NCBI GenBank assembly: GCA_033439255.1 | Contig: CM065885.1 | Span: 186,001 to 250,000, forward strand | Length of the DNA stretch: 64,000 bases | From: Hericium rajendrae | Taxonomy: Eukaryota > Basidiomycota > Agaricomycetes > Russulales > Hericiaceae | Direction: 5' to 3' | Shown here: piece by piece, positions 1-64,000 of the stretch | How positions within the stretch are numbered: the stretch's first letter is position 1 | How the letters are laid out: each line of letters starts with the position of its first letter | The notes under the pieces: generated by a model | What the model was told of the DNA's origin: nothing | What the model saw: the letters and a program-made list of their open reading frames with translations, nothing else | Databases searched by the model: none | Program-made: the position numbers and the translations under genes

Positions 1-593
1 GAAGCGTGCGTGCGGGCGTCGAAGCGTCGTGTAAATAATAAGAGTCGGGACCGGTCGAGAAGCGATAAGCTGGAAGCGAGAATCGACAACATTCGAAACA
101 AGGGTGGGCGAGGTGGGAGCTCGAAAAAGCTCTAGACTACTCTGTGGAATAGAGAGTCAGGTCAGCACGCGGTGCGGGGCTCCTCAGGCGTGAGGATACA
201 AACCTGGAAGGAATAGGGAGAGGCTAGGGAACATGCAGTTTCGCTGCGCTCAGCTCTTATACCTCCCACATCGAGGCAGGAGGATCCGAGACAGCACTGA
301 CCAACGACACGGCGGACAACCGCGGTCAGTGCGTCACTCCCGACCAAGGTTCCGCGTCGTCTGCGAGACTGAACTCGCGCGGCGAGCGTAACTTACTCTA
401 TGAGTCGGGGACCCAAACGAGGTCAGGACGCGGCCTGACAATTGCGAAGCGTCGCAAGAGGCGATCGTGGTCGATTAGCCTCGTCCGATCGACGCGTACC
501 TCTTAGGGTGTGCTCGAGACCAATGTTTAGGGCAGAACGGCACCTTGCGGCGCCACCGAAACTCCTGGATTGCGCATGTGACTTGGACCCGGT

Positions 594-650
594 AGAAATA
601 CAAACGGCAGCAGAAATACAAAGCAGAGACATGAATGGCAGAGAAATACA
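594..650. repeat. Three copies of AGAAATACAA-like motif
   Basis: The 9-10 base motif AGAAATACAA starts at 594, 612 and 642 inside an A-rich patch. No function is apparent. It looks like a decayed simple or tandem repeat. Confidence 0.6.
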
Positions 651-861
651 AGCAGGTTACAAGCAGACAGCACAGAAATGAAGAACGAGGGGTTGAACCC
701 ATACAAATACAGGGCTGAAACAATGAGGCCATGGAAGAGAAGAGAAGAGAAAAGGCAGAAAACAACATAAGTGAGGGAACGAGAATGGATAGCGACAGAC
801 TTCAGGGTGGTGAAGAGAGTTGGGGGTGGAAGAGGGTGGGTAGCGCGTAAAGACTACCTAT

Positions 862-939
862 CGGTAAGAGAGCAAAATCTGCGTGAGCGAGACAGCGCGG
901 CTGTCGAGATAGCGCACGTACCTGGCGGTAAGAGAGCAA
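862..939. repeat. Direct repeat, CGGTAAGAGAGCAA twice
   Basis: The 14-base word CGGTAAGAGAGCAA occurs at 862 and 926, with similar flanks (a TAGCGC word precedes each). This suggests two diverged tandem units of about 64 bases. Confidence 0.6.
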
Positions 940-1170
940 GAGCTGGGGAGGCTCCTATTCACAACGGATGAAGCGCCTGGATTACATAAGCTGCTCCGGC
1001 ACGCAACCGGCGCGGATGAGCGCGCAGTGCGGGGGGCGGCGGCGAGCTACGCAGCGCAGAGGCGGCCGCGCGCAGGGTGCACAGGCGAGGCGAGGCAGAG
1101 TGGCGACGGGGCGGAGGGGGTACGGGCAATGCAGCGACGCAGCACACGGAGAGAGAAGACACAGCGTGGG

Positions 1171-1307
1171 CACCGAGCCACACGGCAGCCGGCATGCGTG
1201 CGATGAAAGACGAAGCTGGTACACCGAGCCACACGGCATCCAACGTGCACACAGCGAGAGGCGAGCAGCGGGCAGACCAGTCGACCAGTGCACCGAGCCA
1301 CACGGCA
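1171..1307. repeat. Three spaced copies of a 17-base word
   Basis: CACCGAGCCACACGGCA occurs exactly at 1171, 1222 and 1291, that is at spacings of 51 and 69 bases. The GC-rich stretch around it can be read open on both strands, but the repeat spacing and lack of any homology argue for non-coding satellite-like DNA. Confidence 0.7.
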
Positions 1308-1399
1308 TCCGGCGTGCAGCGTCAGGGCGTCGTCGAGCCGGACTGCGACTCGAGCAGACGACATAGCGACGACGCACCAGTAGACCCCTTTTCGAGGTG

Positions 1400-1514
1400 A
1401 CCTTCGACCTTCGAGTTCACCTTCGGCAGGCTTGAACTCTGCTAGTTTTCTGCGCCGAAGGTCACCTTCGAGTCGACCTTCGCCTTCAACCTTCGGCAGG
1501 TTTGAACTGAGCTA
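1400..1514. repeat. Two-unit imperfect tandem repeat
   Basis: Two units are built from CCTTCG words and end in CTTCGGCAGG followed by a TTGAACT stretch (about 1400-1438 and 1462-1508). No coding or RNA signal is recognised. Confidence 0.6.
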
Positions 1515-2024
1515 ATCGCCCATCGCGCCACGACACGACGCTATACGACACAACGTTCCCTTTTGGTCGCGGTCCTGCGTGACGCGAAAGCGGATCTGGG
1601 ACTCGAGGGGATTGTGTTTGACGTGGTGCGTAAGGGTGCGTAATGATCGCGCGTTGGGAGCGTGGGCTCTGTTCGCCGGAATGGGCCAAGGGCCATCGTT
1701 CGAAGTTCCGACGCGCTTGACCCTGCTTGACCCCAGACTCCTTATCATCTGGCAGATGGCAGGGAAGCACTCCGGAATTGACGATCATCTATCTCATGAA
1801 ACCTAGCAGGCTGCACCGTGGGTAGACCCCTCGAAGTCGGGACATCCCTAGCAGCTCTATCTACCCGATCCGAATCGGAGCCTCTGCTGTCTAGACCTCC
1901 TTCTCCTCCAGTGTTGCGTCAACTGAAGACCCCTTTCAATATTATCCTATGATATCGGTGGCTGCATCGACGAAGATATGAGTGAGTGAAACACTCTTCT
2001 ACTCGTCCTTGAGTTGACTCTAAC

Positions 2025-5000
2025 ATGGACGTACGGTATCACAGGCGACTTCCAGCGACTAGCATGCCCTTGTACCGAGAAATTTCATTCGTGAGCATGA
2101 GTACTGCCGTTGCACGCCAACCTGTCCAACCCATTCTGCCTTGCAGCGATTTGGGAGAAGTCATTAGCAATGAAGGAGCAGACGTGTTTCCGAGCACCCG
2201 CGATGATGACGCCAGAATGACAGAGGCAATCGAGTACCCTTCTCGCCTCGACCCAAAGAACTTTAGATTCACCCTCATCATAGTCCCGTAAGTAGCCTCT
2301 CATCTTCCTGCCTGAACAGATCACAAATGTCCGACAGATGCACGAATCACCCCGACATCAAAGTCAGATACGTTATGTGCGTGGTGAACCTGGAGCAGGC
2401 TATTGCAACTCGGAAGGCGTCCCTTCGTAAAGCAGCATCCGATCCTTCCGAACTTGCACTCCATATGAGCAGCCTAGCCCGCTTCCGCCATCTATTTTTT
2501 CTGGCGAACAGCCGAAACGATTTTTTGGTTTATGCTATCAGCGGACTCGGCAGATGTCTTCGGACGCTGCAGATGGACGACTACCACAAAGCCATGTACA
2601 AAGCGGAAATGGGTGCCTATCATCATTCTTCCTTCCACCACTTCGGCGCTGGTCTGGAGTCGATCTCAGACATGAAAAATGCAATTCAATGTCTGAAGGA
2701 TGCCATTAAGCTTCTACCGGAGGGCTCTCCAGCGGCTCTTGCGGGCTATCTCGACCGCGAGTTAGCCTCGTTGCTCTTGTGCCATTTCCGCAGCAATCCA
2801 CATAAAGACGTCCTAGAAGATGCTGCCATCGCGAGGCTCCGTAGGCGAGTGGATCTGCCCATGGACCTTCGATGCCGAAGCTCCAGCCTCGAGATCTTGA
2901 CAGATATTCTGATGTCACGCTTTGAGTCCAACCAGTCGGCGGTTGACCTCGACGATGCCATATCTTACCATGAGAAAGCCCTGCGCCTCCTACCTGATAT
3001 CGAGATGGACGACGATGGAACCATCAAATGCACGGATACGAAGTCGGAGATCGCGCTGGACGCTCTCACTTCCTACAGCACATGGCTCTGCATGCGCTTC
3101 GGTCAAACAGGAACACTGAAGTCAAAGGACCTTGAGACTGCGACGTATTGGGCAGAATTTATCACAAAGCGGATTTCGAAGGACTGCTCCCAACGAACGA
3201 AGCGGAGAAGGCAGAACTGCCTCGTCAACTGTCTCATGCAGCGCTATCAAGCAGATGGCCAGGTTATAGATATCTCTCGTGCTGTAAACCTTATCACCGA
3301 GTGGTCGGATCTGAGCTATGCCGACAGCATTGGGCAACTACTCCTGATTGCATTCGAACGAACACAGGACAACGGATTCATCGATGGCGCGGTCCAATTC
3401 CTCGAGAAAGCACTCACCTATAATCAGATGCGTCGAAACGTATTAGGCAACTTTGAGGCCATGATCAGGAGACATCTCGGGCGGAGCGAGGTTGCTACCA
3501 TCCACGAAGTTATGGATCGAGAGCCTGGGCTGTTCTCGGCCTATGTGCACCGCCCTGGCGCCATCGCAATACCTCGCCTGAACATCGATTGGGCCTATGT
3601 CAGTGCACAGCATTACGCCCTTGGACGAGCTCTTACTCTGAAGTACGAGCACTCTCAAGCGCGACGAGAAGACGATATCAACAAAGCACTGCAGAGTCTC
3701 GAGAGGGCAATGTCTATGGCCCCTCCGACTAGCCATTTCTACCCACAGTATCTCATCTCCGCAGGGACGGCCTACAGAGTGCGCTTCGAAAAGTCGGGTG
3801 GTAACTATGATGATATCATAACCGCCGTGGATCGACAGCAACGCGCACTGGATCATATCAATCAATTCCCTCAGTGTCAACCATTCCGTGTACAGGCCTT
3901 GCACAATCTTGCCCATTCTTCTCTCAGATTAGCCTTGTACGACCGTAGCGCATTCAAGTTTACGAAGGCTTTGGAGCTGTTTGAAAAAGCTGTCAATGCT
4001 GAATCCGGATTTCTTCACGACCGGTTGAACGCTGCTGTTGATTGGGCGAGACTTGCCCACGATATTAGTACCAACCCTCCTCAATTCTTACAGGAGCAGT
4101 TACAGGAGAAGGAGCTGTTAAGGCATGCGCTCCAGGGATATAGGCATTCAGTTTCACTCCTCGTCCAGGCTACAATGATGGGCGTCACCACCTCTTCTCG
4201 ACTTACAGAGCTCTACACGCTCCCCAAAAGTCTTGCAAGCGATGCAGCCGCATGTGCGTTTCGCCTCGCCGTAGTGGATCCCGTGGACTCGCAGACCCAT
4301 ATCGGTAAGGCGGTCGAGCTGCTGGACCAGGGTCGGGCCATCCTGTGGTCTCAAGCTGCGCAGCTGCGTCAGGATATGAAGCGTCTAGAGGACGAGGATC
4401 CGGCCCTCGCTGTCGCCCTTATGACAATTCTACAGAGACAATTCCGCGCATCGCTGGTCGGTGACTCCTATGCCCATTCCGAGCAGGCTATCCAGAAAGA
4501 TGTGTCCCTTTTGGAAATGGGCCTCTCAGCCGTCCGTCGAATCAAAGGCTTCAGCGATTTTCTATCCCCGGTGCCCTTCAAGGGCTTCGCCACGCCGCCG
4601 ATGAAGCACCTATCATCATAGTCAACACAAGCGACTATGGCTGCGACGCTTTAATCGTCATTCCTGAGGGTGACCTCCAGGTGATTCCTTTGGAAGATCT
4701 CCGGAAGAGCGACATAGATAATGACGTATCTGACTTGCTGGGGATACTTGAACGCGATCACAAAGATCGACGGCGCATCTTCCCGCGGATAATGGAGAGG
4801 CTATGGGTTAACTTGTGCGAGCCTATCCTCAACTCTAACGCCTTCGAGAAAGCAGGTCTGAAGAAGGATTCGAATAACCCTGTCCAGGTGCGCTGGTGCC
4901 CCACGGGAAAGCTCGCCTTCCTGCCCATCCATGCAGCGTGCCCTCGAAACGGTGCCAGGGGCACGCTCGACTACATTGTCTCGTCCTATATCACGACGTT

Positions 5001-5685
5001 GTCTACTGTACTCAGATCAGAAAAAACGCACAAACGACCGCAGACCTCTCTCAACACCAGACCCACGTATCCGCACATCCTAGCGGTTTGTCATGCGGGA
5101 AGTTCAGATCAGGGTTATTCCCCTCTCACCTACGTCGAGAAGGAGATCAACCTCGTGCGAAAATACGCAGAGGGACGGCATGTCACCGTCGTTCCCCTCG
5201 ACCAAGTCACTAGACCAAACGTCCTGACTGAACTCGAGCATTCTGATTGGGTCCACTTCGCCTGCCACGGCACGCAGAATGTCACAAGTCCCATGGAGAG
5301 TGCTTTGCTGCTGCAGGATGGACAGATGCCCATCTCCTACATGATCAGAGACAAGAGCTTTTCGGGAGAGTTCGCAATGCTTCTCGCCTGCGAGACTGCA
5401 ATGGGCTCACCGGGTCTCTCGGACGAGGCCATCCATGTCGCCGCAGCATTGCATTTCGCCGGCTTCAAAAGTATCGTGGCGACAATGTGGAAGATTCGGG
5501 ACGACAAAGGGGTGGAGGTGGCGGATTCGGTGTATGACTACATCTTCAACCAGGGGCCTGAGTTCCCGAGAATGTTGGCGCCAGGAGAGGCCGCGCGCGC
5601 GCTGAGACATGCACAGCTCAAGCTGCGAGCCGAGAAGAAGCTGGAGCTGCAGTACTGGGCACCGTTCATACATTATGGCCTGTGA
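2025..5685 (+). CDS. TPR-CHAT caspase-like protein, copy 1 (one base missing)
   Basis: Paralogue of the gene at 22,387-25,955 and very similar to it along its length. Exon 1 runs from 2025 (or from the ATG at 2097, which aligns with the start of copy 2) to 2287. A 50-base GT..AG intron covers 2288-2337. Exon 2 runs 2338-5685. Most of the protein is helical, repetitive TPR-like sequence. The C-terminal CHAT domain carries the His of FACHGTQ (near 5265) and the Cys of LLACETAMG (near 5392), the expected His-Cys dyad of caspase-like CHAT peptidases. The frame is lost around 4579-4585: copy 2 has one more base there, and the exon sum (3539 from 2097) is one short of a multiple of three. As written, the first 4.6 kb encodes the TPR part and stops. 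The CHAT part is open in the next frame. This is either a young pseudogene or a consensus error. The substrate is unknown. Confidence 0.85.
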
Positions 5686-5814
5686 TTCATGACTACTATG
5701 TAGCTGTGTAGATGTGAGTGAATTTTATATTGTGGAGTCCATAAATACATATGATAGGCATCTTGATATCGAGGTATACATCGACCGCGGGGCCTGTTTC
5801 AAGTTCTCCAACCA

Positions 5815-6933
5815 TTCACTTCTGGCTATACATTCCTCCAGATCAGTTTTCAGCGTCGGAGATGTCTCGACATCCTAACGGTCGGACAGCCATTCTACGA
5901 GCAGGTGGTGGAAAGCCTGATTTCAGTCCTGGATACGTATGTCCACGTCCGACAATTTGAGCTTCTCAATTTCTACAAAAAGAGCCGTTCCTGCGTCCAT
6001 GGATACAGTTCCGCAAGGGCCGGGAATCAGCGTCCGTGGTCATGCTGAGGGCTTCGCAGAACGATATGGCCTGATCGTTGCAGACTCAGACTCTGATGGC
6101 CTCCGCGCATCGTCCAAGCATGTCGACCCAGTCATAGATCGGGACGTCATTGCCGAAGGTATCTATGGAGACATGGATGGTCCGGATAGTCTGCAGCGGC
6201 AGCACCCGGCAGAGGAGCTGCACAGGGCTGTATGACTGCTCGCGGCTGCAGGACGAGATCGCCATATCGGCGTCCAGATGGTCTAGATCAAGCTCGTCGT
6301 CTGGGGTGCATTGCACAAACGCCACATCTGCAGGCGGAAGCCGGGTGTCGATGTTGTGCGTAAGCAGCAAGGTATGCCACGGAGACAGATCAGCGCCGTC
6401 GCTGGTAAGGGCATGCAAGAAGGGAAGGATCTCAGCGACGTCGGTGTCGTCGGTGCACCGGAGCTGCAATTGACAGCGTGGGCGTACGACAGCCATCTTA
6501 GTCCCGATGATCCGAGCGTCGCGCGTCTGGTGCAGATGCTCGGATAGGAGACTCGAGAACGAGAGGGATGGTTCGCTCATGGGGCAGAGAACAGAGATCG
6601 GCGTTGCTATCGAACGGGTCAGCATCGCTTCTGCACATAGAAGGCCGAACGCGAAGTAGATGTCACTTCAGAGACTCGGGAACTGCAGGGCTGTACCCCA
6701 CCAGCACCGATAGACCTGTGTCACTTCGATCTAGCCGAGCGGGTGTTGAGTAGAAGATGTTAGCTGTCACACTGCAGCGTAGCACTTGACATGAAGATGC
6801 GTACAAGAACTTCGAATAGGGGGCCGGATATGGGAGAGAGCCCATTGCGGCGAGTTCGGATGGAGCACACCGCGGCGTGCATAGCTGTTAGTTTATCGTT
6901 CAGCGCCTGCTGGGCATTAGCGATGGTACTCAT
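5815..6933 (-). pseudogene. F-box protein pseudogene
   Basis: The start at 6933 gives the typical Agaricomycete F-box opening: a helical lead, then SPISGPLFEVLVRIF, which matches the usual I-LPxEVLxxIF box but lacks the Leu-Pro. After a likely intron, QVYRCWWGTALQFPSL continues the family pattern, but a TGA stands at 6668-6670 where family members have Trp (TGG). The same frame goes on through EAMLTRSIATPISV and the leucine-rich part around 6100-6500. Further in-frame stops follow, and recognisable family sequence (LLVEWLSDR) persists to about 5815. F-box proteins recruit substrates to SCF ubiquitin ligases. With several stops this copy is a relic. Confidence 0.65.
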
Positions 6934-7557
6934 GCCATCCCGAGGCGAGACGCCACCAGTATGAACGAGTCGACGCAGGACGACGGCAGACCAGACAGCT
7001 TGAGGACTAGGCGACACGAGTAAGTTGCATTCGGGTGAGCGGAAAACGTAATGCGACGTACTAATACTTAGATATGGATGCGGATTGAAAAGTGGAATGC
7101 ACCCCTGCAGGGTCATTTTTGTAGGAGAATAATGATACTGCTGAACGAAGACACATGATGCTCTGCGCTCACCATTGTTCCCAAGTTTGCCAGTGTGTTC
7201 CAAAGACGGCCACCACTTTAGTGAATTCCCCGAGTGCGATGGCCCGGATACCCGGTCTCCTGGAAGTGACTTATCAATGGTCGAATCCAATCTATTGCAG
7301 TTCATAGAAATAAGTCGAGCTTGGCACAGGGACGATCCTATGATCAAATCATTTGGAGTGGAGAGCGGAATGGCAGTTGAAGGCAAGATGTCACAAGCGC
7401 CCAACAAATGCCCGTACTGTAACGCGTCGCGACCGACGCGTCGCCGCGGCATCTATTCCTTCAAACTCGCTATGTATACCATCGCTGAAGCACGTTGAAT
7501 GACTCGTTTGCATTGTAAATAATCAACGACAGTATACGCATGACGATCCAAAGAAGA
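6934..7557. other. Intergenic stretch
   Basis: Lies between the F-box relic and the 3' end of the HNH gene. Open frames of up to about 100 codons on both strands show no family resemblance. Nothing supportable is seen beyond likely promoter and terminator DNA. Confidence 0.5.
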
Positions 7558-8910
7558 TCAAGCATCATGTAAGCCGTCAACGGGTCCCAACTGGAGAAGA
7601 GCATGAGTTAATAAGTCTACGGATGAACCGTCCTCAGCCAGTACGTGTCCCTCTTCGATGTCTCGTAAGACTCTCTCAATGTACTCGGATGCCCCAGACA
7701 TATGAGCAACTCTGGCACACGCCGCATGGATGCGGAGGTATCGAGGGTTTGGAAGGGGAACCTGGTCTGGATCCGGTGCATGGTTCACAAATCGCACGTC
7801 CATTGGCAAGCCCGTGATTGCAAATACATCTTCGTCATACGATGTTCGAAGGTAGTAATGATGATCATTCGGCTCCTGCGACAGATTTGAGGCGATGGAC
7901 AAGTGGGAAAACAGAAGCGTACTGCAGTTTCGGCTTTGTCGAACCAAATATCTAGGTTATCGAAGGCAGTATGTACCGTCGCGTCGAGAGTCAAGACATT
8001 GTCGAGACGGTGGACATTGACACCGCTGAGTTCGTCGCGGAGGCTGGTCTCGCCAAAGTTGGCCAGGACAGTCCAAACAGAAGCCGTAGAGGGGCGCTGA
8101 TAACGAGCGGGTGAGGTTTCACCATAAGGTGGAATCGATAAAATTGGCGTGCCTCCTTGACGCTAGCAAGGTCCGTGCTGGGAGAGTCCGAGATGATGTA
8201 ACAGCACTGCGTGCAACACGCCCCAGCATTGGCCGCAATGGCCTCCAACTTCAGCTCCTGAATGAATCGTACGGAATTAATGTCGTATTTCCCGGACACC
8301 ATGCAACGGTGGTTATCGCGTATCAAAGCCTGGTGAAGGAGTCACGAGAGGCTGAGAACGGCAAAGGCTATCACTTGAACGCACAGTACATTTTGCTTCG
8401 GCGGGACTTGTCGGAGTGCTTTTGAGGAATTCCTTAGCGTATTCTTGTTTCTTGTCGAACGACAGCCTAGGCGTATCATGCCCAGACCGAGGTGGGATGT
8501 GCCCTCGATACTTCTTAACTTGAATAACATAAGAACAAGTACATTGCGCTGAGATGCGACTTACACGGGCGCACATAGTGGTTCACATAGAACAGACCTA
8601 ACTCGTAGATGGCAGCATTGAGAGCACCCTCCGAGGTGCCGTGCCATTGGTGGAAAGATTTGACCTCGTTGAGGACGTAGCTCTGCGCGACGTCATTCAA
8701 GGGTTCGAGAATGAGATATCCGACAAGTCGCGCGCAAACGACGTTCAGATTGTGCAGAGCTGTCCTTTCTGTGGATACAGAACGTCCGTCGAACTTGGAA
8801 AGTGCAGCTTGCTCCGCTTTCAGAACGAAGCCATAAGTGCTCATGAAGTCCTCGGAACGCGGATGGTTGGCCCAAAGTGTGGCCCCGGCAGGCAGGGGAA
8901 AACCTAGCAT
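7558..8910 (-). CDS. HNH-nuclease-family protein, 379 aa
   Basis: Five exons: 8910-8565, 8518-8385, 8329-8162, 8096-7923 and 7875-7558. The exon sum of 1140 bases is 380 codons exactly. The order of parts matches the basidiomycete HNH-domain family. There is an N-terminal helical region ending in a RPFKKYRG junction, then ALIRDNHRCMVSGKYD opening the HNH module, then TQCCYIISDS, then VHRLDNVLTLDATVHTAFD holding the conserved Asn and the last His. A C-terminal part with LHAACARVAHMSGA-like sequence follows (here IHAACARVAHMSGA). Family members normally have Ala-His in the TQCAHI motif. Here it is Cys-Tyr (TGT TAC), so the first HNH histidine is missing and DNA cleavage is doubtful. Two junctions are non-standard: an AAG acceptor at 8519-8521 and a GTCAAG donor at 8161. 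The in-frame sum supports them. The cellular role of the family is not established. Confidence 0.8.
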
Positions 8911-10064
8911 AATGGCCGTACATCACTTAGCAGGTCGATGTTTTGTAAGGTCAGATCATATAGGGAGAGCGAGGTGCGGGAAGGACAACTATCTTTTGTT
9001 CAAGGTCTGCATAGAAGATTAGCTTAGTGATTAGGGGCTGCCAGTACTTGCTTGACGGTGAGGAAGATGAAATGTAGCAAGCGTCAACCAGGCGCCCGCA
9101 GGACGCAGGCGCGTCGTTGACGCGTTTCGTCACGTCACGGTCTCTCCACGGTCTAACTTCCATCTCGTTCCTTGCATACTTCAGAATATTTCTAGTATCC
9201 CTTTCATCTTGAAGGGGTCCAATCACGTATCTCGACTGTCAGATAGACTGATTGACAAGGACGGGTGTCTACCATGAATAATTTCAAAGCTTGCGGACGA
9301 CGCTTAGACTGCCAAGCAGTGACTGTCTCTCGAACGCAATATTGATGGACGAGTCGAGTACTGCGTAGATGAGATGTATCTGACTCACCATATGGGTTTC
9401 TAGCTGATTTGAAGGTTTCGAGCATCGATTTTCTGGAAATTGTCTGCGTTCCAGCAACACCATGGGACGCACAAATCCTGTCAGATGGCTGGATTCTTGT
9501 AGGCCTTTCACTGCGTGATAGCGGTGCGTGCCTTCACTTCTCCCGCAGATCAGACGCAGAAGACGTCGATGGCGGCGCACGGTGCCTTCCCGTTCAGAGT
9601 GCCGCGCGCATCTTCCAGCCTTATCATTCTGCAGGCATCGATATCGTATTAATCCAGTGACAGTAAGCGATTGATGAGCAACAAAGGGATCTATGATAGA
9701 AGGCCTTCGCGCATATTCTTACCTATGCTCTGTGGGTCCGCGGATCGCTTCGGGAGCTCAGACTCTCATAAGTATCGAGTGCGACTGGCCGCTAAACATC
9801 TGCTCGCAGCCCCGCTCCCCGTTCTTTTTCGCACTCCAAAATCCTCTCAGCGCCATGTGCCCCTTCTGCTCCAGCGGTCCAGTGCGCCTATTCTCATTTT
9901 TTGACGTCGCACAGCCACTCATACTGACCATACTGATCTCTCAGACTTTGCACGTCCCAGTCGGTGCGCAGCAGCGACCGCAGGGAAAGACCTTCAAGAG
10001 TCTGCGCCTTTCACCGTCAGAGTTTACGCGCCAAGTACCTGTGCGTTTGTCGCCGGGGGAGTCG
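8911..10064. other. Intergenic stretch
   Basis: About 1.1 kb with no supported gene. An open frame from 9693 runs in frame into the gene starting at 10,065, but its first part reads like non-coding DNA, so it is more likely leader or promoter. Other frames of 60-98 codons are not recognised. Confidence 0.5.
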
Positions 10065-11726
10065 ATGCTCGGAAACGACGCCATGGCTCCGAAGCTAAGG
10101 ATTATCGCCGAGAATGAGGAGGCGAAGGAGGTTCTGCGCCTGTCGAGCGGCGCCGCCGGGCAAGACTGGGTCGATGTGCCTTATAGCCAGCTCGATTCTA
10201 TCCTTTGGATCATGCAAAGGCTCGAAAAGGTCATCAGAATTCCTATGGGTAGCTGGGTACGCGATCTCGGACTGTTTGATTAAGAATCCGCATGTCATGC
10301 GCTGATGGTCATCTGCAGTTCTTGACCGGTGGTGGAGTCATCTTCTCCCCAGGCCATCTCGTCATGAGCTTGGAGCATTTCAAGCGTCGTGGAAACAAGC
10401 CTATCGGTGGGCCTCGCGCGCGTTTATTTTCATGTATACATAGACATTGAGTTGTTCATTGTAGAAGCCGTTCTCCTCCCCGCGTGGGATGTCCATGCTT
10501 TTTCCGCTACGAACCTCAAGACGCATGTCTGGAAGTACGTCCAGCTCGACCCTCCCTCCGCGGTGACGCCCGGAACCAGCGCTCGCACCCGAGCTGAGAT
10601 GCTATTCCCGCTGATCGACACCGTCGATTCACCTCACTGGCCCGCATACATCACTCACCGCCAGAACGCGGACCGGTACATTGCGAAGAAGATGGAAGAG
10701 ATGAAAGGCGAAGACATGGATCCGTACTGGCGTATGACGAAAGACGCCATCATGGATGCGCTCCTTGGTGAGGTAGACTTGGAGGACGACGACTGCGAGA
10801 GGATCGCAGATGCGATCTCCGTCCTCGAATGCGAAGTCTCGATCGACGGGAACTACGAGGTAAAGCCTCACAGCGCACAGCGCATCCAATCCATTCTGAC
10901 CCTCGTTCGCAGGTCCGCGATGCCGAGGTGCTCGTACGCATCCACTCCCTCGTCGCGCCGCGTTCCGTCGATGTCCACTTCAGCTTCCACCACCGCATGC
11001 GCCAGTACACCGTCGAGTGGGCCTACGCGCTTGGTTTCCGCATCAACAGCGCGCCCGCGCCGCCGCCGCGCACCTTCCCGTACGCAACGCACGACGTCGA
11101 CCAGCAGCACGCCGCGCGCGGCTGGCGGTCCTTCGGCTGGTTCCACCTCGACAAGCGCCGCGCGGAGCACAGCGCGTGCCCCGTGTCCGCGCGCGATCTG
11201 CAGGAGGTGCACGACGCGCTGTTCGGCGAGGAGGAAGCGGGCCGGATCGGCGACCGCGTGAGCCTGCTCGGCACCGCGCGCCTGCTGCTCGCCAGCGTGG
11301 GCATGAATTTCGCAGTCGCGCTGGACGAGGAAGACCGCGACGAGAACGGGATGGGCTGCAGCCGCCACCGGGATGCCAGTCGATTCTGGATGTCGATAGC
11401 GACAAGCCTGGTATCAGCGCGGCGCATCTAAGGAAGATTTGTGGGATTGAGCCGCTGGAAGATGATGGTAGGCGTGGCATGGCAGACTCCTTATCTTCCG
11501 CTCACGTTTTATTTGCTGCTCTGCAGATCCGGCAGACTTAACGCAGGAGCAGATGACCGAGCCTATGGACGAATCCGACGATGAAGGGCCCCGGGGTATC
11601 GACGAAGAAGTCAATCCCATGATCGAGGCATTTGCAGCGGCGATGAGGGAGGTAGCCCGGGAGCAACAGCAGACCCGCAGAGGTCGGGGTGGTTCGCAGC
11701 ATGGCGACGAGTGCGTCGTTGCGTAA
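10065..11726 (+). CDS. Unknown-family protein, copy 1 (one base missing)
   Basis: I do not recognise the family. Five exons fit: 10065-10256, 10319-10406, 10465-10859, 10913-11467 and 11527-11726, with introns of 53-62 bases. They sum to 1430 bases, one short of 477 codons. Comparison with copy 2 (49,440-50,790, opposite strand) puts the missing base in a G run near 11,352. The predicted protein of about 476 residues has no signal peptide or membrane segment that I can see. It has an acidic C-terminal tail rich in Asp, Glu and Gln. The best conserved block between the copies is around VRDAEVLVRIHSLVAPRSVD and HFSFHHRMRQ. The start at 10,065 is the first ATG in the conserved frame; 10,083 is an alternative. 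A base lost here would remove the last quarter of the protein. Confidence 0.6.
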
Positions 11727-12252
11727 TGGAAGGAGAAGTTCGAAAACTCTTGCCCCAGAAATAATTGTACTAACATGAAGCATATTGAAGACGTTGCGGT
11801 GACTTGACGAAACCAGGACTCTTGCAAGTGTTTTGCGGCGAGTCTCCGAGCTCTTTTTCACTTCCGTACTCGGAACAGAATGCTCTCGTAGTGCTAAGGG
11901 TGCTCACTACTACCCGGCACCGAAGTTTTGAAACTTGAGTACGTTTCTTGAGATTATCCCTTTTTCCAAAACTTCGTCAAGAGCCTCTTTTTCACCAACT
12001 CTATTGATCACTTCGGTCTGTGAGGTTGTAAGGGCAATACAATACATAGTGTAGAAGCGTAAAAGTACACAAGCGCCCACAGACGCGTCGCGTCGTTCCT
12101 TTCAGGCGCCCGAGCCGTTTCGTCACGTCACTGTCACCAGCAGTCACTAGTTCAATCTTCGTCTGCTCTTGACTCTATACCGCAGACACCTCCACGCAAC
12201 CGTCTCTCTCGCCTTCTATTTTTCAGTAAAGCAGATCTCAGTAAATCTAAGG
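11727..12252. other. Intergenic stretch
   Basis: Holds the 3' flank of the unknown gene and the promoter of the ATL gene. No open frame of interest. Nothing else seen. Confidence 0.5.
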
Positions 12253-12834
12253 ATGGACAGCGCTGAGTTTCATGCTGCGGTGAACATACATGCCGACGAC
12301 GGAGGCGGTTGACCCTACTAAACTTTGATGTCCAAAACAGGTCTATCGGGTCGTCCGACAAATTCCAGAGCAGAAGGTTACAACATACGGTATGGGGTAT
12401 GATTCGACTGTTCTGGCTTACTCTCACGAAGCGGAATACCGATGCCGGCGAATGCTGCCCTGCATCTCCCTCCCAGGACACGTGGCAAAGCTGATTGGCA
12501 TGCCTAACCATTCCCGTCATGTCGGACAAGGTGAGCGCTGAGACCGGTCTGGATTTCAGGCAGGATATCACAGTAAGGCTGAAGCCATTACTATGCAGCA
12601 CTGAAGTTCTTGTCGCCCGAGCTCGACCCGCCTGTTCCATGGCAGCGTGTCGTATCGTCCACCGGCGCCATCTCGTCAAGAGGGCCCGGCACGAATGGCG
12701 CACAAAGGCAGCGAGACGCTCTTCAGGCAGAAGGCGTCGAGGTCACTTCTGGTCGGACGGGCGAGCTCCATGTGGACCTGCGGACCTGGGGCTGGTTCCC
12801 TGATCCCGGACAAATTGACTTCGCGGAACCTTAA
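12253..12834 (+). CDS. atl1: Alkyltransferase-like (ATL) DNA-damage protein, 121 aa
   Basis: Four exons: 12253-12279, 12341-12389, 12477-12530 and 12599-12834. The sum of 366 bases is 122 codons. The first intron contains a clear CTACTAAAC branch site. The spliced protein is a full-length O6-alkylguanine transferase fold: MDSAEFHAAVYRVVRQIP at the start, the KVTTYGHVAKLIG helix-turn-helix, SRHVGQAL with the arginine finger, and VPWQRVVSSTGAISSRGPGT. In active methyltransferases (MGMT/Ogt) the motif is PCHR. Here it is PWQR, the hallmark of ATL proteins. These lack the acceptor Cys, bind and flip O6-alkylguanine, and hand the lesion to nucleotide excision repair, as shown for fission yeast Atl1. 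Action in the nucleus is expected. Only the last exon stands out as an open frame, so the gene is easily missed. Confidence 0.9.
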
Positions 12835-13499
12835 CGTCCGCGTCTATCATTACGACTAATAATGGTGTTGGCTGCATACATCCTCGAGAGAGGAGTTTAT
12901 TTCTGGGGATAACTGTGACTTGATAGGCCCCGCTCTACTTCCCTGAGCCATAGGCACATAGGCCCTGAGGTACGCTGGACTATGCCAGCCAATCTAACGA
13001 GACAACTTTTCTCCGCGTGAGTCCTGAGCCCACGAGGATTGTCGTCCGATCCACGCTCGATGATAAGCACAGAAGCGTACGACGCGATGCTTCATCCTCA
13101 ATCGCATGGCTGGAGGCTTCGAGACTACTTGTTGAGAGTCTGCTGATATCATATCTTCCCATGCAGGCATGGTAAGACAACAGGCTTTCCTCCCACGCGT
13201 CCTTTGCAAGTTGGATTCTCCCAGATCTCGGTCGTCTGGTTGGCACGCGAAGCAACGTTCAGTTGCAATGTCAGAAGGAATGGAGGTATCTTTTCCCATC
13301 TCCTCGCTACCTTTTCGACCTCGCTGACTGTGACACAGTACACTCATTCATTTGTGCCCCATAGGTGTGTCCTCAGTCCGCCAACGTCGGTGGAAATACC
13401 GCTCTATCGATTCTCCAGCACTCTAACAGCGTCCTTGGAGACATATAAGATGATCCAGGACAACCAGCAAACAGCCGCCGCGAGACTGACAAACCCAGC
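12835..13499. other. Intergenic stretch with upstream elements of the methyltransferase gene
   Basis: No separate gene is supported. The last 60 bases hold a TATAAG word and a short upstream frame that runs into the methyltransferase start, described separately. Confidence 0.5.
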
Positions 13500-13503
13500 A
13501 TGA
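13444..13503 (+). promoter_or_regulatory. TATAAG word and 17-codon upstream frame overlapping the start codon
   Basis: TATAAG lies at 13444-13449. An ATG at 13450 opens a 17-codon frame that ends with TGA at 13501-13503, so its stop overlaps the methyltransferase ATG as ATGA. If transcription starts upstream of 13450, this small frame could dampen or couple translation of the main gene. If the TATAAG is the TATA box, the transcript would begin after it and the small frame would be lost. Confidence 0.35.
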
Positions 13504-15402
13504 CTGACAGAAAGGCAGACTTGCAGGGTCTCGTATCTCTGATCCAACAAGCGACGAACGATGCTATCTCTGCCTACGAGGACTCTGGTACCGAGTTGCC
13601 CTCGCTCGACGTGCCTTCGGAGCCTCCAACCAACATCATCGCGCTTAGAAAGGCACTTCGGGTCCTCGAGGGCGCATGCTTCCAGCTATGCACAACGCTG
13701 GCGCCGCCAGAGGCAACAGTGTTCACAGTGAGTCGTCTCTACGAGTTAATTGCGGCATCCGGCTGACGAGGCCATCGCCAGCGCTCCATCCAATGCCTCG
13801 ACGTCGGATGTCTACGCGTCGCCGTGACCGCGAAAATCCCAGACATCCTCGCTGCTCACCCCGAGGGTCTGCACGTCTCCGAAATCGCTAAGAAGACGAA
13901 CATGGAACCAGGCAAACTGTCGAAAGTCCTCCGCAGCCTGGCGCTTCACCACTGTTTCCGCGAAGGTGCGTCTGTAGCTCCTTGTTCCGTCCGCCAGTGC
14001 CTCATCGCGTTGGGCAGTTGCCGCGGATACGTACACGAACAACCGCCTATCTGCTACGCTTCTCGAGGCGAATCCATTCAGCGCGCTAATCGAATGGGTC
14101 ACGACGAATGTGAACCGATACGTCTCGTCGAATATCTACGACACGCTCGTCGATCCTGTCTACGGTCCTTCGTACGATGCGAACAGGACGGCGTGGTCGT
14201 ACGGCACGAGGCGCGAGATGCCCGAGGCCTCCATCTATGAGTGGCTCACACAGCAGGTGAGTTTCTCGAGGTTAGAGCTCGCGTGTACTGACGGGCGTTA
14301 CACAGACCGAATCAGGCCAGGTGAGCGTTCTCAGGTTTTCTATGAATCATCGTTTGATGCGTGCCGACGAAGATGTTCAACCGTGCTATGGTCGGACTGG
14401 GTCAACTCACCGATGGCGACGTCGTCGTTAAGGGTCGGACTGCTCCTCAAATCGTTCTCCTGCCGCTCGGCTAACGTTTTTTCCAGCATTTCCGTGGCGC
14501 GATCTGCCCGCCGGCGCGACTGTTACTGATGTGGGAGGGGGATATGGGACAGTTTCCATCCAGCTCGCGAAGCAATATCCTCATCTGCAACTCACCGTGC
14601 AAGATCTACCTACAGTAGTCGAGCAGGCTCGTCAGGTATGTATGATGGTCTCTACCAACTCTATAGCAACAACTTTCCTTTACAGTTCTGGAACACGAAC
14701 TATCCCGCCGCTGTAACCGAGAAACGCATCAACTTCGCGCCTCTGGACTTCTTGAACGAGAGCCCAGTGAAAGAGCAAGACATATATTACGTTTGTGAAC
14801 CCTTCTTGGTAGCCCTGGTAGTTATGCTGATTGGTGTTTTCTATCATCGCAGCTCCGACAAATTATCCACAACTGGCCCGCCGACGCGTGCGTCACGATC
14901 CTGAAGAACATCGCGAAGGTCCTGAAACCGGAGAGCAGGATTCTTATCCGTGAGAAACAAACAGCGTCGCATATATTGCCCTCTCTGACCTTGTGTTCCT
15001 TCCTTCCTAGACGATTACGTCCTGCAACCGAATTTCTCTGGTGAGGAAGCCCGTGAACTCGCCGCAGGGTCCGGAGTCGACGTGGTCGGTATCGCGAAGC
15101 ATCAGCCCATCGACTAGCATCACTTACCAGCCTTTCTCGGTCACAGGCCCCGAAACCGCTCCTCCCGAACTACGGGTACGGGAACTCTCGAGCGTACACG
15201 GAAGACGTAAGCATGCTCACACTGACGAACGCCGGCGAGCGGACGCTGGACGAATTCCTCGCAATCGGGTAAGGCGCCCTCGCATCTGCCCTGCAGCGGT
15301 GGCTCACGCATAGCGCCTCGCAGGACCGCCGCCGGGCTCCGCTTCGTCAAGCTGTGGGATTTCGCGGAGACGGCGTTGATCGAGCTCGCTGCGTCGCAGT
15401 AG
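13500..15402 (+). CDS. SAM-dependent O-methyltransferase (COMT-like), 449 aa
   Basis: Eleven exons fit: 13500-13727, 13782-13965, 14018-14256, 14306-14320, 14373-14433, 14487-14635, 14686-14790, 14853-14949, 15011-15081, 15147-15268 and 15324-15402. The sum is 1350 bases, 450 codons. The fourth exon is only 15 bases. The N-terminal half is the winged-helix dimerisation domain (VSEIAKKTNMEPGKLSKVLR). The C-terminal half is a Rossmann methyltransferase with the SAM motif TVTDVGGGYGTVS, then LQLTVQDLPTVVEQA. The catalytic His sits in LRQIIHNWPAD, followed by PKPLLPNYGYG. The layout is that of plant-type caffeate/flavonoid O-methyltransferases, common in basidiomycete secondary metabolism. The substrate cannot be told, and no biosynthetic core enzyme is nearby. 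Weak points are the donor at 15082 (GTGGTC) and the AAG acceptor at 14370-14372. Confidence 0.85.
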
Positions 15403-16305
15403 AGAACGCTTGGTCTGTATTGGGCCTTATTTATGGAATTGCTCAAATCGCATTTTTTTGCCTTCGAGCCTGGGATGTTTGTGAGATCTGCATCTGGTGT
15501 CTTGACGTTCATTGGCTACGTTTCTTGGTTGAAGACTTTTGGAAGAGGGAAGTGAGACGTTCGGTGGAGGACACAGTGCGTCAATTGGAAAGTGCTTAGA
15601 TATCTATGTTCCTCTCGTGCTAATAACTCAGCATTTTCCCACCTGATCAGAGCCCTTGTAGGCTGGTCTACGAGTATCGCAGCTGCAGCAACCTGCACTG
15701 TGTAATATACATATCGGGCGTCAGTACACACATTCCAGACGATTCGTATGAAGCACTGTAAATGTGCACTTCACTTGTCAAGCTTCGTTTCTCGTCTTTG
15801 CGACACCAGTCATGATGAACAAAGCTAAGGCGTGTCTACAAGCTCTCCTTAGCTACAGGCTGCGAGCTACCCAATCTTGACGAGCCCTCTCGCGCTCCCG
15901 ACAATTCACCTGCGCTGATCAATACTCGTCGCATCCCGGATGGTGCTTGTTTCCAGTCATGCGGTAAACGTGGCTCGAATCACGGCCGCGTTGCCTGTTA
16001 TTGATGAGTTCGTGTTATATAAGGACTGACGCAAGCTTGCGCTTCATAAAAGTGGAGATTAGCTTACGGCGAGACATCGTAGTCGAATTCGCTGCATTGA
16101 AATAACGTTTCATCAGAACTCCTGCAAGCGGTGAAGCACCTTCCACAGGTCTGCTCGTGGCATAAAGCGAAATGGTATTCCGTGAACTATATGGATGCTA
16201 TGTACAACTAGAAGTCCGGAGAAATACAAAGTGGCAGCAATTACAGCGAGACAAAGTGTAGATAGGATACAAAGATGGAAACAGAATGTCGGTTTGTCGG
16301 CCGTG
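15403..16305. other. Intergenic stretch between convergent genes
   Basis: Contains the 3' ends of the methyltransferase and AAA-A genes. A TATATAAGG-like word lies near 16016, but no gene starts downstream of it. No coding sequence recognised. Confidence 0.5.
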
Positions 16306-18802
16306 TCACCGCCTCGCGAACCGCAAGTACGCCTTCAACCCGCCAAGAACAACTGCCGTCGTGCATAACGCCGCCGCACTGCTCACGACATACGGATTCA
16401 AGTCTTGCACCCATTGTGGATTGACGAGCTTCCTGAATATTGATTTTGCACCTGCACAGCAGCAAACGCCGATCAGCCATCCAACAGCCAGTGCAGAAGG
16501 AAATTGCGCTTACCTATATGACCCTGCTTTTCCGAGAACGTCACAACGCGCAGGATATCCTCCGTCCTAAGCGTGCGATCATTATCATGCGCGGCGATCG
16601 CAGACGCGATCTTGACGATGTTCTTGATCTCGCGGCCGTTCAGAGACAGCGCGCGCAGGAACTGCATGTCCTTCTTGACGAGGTGGCGGCGCTCGTCCTC
16701 CGTCATGTCCGTCTTCTTCAGGAACGCGATCCAGAGGCGCTCGCGCGCGTCCGCGCTGAGCGAGTCGTACACCATCGACACGTCGATGCGCGACTTCATC
16801 GCGTCGTCGAAGACGCTCACGCGGTTCGTCGTCAGGAAGAGGATGCCTGGGTAGTATCTGTGGGCGGCTTTGTCAGCGGTGCGGGTGGGAGGTGGGAGCG
16901 GACGCACTCGAGCTTGCGCAGGAAGACGGCGACCATGGCGTTGCGGCTCATGTCGTGGATGTCGCGCCGCTCGAGGTAGACGTCGGCTTCGTCGATGAGC
17001 ACGACGGCTTTCCACCGGTGGGCAAGCGCGAAGACTTTGCTCAGCGCCTCCTCGAGGTCGAGCGCGTACGTGCCGAGATCACTGGAGCCGACGACGTAGA
17101 GCGGACTTCGGGACACTGAGACATGGTTATGAGCGATTTCAAAGTATAAAACGCGCTCTGCTTACCATCGCTGATCGCCTCTGCGGTCAGCGTCTTTCCG
17201 ACGCCGGGTGGTCCTGTACGCAGAGTCGATGAGAGGCCCGCATGTGAACACTCTCAGTAGACGTACCATGCAAGTTGAATATCAATCCCAGCCCCTTGCT
17301 CTCAACAAAGTCGTCGAACTTTCTCGCTGACACCCCGGGCCTCGCGTTTCCATCGCCGTCATCGCTCCTGGCGCCAGTATGCTGCTCAACGAGCGACTTG
17401 ACCAGGTTCTTGTTCTCTTCCTCCATGTCCAGGTCTTCGAACACGTTATGGCTCCACTGGATGTCCTCGACGCAATCGACGCTGAATGCAACTGACGTCG
17501 CCATGCGCTGTCAGATCTACGTTTTTCGTGGACTGGGTAATACTTACGCCACTCGCGGTCTCCCAGCGTGTAGCCATACAAACGCGGGGACATCAGGAAG
17601 AAATCGTCGTCGTTGGGCTCTTTCCTGGAATCCGGAGTGACTACTTCACCGTCGAGGTCGTACCGTAGACTAGGAGTATGGCCATGACGCGAGTAGCGGT
17701 CGAACATTTCTAGAGCAATTCATCAGCGACATAGGGATGCAAGACATGCAAACACGCACCTCCGTCAATCATAATTCGTGATTTTGTCTGACGCGCCACA
17801 GGTCAGTATCAAGAAAATAAACGCAGATAAAACACGGACCATAATCTTGCGGTACCGGTCGTCGTCCTCGACGGTGTACGCAATGTCGTCGTACCATTTG
17901 TGCTGCCAGTCCTTCAGCGTCCAGCGCTTCCTGCCGCGCGCGATCAGCTCCTCCTTCTTCTTCCTGTGCTCGTCGAGCGCGAGCTGGTCGAACGGGTACG
18001 CGACGAGATCCAAGATGCGCTTCGCCCCCACAAAGTGCGGGATCGTCAGCTCGATCTCGGCGAGGCCGGGCATGTCGCCCTCGACGGCGACGAACTCGCA
18101 GTTGAGGATCCAGCGCAGCGGCTGGTCGGACGAGCGCTCGTGGATCTCGAGCGAGAGGAGCCGCACGGCCCACGGCTTGCCGGTCATCTTGTCGTACGTG
18201 AGGAGGATCATGCCCGGGACGAGCACGCTCCAGATGAGGTGGAAGGTCACGACCTGCGCGGCCTTGAGCGACTCGAGCTCCTGCAGCCGCTCGCGGTACT
18301 CGTGTGGATGAACTTGAGGAAGAAGCGGACGTGCTCGATGATCTGCTGCTCCTCCTCGGTCTTTTCGGCAAGTTTCTCCAACGACTCAACGTATTCTGTA
18401 AATTGTGTCGTAAAGGCCATTAACTCGTCAGGTTCGAACTGGCATCCGACCGTCAGTGTTTGGCCAGGCAAAATTGGCTTTGCACACCTTCAGCGGCTTC
18501 CTCTCCCATGCAACATCTCTGCGCCCCTTCATCACCTCTTTCGCCGCGCGGATGAATGCGGGCGAGTCGAGCTGGATCATCTCGTCGATGAGGTGGTATC
18601 CATCCTTGTCGCCGGGCACGAACCGGCGGATGAGCGAGAACGCGAAGACCTCCTCGGACTCGTCCTTCGTATCGTCCTTCGCCTCGAGCTCGATGTCGTC
18701 GAGGAATAGGTACTTGCCCTTGTCGTCGTCCCACTTCTGGCGGATGCGCTTCACGTCAAGCGTGAGCGTGAGCGGATGACCGTGGTTGCTAACGAGGGCC
18801 AT
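16306..18802 (-). CDS. AAA+ ATPase with C-terminal membrane segment, AAA-A (one base missing)
   Basis: Nine exons: 18802-18488, 18438-17840, 17787-17760 (28 bases), 17709-17548, 17491-17267, 17213-17166, 17115-16908, 16857-16514 and 16451-16306. The sum is 2075 bases, one short of 692 codons. Comparison with AAA-B places the missing base in exon 2 near 18,304 (FLKFI..HEYRERLQE is read across a frame change). The N-terminal half resembles the DUF7025 region of fungal AAA ATPases. The AAA core has Walker A PPGVGKT (split by the intron at 17214-17266), an intact Walker B VVLIDEADVYLE, sensor LFLTTNR and SRIDVS. The last exon encodes a hydrophobic segment (AAALCTTAVVLGGL) followed by basic residues, so a C-terminal membrane anchor is likely. 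It is transcribed divergently from AAA-B across 1.07 kb. Client and membrane are unknown. Confidence 0.8.
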
Positions 18803-19869
18803 GGTCGGTGGATGCGAAGATCAGCGGCTGTTCCCCGCGCGCAGAGTGTATTGGTGAGACGGAGGCGCTGCAGGCGGCCTGTGCGACTTGGGGAGGACGA
18901 ACGGCTGGATGGGACAAGGCAGCGCGGCGCTGGACTGGCAATGAGGCAATGCGGGCGCCAGAACTCCAGAATTTACGGAAAGGCACTTTGATAGCATGTT
19001 AGATCGTTGCTCCGCTGCTACGCGTACCTTCGACAACTTGGTACAAGGAATCAAGCTTCCGCTAAGTAGATTCTGTTACCCTTTGCCTGGACATCTGTGG
19101 ACCACTTTACGTTCCCTGATAGAAGGAAAGACAGACGAGATTTACCGTAATATTTTTGACGGATGGAGGCGTGGTTGCCAAGTTCCTGCCATGTTTCCTC
19201 CTTGTGGTCATCGATGTTAGTCCGGAGGTAAATTGACCATCAGTTGCATCATGTTGCATCACGTAAGCGTAGTCCAACGCTCTTCCTCTTCTTCTCAATT
19301 GACTGACGATTGTGTTCAGCAAGTCTTCAGCGCCTCAATACCGACTATTCGCATACGTACACAAGGTTTAACGACAAAGGATGTATCAAACGAGTGTGCT
19401 CTACTGAAATCTGGGAAGGATTTACAACTTTGTTTACCTCCGGAACGCCAACGTAACACTGGGGAGACCATTGATACCCCTCTTTGACGCCCTCCGGTGA
19501 GTTCCTTATTATGCGAGAAGGGGATAGCAGGGCATGCGGTGCTCCGAAGATCAAATTCGAATTGTACCCGAGCACGCCGCCCTGCAGTCGCCCTGCCCAT
19601 CGAAGACGAGTCCGTCTGCTTTCCGAGATACCGCTTTCCATTGATTGCTTGACAAGTTCCACCGACAGACCCCTGCCAGCCTGATGGCGATCGGCACTGG
19701 TCGACCGACATGATTGAGCGCCTCGAGCACACGCAATGAGGCACTGATGCTGTGGTCGGCGTGTGTCTCACAGCACCACATTACGACGGCGCGCCTTCGA
19801 CATTTTTAGATTCAATGCAGGCAGTTCACAAGCGGTAGACTACTTACTTGACAGCAGTAATTTTGCAGG
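18803..19869. promoter_or_regulatory. Divergent intergenic region of the AAA pair
   Basis: The only sequence between the two start codons, so it must hold both promoters. Open frames of 60-150 codons inside are not recognised. TTTTGCAG directly before the AAA-B ATG could also be a splice acceptor, so an extra upstream exon of AAA-B is possible. Confidence 0.5.
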
Positions 19870-22301
19870 ATGTTGATGGCTTACGACGATACCACTCCCT
19901 CCATCGCGCGCGTGAAGGCGCTCTCCGACCTGGAGGCGGGCGAGGGCGCAAACGACCCGCCGGCCGAGTCCAATGAGCCCGTCCTCGATCTCGAGTTCAA
20001 GCGCGTGAAGCAGCAGTGGAACGAGGCGCGCCAGAAGTACGATGACCGCATCGAGCTCGAGGAGACCTTCACATCCGCCTCCGACGCCGGTTATGCATTC
20101 TCGCTCGTGCGCATGCTCAAGCCAAATACCCATATCCCCTATGTCCAGATACACGTTCGGAGTCGAGACTTCATCACTGCGGCGCAGGATGTCATGGCAG
20201 GAAAGCGGAATGTCGTCTGGCAGACCATCCCGGTGAAGGTAATGGTCGCAGTGCTCCGCCTTGCCTTCCGCATTACTGACTTGTAGGCCTCAGTTCGAGG
20301 CACTGGAGCTGCTCGCGTTCCTCCCCCAATTCGTCAAAGACTTAGAGAAGCGGCAAAGCAAGCCCATCGAGGAAGGCCCGAACATCGAGGAGCACAACCG
20401 GGTCATCTACCATCTCGAGTACTTTGTCAACTTCCTGCAACATGAGTACAGCTCCCACGTCGAAACTTTCAACTCCCTCCGCGCATCGACATATATCATC
20501 TTCGATTCCCTGTGGGCCCTACTGCTCCCCGGCATGACGCTCATGACCAAGTGCAAAGTCACTGGTGTCCAGCGCTTGGTCCGCCTCATCACGATGAGCA
20601 AGCGCCAGGCGCGGTGGGACTCACCCGAGCAGTGGGCCCTCCTGGTCGAATATGTCGACATGGTCTGTGGCCGAGTGGGACTTATAGAAGAGGAACTGAT
20701 CCAAGACAAATTCTCCGGTGCGAAGCCCATCGTGGAGTTGGTCGCGTATCCTTTCGAGGAGCCCCTCGGCGACGAGAAGCCCCTGGTCGAGGATTACAAG
20801 GATGTCAAGGCTACGCTGGTCAAGCGAGGGCGCAACCGCTCGAAGCTGGAGGAGGAGTCCTATATGTGGTACGACGGAGAAGGTTTCTACAAGGACGGAG
20901 ATAGTTATCGCAAGCGTCCAGTACGTATTTATTGGATTCTTCGCAGCGTTCCGCACATTGACATTCTGCGCAGGTCCAATCGCGCATAGTGATTGATCGC
21001 GGTAAGCAGTATCGTCTACGGGGACAGTCTCCAACATCTCATGAACCCGCGGACAGATATGTACGACCAGCACTCGGGCCACTCGACTCCGAATCTTACG
21101 CACGACTTGGACCACGAGAAGATCTGTCCCGAATCACGCACAACACTCACGGACGACGAGTACGCACTGATGGCTCCGCGAGTCTACGGCTTCGCGCTCG
21201 AGAAAAAACAATGGTGTGCGTCGCAGTCTCCATAATCCGCGGCGACCTCTGCTGACCACGCCCGGCCACAGATCAATTCTCTGTGAACGACATATACCCC
21301 ATCAACTGGGATTTGGAGCTCTTCGGCGACCTCAACCTTGACGAGGAGTACAAGACGCTGCTGAAGGTCATGGTCGGCGCGTGCTACCCGGAGATGGAAG
21401 ACACGGAGGGCATCATCTCGAGCGCCCGGTTCGACGACTTCCTGTGGGGCAAGGGCAAGGGGTTCATATGCAATCTGCACGGTGCGCCGGCTCGATCGCG
21501 AGTCTTTGCGCATTCTGACCACGTTGACAGGGCCGCCTGGCGTCGGGAAGTCGCTGACGATCGAGGCGCTCAGCGAGGTCACGAAGAACGTGCTCTATGT
21601 CGTTGGCTGTGGCGACCTCGGCATCGACGCGGGCAACATCGAGAAGGAGCTGTCGACCATCTTCAAGCTTGCAGTCCGCTGGCGCGCCATCGTTCTCATC
21701 CACGCGGCCGACGTATACTTAGAAAGCCCCGACATTCGAGATACGGAGCGCAATGCCGTCGAATCCGTTTTCATGCGAAAGCTGGAGTACTACCCCGGCG
21801 TCGTATTTCTGACCACGAACCGCGACACGGTATTCGAGGGCGGCATCCGGTCGCGGATCGACCTGTCGCTCTTCTACTACCAGCCCACCGTAGAAGCGCG
21901 CGAGCGGCTGTGGGCGATGTTCCTCAAGCGGACCAACATGTCGAAGGAGGAACGGCAGATCTTCAACGAGAGGTACATGGCGGAAGCGCGCGAGCTGTGC
22001 CTCAACGGCCGCGAGATCAAGAGCATCGTCAAGGTGGCCAAGACGTCCGCAAAGCACCTGCACCGCGAGGTTCAAGCTGGGGATATCATGAGCGTCATCC
22101 ACTTCTTGCAGACACAGGGACAAATCGGTGCGTGTATCGTAGCTTCTGCTGTCCCGCCGTTGCTGAGTTTCGATGCCAGGTGACGGGTTTGTTGCCGAAC
22201 CGAAAGTCGATGCGCCAGTCACGACTTCTAACTGGAAGCTCTTCGCTCACGCCGCATGTGGTGCTGCCTTCGGTCTCGCTGTGTCCCTTCTCGCTCTGTA
22301 G
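19870..22301 (+). CDS. AAA+ family protein with degenerate Walker B, AAA-B, 703 aa
   Basis: Seven exons: 19870-20238, 20294-20920, 20974-21001 (28 bases), 21057-21215, 21272-21481, 21531-22127 and 22180-22301. The sum is 2112 bases, 704 codons, fully open. It is a paralogue of AAA-A with most introns at the same places. The N-terminal region (about residues 1-340) is DUF7025-like (TYIIFDSLWALLLPGM). Walker A GPPGVGKS lies near residue 465 and sensor FLTTNRD near 555. Where AAA-A and the family have LIDEAD, this protein reads LIHAAD (bases 21698-21715), so both the Mg-binding Asp and the catalytic Glu are lost. ATP binding may remain but hydrolysis is unlikely. The last exon adds a hydrophobic segment (AACGAAFGLAVSLLAL) that ends the protein, a possible tail anchor. 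An ATG at 19876 is an alternative start. Confidence 0.85.
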
Positions 22302-22386
22302 CCTTTGTCCCGATGAGGTGACTAGATCTGTCGTGTGTATATATACGGACGCTACTGTACAATATCCACTGCCATGTAGTCACGAA

Positions 22387-25300
22387 TTACAGACCATAAT
22401 GTATAAACGGTGCCCAGTACTGTGGCTTCAAATTCTCGCTTCGCAGCTTAAGCTGGGTATGTCTCAGCGCGCGCGCCGCCTCTCCTGGCGCCAGCATCCT
22501 CGGGAACTTCGGCCCCTGGTTGAAGATGTAGCCGTACACCGAGTCCGCCACCTCTTCTCCCTTATCGTCCCGGATCTTCCACATCGTCGCCACGATGCTC
22601 TTGAAGCCCGCGAAGTGCAGCGCCGCGGCGACATGGATGGCCTCGTCGGAGAGACCGGGCGAGCCCATGGCCGTCTCGCACGCGAGGAGCATCGCAAACT
22701 CGCCGGAGAAGCTCTTGTCCCCGATCATGGAGATCGGCATGCGCCCGTCCTGCAACAGCAGCGCGCTCTCCATGGGATTCGTGAAGTTCTGCGTGCCGTG
22801 ACAGGCGAAGTGGACCCAGTCCGAGCGCTCGAGCTCGCTGAGGACGTGGGAGCTGGTGGCCTGCTCGAAGGGGAGGACATTGACGTGCTTCCCGCCTGCG
22901 TGCTTGCGCACAAGATTGATCTCGTTCTGCACGTGGGTGAGAGGCTCGTAGCCTGGATGCGAGGTCCCCGAATGACAGACCGCGAGAACGCGGGGATATG
23001 TCGAGTCAACAGGGTACGACGGTCGCCGGTGTGTTTCTTGTGATCGGAGTACGGTAGACAGCGTGGTGATGTAGGAAGAGATGACATAGTCGAGCATGCC
23101 TGCGGTGCCATTTCGAAGGCACGCTGCATGAATAGGTAGAAAGGCCAGCTTTCCTGTGGGGCACCAGCGCACCTGGGCAGGGTTATTCACATCCCTCCTC
23201 AGACCTGCTTTCTTGAACGCGTCAGAGTTGAGAATAGGCTCGCACAAATTGACCCATAACCCTTCCATTATGTGCGGGAAGATATGCCGCCGATCTTTAG
23301 GATCGTGCTTCAGTATCCTGAGCAAGTCCGACACATCATGATCTATGTCACTCTTCCGCAGGTCCTTTAGATGAATTACATGAAGGTCCCCTTCGGGAAG
23401 GACGATCAATGCATCGCAACGATGGTCACTTGTGTTCACGATAACGATAGGTGCTTCATCTGCGGCACGGCGAAGCCTTTCGAAGGGCACTGGGGACAGA
23501 AAATCGCTGAAGCCCTCGATCCGACGGACATCCGAGAGACGATCTCTCCAGCGGGTGACGGCGCTCTGTGTCGCTCGCCCGGAATGATCGTAGGAGTCAC
23601 CGTCCAGCGATGCACGGAACTGGTCCCGCAGGATAGCCGCAAGATCGGCCGCGAGCTCAGCGTCTTCGTGCTCTAGACGCTTGATATCCTGACGCAGTTG
23701 TGCAGCTTGAGACCACAGGATGGCCCGACCTTGGTCCAGCAGCTCGACCGCCTTACCGATATGGGCCTGTGCGTTCTCCGGATCCACTTCGGCGAGGCGA
23801 AAGGCACATGCAGCTGCATCGCTTGCAAGACTCCTAGGCACAGTATATAATTGTGCAAGACGGGAAGAGGTCGTGATGCCCATCATGGTGGCTTGCACAA
23901 GAAGTGAAATGGAGTGCTCGTATCCTTTGAGTGCGGAGGTTAACAGCTCCTTCTCCTGTAAGAATGGGAAAGCCTTGGTATTATGAACGAGCGTTGCCCA
24001 ATCAAGAGCCGCGCTCAACCGGTCGTGAACAAACCCATATTCAGCATTGACAGCCTTCTCGAGCAGCTCCAAAGCCGTTGCGAACTCGGAAGCATTACAG
24101 TCGAACGAGGCTAGCCTGAGGGATGAATGTGCAAGACTCCGCAGGGCCTGCACGCGGAAAGGCTGGAACCGGGAGAACTTGTCGATACTATTAAGTGCGC
24201 GGCGCTGAAGAATGACGGCTCTGGTGATATCCTCCCGCTTGTTGCCCGACTTGTCGAAACGGACCCGGTAGGCCGTCCCTGCGGAGACGAGATACTGTTG
24301 GTGAAGATGGCTAGTGGACGGTGCCATGGAAATTGCCCTTTCGTGACTCCGCAATGCCTTCTTGATAATGTCATCTCGTTGCAGCTCGGAATGTTCGTAT
24401 TTCAAAGTGAGAGCTCGTCCCAGGGCGTCTTGCTGGGCACTGACGTAGACCCAATCGATGTTCAGACGAGGTATTGCGATAGCACCAGGGCGGCGCACGT
24501 AGGCTGAAAAGAGCCGAGGCTCTCGCTCCATAACCTCGTGGATAGCAGCAACCTCGCTCCGCCCGAGATGTCTCTTGCTCATGGCCTCGAAGTTGCCGAA
24601 GACATTCTGACGTTTCTGGCTATAGGAAAGTGCCTCCTTGAGGAATTGGACCGCGCCGTCGACGAAGTCTTTGACCCGTGATCGTTCAAACGCGATGAGG
24701 AGTAGTCGTCCGATACTGTAGGCATACCTCGGGTCCGACCGTTCGGTGATCAAACGTACTGCACGATAGATATCCTCGATGGGCCCGTCCGCTTGATAGC
24801 GCTGCATGAGACAGTTGACGAGGCAGTTCTCCCGTCTTCGCTTCGTTCGTTGAGAGCAGTCCTTCGGAATCCGCTTTGTAACGAATTCCGCCCAATACAT
24901 AGCAGTTTCGAGGTCCGTCGACTTCAATGCTCCTGTCTGACCGAAGCGTGTGCAGAGAAATGTGCTGTAGGAGGTGAGGGCATCCAATGTCATCTCCGAC
25001 TTCGTATCCGTGCATTTGATGACGCCGTCGTCGTCCATTTCGATATCAGGTAGGAGGCGCAAGACTTTCTCGTGGTAAGCTATGGCATCATCGAGGTCAA
25101 CCGCCGACTGGTTAGACTCGAAGCGGGACATCAGGATATCTGTCAAGATCTCGAGACTGGAGCTTCGGCACCGGAGGTCCATGGGCAGATCCACTCGCTC
25201 ACGGAGCCTTGCAATGGCAGCATCTTCGAGGACGTCTTTATGTGAATCGCTGCGGAACTGGCACAACAGCAACGAGGCTAACTCGCGGTCGAGATAGCTG

Positions 25301-25955
25301 GCAAAGGCCGTTGGAGAGTCCTCTGGCAGAAGTTTGATGGCATCCTTCAGACATTGAATCGCGTCTGTCATGTCCGAGATCGACTCGAGACCAGCGCCGA
25401 AGTGGTGGAAAGCAGAATGATGATAGACACCCATTTCCGCCATATACATGGCTTTGTGGTAGTCGTCCATCTGCAGCGTCCGAAGACATCTGTCGAGTCC
25501 GCTGGTAGCATAAACCAGAAATTCGTTTCGGCTGGTAACCAGGAAGAGTAGATGGCGGAAGCGAGCTAGGCTGCTCATGTGCAGGGCGAGTTCGGAAGGT
25601 TCGGATGCTGCTTTACGAAGGGACTCTTTCCGAGTTGCAATAGCCTGCTCCAGGTTCACCGCGCACATGACGTATCGGACTTTGACGTCTAAGTGCTTCG
25701 TGCATCTGTTGGATATTCGTGATCTGTTCGGATAGGATGATGATGAGAGGCTACTTACGGGACTATGATGAGGGTGAGTCTAAAGTTCTTCGGGTCGAGA
25801 CGAGAAGGGTACTCGATTGCCTCCGTCATCCTGGCGTCATCATCACAGGTATTCGGAAACACGTCTGCTCCTTCATCGCTAACGATTTCTCCCAAATCGC
25901 TGCGAAGTAGGACAGGTTGAGAAAGCTGACATGCAGCGACAGAGGTCATGCTCAC
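22387..25955 (-). CDS. TPR-CHAT caspase-like protein, copy 2, 1171 aa
   Basis: Two exons, 25955-25759 and 25705-22387, with a 53-base intron at 25706-25758. The sum of 3516 bases is 1172 codons, with no break. About 900 residues of TPR-like helical repeats come first (for example ALELLEKAVNAEYGF). The C-terminal CHAT domain has the His of FACHGTQ near residue 1035 and the Cys of LLACETAMG near residue 1075, the catalytic dyad of this caspase-like clan. CHAT stands for caspase HetF associated with TPRs; in bacteria such proteins act as signal-triggered proteases. The roles of the expanded mushroom copies are unknown. In front of the chosen start, an ATG further up meets a stop after four codons, which is why 25955 was chosen. 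The gene ends 85 bases from the end of AAA-B. Confidence 0.9.
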
Positions 25956-27572
25956 GTATGAAGTTTCTCAGTACAAGGACATGCAAATCGCTGGAAGTCG
26001 CCTGCGATATAACACGTTCAATTCAGATTACTCAAGGAGGGGCGGAAGGGCGCCCTACTCACTCATCTCGTCTGCCGCGCCGTCACGGATATCCCAGAAT
26101 AACTCTCAAAGGACCTAAGTTTCGAGGCGGATCAGGTCCAGGTAACAGCCGAGGCCTCAAGTCAGATCGAGGAAGAAAAAAGACCAGAGATATGTCCAGA
26201 ATTCGGAGGTTTCTGTCCACAGCGTGGCTGCAGATGCTCAAAAGACGAGCAGTCACGAATTGAAAGTGCTTCCCCGCCGCCCGTCAGGGAATATTTTCGG
26301 TCAAGCGCGTCTGGACGAAGGATGGCCCTGGGCCTCGCGTTAGGCTGAGTAGATAACTCGTCAATCCTCTGCACTAAAAGGCGACGGCGCAACTCACCAG
26401 TATTAGTGGAGCCTTGAGGATTCGCGCAGACACTGCACAGCAGGGCAGGTACACAGCCGTTGCAGAGGCACATTGTATGTCCATGACCTCGATCATCGGG
26501 AAGACGCCGGGCGCGGAAGTCGTCAGAGATCAAATGAGATATTGCATATGAAGGACGGTCCGGGGGATTCCTGCCTCGCGACGACGAAGTGAATGGCGAT
26601 GATTCCAGCAAGCGCCGAACCAGCGCCCAGCGGAATCAGTTTACGGCTCCCCGATGACGAGAGCCATCAGTACTGATTTTCGCGATGGGAAGGGGCAGCA
26701 TGGACGCCATCAATTTTATCTATCATGAGCGTCGTTGCAGGTTGTTGCACGGGTAGGGTTCGACTGAGACCATGTTGTTGATTCCAGTCAGACAAGATGG
26801 GAAACAAAAAGAGTCTATTGACTGTGACGTGTGACATGTGATCACAACAGAAGTGGACTTGCAGATGACCGGTTCAACATAAGTTTATCCTTCATTTGGG
26901 CGACAAGAATACCATGTCAGCATGCCTTGTAATCTGTCCATGGACGGAAGCGCGAAGGACCCATGGAGCAAGAGACAAGAAGAGAAACATGCTCACAACA
27001 CCGGAGAGGAACAATGGAGATCCAGCACAATGGAGGAGTCGCACCTGTTTCACGCACCTCTGTCGAGTCTCGACCGTAGACCAATTCTTGCGCGGCGGTT
27101 CGAGCATTGTAGTCATGCCCAACAGCAAGCTCAAGATTCCGCCTCATCATTGAGGTCATGCACTGTTGTCCAATACTGTTCAAATCACTAGTAGCCCCCT
27201 CCAGGACGAATGAGCCCCATTTTGGCGAGTAAAGATGGATCATTGTCCGTTACCGCACGAATCACTCACGTTTATGTATATACGGTGAGACGTTGTAGGA
27301 CGCATCCCAGACAGTGCGGCGCCTTGACGAGTTTGACTGAGCATCCAGGGATGATGCCGATGACATCCTGACGTGGCGCTCAAATGTTAAACCGGAAAAT
27401 GAAAATCGAGAACGGAGATGGATGGCAGAAATCATTTGGCTCGATGCATCCTACTCATCGCTGCTGTCGATGACCATATACAACTGATAACTATCCATTA
27501 GAGTAGACTGCAATACCAAAATACACTTTGACGAAATCTCTAAACTGTACATATAGAAAAATACCGTAAGTA
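25956..27572. other. Intergenic stretch
   Basis: Begins with sequence conserved with the leader of CHAT-1 (to about 26,010). A 149-codon frame on the minus strand at 26162-26611 has a few Cys residues but no family resemblance. The remaining kilobase shows no supported gene. Confidence 0.5.
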
Positions 27573-28493
27573 TCAGGACTCGAGGACGACTTGGAAAGAG
27601 GGATGACACCTTGCTGGATCAACCAGCAAGAGGCCGTCACCTTCGAGATGCCACCCATTCCCAGACCGACCGGGGTTTGGGTGTATACAGGAATATAGCG
27701 GATAGAATGGGGCATCTGGGGTGGCCACACCGCTCTTCCAGATGCCCCCAGTCGAATAATGGTGCCATGCGCTGCCGTCCTGGCTAAGATTGGAGAAATT
27801 CAAGCCAAGCGCGGCGTGGCCATCGACGGCCGTAGTGTTATTTGTGAGGACTGATGAGCGAGTACGTGAAGGACTATCCTTGGGACGAGACTTCACTAGT
27901 ACTCACAAAGAGCGAACATAGGACAGGTGAACACGCTGGTGACAAGACACTTTCGCTTGAGGAATAGCGAAAGGTGAGGGAGCAGTTTCCCTTTGTCCTG
28001 TATTCGAAATTCCTTGGGCTTAATGAGGACGACGATGGCACCCTTCTTGCCCGTGATCCTCCATCGACCTTTGATGGTGCTGTCGACAATCTCTGGATGT
28101 TTTCTGCCTGCGTGTCAAAGGGTGAAGGACGAATGAGGATCTCGAATGACGCACTCGCTGAAATCCGCGTCGAACGCTTCGGCGCTACAGCCTCGAGAGA
28201 CAATGATATATTGGCCCTCGGTCGCGCCCTCGAGCACAGGGTGATTCTTCCCGATTTGTAGTTCAGGCCTAAAGTCCGCGTCGTAGATGCTGCCCTCCTT
28301 CTCGAACTCGGCCGTCTTGCGATTCAAGACACCATAGTCGCCGACCTGCTCCGCTGATCGGTCAGCGCCGCACGCCCCACCCATGAGTTTCGTCGTGACA
28401 GACCTTCACACTTTGATTTGGCGACCAGTTCCCGAAGCATTCGCTAGTTTCATGTACAAGATCGACGAATACGCGACCATCGTCGACTTTCAT
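27573..28493 (-). CDS. Unknown-family protein X1, 251 aa (tandem copy)
   Basis: Four exons: 28493-28404, 28345-28155, 28103-27907 and 27850-27573. The sum of 756 bases is 252 codons. Its tandem neighbour X2 has the same exon order, and exons 2 and 3 have identical lengths (191 and 197). Shared landmarks are FGNWSPNQ near the start, VGDYG, TAEFEKEGSIYD, IKGRWR, AIVVLIKP, CLVTSVFTCPMFAL and HHYSTGGIWKSG. I cannot name the family or a function. There is no signal peptide or membrane segment. The start is the first ATG before a block shared with X2. Confidence 0.75.
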
Positions 28494-29406
28494 GGTGTCA
28501 CCGGTGTGCGATAAGGCGCGTAAGTGGATATAGGAGTGGCAAGTTCAACAAGATGGTGAGAGTCTGAGTTCTAAGAGTACGGGCGCTACTGTCGGCCTAT
28601 AAAGAGTCTATAAAGGGAGTTTGCCGCGGTCCTCTTTCATTCATCCTCAAAGTCCACAGCACATGATCATCTTGACATAACTCCATATACGCGTAGTACA
28701 GCTCCCATTGAACAATGATGGACGCTGGATTCTTCAATGCTGTTCATTTTGACTCCAAGTGGAGGATTGTCTAACGATACTACCTCCACGAAGCCTGCGG
28801 ATCCCAATGACGGCTGTCAATGTAGGCCTAGGTTGACGAGGAACTTCAGGTTCCGCCTCAGTTCCGCTTTCTTATTCTAGCAATACTCCAGACGGCGTTT
28901 CCGACACCAGTCAGCTCAAGGGCGCCTGCAGGCGCTTCTCGTCTACACAGCTCCTGCCTGGAGCGATAAGGGCGGACTTCAGGTTGCCACAAAAACAAGA
29001 CCTTTTCTAGACTTGTTTCTTCAGGTTTCGCAGGGCACTGGGGCTCGAGATGATGACTCGAGGATCGATGTGATGATCTTAGCAGAGTAGTCGCAACTAC
29101 TATAGTCGTTGGCAATGTTGATCTTGAGGATGAACTTAGATCGAGTGGCCAACGAGCGGAAGCAAAATATTCTTCCGGGAATATAGTCCCTTTCTTCCGA
29201 CCTTGATGCGATGACCAGCCTCAACTTGTTCGGACAAAATACATCCATACGTGCATTAGCTGTGTGCATACAAGAAGATATCGTACACGTCCCTACATTT
29301 GTCATAGTTGTTCCATAGATTCATAAATGCAAGAGATATCCCAGCGAACATTCAAAAGAAACCCCAGAAACCACGTCAAATTGATTTGCTCATCCATGCT
29401 CTCAGT
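28494..29406. other. Intergenic stretch between the tandem copies
   Basis: Promoter side of X1 and 3' side of X2. Open frames of 60-95 codons are not recognised. Confidence 0.5.
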
Positions 29407-30484
29407 TCAGCTCGCGGGTATTGTCCTCACGTTCCTCACCCTGCGCTTCAAGCTCAGAGTCCATTGAGCAAGACAAGATATATCAACGTACCTCGTCCTC
29501 GTCTTCCCCATCCGATGTCGGGATCTCATTGCCGTCGTCGTCAGGACATTCCATGGTGGCTGATAGGCCTCGAATTCATCATCATCCTCATCTTGAACCT
29601 CGGGACTTCCCCTGAGACCGAGCATCCGCTTCCATCGAGGCCTCTGGACTTTGGGCTGGCGTAGAGAGTACAGGGGATAGAAGATGGATTTACCCTCCTC
29701 GCCGCCACATCTCCACACACCACTCGAGGTGTAGTGGTTCCAGGTGCCGTTGAGGCCGCTGCCCACCTTCTCCAGCAAGTTCAGGCCAACCGCGGCGTCG
29801 CTCAACTGCTGTGCCTTCTGGGTAAGGACTGGCGAACGCACAGCCTGGTGAGCGCGAAAGTTGACAGTGAATTGGCTGCATGACTTACGAAGCGCGAACA
29901 TTCCACATTCAAAGACACTCGTCACGAGAGCCCTGTCCTTCAATGTATCTGTGAGCTTCGGCAGCAGCATGCTCCTGTCCTTGATCATCTTCTCGACAGG
30001 CTTGTGAAGAACCACAACGGCACCTCTACCACGGCCAAACGACCACCGTCCCTTGATATGGCTTGACGCGATGCCTGGATACGCCCTGCTCCGAGATCAG
30101 AGCAGAAACGACACTAAGAACGACATATGCTACATACGCGGTGAAGTCGGCGTCAAAACCCTGGGTCTTGCCCTCCCTAGAAACGACGATGAATTCGTCC
30201 TCCGGCTGCTGCTCCTCGACGTCGTGATTCTCCTTGATCTTCAGCTCGGGCAAGAAGTCCTCATCGTAGATGCTCCCATCCTTCTCAAACTCGGCCGTCT
30301 CGCGATTCAGCTTTCCATAGTCGCCAACCTGTGCGCCGCACATCAGTCTGGGGCGCACAACAATCAGGGAACATCCACCGACCTTCATCTGCTGGTTGGG
30401 ACTCCAATTGCCGTAGCGCATGCTCGCCTCCTGGATCAGGTCGGTGAACAGCCGGCCGCTGCTGGTCTCTGGGTTTCGCGACAT
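29407..30484 (-). CDS. Unknown-family protein X2, 303 aa (tandem copy)
   Basis: Four exons: 30484-30383, 30328-30138, 30085-29889 and 29828-29407. The sum of 912 bases is 304 codons. It is homologous to X1 along exons 1-4 (RYGNWSPNQ, VGDYGKLNRETAEFEKDG, IKGRWSFG, ALVTSVFECGMFAL, NHYTSSGVW). It differs by a longer C-terminus with an acidic run (EVQDEDDDEFEAY) followed by a basic tail. An alternative splice at the GAGGACGAG|GTACGT site near the end would change only that tail. Function unknown; no transport signals seen. Confidence 0.75.
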
Positions 30485-31377
30485 TTTGTCTGCTAGGGCG
30501 ACGGGGTGGATGGATACACTATCAAAAGAACGTAGTCGGATGAGCGTCTACACTTCTATCCTGGTTTATATCGATCCTCGTTGCAGCGCTTTTCTGTGCG
30601 GGGGTCTTATTCGGAGCTTGCCATGCTGCACGACCAGGCACAGCATCTACTTTGTGCTCCAAATGTGTACGACTCCGTCATGGCGCCTTTCCATCAGGCC
30701 GACAGAGTCCCCAATCACTCTCTGATGGTGATCAGAGACAGTCACCACGTTATCATGATTGGCCTAGGATCCGATCTTAGCCTTCCGGAGCAACCTGTTA
30801 GTGAACTAATTCTGGGTCGTCGGGCTACCAGGTACTAGAGCACGTCGGATCCATATTCTTTGGGCCTCTTATAACACGCCAAATAACCCCCGAAGACCCA
30901 AAGGATCCATGCGTTTAAATCCGTTTGGAAAGGTCGACTCCAATAGGGCGCTCCGGACCTTGCATGGAAGCTGCCTGGGACAATAAATCCTCGACAAGTA
31001 TGGAAGGAGACTTGGTGCAGGTGTACAGCTGAATTGATCGGAGCTCTCTGCAAGGTAGCCACGTCTAGGCAGATACCTCTGCCACTCCTCCAGCATAGCA
31101 CCACCGGCCGAAGGAAGACAGGCCCATATAATTATAGACATCCACGGGTTTCTGGACACGGATTGGAGATCGGATTGCAGATGGACAGGACACAAGGCCA
31201 TTCTGATGCGCATATGTTCCGAGACCTCGCCGTGAGAGAATGAATCCGCCAACCACCGCGATGCGACCGGAGACAGAATCTGTGGCAATAAATGTCCAGA
31301 ACAACGCATGAGAAATTGTATCTCAATATGCGGGTATCACATTGATAGGTCTTCTGTACAAGTATTCGCTAAAATCG
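30485..31377. other. Intergenic stretch
   Basis: Lies upstream of X2 and downstream of the MYND gene. Short overlapping frames only; nothing supportable. Confidence 0.5.
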
Positions 31378-33565
31378 TTAGCAGATATCACTCCCATCCC
31401 TCCGTAGATTCTGTCGGCCGAAGGTCAGAACAACGGATACGATTGAAACAGAGGTGTATTTACTTCCATGTGCCTGCAGAAAGCCTCGAATGGCGTTTCG
31501 CGCCATCATCAAGTCGATCTCGTCGACACTAGTCGGCATGGTGTCCTCATCGCCCCCTTCGTTCTGATGCCACCTCCACTCTTCTTCTTCCCACCGCTCC
31601 GCACTCTCCCATACCGACTGCGCCGTGAGCGTCATGACGATGGAGCAGCCCTCCCCGACGCAGATCTTGCTCTCAATCAACGTCGTCTTCCCGCCGCTCA
31701 TCTGCGCCTTCTCCAGGATGCTGTCACTGCGCGCCTCCGTCACACGGCTGGTGCCTGGCTTGATGTCCTTCGACAAGTCGTGCTTGTCCAGCGCAAAGAC
31801 ACCGTAGGTTGGGGGCACGACTGTGTAGTCGATGCTCATGCCGAGATTGGCCTTCGGAACGCCGGAAAAGTCGCGCGCAGCAATACTATGCAGGCGCGGC
31901 ATATTGTGCCGCGCATCGTGAATTGCGAGATGGTGGTGGAAAAGACGGTCCTCTTTCCTGATCGCGTCGTCCTGCAGCACTGTTATAGCATCAGAAAGGT
32001 AAGCCCTGTTAGCGTGCAGATGGGGGAAAGAAAACGCATACCGCGCAGCTCTTCTTTCTTAAGCTTGCATTCTGCCTTATGACTCTTCTTCCATCCGGAA
32101 ACCTGGCACTCCTTGGAGCAATATAGGGTCGTCCCGCAGCCAGTACATCTTTTCAAGTTGTCTTTCGGCGCTTTCTTGCGGCACTGCCGGATGAAAATAT
32201 CAGCTCGAGCGTCCATGTCGTGCGGAAGGACGGCCACACGCACGTAAGTCGCAGTGCGCCACTTCGCGTTTCATCGCGTCTGACCTCCACTTGATGAGCA
32301 GCCGCTCATGGGCAAGCTTCTTCGTCTGATACCACGAATCCGCGACAGGCGACTTTTCAATCTTTTTGCGATCCTCCGGCGTCTCAAGTAGACGCATCGC
32401 CGCATCGACAGCGACGATAACCGAGCGGTACACGAGATACCGTGGAATCGTATCCTTGATGAGCCGCAGCGTGAATCTGCGCGCCTCCGCGTCAAGGCGG
32501 TTGAACGACGGGCTGACGTTGACAAATGCCTGGAGCAGGCCCTGCTGCACGGCCTGTCGCACATACGGGATGCCATCGCCGGCCTCGATGAGGTTGCTGA
32601 TGAAGCCAAAGCAGGTGGTGACGGCAGGAATGTTCTCCTCATCCAGCCGCGTAGCCGATAGGCGGAGCAGCGCCTTCGCCGAGCCCGACGCCACCCTTGC
32701 CGAGGATGGCGCGGCGCAACGGGTGCTTTCTGCTGCGTGAGACGGCGATCAGCGCGTCGATGTACGCATGCACGTGTTTAGGGTCGACCTGGGACTTGTC
32801 GAGCAGAGCGCGAAGGCGCCCGAGCCCGAGTTCCGCGACGGTGGACGCCTTCCCCCCGGCAGCCTGTACAACCTCGTCGAGCATGGCATCCGTAGCAATG
32901 AAGAGCACGTGGTGGAAGGCGGCCGAGCAAACAGGCATAGGGAGCAACGATGGCAGCGTGCCTGCGTCCTCCTGCATCCAGAGCTTCGTTCAATGAGATC
33001 ATGCCCGGCGTCGCAGAGATCATGGTCTGCAGCGCGTCATCCTGCGTGAACGAGTAAAGCGCGTATGCGATCACCTCGAGCGAGCTTTTACGCTGCGCTG
33101 GAGAGCCCATGTGCGGGTTCGTGTTGAGGGTATAGAAAAAGGCCATCCAGCGCGCGATGCCGCGCCAGCCATCCTTGATCGGCTGCAACAGCGCCGCATT
33201 CTCCGTTTGCAGGAGGGGCCCGAAGTTGGCGAGGGCCATGATGGCGCCGTGGGCGCGATCGGCGGCGACCGTTGCAGGAGAGCGAGGTGCGGCTGGTTTC
33301 GTTGGGTCCGGGCATTTGGAAGCGTCCAGGTGGGAGACGAGCATCTCGACGACCTCTGGTGTTTGAAGCTGGGGAATGGCTTGTACATTATTTGCAATTA
33401 TCTTGATCTGCAAGGAGTTTCCCTCCCTTGCAGCCTTTATGGCCTGAGGCGGGGTTCAAGATAAAAATGTGGTAAGACAAACAACTCGAGTGGTCTCACT
33501 TGTTTGGGATTGCGCTGAATCTCTCGGGAGGCTCGCGCGAAGTCCGCTTCTGACATTGGCAACAT
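31378..33565 (-). CDS. MYND zinc-finger protein (frame disturbed)
   Basis: Exon 1 (33565-33500) encodes SEADFARASREIQRNPKQA-type sequence, the typical start of a large basidiomycete MYND family. An ATG at 33556 is an alternative start. A 56-base intron follows. The long second exon encodes armadillo-like helices (TPEVVEMLVSHLDASKCPDP; LRLIKDTIPRYLVYRS). The MYND finger is at about 32,090-32,190 (CRKKAPKDNLKRCTGC, LYCSKECQVSGWKKSHKAEC). A last exon from about 31,981 ends at 31,378. The first Cys of the finger probably comes from the HCDL end of the previous exon; that junction (near 32,244) is not settled. The family frame shifts twice inside exon 2, near 32,985 and near 32,690, each fitting one extra base. 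MYND fingers bind short peptide motifs; the role of this family is unknown. Confidence 0.7.
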
Positions 33566-34168
33566 TTTCGCCTGTTTGCTTGGGAGACGCTGGAGGCCAT
33601 TGGGTTGGGTGATGTTAATGCATCCACGTCAGACGGTCGCCGAGATGCTGGAAATTTGCCTACGGAAAATATGCTGAGCGGTCTTTTTCGACTCGACTCA
33701 GTTCGATCCGCTGGATATTGAAGTGAACAACAAGGAGAGAACAAATGGCGTCGTTAAAGGTCGGTGGAGCACAATTCAGTGTTTTGCGCGAATCGCAACC
33801 ACTTCGAAAGTTATCATCGATTGCCGTCTCGTCGCAAGCGAAAGTTGCTTTCCCACGCTTCATGATGGTTCAAACCTATTCAAACAGCTCGAGCAGGACT
33901 CTGGCCAGAAGTTCGTACGATATGGCTCTCAGCTGTACTCCAAATTTTGCAAGTGACGCGGCGATACGGATCATCATACTTAGGTAGTGCCCATGGCCCC
34001 TGCTGTAAGGCCGAACCTGTTGGTATTTCGCTTGATGCTGTCCTTGCTCTCGGTCGCCCCGCAGCGCATCCATGCACCCCAAATCATGTATCATTCCCAG
34101 AGAAACAGGTTCAACGCAACGAGCGAGTGAATACGTGCAATTCCTCTCTCGTGCATTACAACCGTCCT
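33566..34168. other. Intergenic stretch
   Basis: Head of the MYND gene and tail of the secreted-protein gene. No other feature recognised. Confidence 0.5.
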
Positions 34169-35696
34169 TTAACCGCTACCAGTGACACCACCCGTAGCAC
34201 CCGTCGCCGCAATGCGCTGTGCGGTCTGGTCCGCAGTGGAGCACGTCACCGACTACGAAACGCCAGATATCAATATCTAGTCCTACCGGGCTTAAGGGCG
34301 AACGCTTACCGTTCCAGCAGAATTAACGAGCGGCAGCGCGGCGCACTGCGTTCCGCCCGCGCACGCAGTAGTGGCGAACTTGCCACCGACGCACTGGGCG
34401 AAGCTGCTACCGACACACGCCTGCTCGCCATCCTGGCAAGGCGAATCGGCGGTCAAGGTCGCGAACTTGGCGTTGAGCTGCTGGGCCTGCTTTCCATTGT
34501 CTGTGGCTAGGCGTCAGCGACAGACGAACCAAGAGACAACAAGTGACATACCAAGAGTGAAAGGCTTCGAGTCGGCTGCTGCACCGCTGCCGGCTGCCGC
34601 CGTACTGCTGTTACCGCCCGCTGCAGCACCAGTGGTCGCATCGTTGTTGCCTGCAGCTGCAGCGCCGGTGGACGCGGGCGTCGCAGCGGAACCAATGGCA
34701 GAAGCAGCTGCGCCACTGGCAGCATCAGACGCGGTAGCAGAAGAGCTGTCAGTCGTGTCGGCTCCTGTGGCCCCTGTGTCGGCCCCACTTGCGGCGCCAG
34801 TGGACGCAGACGTCGCGGCCGAGCCAGTCGCAGAAGCGCCAGTGTCGACGCCAGCGCCGGTCGCGACAACCGCAGAACTGCCTGCACCGGCCGCGGTAGC
34901 GTTGCCTGCAGAGCTGCTTGTGTCATCGCCGGTCGCGGTAGAGTTACCAGCAGAACCGCCTGCGCTGCTGCCACTGTTTCAGAAAGTGAGTGGGAGGATA
35001 CGAAGACGAGATATAACTTACCCGTCAGGCGTACCAGGGGACTGCACCAAGTCGGTCAGTTGCTGTCCGTCAGGAACGGGTCCATCGGTCTTCGCAGGGC
35101 AGGAGCCAGGAGGGTTCGGCGCCGACTGGCCCAACGGCGTGTTGCCAGTCTGATCACCGCTGAACTTGGTGAAGTCAGAGCTCGAGAACTGGCAATGGAA
35201 GAAGCCGTTGAGTTCCTGGTTCTTCGGCGCCGTCTGGCAGTACGGGACCTGCAGACTGTCGGGCTATCCGATGAGATGATCATCAGTCTTGTATCAAAAC
35301 AGGACAACGGGCATCAAGTACCGCATTACGAGGCTGCTGCGCAAAGATCTGTGCGAGCCGAATCATGTCCGGGTCGTTGTTGAGCTGCTTCGCCAGATCA
35401 ACCATAGCGTCGGCCGCGTCTTGCTGGTCGCAGTTCTTGCCTGCGGCCAGAAGAGTCTGGAAAGCGTTCTGGGACACAGTCCCGCACTTGTCTGCACCAC
35501 CCGCCTTTTGCTATAGGACGCGGAACATGAGCGCATGCCCCGTTAGGTTAGAAGACATGTCACTCACGCAGGCAGCTACCCACTGCGTAGTCGACGCAGA
35601 AATTGTTTGAGCGATGCGCTTTTGGTGCTCAAGCGGCAAAGCCGAAGCGACCGCGATGGTCGCAGACGCGAACAATAACTGAGTGAGACGGACCAT
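34169..35696 (-). CDS. Secreted protein with low-complexity linker and C-terminal Cys-rich module, 418 aa
   Basis: Six exons: 35696-35568, 35510-35322, 35263-35022, 34973-34552, 34500-34310 and 34252-34169. The sum of 1257 bases is 419 codons. It begins with a signal peptide (MVRLTQLLFASATIAVASAL), likely followed by a basic processing site (HQKR). An N-terminal domain of about 160 residues contains several Cys. Then comes a linker of about 140 residues almost wholly of Ala, Gly, Ser and Thr, probably heavily O-glycosylated. The C-terminal module is NGKQAQQLNAKFATLTADSP, then CQDGEQACVGSSFAQCVGGK and TTACAGGTQCAALPLVNSAG. It resembles small chitin-binding-like modules (CBM19 type) in basidiomycete secreted proteins; I am only moderately sure of that label. 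A wall or extracellular role is likely. TATAAAAA lies about 135 bases upstream. Confidence 0.8.
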
Positions 35697-35827
35697 TGTC
35701 AAAGTAGCAAAGAAAGAAAGATCTACGCAGAAGACCAGCTAATGAAAATGGCAAATGCGAGCACCGGGCTCGAGGGGGGACAAGTGGGAAGAAGGGGGAC
35801 TGGGGCATAGAATGGAGTCTGCTCAGC

Positions 35828-35835
35828 TTTTTATA
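35828..35835 (-). promoter_or_regulatory. Candidate TATA box of the secreted-protein gene
   Basis: TATAAAAA on the minus strand, 132-139 bases before the ATG at 35,696. Position and sequence fit a fungal core promoter with a leader of about 100 bases. Confidence 0.45.
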
Positions 35836-38639
35836 CTGGCTTTGCAATGGCGGGCGTTATTCTGCAATGGGCGTAAAACGTGGCTGTGGAGCGACCAACA
35901 CTTCGGCCTTTGTCCATCCATTTGCAATTCTGGACAACAACGGTACATAAGAACGTGTTGCTAATCAGGACAATGAACAACGCATCGTGGAGGAAGCCAA
36001 AGATGAAACGCATGCTGAAAATGATCGGGAACAGCGGGAGATGGATGATCATGTGATGTCACGACGAGCTCAGGGAGGACCGTCGTATCCTTGTCGTAGT
36101 TCTGATGACCCTGGTAAAGGGATGAATGCCTTCCTTCCTGCTCGGAGAAGAGTGTTGGAAGGCGCATGAAAGAGATCACTGTCAACAGAGTCTACGACAA
36201 TTTTCAGGATAAAGTTCACTTGACTGTGACGACGAGGCACTTACAGCTGTATTTGGCGCTCAGTCAGTATCGAAAACTAACAACGAGGGCTCAAACTTTC
36301 GAGGTGGAGACATCCGAGGCTGGATTTTTGGTGCACAACGGACCAACATCAAAAATTCAACTTGGCAAAAGTATTGTCTTTCGAATGACGAACAATACGA
36401 TGGAATCGGTTTGAGAGCTGCTGAGCCACTCACTCCGCGCCCATGCCTGGTTACTCAGCCCCAGTTGTCACGATCACCGTCAGATGTAAGATGGTCTGGG
36501 CTATGAGGCATGTGCACATGCTCCAAATTCGTACCATCAATGATATCTTTGAATGGGAGTTGGAAGATGCAGTGCCAGGGCCGCATCATGCAGTAGTGAC
36601 CGACCACAGAAAGCGCAGCGCGTACTGATTCGATTGAGATGGCCCTCTGCCTACAGCGCACGCTGGGCTGAATTGCCCGACATAATGTAGCAGTCACGCG
36701 TTGTGAGCGGGTATGCTATGCAGATCGGAGTGGATACCTGAAAAAAAAAATGTGGAGGCTGAGAGCAAGCCGAGAGAGGCTGAGAGAGACGAAAATCAAT
36801 CTGATTATGTAATATATCTGACGTGACCGTGTCGTCAGTGATGTTGCCATGGCGACATCAAGTTACTCTTGCTAACCCAGTTCGCCCGTTCGTCTCCTCT
36901 TGACCTTTCATAGCCCCTCGTGCACATGGGTGTGGACCGCCAACCAGTTTCTTTACACAACGGGGGGATAGATGCTTGATCGTGCGTAGTCTTTTCAATG
37001 AAATATTGCATCTAAATACGCACACCTTCCGGAACAGAACTCCACTTGCAGCGCTAAACGTCATCTAGAATGCGTTTCAACTATTTCATTTCATAGAGAG
37101 AAACGTTCATCCCTTCCCTTTTTCTTCCCAGTCATATGCATACTTGACCGACTCAGGTAGTTCACAATTCTATTGCCGATGCCAGAGGCAATGCGTCAGA
37201 ATGATCCGCTTGTTGGAACCTGCATCGCCGTTCTCCTGATGCATCAGTGGCCTTGCATACGAGCAAGCGCGCGGACAGCGAATATCTTGTCCTGTTACTA
37301 TTGGACGATCGCCTGACTTCGATGCATGCCTTCTCAAACTGGACAGCATATCTCTGCATCGCAACCGCTGCATGTGAGTGCTCCATACTCAACAGCGTCA
37401 CTGATTCTGCCTTCACTTGCATGTTACGATCAAATTCTGCGTCTAGTAGTTTCTGGGCGTCCTCTCTGTACGGTTCGATGCAGATCATTGAGGTACCTGC
37501 TTGGGATGATGTGAACACCTTCGTAGGTTGTGCTGGCCTTATTAGGCCTCACTTTCATATCAGGACTTGCAGCCCATCCGGTGATGACCCTTTCCACGAT
37601 CAGGTTGCCGTGCTTTCTATCACCATTCGATTCGACCTTCTACACGTCGGGAGATCCGAGGTTCGTCAACATGTCGACCAGTTGAGACTTCCCGCACCCT
37701 GCCATATGACTGCAGACCCGGATGATCAGAGTTTGTCTTCGAAGGTCATGGAGGAGCAGACAATCGAAATGCCACATTCGAGCAGTTCGCATGCCGAGAG
37801 CCCATTACAAAAGTCTGGGCGTACGATATCTGGTGCGATGGTAGCACCGAATCACTGGTCAGAACGCTGATGATGCAGATCCAATCTCGGGTACGTCAAC
37901 TTGTATCCTACCTGAAAGCATCAGTCCAACCGACCCTGATTGACCTGTCAGCGGTTTCCGGTGGCCACGATGGTCTTTGCGCCCTGTGACCTGTGCAATG
38001 CTCAGGACGCTGGGCTTGATACAATCTAACGCCAGCTGGGTTTTTGACGACCATCTCTTCCGTTCGATGCTTCGTCCCTATCGTATCCTGCGGCATCTCA
38101 TGTGGACGAAAGTCATCCCACTTCTCGACAGGCTTGTCCCTTCATCGCGCGCATCTTACTTCATGATCGTCGATAAGATGTAAAAGCAAGAAAAGACACG
38201 GTCTCTATACAAGGTAGAGTTCCACATGCCGCGGTCGTCATGCTGCATCTGGGGGACGCTGCAGCTTGTACGACCTCGTGCGGTGTTTACGCTGTGGGAT
38301 CTCATCCAGGAGCAACGAGTGATGTCGTTATAGGAACTGATGACCGGCATTAGAGGGACCGTCTGTCGTTGGTCTGTCGTCCTGCAGGAAGAGCCGAATG
38401 GAACCAGGATATGGAGGAGGAACGAGCGAGAAACAGGTACTGCGTCCCATTTAGCTGGTCACCGTTGATACCTTCCTCCCGATATCCTGCATCTAAGTCA
38501 ACTTTCTTGTAAGGTTACATATCCTTAGTCTGCTACTCGAATGTAATTGGGCACTACTGAAAGCCACACAATGATACTGCATCCAGCACAGGCATCGTCA
38601 TTATCCTCAACGGAACAGTCTCGTACGTGCTTCATCCAT
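35836..38639. other. Long intergenic stretch with at most one gene relic
   Basis: Nearly 3 kb with no intact gene. Frames up to 207 codons occur on both strands without family resemblance. The one patch with coding character, 37,162-37,760 on the minus strand, is listed separately. Confidence 0.45.
37162..37760 (-). pseudogene. Possible relic of a P-loop NTPase gene
   Basis: The minus strand at 37687-37704 reads AGCGKS followed by QLVDMLTNLG, like the phosphate-binding loop of fungal P-loop GTPase-like proteins. The first glycine of a full Walker A is absent. About 200 bases on, a helical stretch (EDAQKLLDAEFDRN) is open for over 100 codons in another frame. No start, splice pattern or further motif could be joined, so this is at best a decayed fragment. 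Confidence 0.25.
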
Positions 38640-38993
38640 TCACGCTCTTCCAGTCCTTTCGCCTTCATCGTTCGCCAGCCTATCGACAGTCTTGATCAAG
38701 TCCTCCATCGCAGTGACCATCTGTTGCATCTGCTCCCTCAAAACCGACAATTCCGACCGATCGAGTTCTTCAGGCCGTCTGACGAACTCGGCACCTGCAG
38801 ACGATGGGTATCCTTGAGGTGCCATCTCAGCATCATTGCCAGAGCCGCCATCACGGTCGTTATTGTCCCCGTCGCCATAGGCATCGATGCCGTCTGATAC
38901 TAGAAGCTCTACTTCGTGTTCATCGTCCGTGGTGGTACGGGTATCTGTTGCATAGCGCGACACCGATGCAGAATCTATCGCCATGCATTCCAA
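38640..38993 (-). CDS. Small acidic coiled-coil frame, possible 3' exon of next gene
   Basis: A 117-codon frame with an acidic, Gly/Asp-rich first half and a coiled-coil-like end (LREQMQQMVTAMEDLIKTVD). Fungal regulators with Cys clusters often end in such coils, so it may be the last exon of the gene at 39,081-40,098. A stop at 39,081 and the lack of a clear intron between them leave this open. Confidence 0.35.
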   Translation of the reverse strand: MECMAIDSASVSRYATDTRTTTDDEHEVELLVSDGIDAYGDGDNNDRDGGSGNDAEMAPQGYPSSAGAEFVRRPEELDRSELSVLREQMQQMVTAMEDLIKTVDRLANDEGERTGRA

Positions 38994-39080
38994 CAGTCAG
39001 CCTAGCCCCAGTGATCGAATAGTTCGGAGATCGTTACCTATCCGCGCTCGTGCGATAATCACTGGTCCAGCTACGTGCTG

Positions 39081-40098
39081 CTATCTTTGTTGAATACGAT
39101 TACTCTTTCTTGCTTCCTGAGGAAGCACATCACGGCGCGCCGAGTCTATATTGCCCACATTCTGCACACGTTGCCCGATCTCCACAATGGCATCGTCAGA
39201 ACTAGTTTCATGCCCTTCAGCTGCTTCTGAATGGTTATTTGAGGTCGAATCCTCAGAGAGATCGATGACTCTACGTCCACGACGTCTCTTCTGGCGGGCG
39301 TTTCGGTATTTTGAACACTTGAAATGCCTGACAGAGCACCGGTGACAAGCTGTTCCCGGGAGGCCGGAGCATGTACTGGCCAGACCATCAAGCATGCATC
39401 GTTTGCAGCTCTTGATGTGAGGAAGTGGAACGCGTTCACACTACGACATACGAGCCATATGGCTATGAGGACGGCTGTATAAAAACTGAGCTCCAAAATG
39501 CACCTGCTCTGAATTGAGATCGTCGACCACAAATTGTTCTTCCTGAGGCTTCGTGGCAATGCTATTGCTGCTTTTTAACGACGCATGTAGATTTAAGGTT
39601 GGCTTCCCAGCAGTTGACACTGCCGCAAGTCTGCTCATAGGTGTCAGATAAGCATGCCCGTCGGCCAAAGACATACCTTTTCTTGCTCTGGCCATCATCC
39701 TCATTGCCTGCCCTGCGCTTTTGCAGACGCGGCTCGCGTTCCACGCGTTCCACCACCCGCTGTCTCACAGCGACGTCTATCCACTGTTCTACGCATGTCT
39801 CCACACTAAGAAATCCCTCCAGCACATATCGACGAGCCGATGATGTCATCGGGGGATGCTGCATCCATCGGAATCGTTCACCGTTGAACCATAGGACGTA
39901 GGACCACCGATCCCTACGCCTGTGATCACTGGAAAGCAAGGGGTGAACGAGTGAAGTACCCGCCCTCACATCACTATTTCCCTCCCAAAGCCGCCAATCG
40001 TGGCCTGCGGCTGCATAACACACCCATACGCTACGCCCTTCTCTGTCGATGAAGACGTCGCCTGCCCTCGCTAAGGCGGGATCAGGAGGGCCTGACAA
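39081..40098 (-). CDS. Zinc-cluster-like regulator with six cysteines
   Basis: At least three exons: about 40098-39677, 39630-39504 and 39440-39081, with introns of 46 and 63 bases. The true start lies upstream of the recognisable part and was not found. The first exon has a WVCYAAAGHDWRLW / WSYVLWFNGERFRW-type domain and ends in a basic patch (RLQKRR, QSKKR). The third exon has the cysteine cluster CKRC-x8-C-x7-C-x2-C-x6-C (around 39,402-39,322), then the basic run RQKRRRGRR, then an acidic Ser-rich tail. The spacing is close to Zn(II)2Cys6 DNA-binding clusters, though the first gap is longer than usual. Many Agaricomycetes carry such proteins with unknown targets. DNA binding in the nucleus is inferred. 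Confidence 0.55.
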
Positions 40099-40980
40099 GG
40101 CCGTGCTGGAAGAGAACTCGTGTCAACACAGGGCAAACTTCCCGGAGCGCGTGCCAATGCGATGGAAGGGATACGAGGTTGGTAGGTCGAGGAGGTCGAT
40201 GATTTGCTTCGTCGCGGTGATATGGAGTCAGGGAGCCCTGACGGCAGGCGAGCCTCAGGCAAGATGAGGAGGTAGAACCGGGAAGTCGATATCCTTGTCT
40301 TTGTCCGAGTCGATCACGGCGTCGTTCTATTAGATGGGACGGGTGAAAGTGTTAGTTGAAGGTGATACGATATCTCGAGGTATCATTGAGTGAGTGTCTA
40401 CTCTGTCTCTGAAGATAGCTAAAGATAGTCGTCGTTACCCACACTGGTCATAATAAGGCAAAATGAATAGACAAGGATTCCAGCCTTTTAGTATACAAAG
40501 CAGATGACACCGGTGACGTCTTGAGCTCATTGCTAGAAAATGAGTAGATATATACCGAGCCGCGTATGTGACACTGAAAAGTTATACGCTGAAAAGATCA
40601 GATGCTTAACGATTCGCTTTCAATGAAGATGGCAGGAACATACATATAGATCATACAAACGCATGAAACAGTGAATATCTGAACAGCGTAGACAGTGGTA
40701 GGCGCTATAAGGATTTGGGCGCCTTCTGCCACGGAAATCGGGATGCCGCGGAATTTGAAGCTGGCGATCAAACATTGTAAAACCGACACCCATAACGTTC
40801 AATATGACGGTCTGGCCGCCAGCGCAACGTCAGTACTTGCGACTTTCACTCTATCGCTGAAATTTCCTTCAAAAGTACACTTGAAATCCAACTGATACAC
40901 AAGATGGGAACTGTTGCGGTGCGTTGATATACTATGTATTGTATTGTGCTGACCGTAGCGGACAATTATGGTATAGAAGT
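40099..40980. other. Intergenic stretch
   Basis: May hold the missing 5' exon of the zinc-cluster-like gene (40,100-40,330) and the 3' flank of the HMG gene. No other feature recognised. Confidence 0.45.
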
Positions 40981-42568
40981 CTACTGAAACCCAGAGCAGT
41001 AAAAATCGTTGTCGACGATACGATCCACGTCCTCATGCGACGTGCTAAGCAGGTCTGTCTGGGTAATGTCAAATGTGGGCAGCGCGTGATGGTAGGAAAA
41101 CAATGTTTCTGTATGCCCAACGCCGTCCGTCCGACCGTCGTTTGCAAATCCGACGATGCCAGGCGCGACTGTGCCCAAGGACGCGCCGTAATGCGAACTC
41201 TCTGGATAGAGTTCAATTGGTGATATTTCCCGAATGCGTTGCTGATAGATATCAACCTCGCTGAAAGGCAAACCCGAAGCTCCTGGCACGGCTTCGTCGC
41301 TCGGCTGGTCAAAGTTGAGGGAGGCTGGTCCCAGATCCGGAGCTGGCTCGACAAAGTCGGGACATCCATCTGACAGGCCGTACGAATCCTGGTACATGGG
41401 CTGTCGGAAAGGATCGTTGAAGGTGCCCAAGAAATCTGGCAGCGAAGGTATGTTTGACTGTGTGTCCTAATGTACATTCAACTTATGGCACGCGTCGAAG
41501 GTTACACGTTATACTGGGAGACATACCAGGGGTAGCGACGAAGAGCAGTAAATCGGCTCCCTATGACTGGGTCCAGAATTTGCGTATCCGTCGTGAGCGG
41601 GCGACCACTGATACGAGTCAGGGAAAGGGTTCCAAGACGAGATGCCTTCGTCGCTGGGGAATGAAGTCGGATACAAGCCCTGGAAAACGCGACTTGGCCG
41701 ACGTTGCATATCGTCTTGGACAAAGGGCATGCTGGCGATGTAATGAAGGGCATCAAGCTGCGGCACTGTGGCGGGAGGCGGACAAGACGAAGAACGTCTA
41801 GGAGGCGCAAAAGCGGAACTCTTGAGGGGTTCGTCCCCAGCGGTCGATGCGGTCTACGTCTAAGTACTCGACCTCCTCTCTGTCTGGTATCTCCAGCCTC
41901 GGAAGGGTGGCGTCGGTCTGCCATGGCTCGCTATACTCTTGTCTGGCCTTCATCTTTCCTGTCTTCCTCTTCTCCCGTCTGGTGTTAGCATCGCCCACCT
42001 CTCCTATCGGTGAATAGCGATATCCGGGATAGCGGCTGCGATGCTCCTGCTTCTCCTTTGCAGCCAAGGCAACCCACGGCGCGCGCTCGGTCTCGCCCAT
42101 GCCCTGCCAGATGCGGCCAGCGATGCGGGAGATGTTCCTATGGTCGTGCTCGACGCTTGCCGGGATCTTCTTCTGCGCCACAAAATCGCACCGGAAGAGG
42201 ATGAAGGCATTCCGTGGCCGCGGGATGTGGCCCGGGGGCTGTCGACGCGCATGCGACTTCTTTGTGGGTCTGTCGGAAGATGATGAATGGTTGGATGCAC
42301 CAGCGGATGGGATGATTGACGGCATCAAGGCATGGAGCAGCGGTGAAGGTGTGTCCTCAATGTTGAGATGTCTGAGCGCTTCAGACAGTGGAATGAGCAT
42401 GATAGGTTGCTCGCAGCTGTCTATCGACGTACCTTTCTCCACGGTGCTCTCTTCCTCCGAGCCAGAAAGCAGGGCCATCTCAAGAGGTGGAGATAGAGGA
42501 AGAGGCGTAGGCATGAAGATGAAAGGAGAACTTGTCCTGCGAGTGGCCGGATGTACAGATCGGCGCAT
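40981..42568 (-). CDS. HMG-box transcription factor, 493 aa
   Basis: Three exons: 42568-41858, 41820-41527 and 41457-40981. The sum of 1482 bases is 494 codons. The HMG box covers about residues 110-185: GHIPRPRNAFILFRCDF, then HDHRNISRIAGRIWQGM, then ERAPWVALAAKEKQEHRSRY. The fold and PRPxNAFILFR start are those of fungal MATA_HMG/SOX-like regulators (mating-type, Pcc1- or Rox1-like). The rest is Ser/Pro-rich and acidic, as expected for an activation or repression region. The first intron would be only 37 bases with an AAG acceptor. Without it the protein stops at 41,798 after the box, so the long form depends on that junction. Nuclear. There is no pheromone receptor or homeodomain gene nearby, so nothing marks this as a mating locus. 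Confidence 0.8.
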
Positions 42569-44161
42569 CGAGGCCGCCGCAAGGACAAAGGCTGTATATC
42601 TGGATTCTATATCAAACCGAAGACAGAGGAATGGGCCCGTCGTTTGACCCTGAAGGTCATAGCTGAACCATATAAACCTTCACTGTCGCCCAGGCCTGGG
42701 CAGGATCTCGTACGCGATTGGCGACGTCCTGCGTAGCGGGAATAAGCGTCAAAAGCGCTCCAAATCATATTCATTCCGAGCAGTAGGCCTGCTGCTATAG
42801 GAGGCAGTCGGCGCGCGGCTTACGCCTGTCCAGCGCTCGACCTCGGTCTCTCACACAATCACCAGATCTTGGATTCAGGTCTTCACTTATCGTCGACGCG
42901 ATATTACGATACCTTCCCCCGTTTATTTCGACATATTCGGTCCCGGTCCAGGGAATATTGGATCGAAAGCGGTCGAGTCTCAGGCTCCCTGCTCGTGCCA
43001 ACTGCCCTTCTTTGCTTGTGGTTTGAGATCATACTTATCATGATGATCTGCGATATCCGCTATGAGATCTTTGCCTGCTGTCCCTCCTCCTTCAGCCATT
43101 TGCGGTCCTCGATTCGGGAATTTCTTCCGGAGTTCGGTCCCTTTTTGAGGATCATCTACCGAGTTGACGCGGGGAGGTGAGTCGAACAAGCGCGGTGGCA
43201 AGCACTTATTCTATGTTCCTTGTCGCGCCATCACTCGTCTGGATATCTAGCAATGTTCCACGCACCTCTTCCAGCACTGACTCATTTGATGGTCCTGAGG
43301 CGAGTCGGTTCTCATGCAAGTTGGAGAAAACGGAATCAAATCGAGCCATCGCCCTTCTATGCGGCGCCGTCTCGTGCCTTACATCACGCCAGATCCAGCC
43401 GGCAGCAGTGCTAGATCCACGTGTTCTGCGCTTTATCGCCGTCTCCAGCGTGTCCAAACTCTCAGATCTTATTCTCCGTATCTCACAGGATACAGCCTTC
43501 TGTTCCATCGCAGGATTCGCTCAGATTTCTACCAGCCTGCCTCGCGATAGTTGAAGATACGTGTGCAGGGACAGGATCTTGTCTGCAAAGGCGAGGGGCG
43601 TGTTCCTGCGCAAGGCTAGACTAGCGGAGTTCGCGGGGATGCGGTGTTGCGATTTCTGGTCGCTGAGCGCTGAGCGGCGCCCGCCTCGTCCCAAGTCCCC
43701 ACACCGTCCACTGCAGAGTCGCTGCATTTGCTTTAGGGCATAATTTCCTCTTGGCCCTCCAAATGGCTAGTTCGACTTGTGGAGCTGCACAGGTGTTCGG
43801 CTGCAAGTCGCCGTCGCTCCTCGCTCATGCTCTATGCCATAACAGCAACGCCGGTAAATTCACTTCGTCTGTCATCCCAGAAGCTTCTGTTCTAGGTCGA
43901 TATGGATACGTCAATCAAACTCATAGTCCCCATACTGTGAGCGCATGTGGGCGTAGCATCCACTGGTCACTCCACCCTAAGCGATTCGCATGATGCTTGC
44001 TTTGTGGGCGTTCGAATTGAAGAAGCACACCGGCCCTGACGGATTGTACGTGACGATTGCATTCTGTGGATGGATCTGCGCTGAAATCGGGCCCTTCGCG
44101 TGCACACATGACATCTCAGTGGTATCTCATATCTCTGTTTTGGGTTGTCCGTGCAACATGC
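42569..44161. other. Intergenic stretch
   Basis: A 100-codon helical frame on the minus strand (43,206-43,508) and shorter ones are open but unrecognised and lack a splice pattern. Nothing else supportable in 1.6 kb. Confidence 0.45.
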
Positions 44162-45455
44162 CTAGACCTCCACACCATCCTCCGCCAAGAAGGCCAGAAG
44201 GGTTCGCTCGGGGAAGTCCCAGTGGGCCTAAGACGACAAGCACGGAATTAGTACGTATCGCCTCGTCGTGACACAAGCCAGACTCACGAAGTGATTCACG
44301 CCCCTCATCAGCCTGAAGTCGATCTTCCTCATTGGTCTCCCCGCGCGCTTTGCCGCGGCGACTTCATCCTGCAGAATCCAGTACGCCAGAACGATTTCGA
44401 ATATGCTATGTTGGCAGGCGAGGTGCCTCACTGGCATGTCCCACCATCCGTCGTAAGGGTCGGCCTGGTCGGGCTCACCAGTCGGCTGATCGGCGGCAGC
44501 GGGTGGGTGGAAGGCCTTCTCCCTGAACGCCTTGTAGAATCCATACTTGAAGCCCTGCTCTATAAGCGCAAAATCAGACCCGGTCCTCCCGCCCTTCGTG
44601 TCGAGGACGGCTGCGATATCTGCTCGGGACATCCTCGCCAGGGTTGCGGAGGAACCTGGCACCTCCTCGCGCGCCAGCCCGATGGTGGAGAGCGAGTCTC
44701 CGTGCTGATAGTACCTGGAGAGCAGCAGGTGGTACTCCTCGGCGGGATCCACTCCAGGCGGCGTCATGAGTCTGGCGTGCAAGGGCGTTGGGTCCATCCC
44801 TGCAGGCATAGGGAAACCAAACGTCCGGATCGCGGTATCTAGTTGGCAATATACTTTCAGTCTGTTGCATGGCTAACTCAGGTTCAGTGCACGCACCAAA
44901 GATGATAATCCGACGGATGTACGGCCGAAGCCTGCGGGCCGCGGGACGTCCCGAATGCGCGAGCAGCCCGATGGCGAACAGGGCGGCGAGCGACCAGCCG
45001 ACGAAGATGATGCCGCCCGTGTTGTCCTGCACCGGCTGGATCCCCTCTTGTTCAATGAAGAGCCTGAGGAAGTCGTGTATTTCGTCCATGCGGCCTTCCA
45101 CGAACGTGAACACGTCCTTCTGGCCTTCCTTGACGCTCTTCCCTCCGTCGAGGAGGTGCCTGTCCTCCTCGGTCAGCGGGTCCGCGCCTGGGTAGTCCCG
45201 CCGCGAGATGCAGACAACCCTTGTGTCGTGCTTGTGCGCGTAGGTCTGGAGAGGATCAAAGACGCCTGCAGGTGATTTACACGAAACAATATTCAATAGG
45301 CTTCATTTGGCGCGATGCATTTAGGATCTACCAATTTTCCAGGTGAGTCCATGGATAGTCACAACCGTCGTATAGTTCAGAACTGTACTCCCTGGTAGAG
45401 CACCTGTGTCGCTGTAGGCGAGAGCCCCCAGCTTTCGTAGGGATTCGGGTGGCAT
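44162..45455 (-). CDS. Alpha/beta hydrolase, 369 aa
   Basis: Four exons: 45455-45332, 45265-44897, 44838-44288 and 44227-44162. The sum of 1110 bases is 370 codons. An in-frame ATG at 45,509 would add 18 residues. Landmarks follow the family order. LAYSDTGALPGS comes first, then NYTTVVTIHGLTW with the oxyanion-hole HG. Next are RVVCISRRDYPGADP and the nucleophile elbow VGWSLAAL. Last are RGVNHFAHWDFPE with the catalytic-position His and the short tail. The elbow reads G-W-S-L-A rather than G-x-S-x-G; the Ser is present. No signal peptide, so probably cytosolic. Substrate unknown: esterase, epoxide hydrolase and dehalogenase types all share this fold. Confidence 0.85.
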
Positions 45456-45509
45456 GTTGGTCGATTGGACGTGGCTCTGGGTACGTGACCTCCACTTCCC
45501 TGTAGTCAT

Positions 45510-45946
45510 TTAAATCCGTCCACGCATTCAAATCGAGTCCGATAATATAGGAAGAGATTTCGAGAAGCGTACCTTCTCAATTTAGAGTCCGCATGACTCG
45601 TTTAGAATCAGATCCACAGATCTGCTGCGTCTAAGTTGCGTAGCGGGACTAATGTCGCAGGCGATGTGACCAACGGAGATACTGGACTGTACGCTGCGGG
45701 CCTCGGATGCGTTGAACTGCACTCGCGCAAGAGAGGCTAGGCTTGGCAAGAATTAACGGAAGCATGTATTAACTGCGTAGGATAAGTAGGTGAGCGCGAG
45801 AATACGTGTGACAGGACTGAAAAAGGGATACATCAAGAGCAAAGACCACCAGGGATGTATATGTATAAACGAATAGACGTGATGAGATCCAATAACAACG
45901 AAAACGACGACGAAATGAGGGAGGAATGATACATGAATCCGATACA
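45510..45946. other. Intergenic stretch
   Basis: Promoter of the hydrolase gene and 3' flank of the ubiquitin-ligase gene. No feature recognised. Confidence 0.5.
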
Positions 45947-48749
<2,803 letters not shown>

Positions 48750-49439
48750 AGCGGTGGCGGCTGATGTCTGATCGACGTTGCGGCTGTAAGTCACCAGCCT
48801 CGCTACAAGACCTGTGGGAGATCATGGATACGAGGACGCACAGAACTATGGCGAGCATACCTTGAAGCGAGGATACAGCTGGAGGGAAGAGATGAGGAGG
48901 AGAGACGCTGAGCGCCGGGAAGGTGAGGGTGAGACGGTGATGGAGTAAGCGTGTGCAGCGCCCACCGATATTATTTTGATCTCGGCCACTAGCCGATCTT
49001 ATCTCTCTCGTTACTACTTCGTTCGTTCACAACACTTTCGATGTACTTTTACAGTACGTACTGTATTTCCCTCACATGCTCACAGCGCCAATCTGTCAGA
49101 CGCATGCAGTCGATGTGAAGCTGCACGAGCTCGGCGGATCCAGTGCACCACGGTGCTCAGAGCCGAAGTGGGTTTTAGAGCTGGTAGTAAAGAGGCTCTT
49201 GACGAAGCTTTGGAGAAAGGCATAATCCCAAACAACGTAGTTAAGTCTCAAAATTAGGGCGTCGGATAGCAGTGAGTGCCCCTAATACGATAGGAGGAAT
49301 CCGTACACACCGTGGGATGCATATTCGCGCGAGGTATGATCTCGTCTAGCCATCGCAACGTTCCTTCCTTCTTGAATATGCGTCGTATTAGTGCAACCAT
49401 TCTCGAGTAAGAGTACTTACTTTTGCTTTCATTAAGTAA
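48750..49439. other. Intergenic stretch (rsp5 promoter side)
   Basis: Contains the rsp5 promoter. An A/G-rich patch lies at 48,880-48,950 and the tail of the pseudogene follows. No other gene recognised. Confidence 0.5.
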
Positions 49440-50790
49440 TGACGCACTCGTCGCCATGCTGTCCTCCACTCCGACCCCTGTGTGCGTGCTGCTGCTCCCA
49501 GGCCACCTCCGTCATCGCCGCCGCAAATGCCAAAATCATGGGGTTACCTCTCCGTCCATACCCCGAGGTCCTTCGTCGTCGGACCCGTCCATCGCCTCCG
49601 TCACCTGTTCCTGCGTCAAGTCCGCAAGATCTGCAGAGGAGAAAATAGAACATGAGCAGAAGGTAGGCAATCCGCCACGCTTATTTAAGTGCTCTTACCA
49701 TCACCCTCAAGCGGGTGGATTCAAATCTTTCTCAAATGCACCGCGCTGATACCAGGCTTGCCACCATTGACGTCCAGGCGTGACTGGCATCCGAGCGGCG
49801 GCAGCAGCCCGTCCCCATTCTCGTCGCGGTCCTCCTCGTACAGCGCGACCGCGAAGTTCATGCCCATGCTCGCGAGCAGCAGGCATGTCGTGCCGCGCAG
49901 GATCATGCGGCCGCCGAGCCGGCCCGCCTCCTCCTCGCCGAACAGCGCGTCGCGCACGTCCTGCAGATCGCGCGCGGACACGGGGCATGCGCTGTGCTCC
50001 GCGCGGCGCGCGGCGAGGTAGAACCACCCGAGAGGCCGCCAGCCGCGCGCGGCAGCGTGTTGCCGGTTGACGTCGTGCATGGCGTACGGGAAGGTGCGCG
50101 GCGGCGGTATGGGCGCGCTGCGGATGCGCATGCCGAGCGCGTAGGCCTGCTCGATGGTGTGCTGGCGCATGCGGTGGTGGAAGCTGAAGTGGACGTCGAC
50201 GGAGCGGGGCGCGACGAGGGAGTGGATGCACACGAGCACGTCGGCGTCGCGGACCTGTGGGCGGGAGGTCAGAACGCGTACGGGAGGATGCGCTGGGGCA
50301 TTACCTCGCAGTTTTCGTCGATGGAGACTTCGCATTCGAGGACGGAGATCGCGTCGGCGATCTTCTCGCCGTCGTCGTTGTTCAAGTCTGCCTCACCCAA
50401 GAGCGCATCCATGATGGCGTCTTTCGTCGCTTCCATCTTCTTCGCGGTGTATCTGTCTGCATCCTGGTGGCGGGTGATGTATTGGGCCGGTGAAGCGAAT
50501 CGACGGTGTCTATCAGCGGGAATAGCGTCTCGGCTCGGGTGGAGGCGCTCGTTTTGGTGTCGGCACGGAGGAAGGGTCTTGAAGTGTGTGCGAAGACGCC
50601 AGCGCTCACGCAGGGAGGAGGATGGCTTCTACAACGTATAATTCAGCGCATATATGCGGGTATGAACGAATACGATGCACATTGATAGACGTGTTTCCAC
50701 GACGAAGTGCTCCAGGCTCATGGCGAGGTGGCTTGGAGAGAAAGCGACTCCGCCGTCAGAATCCTCAGCTTCGGAGCCTTGGCATCGTTC
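49440..50790 (-). pseudogene. Unknown-family protein, copy 2 (decayed)
   Basis: Copy of the gene at 10,065-11,726, in opposite orientation. The block VRDADVLVCIHSLVAPRSVD with HFSFHHRMRQ is nearly the same, and the exon borders can be followed. Compared with copy 1, it has lost about 230 bases covering the end of the first exon and start of the second. An 11-codon piece is missing before TKDAIMDALLGEAD. There is a frame change near 50,500, a TGA right after the block ending AVHLRKI (near 49,722), and a one-base loss near the C-terminus. Where copy 1 lacks a base at 11,352, this copy has it, so the two are damaged in different places. Confidence 0.7.
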
Positions 50791-51171
50791 CCGACTCCCG
50801 GTGCGACAAATGCGCATATACATGGTGCGTGAACTCTGCCGGCGAAAGACGCAGACCCTGGAAGGTCTCAAGAGTACTGCAATGCAATGCGAAGAACGGG
50901 GAGCGGGGATGCGAACAGACTTTGAACAGCCTGTCACGGTTCCTGGTTCCGATAGGACCAGGTCTTCAAATCATCAGTTTTCCTTTTAGGGTAATGCGAA
51001 CTTTTCTACCGTTTATGGAAATGAGGCTGTGCGACCGCAATTGAGCGTGACTTCGTTTTGTGTGTACGTCTTTGTATTCGACCTCCTGTTGGCCTTGACG
51101 GGCAAGCAACTCTGGAACGGTCGTTTCGGCTCTTAACGCGAACTTTTCTATTCTCAACCTTCATCGCTCCA
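50791..51171. other. Junction of pseudogene flank and Helitron
   Basis: The left end of the Helitron must lie in or near here. GCGAACTTTTCTA occurs at 50,998 and again at 51,139, which may be part of the element's terminal region or its promoter. The exact 5'-TC end was not identified. Confidence 0.4.
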
Positions 51172-51789
51172 TGCCTGTATCAATTGAAGATGTTGAGGAT
51201 GTAGATTTGCATCGTAAGTGGACGACGGTTGGGCATGCAAGTCTGCTGACTTGCGACAGAAAATTTTGTCTGTCAGCCTTTGCCTGTCGACGGGCCTATC
51301 TTAGAAGAAAATACTGTTACAATCGATGGCGTTCACCCGATGGAGGACGTTCAGCCAACTACGACATCCACTGCATCTTCATTTCAGTATAATGAACAGT
51401 CAGAATCATGTGCATCATCTTCACAGCTAGGTATGTCTCAGTCTGCGTATCGTCGATGACAGAAGCTGTTTGATGGGTAATGTGTTTAGGCTCTTCGAAG
51501 CGCGCAGGCAATGCACGATCTACGGGCTCCAGAAAGAGGCTAAAAGCCTCACCCGTAGAGCGTTTCGTCAACGTGTGGCGAGTAGACGGGGGTGAGTAGT
51601 ATTATTTCATTTATAGTGGTGTCGGTTCTCATTTTTTCTTTCATCCAACTTGTATGATGCTCTTTGCGTCGTATGGTAATGTAACGGCTTCACATTTTTT
51701 CTTACTCGTGCCCGTCTGTTGCTTTCGGTCGTTGACATGGACGTTATGGACATTACATCGGACGTTATGGTCGTTTTTGCATTTGCCAG

Positions 51790-54700
51790 CCTCTGCGGAA
51801 GCGAATGTTTATCGATTGGTTCGTGATGAGGTAATAGATGCCGCTGAAGGGAGGGTTGACGGTAATGTCGTTCGCTCATCGCATCTGACTGACTGGTATT
51901 CTTTTGTGTCGGTCTGTGATATACCTGGGCAATTGCCTCAGAATGGTATTTGGGTTGAGTCTCCCGCCATTGAGCTGTTGTTACGAGAATACCGTGGATG
52001 GACCCGTGATCAACTGCGAATTATATCGGCAGCACATAAATGTCCTACCGATGGTAATTTGAGTAAAGAAGACATGACGCGTGCATTAATTACAAAACAC
52101 ACATGCAATAGGCATTGTCAGAAATTGTTGTATGGGTTTAAGATGTGTGCTAACCGCAGGCATGAGACCACTCGTCGGGTTGGACGCGGGCCGCGCAGTG
52201 CTGCAAGACAGTCTGCTCAAGTGAGATTTGCTACACCGGTGATTGCAGAATCATCATTTCCGACACTTCAGTCGAGCGACATGGATTATCCGTACATTTG
52301 CACTGACGACGTCAAGTTAGATATTATCAAAGAATTTCAAGACCATTTTCAGGACGAAAAATGGGTGCTACGCCCTTGCGCTGTATGCGGGCAGAGTAGG
52401 TATGCAAGGGATGTTGCCAACGTCAGTGTGTGCGACGTGCCGCTCGCACTTCTTCGCAATGATGATATCGATAGCGATTTGTGGCCGAAAGATTATAATT
52501 TCGATGCATACGATCGAGCATTTCTCGATAAGCGTGCATTGACCAGTTTGACGGAACCGCGTCAAATGAATATATGCAAGACATGTCGAGGGTACTTAAA
52601 TCGGAATGAACAGCCGCCGGATTCTATCGCAAATTTCCAGTACTATGCATATGAGCACATGCCGGATGAAGTGAGAGATGCATTCTCGAAGGCGACAATA
52701 CATGAATTGCAGCTTGCATCAGCCTGTCGTGCGACCAAAATCTCTTATGTATATTCTGGAGAACGTGCGGGTCGAACGGTTCCACAGCGGTATTCAAAAG
52801 GTAATGTTGCGATAATCCCGCAAGACGTCGCTGAAGTACAGCGTGTGTTGCCTCCTACTATGGATGATGAGGAGTACCTTATTTGTGTATTATTTGTTGG
52901 AGGGGCTAAGAAACCGACAAAGAAGGACTTAGATGATTTCGAGCCTGTCTTGGTCAATAAAACACGAGTGGAGCTCATGATCCGCTTTCTGATAAATAAC
53001 AATCCTTTCTACAAAGCAGAGGGGATTACATTCTCGAGGGATAACTTAGATGCTCTATGTCCCGACGAAACATTTTATAACGGTGTCGGAGTAAGCAATG
53101 CAATTGAAATTTGCCATATTCCTGAGCACGAGCCAGCAGCGTCCGCACCTAATACGGGCTATGCCGACAGAACAGATGGCATTGTGGTACCCGAAGATGA
53201 AATTGTTTTAGAGGTTGTTGGATATGCCAGCGCGTCACAAGGCGCTGTGACCGATTCTAGTATGAAAGCGGAAGCTCTGGAATGGTGCATGAACAACGGA
53301 ACGTGCATGCAAGTTTCGGCGGGCTCAGAATTATTTCCCGACCGAGATCTCAGAATGCTTACCTTCTTATTCCCACATCTCGATCCATTTGGGCTTGGTG
53401 GCTTCAATAATCCATTGCGAAAGGGCAAGCAGCATTTGTCATTTGAGCGACAGCTCAGAAATCTGCTTAATCGACATGATTCATTGTTTGCAAAAGATCC
53501 AAATTTTGCTTACATATGTTGGAATATTATTCAGAAACTAGAAACATCCCGGTCCATGAGTTTCCGAGTTCGAGATAATCAGTATAAAGATTTGTGTGAA
53601 GAACTTATAGGATGTGCTGACCTATTAGAGACTATGAAAGCGAAGTGGACAGCACATCCCGACGCGGAACCTTCCACAACGCAGGAGAAACGTGCCGTGG
53701 CTCTACTAAACAAACTTCGAGTTATCTCCAAGGAAGTACGAGGATCAAATGGCCAGAAGCTCAAACTTCGAAATGAAATTCGAGCGCTCCTTAAAGTGCA
53801 TGGTTGCCCTGCGCTGTTTTTAACCATTAACCCAGCAGATGTACATCATAAATTAGTCCACATACTGTCCGGAGGTGATCCCGAATCATTCCGTTTGTTG
53901 ACGGCGTTTCAGCGCGCAAAGCAAGTAGCCGAGAATCCCAAAGCCGCCGCACTGTTCTTCGACCAGATGATAAACGCGTTCATTGACATTGTCCTTCGAC
54001 ATGGAAAATCGCAGCCCGGACTATTCGGGCATACAGAGGCGTACTACGGCACTGTTGAGGCGCAAGGCCGTGGGACCCTTCATTGCCACATGTTGATTTG
54101 GTTGAAAGGACATTTAGGGCCGCAGGCGCTCCGAGATAAGATGCGTACCGATGATTCCTTTCGACTATTGATGTTTACGTGGCTGGAGTCCATAATCAAG
54201 TGTGAATTGTATGATATGGATGCTGTCTTGCGATGTCGACCTGGAGAGAGAATTGTTCGACCGAAACGAGGTCAAGCAGATGACATGCGAACCACAGATG
54301 CACCATTCTTACCTGATGATCTGGACGAAGACGCAAAAATTGTGTTTATGGCAAATTTCCAGGAATTTGTGAAGGAGATGGCGATCGAATGTAATTGGCA
54401 TGAACACCGTGACACGTGCTGGAAACACTTGAAGCCCGGTCAGCCTCGAGATGATGCACATTGCCGCATGCGTATGGATGGTAAGACCCTCGCATTGACT
54501 GAATTAGATGAAGAAACGTACAGTATTAAACTGAGACGCCTTCACCCATGGATTAATAACTTCAATGACTTAATTATGTTCTTGTTGAAATGTAACATGG
54601 ATATTAAATTTATAGGTTCTGGAGAAGCAGCAAAAGCATTAGTTTATTATGTGACTGACTATATAACGAAAGCGGCTCTACCGCTTCATCTTGGTTTGGC

Positions 54701-55189
54701 CGCCGTTTGCTATGCCATTCGACGAAACACACAAAAATTCACGAATGAACATGACCCCGACCAGGCACAGGTACATCGAAGCTTGATTATCAAAGTTGTG
54801 AATGCAATGATGGCTCGACAGGAGATTTCGCATCAACAAGTAATGAGTTATTTATTAGGCGGCGGCGATCATTATACAAATCATACCTTTCGATCGCTGT
54901 ATTGGGGTGAATTGGATCGGTACATAAAAAGTCAAGAAAACGCATCTGGGCAAGGCGCTGATCAATCCGCATTTGTCGATGACCTTGAGCAATTCTTAGC
55001 ATCAGAACAAGACATTGAAGAATTACTGAATACTACTACGTGCGAAGGTAATCATGATGATGAGGAAGATGGGCATGCCACCGACGATGATGGCAACGAC
55101 GCGCAACTGTCCACCCGCGTAGACGATGGATTTCTGTCAAAACCAACCGGGTCAGAAAGTGTACCAGTTCATATTACGAAGGGCAAGAT
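51790..55189 (+). CDS. Helitron Rep (HUH, two-tyrosine) part
   Basis: Continuous open stretch of about 1130 codons before the inserted retroelement. It covers the zinc-binding and DUF6570-like regions, the Helitron_like_N domain and the HUH/Y2 nuclease that nicks and joins DNA ends during rolling-circle transposition. The frame enters through the splice acceptor at 51,787-51,789. Codon use is more A/T-rich than in the host genes around it, as expected for a recent invader. Confidence 0.85.
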
Positions 55190-55652
55190 TGAAGAAACAC
55201 GACTTAGAGAGACGTTAGTCTATACTCAGTCTGTGATGTGAAAGACTGTATTGCAGTACCTTAGAGAGACGTTAGTCTATACTACAAGTAGAGTCAGTAA
55301 AGATGAAACTCATAAGTAATGCAGGATATGCTCACCTCAGTCTGTGATGTGAAAGACTGAGGTATCTGAGCGAACGAGGGAGCCCTTATATAGTACTGAG
55401 GGCTCTGCATATCTACCAATCAGAAATTGTACAGTAATCGTACAGCATAGCATAATGGATTGCTCATCGCATGGGAACAGCATCAGTCAGCTCACTAAGG
55501 TATCAGTAAGCGTATGTCAGAGCGTATTACTAACCTGTACAGTAAGGCTATGTAAATGTTCCATGTGATTCTGCAATCACCAAAGTCCAGATCGTTCCAG
55601 ATCTTTCCATAATTGTTGTCATCGAGACTAGCGTCATCAACCGATTTCAACA
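55190..55652 (-). repeat. LTR (3' LTR in element orientation)
   Basis: 463 bases, beginning TG and ending CA on either strand. In element orientation it has a TATATAA box (55386-55392). It also carries internal repeats: a 22-base word around TTAGAGAGACGTTAGTC occurs twice, and a word around CAGTCTGTGATGTG twice. A short purine run (AAGTGGGAG, 55653-55661 on the minus strand) next to it is the likely polypurine tract. Confidence 0.9.
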
Positions 55653-55688
55653 CTCCCACTTGATGGGCTAGTCGAACCATGACTCCCA

Positions 55689-58600
55689 CTAATCCCTACG
55701 ACGGATCAGACCCATACTCCCACTGAACCGAGTAAGCAAATCATGTGGCAAAGACTTAGTCAATGCGTCAGAGATGTTCTCAGCCGATGGGGTTGGTACT
55801 ATGTGAACGAGTCCCTTCTCTACAGCTTCCCGGATGAAGTGGTATTTGACCTCCACATGTTTCATGTTTCTCCCGACCATTGGATTGCCCGCAGTAAGAA
55901 TTGCGGCACGGTTATCACAACGCATGTCGATGGGAGTGGGGTCCGGTAGTCCGAGCTCTAGGTGCAAGTTATAGTACCACTGCAACTGCTTGGCGGCCTC
56001 CGCCATTGCTATGTACTCTGCCTCCGCTGTGGATTGTGCAGAACTAGTCTGCTTCCTAGACATCCAGGAGATAGTGCCACCACTCAGGTTGAAAACAAAC
56101 GCTGGTCATCATCCCGATTCTCAGCAAAGTCAGAGTCCGTGTAGCATAACAGTTGAGCTTCCTCTGCAAAGCCATCATAAACTATGGAGTAGTCGAGGGT
56201 TCCCCTAATGTACCTCAAGACGTACTTGCCCATATTCAGATGCTTCTCAGTGGGATTTGCACTGTACTGTGCCAAGCGAGCGATGGCGTATGCAACATCT
56301 GGACGAGTGCCAATGGCAAAGTACATCATACTGCCAATGAGCGACTGATAATAAGTCCGGAGTGCGTTATCCACTTCCTCAGTGGACGCTATCAACATGC
56401 AGCCAGCAGGCAAAGGGGTGCGGGCAGGGTTCGCCTCATCCATTCCAAACCGTTCAAGGACCTCTTCCAGATATGTCTTCTGGTCGATTGATAATGTCCT
56501 CTTGTGCCTATCTCTCGTGATACGCATGCCAAGGAAGTCTTTCAACTCTCCCAAGTCTGACATCTCGTACCGAGTCTTGAGCAAGGTCTTAATACGGTTG
56601 ATTTCTGGAAGCGAATTGCCCATGATCGCCATGTCGTCGACATACAAGACCAAAATGGTCACTATATTCCCCTCCTGTCGACGATAGACGTATATACCAG
56701 TGTCCGAATAGGTCCTGGTAAATCCAATTTCCTTCAAGAGAGCATCAATTTGAACGTTCCAAACTCTGGACGCCTGCTTTAAGCCATAGATAGCTTTTAG
56801 CAATCGAGCCACCTTGTCCTCCATTCCTGGGGTCACAAAACCTTCTGGTTGCTCCATGAAGATCTCTTCATCCAGCTCGCCATGTAAGAATGCCGACTTG
56901 ACATCCATGCCATGTATTTCCCAATCTTCCTGCGCAGCTAACGCAAGAAGGAAATGTATAGTTTCGAAGCGGGCGACTGGACTGAAAGTTTCCGTGTAAT
57001 CTACCCCATGAACCTGTGTAAACCCTTTGGCTACTAGACGTGCACGATTAACGCCATTGGTCTTAGCCTTGAAAACCCAACGATTCTTTACGATCTTCCT
57101 ATCTCGAGGTCGATCTACTAACTCCCATGTACCGAGCTTATGAAGCTGGTCCATTTCATACTGACACGCTTCATGCCATTTCGCCGAGTCTGACGAAGCC
57201 ATTGCCTCCGAATAATCACGGGGATCTCGAGTAACACCCATTTCTAGCAGCGCATTGAGATTAGGAGGGTTAAAGTCCAACTGTCGCGCCATGCCCTGGG
57301 TCGGGGGCACGGGACTGGCTGGACGATTCTCCGTCTCTGGTATGTGCCTACGAAGGTCCAACTGCTGGATCTGAGTGGCAGTTAAGCCACTATACTGATC
57401 TCCGAGCCTGGGAGCCCGTTGACCAGCATTCACCCGCCGTGGACGAGCTGGCGGTGTGACAGGATCAGCTACAGGAGGAGACTGTTCAATCGTAGGTGGT
57501 ATATGTGCTAGGGCATTTTCATCAACCCGTTGAGTAGTAGGTCGAGGCGGTGGTGTCTGAGGTGGCTGTGGCTTGCGCGGTGTAGTAGGTGGAGTAGTAT
57601 TAGGTGTAACCTTAGAATCGTCTTCCTTCTTAAGGACTGGGGGCTGGGGATCATCATCCTCATCATCTTCAGCTGCGTCAGCTGAAGCGGGTACAGGCCT
57701 CCGTGGTGGAGTTAAGTCCTCGTCATTGAATAAATCAGAGAGACTCAGGTTGGGTAAAGGAGGAGTAGGAGCGCTGGGGGGCGCTTTCTGGGTAGGTCGT
57801 GAGGGGAAGGAAGTCTCATCGAATCTTGCTTCGCCAGACAAGACAATGGACCGGGTTGTAGAGTTCCAGAAACGGTAACCTTTAGAACCGTCCTCATAAC
57901 CCACAAACGTCATTTCCTTGGAGTTAGGCTCCAACTTGTGACGATGCTCCTTCTGAATGTGTACGTAGGCTTTACAGCCAAAAACGCGGAAGTACGAGAC
58001 GTCAGGAATGTGACCAGCATCCCAAATCTCCATCGGCGTCTTCCATTTTAGTACGCGAGTGGGAGTGCGGTTGTATACGTGAACTGCTGTATCAACCGCT
58101 AGTTGCCAGAAACCGAGAGACAAGCCTGCATGGTGTAACATAGACAGGGCTTTCTCCATAAAGGTACGGTTCCAGCGCTCCGCACGTCCGTTCTGCTGAG
58201 GCGTATACGGCATAGTTTTATGGTGCGTGATACCCAATTCTTTGAAGCGCTTATCCAGGATTGTGTTCATATATTCCCCCCCTCGGTCAGAGTGAAAGAT
58301 CAACAGCTTTTGGCTAGTCTCCTTCTCAGCTCTGGCCAAATATGACTCGAAAGCCTGAGTGAAATCAGACTTCCGTTTGAGGAACATGACGACTCCTCTA
58401 CTGCTGAAGTCGTCGAGGAACGTAGCAACGTATGAAAATCCTTGGATAGATTGAATGCGCATCGGTCCGACTAGGTCTGAATGAACTTTGCCTAGCAACC
58501 GTGTAGCACGCTTCTCTGAAGTAGGGTATGTCTGGCGAGTGCTCTTGCCAAGCTCACATCCATGACAGGGCGTGGTGGCCACTGTGGATTGGTCAATCAC

Positions 58601-59956
58601 GATGCCTTTCACGACTCCAGGAATGAGTCGCTTCAGAGCACCATATGACATATGAGCGAAGCGTGCATGAGCAGTGTCCACCGAAACTGCATCCTTAACT
58701 GCCGCGTTAACCGTAGGAGTAGGTTCAAGTAGCAGCCAGTGAAAACTGTCTAACTTTTTGCCAATCCCATAGGTAATGCCATCGTGTTCTATGGTACACA
58801 CTCCTGAAGAACCCCGTAGAAGTACATCAAACTTCTGGTTCAACAGTGTAGGCACCGATATGTATCGGTGTGCGGCTTTAGGTGCATAAAGCACATTGCT
58901 AAGCGTAACCGCAACACGCTTCCCCTCCACATCCGTCCAACCCTTGACCGTGCCAGTACCAAAGTAAGGCATCTTCCTAGCAGTGCTGTCACCGACCGAG
59001 ATATGGCCGGGACTTTGCATAGGTTCATAATGGTCGAAGTCCGAACGAGTATGTGTGATATGATGGGAACAACCGCTATCCAACATCCAGCGGCTCTTAT
59101 CTGACTCCAGGTACCAGGAAACAGCGATAGCATTGGTAGGTGCTGCGACGTCTGAGACCATCGCATTTACAGAGGGTTTACTACTAGTCCCTCCACCATC
59201 GCCTTTCTTTTTCTGGTCCGCCTGCTTCTTCCTACAGTCTGACTCAAAGTGCCCCAACTTTTGACAGTAGTGACACTTGCCTTTCTTCTTCGTCTGTGGT
59301 TTCTTAGACGAAGAGGCGGTCTGGTAATTAACCTGAGCGACAACTGCATCTGCCTTCTTTCCAGCCTCCTGAGCAAGGATTCTGGTGATGAAGTCCTGGG
59401 ATGTAGCTTTGGAGAGGTCGGCATAGGAATTAAGGGTGACTTCAAAGAAGTTCTTGTAGGAAGGAGGGAGTGCTTTAAGGAGGAAGTAGCCATGCTGGAG
59501 ATCGTCAATCTTCCAACCGGCATTCTTGAGGACATCATACTCCTGGTTAAAGGAGTTGATCTGGTCCTGCATCTTCTCCGATTCAGTAAAGCGACGAGAG
59601 AGGTAGAGGTCGAAGAGAGTGAAGGCCTGGCGGTTGTCCGTTTTATTGTAGAGCTTTTTAAGCTCATTCCATGCCGTCTCAGCATATATCTTGTCTTTTA
59701 TCAGGTCACGGACGGCAGGGACACAAGCCATCTTCAAATAACCGAGCGCTTGCTCGTTATCCTCATTGAAGTCGTCTATAGCGGTCGTCTCCTCGGCAGT
59801 TGGAGCTTTGGGATCCTTGGGTGAAGGACAAGTAACGGTCTTGCCAACGTACTTCCACAGACGCTTGGTCTGGAAGAAGTCAGTCATAGCCGGAGCCCAG
59901 GACTGGTAGTTGGAGCCATTCAAATGAACGAATCCACGGGGGAGTATGTCGGTCAT
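55689..59956 (-). CDS. Copia Gag-Pol coding region
   Basis: Polyprotein region of the retroelement: Gag with zinc knuckle, aspartic protease, integrase, a Pro-rich spacer, reverse transcriptase with the YVDD active site, and RNase H. Treated here as a fossil element: it looks nearly whole, with about one interruption. Confidence 0.85.
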
Positions 59957-60521
59957 AGTGTGTGTAGGCGAATATCTGGGTTGAGGAGCGGTCAGACCCA
60001 GGTTCTTTAAGAAGTTCAAGGCGACGCCAACCCCATGTGCTGTATCTCTAGCCAGGATCATAAGATCCTGTCCCATCTGTGTCCATGTGCGCTTATAGTA
60101 CTTGTAAGGTATGAGATGCGCAGTTGTACAGGTGCTCCTGGGTGGATTGACTACCTCCCTCAGGATTGGGACACCAAAACTATTCCCACTTAAGGGCAAT
60201 AGCCAACCGTTCACATCCCTTATAGCATCACGCCGGCTTCCCGACGCTTGCCTACTACAGTAGAGGGTGAAACAAGGACACGAGCCTTGACAGAGCCTCA
60301 TGTATCGTACGTATAGTAAGCGCACAGAGGGAGCACAGACAGGTGGACTCACGCCGACTTCTAGCATCGCCATGCTTCCGTCGTCGACGCTCGTGTAACC
60401 CCGAAGGGCGAGAGCACGATGGCAGTTCATTGAAGAACTCCAAGTGGGGCGCGAGTTGGGAAAGGTGACTCGCCTTGGTAAAACAGCAAAGGTAACTTCT
60501 TGTGTAGCAGGTGTTCAGGCA

Positions 60522-60533
60522 GGGCCCATAACC
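60522..60533 (-). other. Likely primer-binding site (half tRNA-iMet)
   Basis: Directly inside the 5' LTR the minus strand reads GGTTATGGGCCC. This is close to the complement of the anticodon-loop side of fungal initiator tRNA-Met, the site used by copia-type elements primed by a half tRNA. One mismatch is expected from memory of that tRNA; not verified. Confidence 0.5.
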
Positions 60534-60996
60534 TGAAGAAACACGACTTAGAGAGACGTTAGTCTATACTCAGTCTGTGATGTGAAAGACTGTATTGCAG
60601 TACCTTAGAGAGACGTTAGTCTATACTACAAGTAGAGTCAGTAAAGATGAAACTCATAAGTAATGCAGGATATGCTCACCTCAGTCTGTGATGTGAAAGA
60701 CTGAGGTATCTGAGCGAACGAGGGAGCCCTTATATAGTACTGAGGGCTCTGCATATCTACCAATCAGAAATTGTACAGTAATCGTACAGCATAGCATAAT
60801 GGATTGCTCATCGCATGGGAACAGCATCAGTCAGCTCACTAAGGTATCAGTAAGCGTATGTCAGAGCGTATTACTAACCTGTACAGTAAGGCTATGTAAA
60901 TGTTCCATGTGATTCTGCAATCACCAAAGTCCAGATCGTTCCAGATCTTTCCATAATTGTTGTCATCGAGACTAGCGTCATCAACCGATTTCAACA
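60534..60996 (-). repeat. LTR (5' LTR in element orientation)
   Basis: Same length and, by eye, same sequence as the other LTR. It supplies the element's promoter. Confidence 0.9.
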
Positions 60997-60999
60997 AAG

Positions 61000-63564
61000 A
61001 TGACCGTGTCTAGCCTGCTGTACGACTATCGATATCGTAGCCTTCGACCTGCCTTTGAGACCTTGTCTGTTTGGGAGCATGTCGCCTGGGTCGAGAAAGT
61101 AACAAAAATGCAGGAAGAGCGGCGTCTGAATAGCGCTGCACGACGTCAGTACCATATTGCAGCGGAGCGTGTTTGTTTTCGTAGTAAGGACCACCTGCAG
61201 TTTCTTACGCACGTTAGTCGCCTTCGAACTCTACCCGTTGTGCCAGTTTATCTTGGACCTGCAATTCCGCGTGCTGATCGCAACGAAGAACAATTCGCAC
61301 GGTACTGTCGGACAATGCTTATTTTATTTAAGCCATGGCGAACGCTCGATGATCTAAAAACTCCTAGTCAGTCATGGATTGAAGCATTTAGACAGCATAC
61401 CTTCACGCCACAAGCCTGTCGAATTATTAACAACATGCATATTGAACAAGAGTGCCGTGACGCTCGTGATGACCATGAGCAAGCTCGTCGGAAAGGAGAA
61501 GCTGAAAGTTTATTAGCTGGGGATAATGATGGATATCGTAGAACCGAACCTGCAGATGATATCATCGATCCAGAATTGATACCTGAAGCAGACATTTCGT
61601 CGGTATATCTGGCAGGAAATGAACCTACCGATACATTACTGATGGATAGACAGGCAACACGGAGCGCTCGGCAAGAAGCACAGATACAGGAAAATTTGCG
61701 AACGCTGGAGAAAGTGGGATTATTTAATGCTGAAGATTCGGCGGGGATAAAACACATACCATCCTACGAGCCAGCCCCTCTGTCTGTATCTACAGAGGAC
61801 ATGTCAGAACATCAACGGCGTATGGATTACTTGAAAAAGCATAAGCGTCCCTCGCCTCGACAGGACAATCCACATGCAGATGGTGATGTGGGTTATGTGC
61901 CGCCTCGACCACCTGCCGTATCCGTTTCGTCAATTGCGAACGAAACAGGACCATATTCGGAAACCTCATCGCACGAAGGAAGGCAAGACCTTACGCCGCA
62001 CGAGATATTGGAGGCCATTCTGACAGAAAGAAATATCAGAGGAAATCTCGAACAGGAAAAGGCAGTGTGCATTATTGCTGAACACTACATACGAAAAGAT
62101 AAAAACCAATTGCTGATGCACATTTCGGGAATCGGTGGAACAGGCAAAACACACGTCGTCAAAGCCGTAGTGGAGTTCTTCCGGCGATGTTCTAGTATTG
62201 ATCAACTTATGTTGTCCGCCCCAACCGGCATTGCAGCTGTTCTCATCGGCGGTTACACAGTCCATGCACTCGGGTATTTGCCTGTTTATCAAAATAAAAA
62301 TAAGACTGAAGAGTTAGCACAGATATGGAAAACCGTTAAGTACCTGGTGGTGGATGAGGTGTCAATGGTGTCGCCTAACATGCTGTTCGATTTGTCGGAG
62401 CGCATTAAGGAAGGTAAGCGTGCGCGAGGCGGCACCAGCGACGCACCATTCGCGGGAGTAAATATGATCTTTACCGGTGATTTCGGCCAACTGAAGCCTG
62501 TATTAGCGACATCTCTGCTGTCTCATAAGTGGACTACTCAGCTGGAAACAAATCAGGCACAAAACATGAAAGGTCAAAAGGAGCTTCTTGGTATCAGTCT
62601 TTGGCGTCAGGTGAAACCAGTTGTCGAGTTGACTAAAAATTGGCGTCAGAGTTGCGACCCTACTTACGCTGCAATCGTCAATCGCGTTCGCATAGGTAAA
62701 GCAACAAATCACTCACGATCGACTGGTCGATCCGACTACGACATCTTATCTCGTCGCACTCTAAACTTGCTTAAATCTCGAGATCCCCGTGCCATCGATG
62801 ACTTTCGAGACGCCCCGATCATTGTAGGCACAAGGAAGTTACGAGATGCTTTGAATCAAAGATTAACGTCAGCTAAGGCTGAGCAGTTGAATAAGCCATT
62901 AAAAACGTACGTCGCTCGTGACAAACAACACGGCAGATATCTCAAAGGTGAAACTGCCAGCCGTGTTCGTTCGCTCCGACCCGCTCTTACAGAAGAGTCT
63001 TACGGGCATCTCCCATTATTCATAGGCATGCGCGTGATGATAACGGATAACACAGACGTCCTTCACGGCATTGCCAACGGCGCGGAAGGTTATGTGGAGC
63101 ATATTGTTCCTGCACGAGACTGCGAAGGTGAAGAGTATGCTGCATGTGCATATGTGAGGGTTCCTGGCTCCGGATTCAAAATAGATGGATTAGATGCTGA
63201 CCTCGTCCCAGTATTTCCATCCACGACCGGCTTTAAATACCGTACGAGCGACCAGTCCATCCATCACATTACCAGGCAACAACTGCCGCTCGTTCCCGCT
63301 TACGCTTACACTGACTATAAGAGCCAAGGGCGATCGTTGACAAAGGCTATTGTCGACCTCACTGACTGTGGCTCTTTGCAAAGCGCATATGTCATGCTAT
63401 CCCGCGTGCGAACCCTCAATGGTCTCGCTATTCTCCGCTGGTTTCCTCCCAGTAAGATAGATCAGGGATTAACACATGAATTTCGCAACGAGTTCGAACG
63501 ACTGGCTCACCTCCGAGATGCGACAACCGTGTGGTACAATACTGAACACCCTTCAACCACTTGA
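61000..63564 (+). CDS. Helitron PIF1-like helicase part, 854 codons
   Basis: Follows the retroelement and is open to a TGA stop. The first third is Helitron-specific linker (YDYRYRSLRP; LFKPWRTLDDL, seen here as ILFKPWRTLDDLK). The last two thirds are a 5'-3' superfamily 1B helicase of the PIF1 family with all main motifs visible. The ATG at 61,000 is formed partly from target-site sequence, so it is an internal Met of the original gene, not a true start. Confidence 0.85.
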   Translation: MTVSSLLYDYRYRSLRPAFETLSVWEHVAWVEKVTKMQEERRLNSAARRQYHIAAERVCFRSKDHLQFLTHVSRLRTLPVVPVYLGPAIPRADRNEEQFARYCRTMLILFKPWRTLDDLKTPSQSWIEAFRQHTFTPQACRIINNMHIEQECRDARDDHEQARRKGEAESLLAGDNDGYRRTEPADDIIDPELIPEADISSVYLAGNEPTDTLLMDRQATRSARQEAQIQENLRTLEKVGLFNAEDSAGIKHIPSYEPAPLSVSTEDMSEHQRRMDYLKKHKRPSPRQDNPHADGDVGYVPPRPPAVSVSSIANETGPYSETSSHEGRQDLTPHEILEAILTERNIRGNLEQEKAVCIIAEHYIRKDKNQLLMHISGIGGTGKTHVVKAVVEFFRRCSSIDQLMLSAPTGIAAVLIGGYTVHALGYLPVYQNKNKTEELAQIWKTVKYLVVDEVSMVSPNMLFDLSERIKEGKRARGGTSDAPFAGVNMIFTGDFGQLKPVLATSLLSHKWTTQLETNQAQNMKGQKELLGISLWRQVKPVVELTKNWRQSCDPTYAAIVNRVRIGKATNHSRSTGRSDYDILSRRTLNLLKSRDPRAIDDFRDAPIIVGTRKLRDALNQRLTSAKAEQLNKPLKTYVARDKQHGRYLKGETASRVRSLRPALTEESYGHLPLFIGMRVMITDNTDVLHGIANGAEGYVEHIVPARDCEGEEYAACAYVRVPGSGFKIDGLDADLVPVFPSTTGFKYRTSDQSIHHITRQQLPLVPAYAYTDYKSQGRSLTKAIVDLTDCGSLQSAYVMLSRVRTLNGLAILRWFPPSKIDQGLTHEFRNEFERLAHLRDATTVWYNTEHPSTT

Positions 63565-63869
63565 ACGTGTCACATAGGTCAGTAACAGAGTGGTTCGGCT
63601 TTCAGAAACTGCAAGGGTGACCGTTCGAGGTCAGATTGAGTAAACGTGACCGACCTTGACAGACGGGCGTCAATCTCAATTACCAATCCCCTCTTCCTCC
63701 TTTCATCCATACCACCCTCCATCCCCTCCGACACCACCGCGGCATCCGTCCTATTCGTCGTTCCTTCGAATGATTCGGCAAACATTCAATCTGCTTCACC
63801 GACGCATAATAGTGAGTGCTGTACTGCCGCCTTTTGCCCACAGTCCTGATGCCTGTCGGACTGGTATCA
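63565..63869. other. Right flank of the Helitron
   Basis: The right end of the Helitron should lie here. Two small inverted repeats are seen (TGACC-loop-GGTCA near 63,619 and TTGAC-loop-GTCAA near 63,656), but neither is followed by a clear CTRR end. Confidence 0.35.
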
Positions 63870-64000
63870 TTCAAACAGGCCCATTTTCACTCGCGAGAAG
63901 ATATGCGACGTCAAGGCGAACATCCCGGCTGTCCCCAGCGGGGCGCCGAGCGGGCCGAAGGTGCGCGAGTGGGGCAAGCCCCAGGCGGGCGCTCCGCCGA
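63870..64000 (+). CDS. Possible exon of a gene cut off by the window edge
   Basis: After an AAACAG acceptor-like site at about 63,880, a strongly GC-third-position frame (REKICDVKANIPAVPSGAP and on) runs to the end. It may belong to a host gene beyond the window, or to sequence carried by the Helitron. Product not recognised. Confidence 0.3.

Follow-up and report, generated by a model that had tools for sequence, protein, structure and literature searches.

A divergently transcribed fungal gene pair encoding an active-looking AAA protein and a candidate non-hydrolysing partner

Gene pair and family

The window (the whole 64,000-nucleotide stretch analysed) comes from the wood-rotting fungus Hericium rajendrae and contains two AAA genes, AAA-A and AAA-B, transcribed divergently from one intergenic region (Table 1). 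AAA-B forms an open frame of 703 codons (703 aa) without a stop, interrupted by six introns, all GT..AG and 49-56 nt long. An Rfam scan of positions 15000-23000 returned zero matches at the gathering score.

Table 1. Positions of the genes, motifs and non-coding features of the AAA-A/AAA-B pair
Feature	Position	Strand	Basis and remarks
AAA-A gene	16306..18802	-	nine exons; downstream of the break, PF00004 and PF23232 pass their cut-offs, as does DUF7025 within exon 2
AAA-A exons	18488-18802, 17840-18438, 17760-17787, 17548-17709, 17267-17491, 17166-17213, 16908-17115, 16514-16857, 16306-16451	-	
AAA-A C-terminal hydrophobic stretch	16333..16389	-	hydrophobicity of 19-mers
AAA-A Walker B, VLIDEAD, intact	16982..17002	-	motif position in gene model
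Net -1 frame break, AAA-A exon 2	18302..18303	-	alignment to intact paralogue A2
Shared intergenic (divergent promoter) region	18803..19869	.	1067 bp, between the two gene models
A-side conserved non-coding block	18932..18996	.	81.5% over 65 bp to DNA upstream of A2
B-side conserved non-coding block	19611..19688	.	71% to the DNA upstream of A2 and 73% to that upstream of B2
AAA-B gene	19870..22301	+	seven exons; Pfam DUF7025 and AAA above cut-off
AAA-B exons	19870-20238, 20294-20920, 20974-21001, 21057-21215, 21272-21481, 21531-22127, 22180-22301	+	
AAA-B DUF7025 domain	20474..20758	+	Pfam profile match
AAA-B Walker A, GPPGVGKS, kept	21481..21553	+	gene model; motif split by intron 21482-21530
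AAA-B degenerate Walker B, VLIHAAD	21692..21712	+	gene model
AAA-B sensor 1, FLTTNR, kept	21806..21823	+	family alignment
AAA-B presumed arginine-finger region, RSRID, kept	21848..21862	+	family alignment
AAA-B presumed sensor-2 region, GREIK, kept	22007..22021	+	family alignment
AAA-B C-terminal hydrophobic stretch and stop	22242..22301	+	hydrophobicity of 19-mers

Domains were assigned with the Pfam families DUF7025 (PF22942), AAA (PF00004) and AAA_lid_13, the fungal lid (PF23232). DUF7025 precedes the AAA domain in both proteins, scoring 60.3 bits in AAA-A (in the piece after the frame break) and 49.6 bits in AAA-B against a cut-off of 27. PF00004 reaches 60.7 and 30.2 bits, respectively (cut-off 21.2), and PF23232 29.6 and 18.3 bits versus a cut-off of 27. 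A genome search identified six genes with DUF7025 and AAA, all six first-look candidates being scored, with PF23232 matched in five of the six and AAA-B as the exception. Four are A-types (AAA-A, A2, A3 and A4) and two are B-types, AAA-B and B2, which are 72% identical. In domain order and in their DUF7025 and AAA matches, AAA-A and AAA-B agree with DUF7025-AAA-AAA_lid_13 fungal proteins, the lid match of AAA-B lying below its cut-off. Literature searches found no paper for DUF7025 together with AAA, nor under the family accessions and names. AlphaFold single-domain models of the AAA-B DUF7025 exon (aligned with the AAA-A piece) and the AAA-B AAA exon gave mean pLDDT values of 40.6 and 43.3, too poor for a fold search.

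Catalytic motifs, ring motifs and C-termini

AAA-A carries the Walker A motif GPPGVGKT and, as the sequence-only reading had noted, an intact Walker B; LIDEAD is found in all four A-types. The same reading described AAA-B as fully open and reading LIHAAD, and both points are borne out, with Asp replaced by His and Glu by Ala relative to LIDEAD, the last Asp unchanged, and the Mg-binding Asp and catalytic Glu consequently lost. These two residues, the mark of an active AAA ATPase, are present in 4/4 A-types and absent from AAA-B and from its diverged paralogue B2, where the dead Walker B is seen again as LIHGAD. The Walker A consensus GK[ST] is found in AAA-B (GKS) and in every A-type (GKT); B2 reads GKA, the Ser/Thr being lost.

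Both B-types contain the sensor 1 residues TTNR and retain the SRID arginine despite the lost Walker B. RSRID is taken to be the arginine-finger region on the basis of motif position, and GREIK is likewise assumed to mark the sensor-2 region. SRID is also kept by all four A-types, indicating that the active partner retains its own presumed arginine finger.

The proposal that both proteins end in a single hydrophobic segment holds in part. Hydrophobic C-termini occur in six of six family members, with tails only moderately hydrophobic, and the C-terminal 19-mer is the best in five genes (score 1.82-2.75), but the most hydrophobic 19-mer of AAA-A is internal, at residues 168-186. Tail anchoring is plausible, though weakly supported.

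Frame break in AAA-A

The break in AAA-A falls within the interval 18295-18315, where a missing base had been noted, and AAA-A aligns to A2 on either side of it, right up to the break. An intron at this point was rejected by inspection, as coding conservation reaches the break from both sides, no GT..AG intron sparing the conserved protein was seen, and the gene models of A2, A4, AAA-B and B2 lack one at that site. Further net -1 breaks are present in A3, in a neighbouring CHAT copy and in the m-AAA protease gene. Programmed -1 frameshifting in AAA-A and A3 is not favoured, since breaks of the same net sense are found in unrelated genes; no slippery heptamer of the classical type was recognised by eye in either gene.

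Because net -1 breaks affect other genes too, including that of a conserved protease, the AAA-A break is probably a sequence error, in line with the assembly error considered earlier. Total loss of ATPase activity at the locus, the other outcome envisaged, is therefore unlikely; even with a real break, A2 and A4 have frames open along their aligned length with LIDEAD, making such a loss unlikely genome-wide.

Seven AAA loci inspected by eye served as break controls. In the m-AAA protease gene (L002) the break was confirmed by search, and at the Cdc48 locus the C-terminal tail lies in another frame; this tail, without a PDB match, is presumed to be such from its terminal motif. A Yme1-like control (L007), in which we presume two apparent breaks, was left out of the count, and no break was noticed by eye in the remaining four (L003, L005, L006 and L008). 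A codon-usage model for breaks across the window did not recover the known AAA-A break. Reads are needed before a single-base break in this assembly is taken as gene loss.

Selection on the B-types and on AAA-A

Comparison of AAA-B with B2 gave a dS of 1.20, a dN of 0.166 and a dN/dS of 0.138 (bootstrap 0.104-0.181), with 0.100 (0.056-0.161) for the AAA and lid part alone. By rough estimate, neutral evolution since the split would have left about 51 stops in AAA-B, versus none observed; neither B-type contains a stop or a frame break. Across the four A-types, 104 columns of the AAA and lid part are invariant. Both B-types share 71 of these, among them the Walker A Lys and the SRID arginine. 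Asp and Glu of Walker B are among the columns lost, as is the Thr of Walker A in B2. AAA-B is, judged from these patterns, a real pseudo-ATPase, because both B-type frames are open under purifying selection with sensor 1, the arginine-finger region and GREIK kept. The apparent preservation of the AAA-B protein despite its lost cutting site is as expected for a working non-catalytic partner subunit. The AAA-A lineage shows 78 silent and 54 replacement changes and that of A2 85 and 116, respectively; by these counts, the AAA-A lineage is not relaxed.

Divergent layout

Upstream of A2, both intergenic blocks recur with their order unchanged, and a truncated B-type start comes after them, so that a divergent arrangement with some of the same intergenic DNA existed in at least one further copy in the genome. 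Because both blocks recur beside this B-type remnant, the divergent A|B layout is, as read from the duplicate, ancestral. A linked partner is not obligatory, since no B-type match was found within the 2.6-2.9 kb flanks examined around A3 and A4, and A2 and B2 now lie ~55.6 kb apart. The idea of one active-looking and one inactive member sharing a divergent promoter region is upheld by the recurrence of the dead Walker B in B2, by purifying selection and by the duplicated layout.

Proposed mechanism and alternatives

AAA-A and AAA-B are best explained, with a probability of roughly 0.55, as two subunits of the same fungal AAA machine, one active and one dedicated to a non-hydrolysing role, that most likely share a ring. 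The two would represent diverged subunit types of a single DUF7025-AAA-lid machine, divergently transcribed from one intergenic region, with A-types predicted to hydrolyse ATP. The AAA module of the B-types may still fold, but hydrolysis would be precluded because the Mg-binding Asp and catalytic Glu are gone. AAA-B probably binds nucleotide, since GKS is kept, and, given its retained sensor 1 and arginine-finger region, its place in a mixed ring could be to complete the active site of the A subunit next to it. In such a ring, AAA-B could also stabilise the assembly, use its own N-terminal half to contact substrates or adaptors, and set the number of firing sites, while the possible C-terminal hydrophobic segment may place the complex on a membrane. 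The mixed ring, an arginine finger acting in trans and the membrane location are what we infer from this arrangement. A-types would need no B-type for an arginine, as they keep their own, and nucleotide binding may not matter to the B-type role, because B2 lacks the Walker A Thr as well. Tentatively, the pair may belong to an uncharacterised fungal AAA machine with an active and a long-conserved inactive subunit encoded by a single bidirectional gene pair, with stepwise loss of the ATP site in the inactive lineage (HAAD/GKS in AAA-B, HGAD/GKA in B2), which would keep the residues important to ring neighbours.

The B-types might instead be free-standing pseudo-ATPases, serving as decoys, scaffolds or competitive regulators outside A-type rings, which would accommodate the separation of A2 from B2, the flanks of A3 and A4 and the loss of the Walker A Thr in B2. 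This is rather unlikely, given that both B-types keep two elements important to ring neighbours, sensor 1 and the arginine-finger region, and that the divergent layout is retained in A|B and traceable in a duplicate. Decay of both B-types, with the common His an inherited accident, would fit the absence of the catalytic residues in both, the differing second position (Ala, Gly) and the further Walker A loss in B2, but is opposed by the intact frames and by an overall dN/dS of 0.138, falling to 0.100 for the AAA part, and is given little credence.

A real break in AAA-A, making it a very young pseudogene and leaving AAA-B to work with A2 or A4 or alone, has in its favour the presence of the break in the sequence and the situation in A3, which lacks four bases ~13 nt beyond the AAA-A break position; two breaks so close have a chance of ~0.013, and a random-error account leaves their closeness unexplained. 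It is nevertheless improbable, because the lesion is single, with none of the ~29 stops expected had AAA-A been neutral along its own branch, and because the m-AAA protease gene and the CHAT copy, the latter free of nonsense codons, likewise carry net -1 breaks.

Relation to known active/inactive AAA systems

The subunit arrangement proposed for AAA-A and AAA-B has partial counterparts in known systems. In LAP1-Torsin, an active AAA protein is paired with a membrane-linked partner of AAA fold that has no functional ATP site but keeps an arginine finger; LAP1 is described as lacking a recognizable Walker A and Torsin as lacking its own arginine finger (PMC4358337). AAA-A and AAA-B resemble LAP1/LULL1-Torsin in combining an active-looking protein with a catalytically empty partner that keeps a presumed arginine finger, but differ in that AAA-B keeps GKS, AAA-A keeps its own arginine and the ring of AAA-A and AAA-B is a prediction. 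Pex1/Pex6 are two AAA paralogues whose ATP sites are unequal in importance within one ring (PMC9265785). AAA-A and AAA-B are likewise AAA paralogues with unequal ATP sites; in contrast, Pex1/Pex6 have tandem AAA domains with an inactive D1 ring and a D2 ring that keeps Walker B, whereas AAA-A and AAA-B each have a single AAA domain and AAA-B is inactive as a whole subunit.

For single-domain AAA rings, the effect of dead subunits has been investigated by engineering them, as in Msp1 (PMC12793716). Msp1 hexamers retained ATPase activity with as many as half of their subunits dead, but dead subunits are not always harmless, since some of their arrangements in linked dimers failed at substrate extraction (PMC12793716). 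Msp1 is comparable to the arrangement proposed for AAA-A and AAA-B as a single-ring, membrane-anchored AAA with inactive subunits, and differs in that its natural form is a homohexamer and its dead subunits are engineered. Among the matches listed, no literature on pseudo-ATPase pairs in fungi was judged relevant. If the proposed reading is correct, a natural single-domain pair with a dead partner, maintained by selection since duplication and joined through its common promoter region, would offer a simple system for the role of dead subunits in AAA rings and an initial route to the function of the DUF7025 family. When prokaryote and viral collections were scanned for relatives, none of the matches listed fell on viral contigs, and at least 16 loci gave AAA-domain matches at 24-30% identity.

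Composition of the DUF7025-AAA family

Pfam assigns DUF7025 and AAA to both of the divergent genes AAA-A and AAA-B (A and B), and the fungal AAA lid to A; the lid match in B scores 18.3 bits, below the cut-off of 27. Gene models confirmed the sequence-only reading, in which A is broken in exon 2 and B is an open frame carrying LIHAAD: B comprises 703 open codons, while a net -1 frame change at 18302-18303 is the sole lesion in A. The DUF7025 search of the genome (46.8 Mb, 19 contigs, with the window at C8 186001-250000) returned six loci, all six candidates being scored. Models were built with an in-house spliced aligner. Their outer limits are approximate for A2, for A4, including the position of its start codon, and for B2; the alignments of A2 and B2 fall a few codons short of the stop codons.

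Coordinates of the AAA family and other features (window positions unless a contig, C8 or C15, is named)
Feature	Position	Strand	Description
AAA-B	19870-22301	+	7 exons; GT..AG introns, 49-56 nt
AAA-A	18802 to 16306	-	9 exons
A-side block	18932-18996		recurs upstream of A2, 81.5% over 65 bp
B-side block	19611-19688		recurs upstream of A2 (71%) and B2 (73%)
A2	C8:96904-99406		A-type paralogue
B2	C8:154970-157463		second B-type
A3	C15:608653-611145		A-type paralogue
A4	C15:575843-578372		A-type paralogue
B-type relic	C8:96178	-	start codon
TPR-CHAT duplicate	1942-5696, 22376-26102		inverted, 80.6% over 3.76 kb
TPR-CHAT open copy	22387-25779		open over 1130 aa
Inverted duplicate	9988-12024, 49156-50868		74-78% identity
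WW-domain frame	46996-48405	-	470 aa; local repeats 47266-47667
Helitron N-terminal frame	51600-55238		
Direct repeats	55190-55652, 60534-60996		identical, 463 bp
Frame between repeats	56084-60514	-	1476 aa, open
PIF1-like helicase frame	60976-63561		

Pairwise identity is 74% for A-A2, 66% for A-A3, 48% for A-A4, 72% for B-B2 and 42% for A-B. All four A-types carry LIDEAD and GKT; B reads LIHAAD and GKS, and B2 LIHGAD and GKA. Sensor 1 is TTNR in A, A2, A3, B and B2 and TTSR in A4, and all six members retain the SRID arginine and GREIK, which we take from motif position to be the arginine finger and sensor 2. Hydrophobic C-termini in all six despite divergence make membrane anchoring plausible, but the hydrophobicity is only moderate.

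Selection on the inactive lineage

Nei-Gojobori analysis of B-B2 gave a dS of 1.20, a dN of 0.166 and a ratio of 0.138 (0.104-0.181; 300 bootstraps), falling to 0.100 (0.056-0.161, bootstrap) over AAA and lid; the A-A2 ratio is 0.198 overall and 0.085 in the AAA part, so constraint on the dead B lineage is about as strong as that between A and A2. Neutral evolution since the B-B2 split would predict about 51 stops in B, a rough estimate derived from dS, against none present. The four A-types agree at 104 columns of the AAA and lid. Both B-types retain the A-type residue at 71 of these, share the same change at 22, and have changed to different residues at 11. Replacement of the Walker B Asp by His is one of the shared changes; the Walker B Glu and Walker A Thr positions are among those at which B differs from B2. 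A parsimony count over sites usable with A-type outgroups gave silent/replacement changes of 22/37 in B and 37/43 in B2, but it is cruder, its site selection favours replacements, and no conclusion rests on these counts.

Origin of the divergent layout

The start codons of A and B lie 1067 bp apart, and the two blocks between them recur elsewhere in the genome; for the B-side block, the copies at A2 and B2 agree at 80% over 102 bp. A truncated B-type start accompanied by its promoter block lies upstream of A2, arranged in the order of the A/B pair; it reads MFTAYTDTPPSED, where B has MLMAYDDTTPSIA, and then gives way to a gap and decayed sequence. This relic (locus L039) was read from a DNA alignment of promoter and start regions and was not among the best 25 matches of the flank protein search. 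Both blocks and the truncated start upstream of A2 suggest that A and B were most likely duplicated as a pair, the second pair breaking up later. Within 1.5 kb upstream of A3 and A4, neither the A/B intergenic blocks nor a B-type start was matched.

Functional interpretation

The proposed active/inactive pair is backed by LIDEAD in the A-types against the dead Walker B of B and B2, by the B-B2 ratio and by a layout traceable upstream of A2; as a genetic feature conserved within this genome it has good support. ATP hydrolysis needs both the Asp and the Glu of Walker B; with both gone, B would be expected to fold as an AAA module and may bind nucleotide, and hydrolysis is not expected. Its kept arginine would fit a dead partner in a mixed ring, and from sequence we reasonably infer a mixed A/B ring; A has its own arginine, so B would not be strictly needed as arginine donor. 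Mixed rings, both natural and engineered, show that a dead partner can be tolerated or can activate its neighbours. LAP1 gives Torsin an arginine finger (PMC4358337), Msp1 hexamers retain ATPase activity with as many as half of their subunits dead, some arrangements failing in substrate extraction (PMC12793716), and Pex6 activity remains after a Pex1 D2 Walker B mutation (PMC9265785).

Nature of the frame breaks

The alternative that the locus lost ATPase activity altogether is unlikely. The A lineage shows no relaxation (silent/replacement changes 78/54, against 85/116 for A2), and about 29 stops, by rough estimate, would be expected in A under neutrality along its branch. Exon 2 of A3 lacks four bases, net -1, about 13 nt downstream of the position homologous to the A break. 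The second TPR-CHAT copy, on the other side of the AAA pair from the open copy, carries one net -1 break near 4583; apart from this its frame stays open for about 1,100 residues, with 78% identity to the open one. A further net -1 break, at about 1400-1406 of locus L002, falls in the conserved first part of an AAA domain; the best matches of L002 identify it as an m-AAA protease gene. There the first frame aligns to residues 102-161 of FtsH (chain 7wi4, E 8.7e-5), and the following one to that chain from residue 155 and to AFG3L2 (6nyy) from residue 43; the frames therefore meet within a few codons, where an intron would not fit. This break suggests that the assembly contains base-deletion errors. 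L002 was chosen by eye among seven AAA control loci, and the breaks therefore give no unbiased rate.

All four breaks are net -1, three of them involving a single base and one involving four, and A, A3 and the TPR-CHAT copy contain no nonsense codon, a pattern that favours assembly deletion errors as the cause. Against this stand the unexplained closeness of the A and A3 breaks, about 13 nt apart, with a chance probability of about 0.013, and the four bases missing from A3, which may therefore carry a real deletion.

Host and other window features

The class II peroxidase extension domain is matched eight times in the genome, and one of these matches has versatile peroxidases as its best relatives of solved structure; on this basis the host is probably a lignin-degrading agaricomycete. 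In the window, neither of two open frames tested in the inverted duplicate (10368-11258, 49784-50638) had a Pfam match, and the WW-domain frame contains three such stretches. The element bounded by the direct repeats looks like a young LTR retroelement and sits between the Helitron N-terminal and PIF1-like helicase frames, as if inserted into a Helitron.
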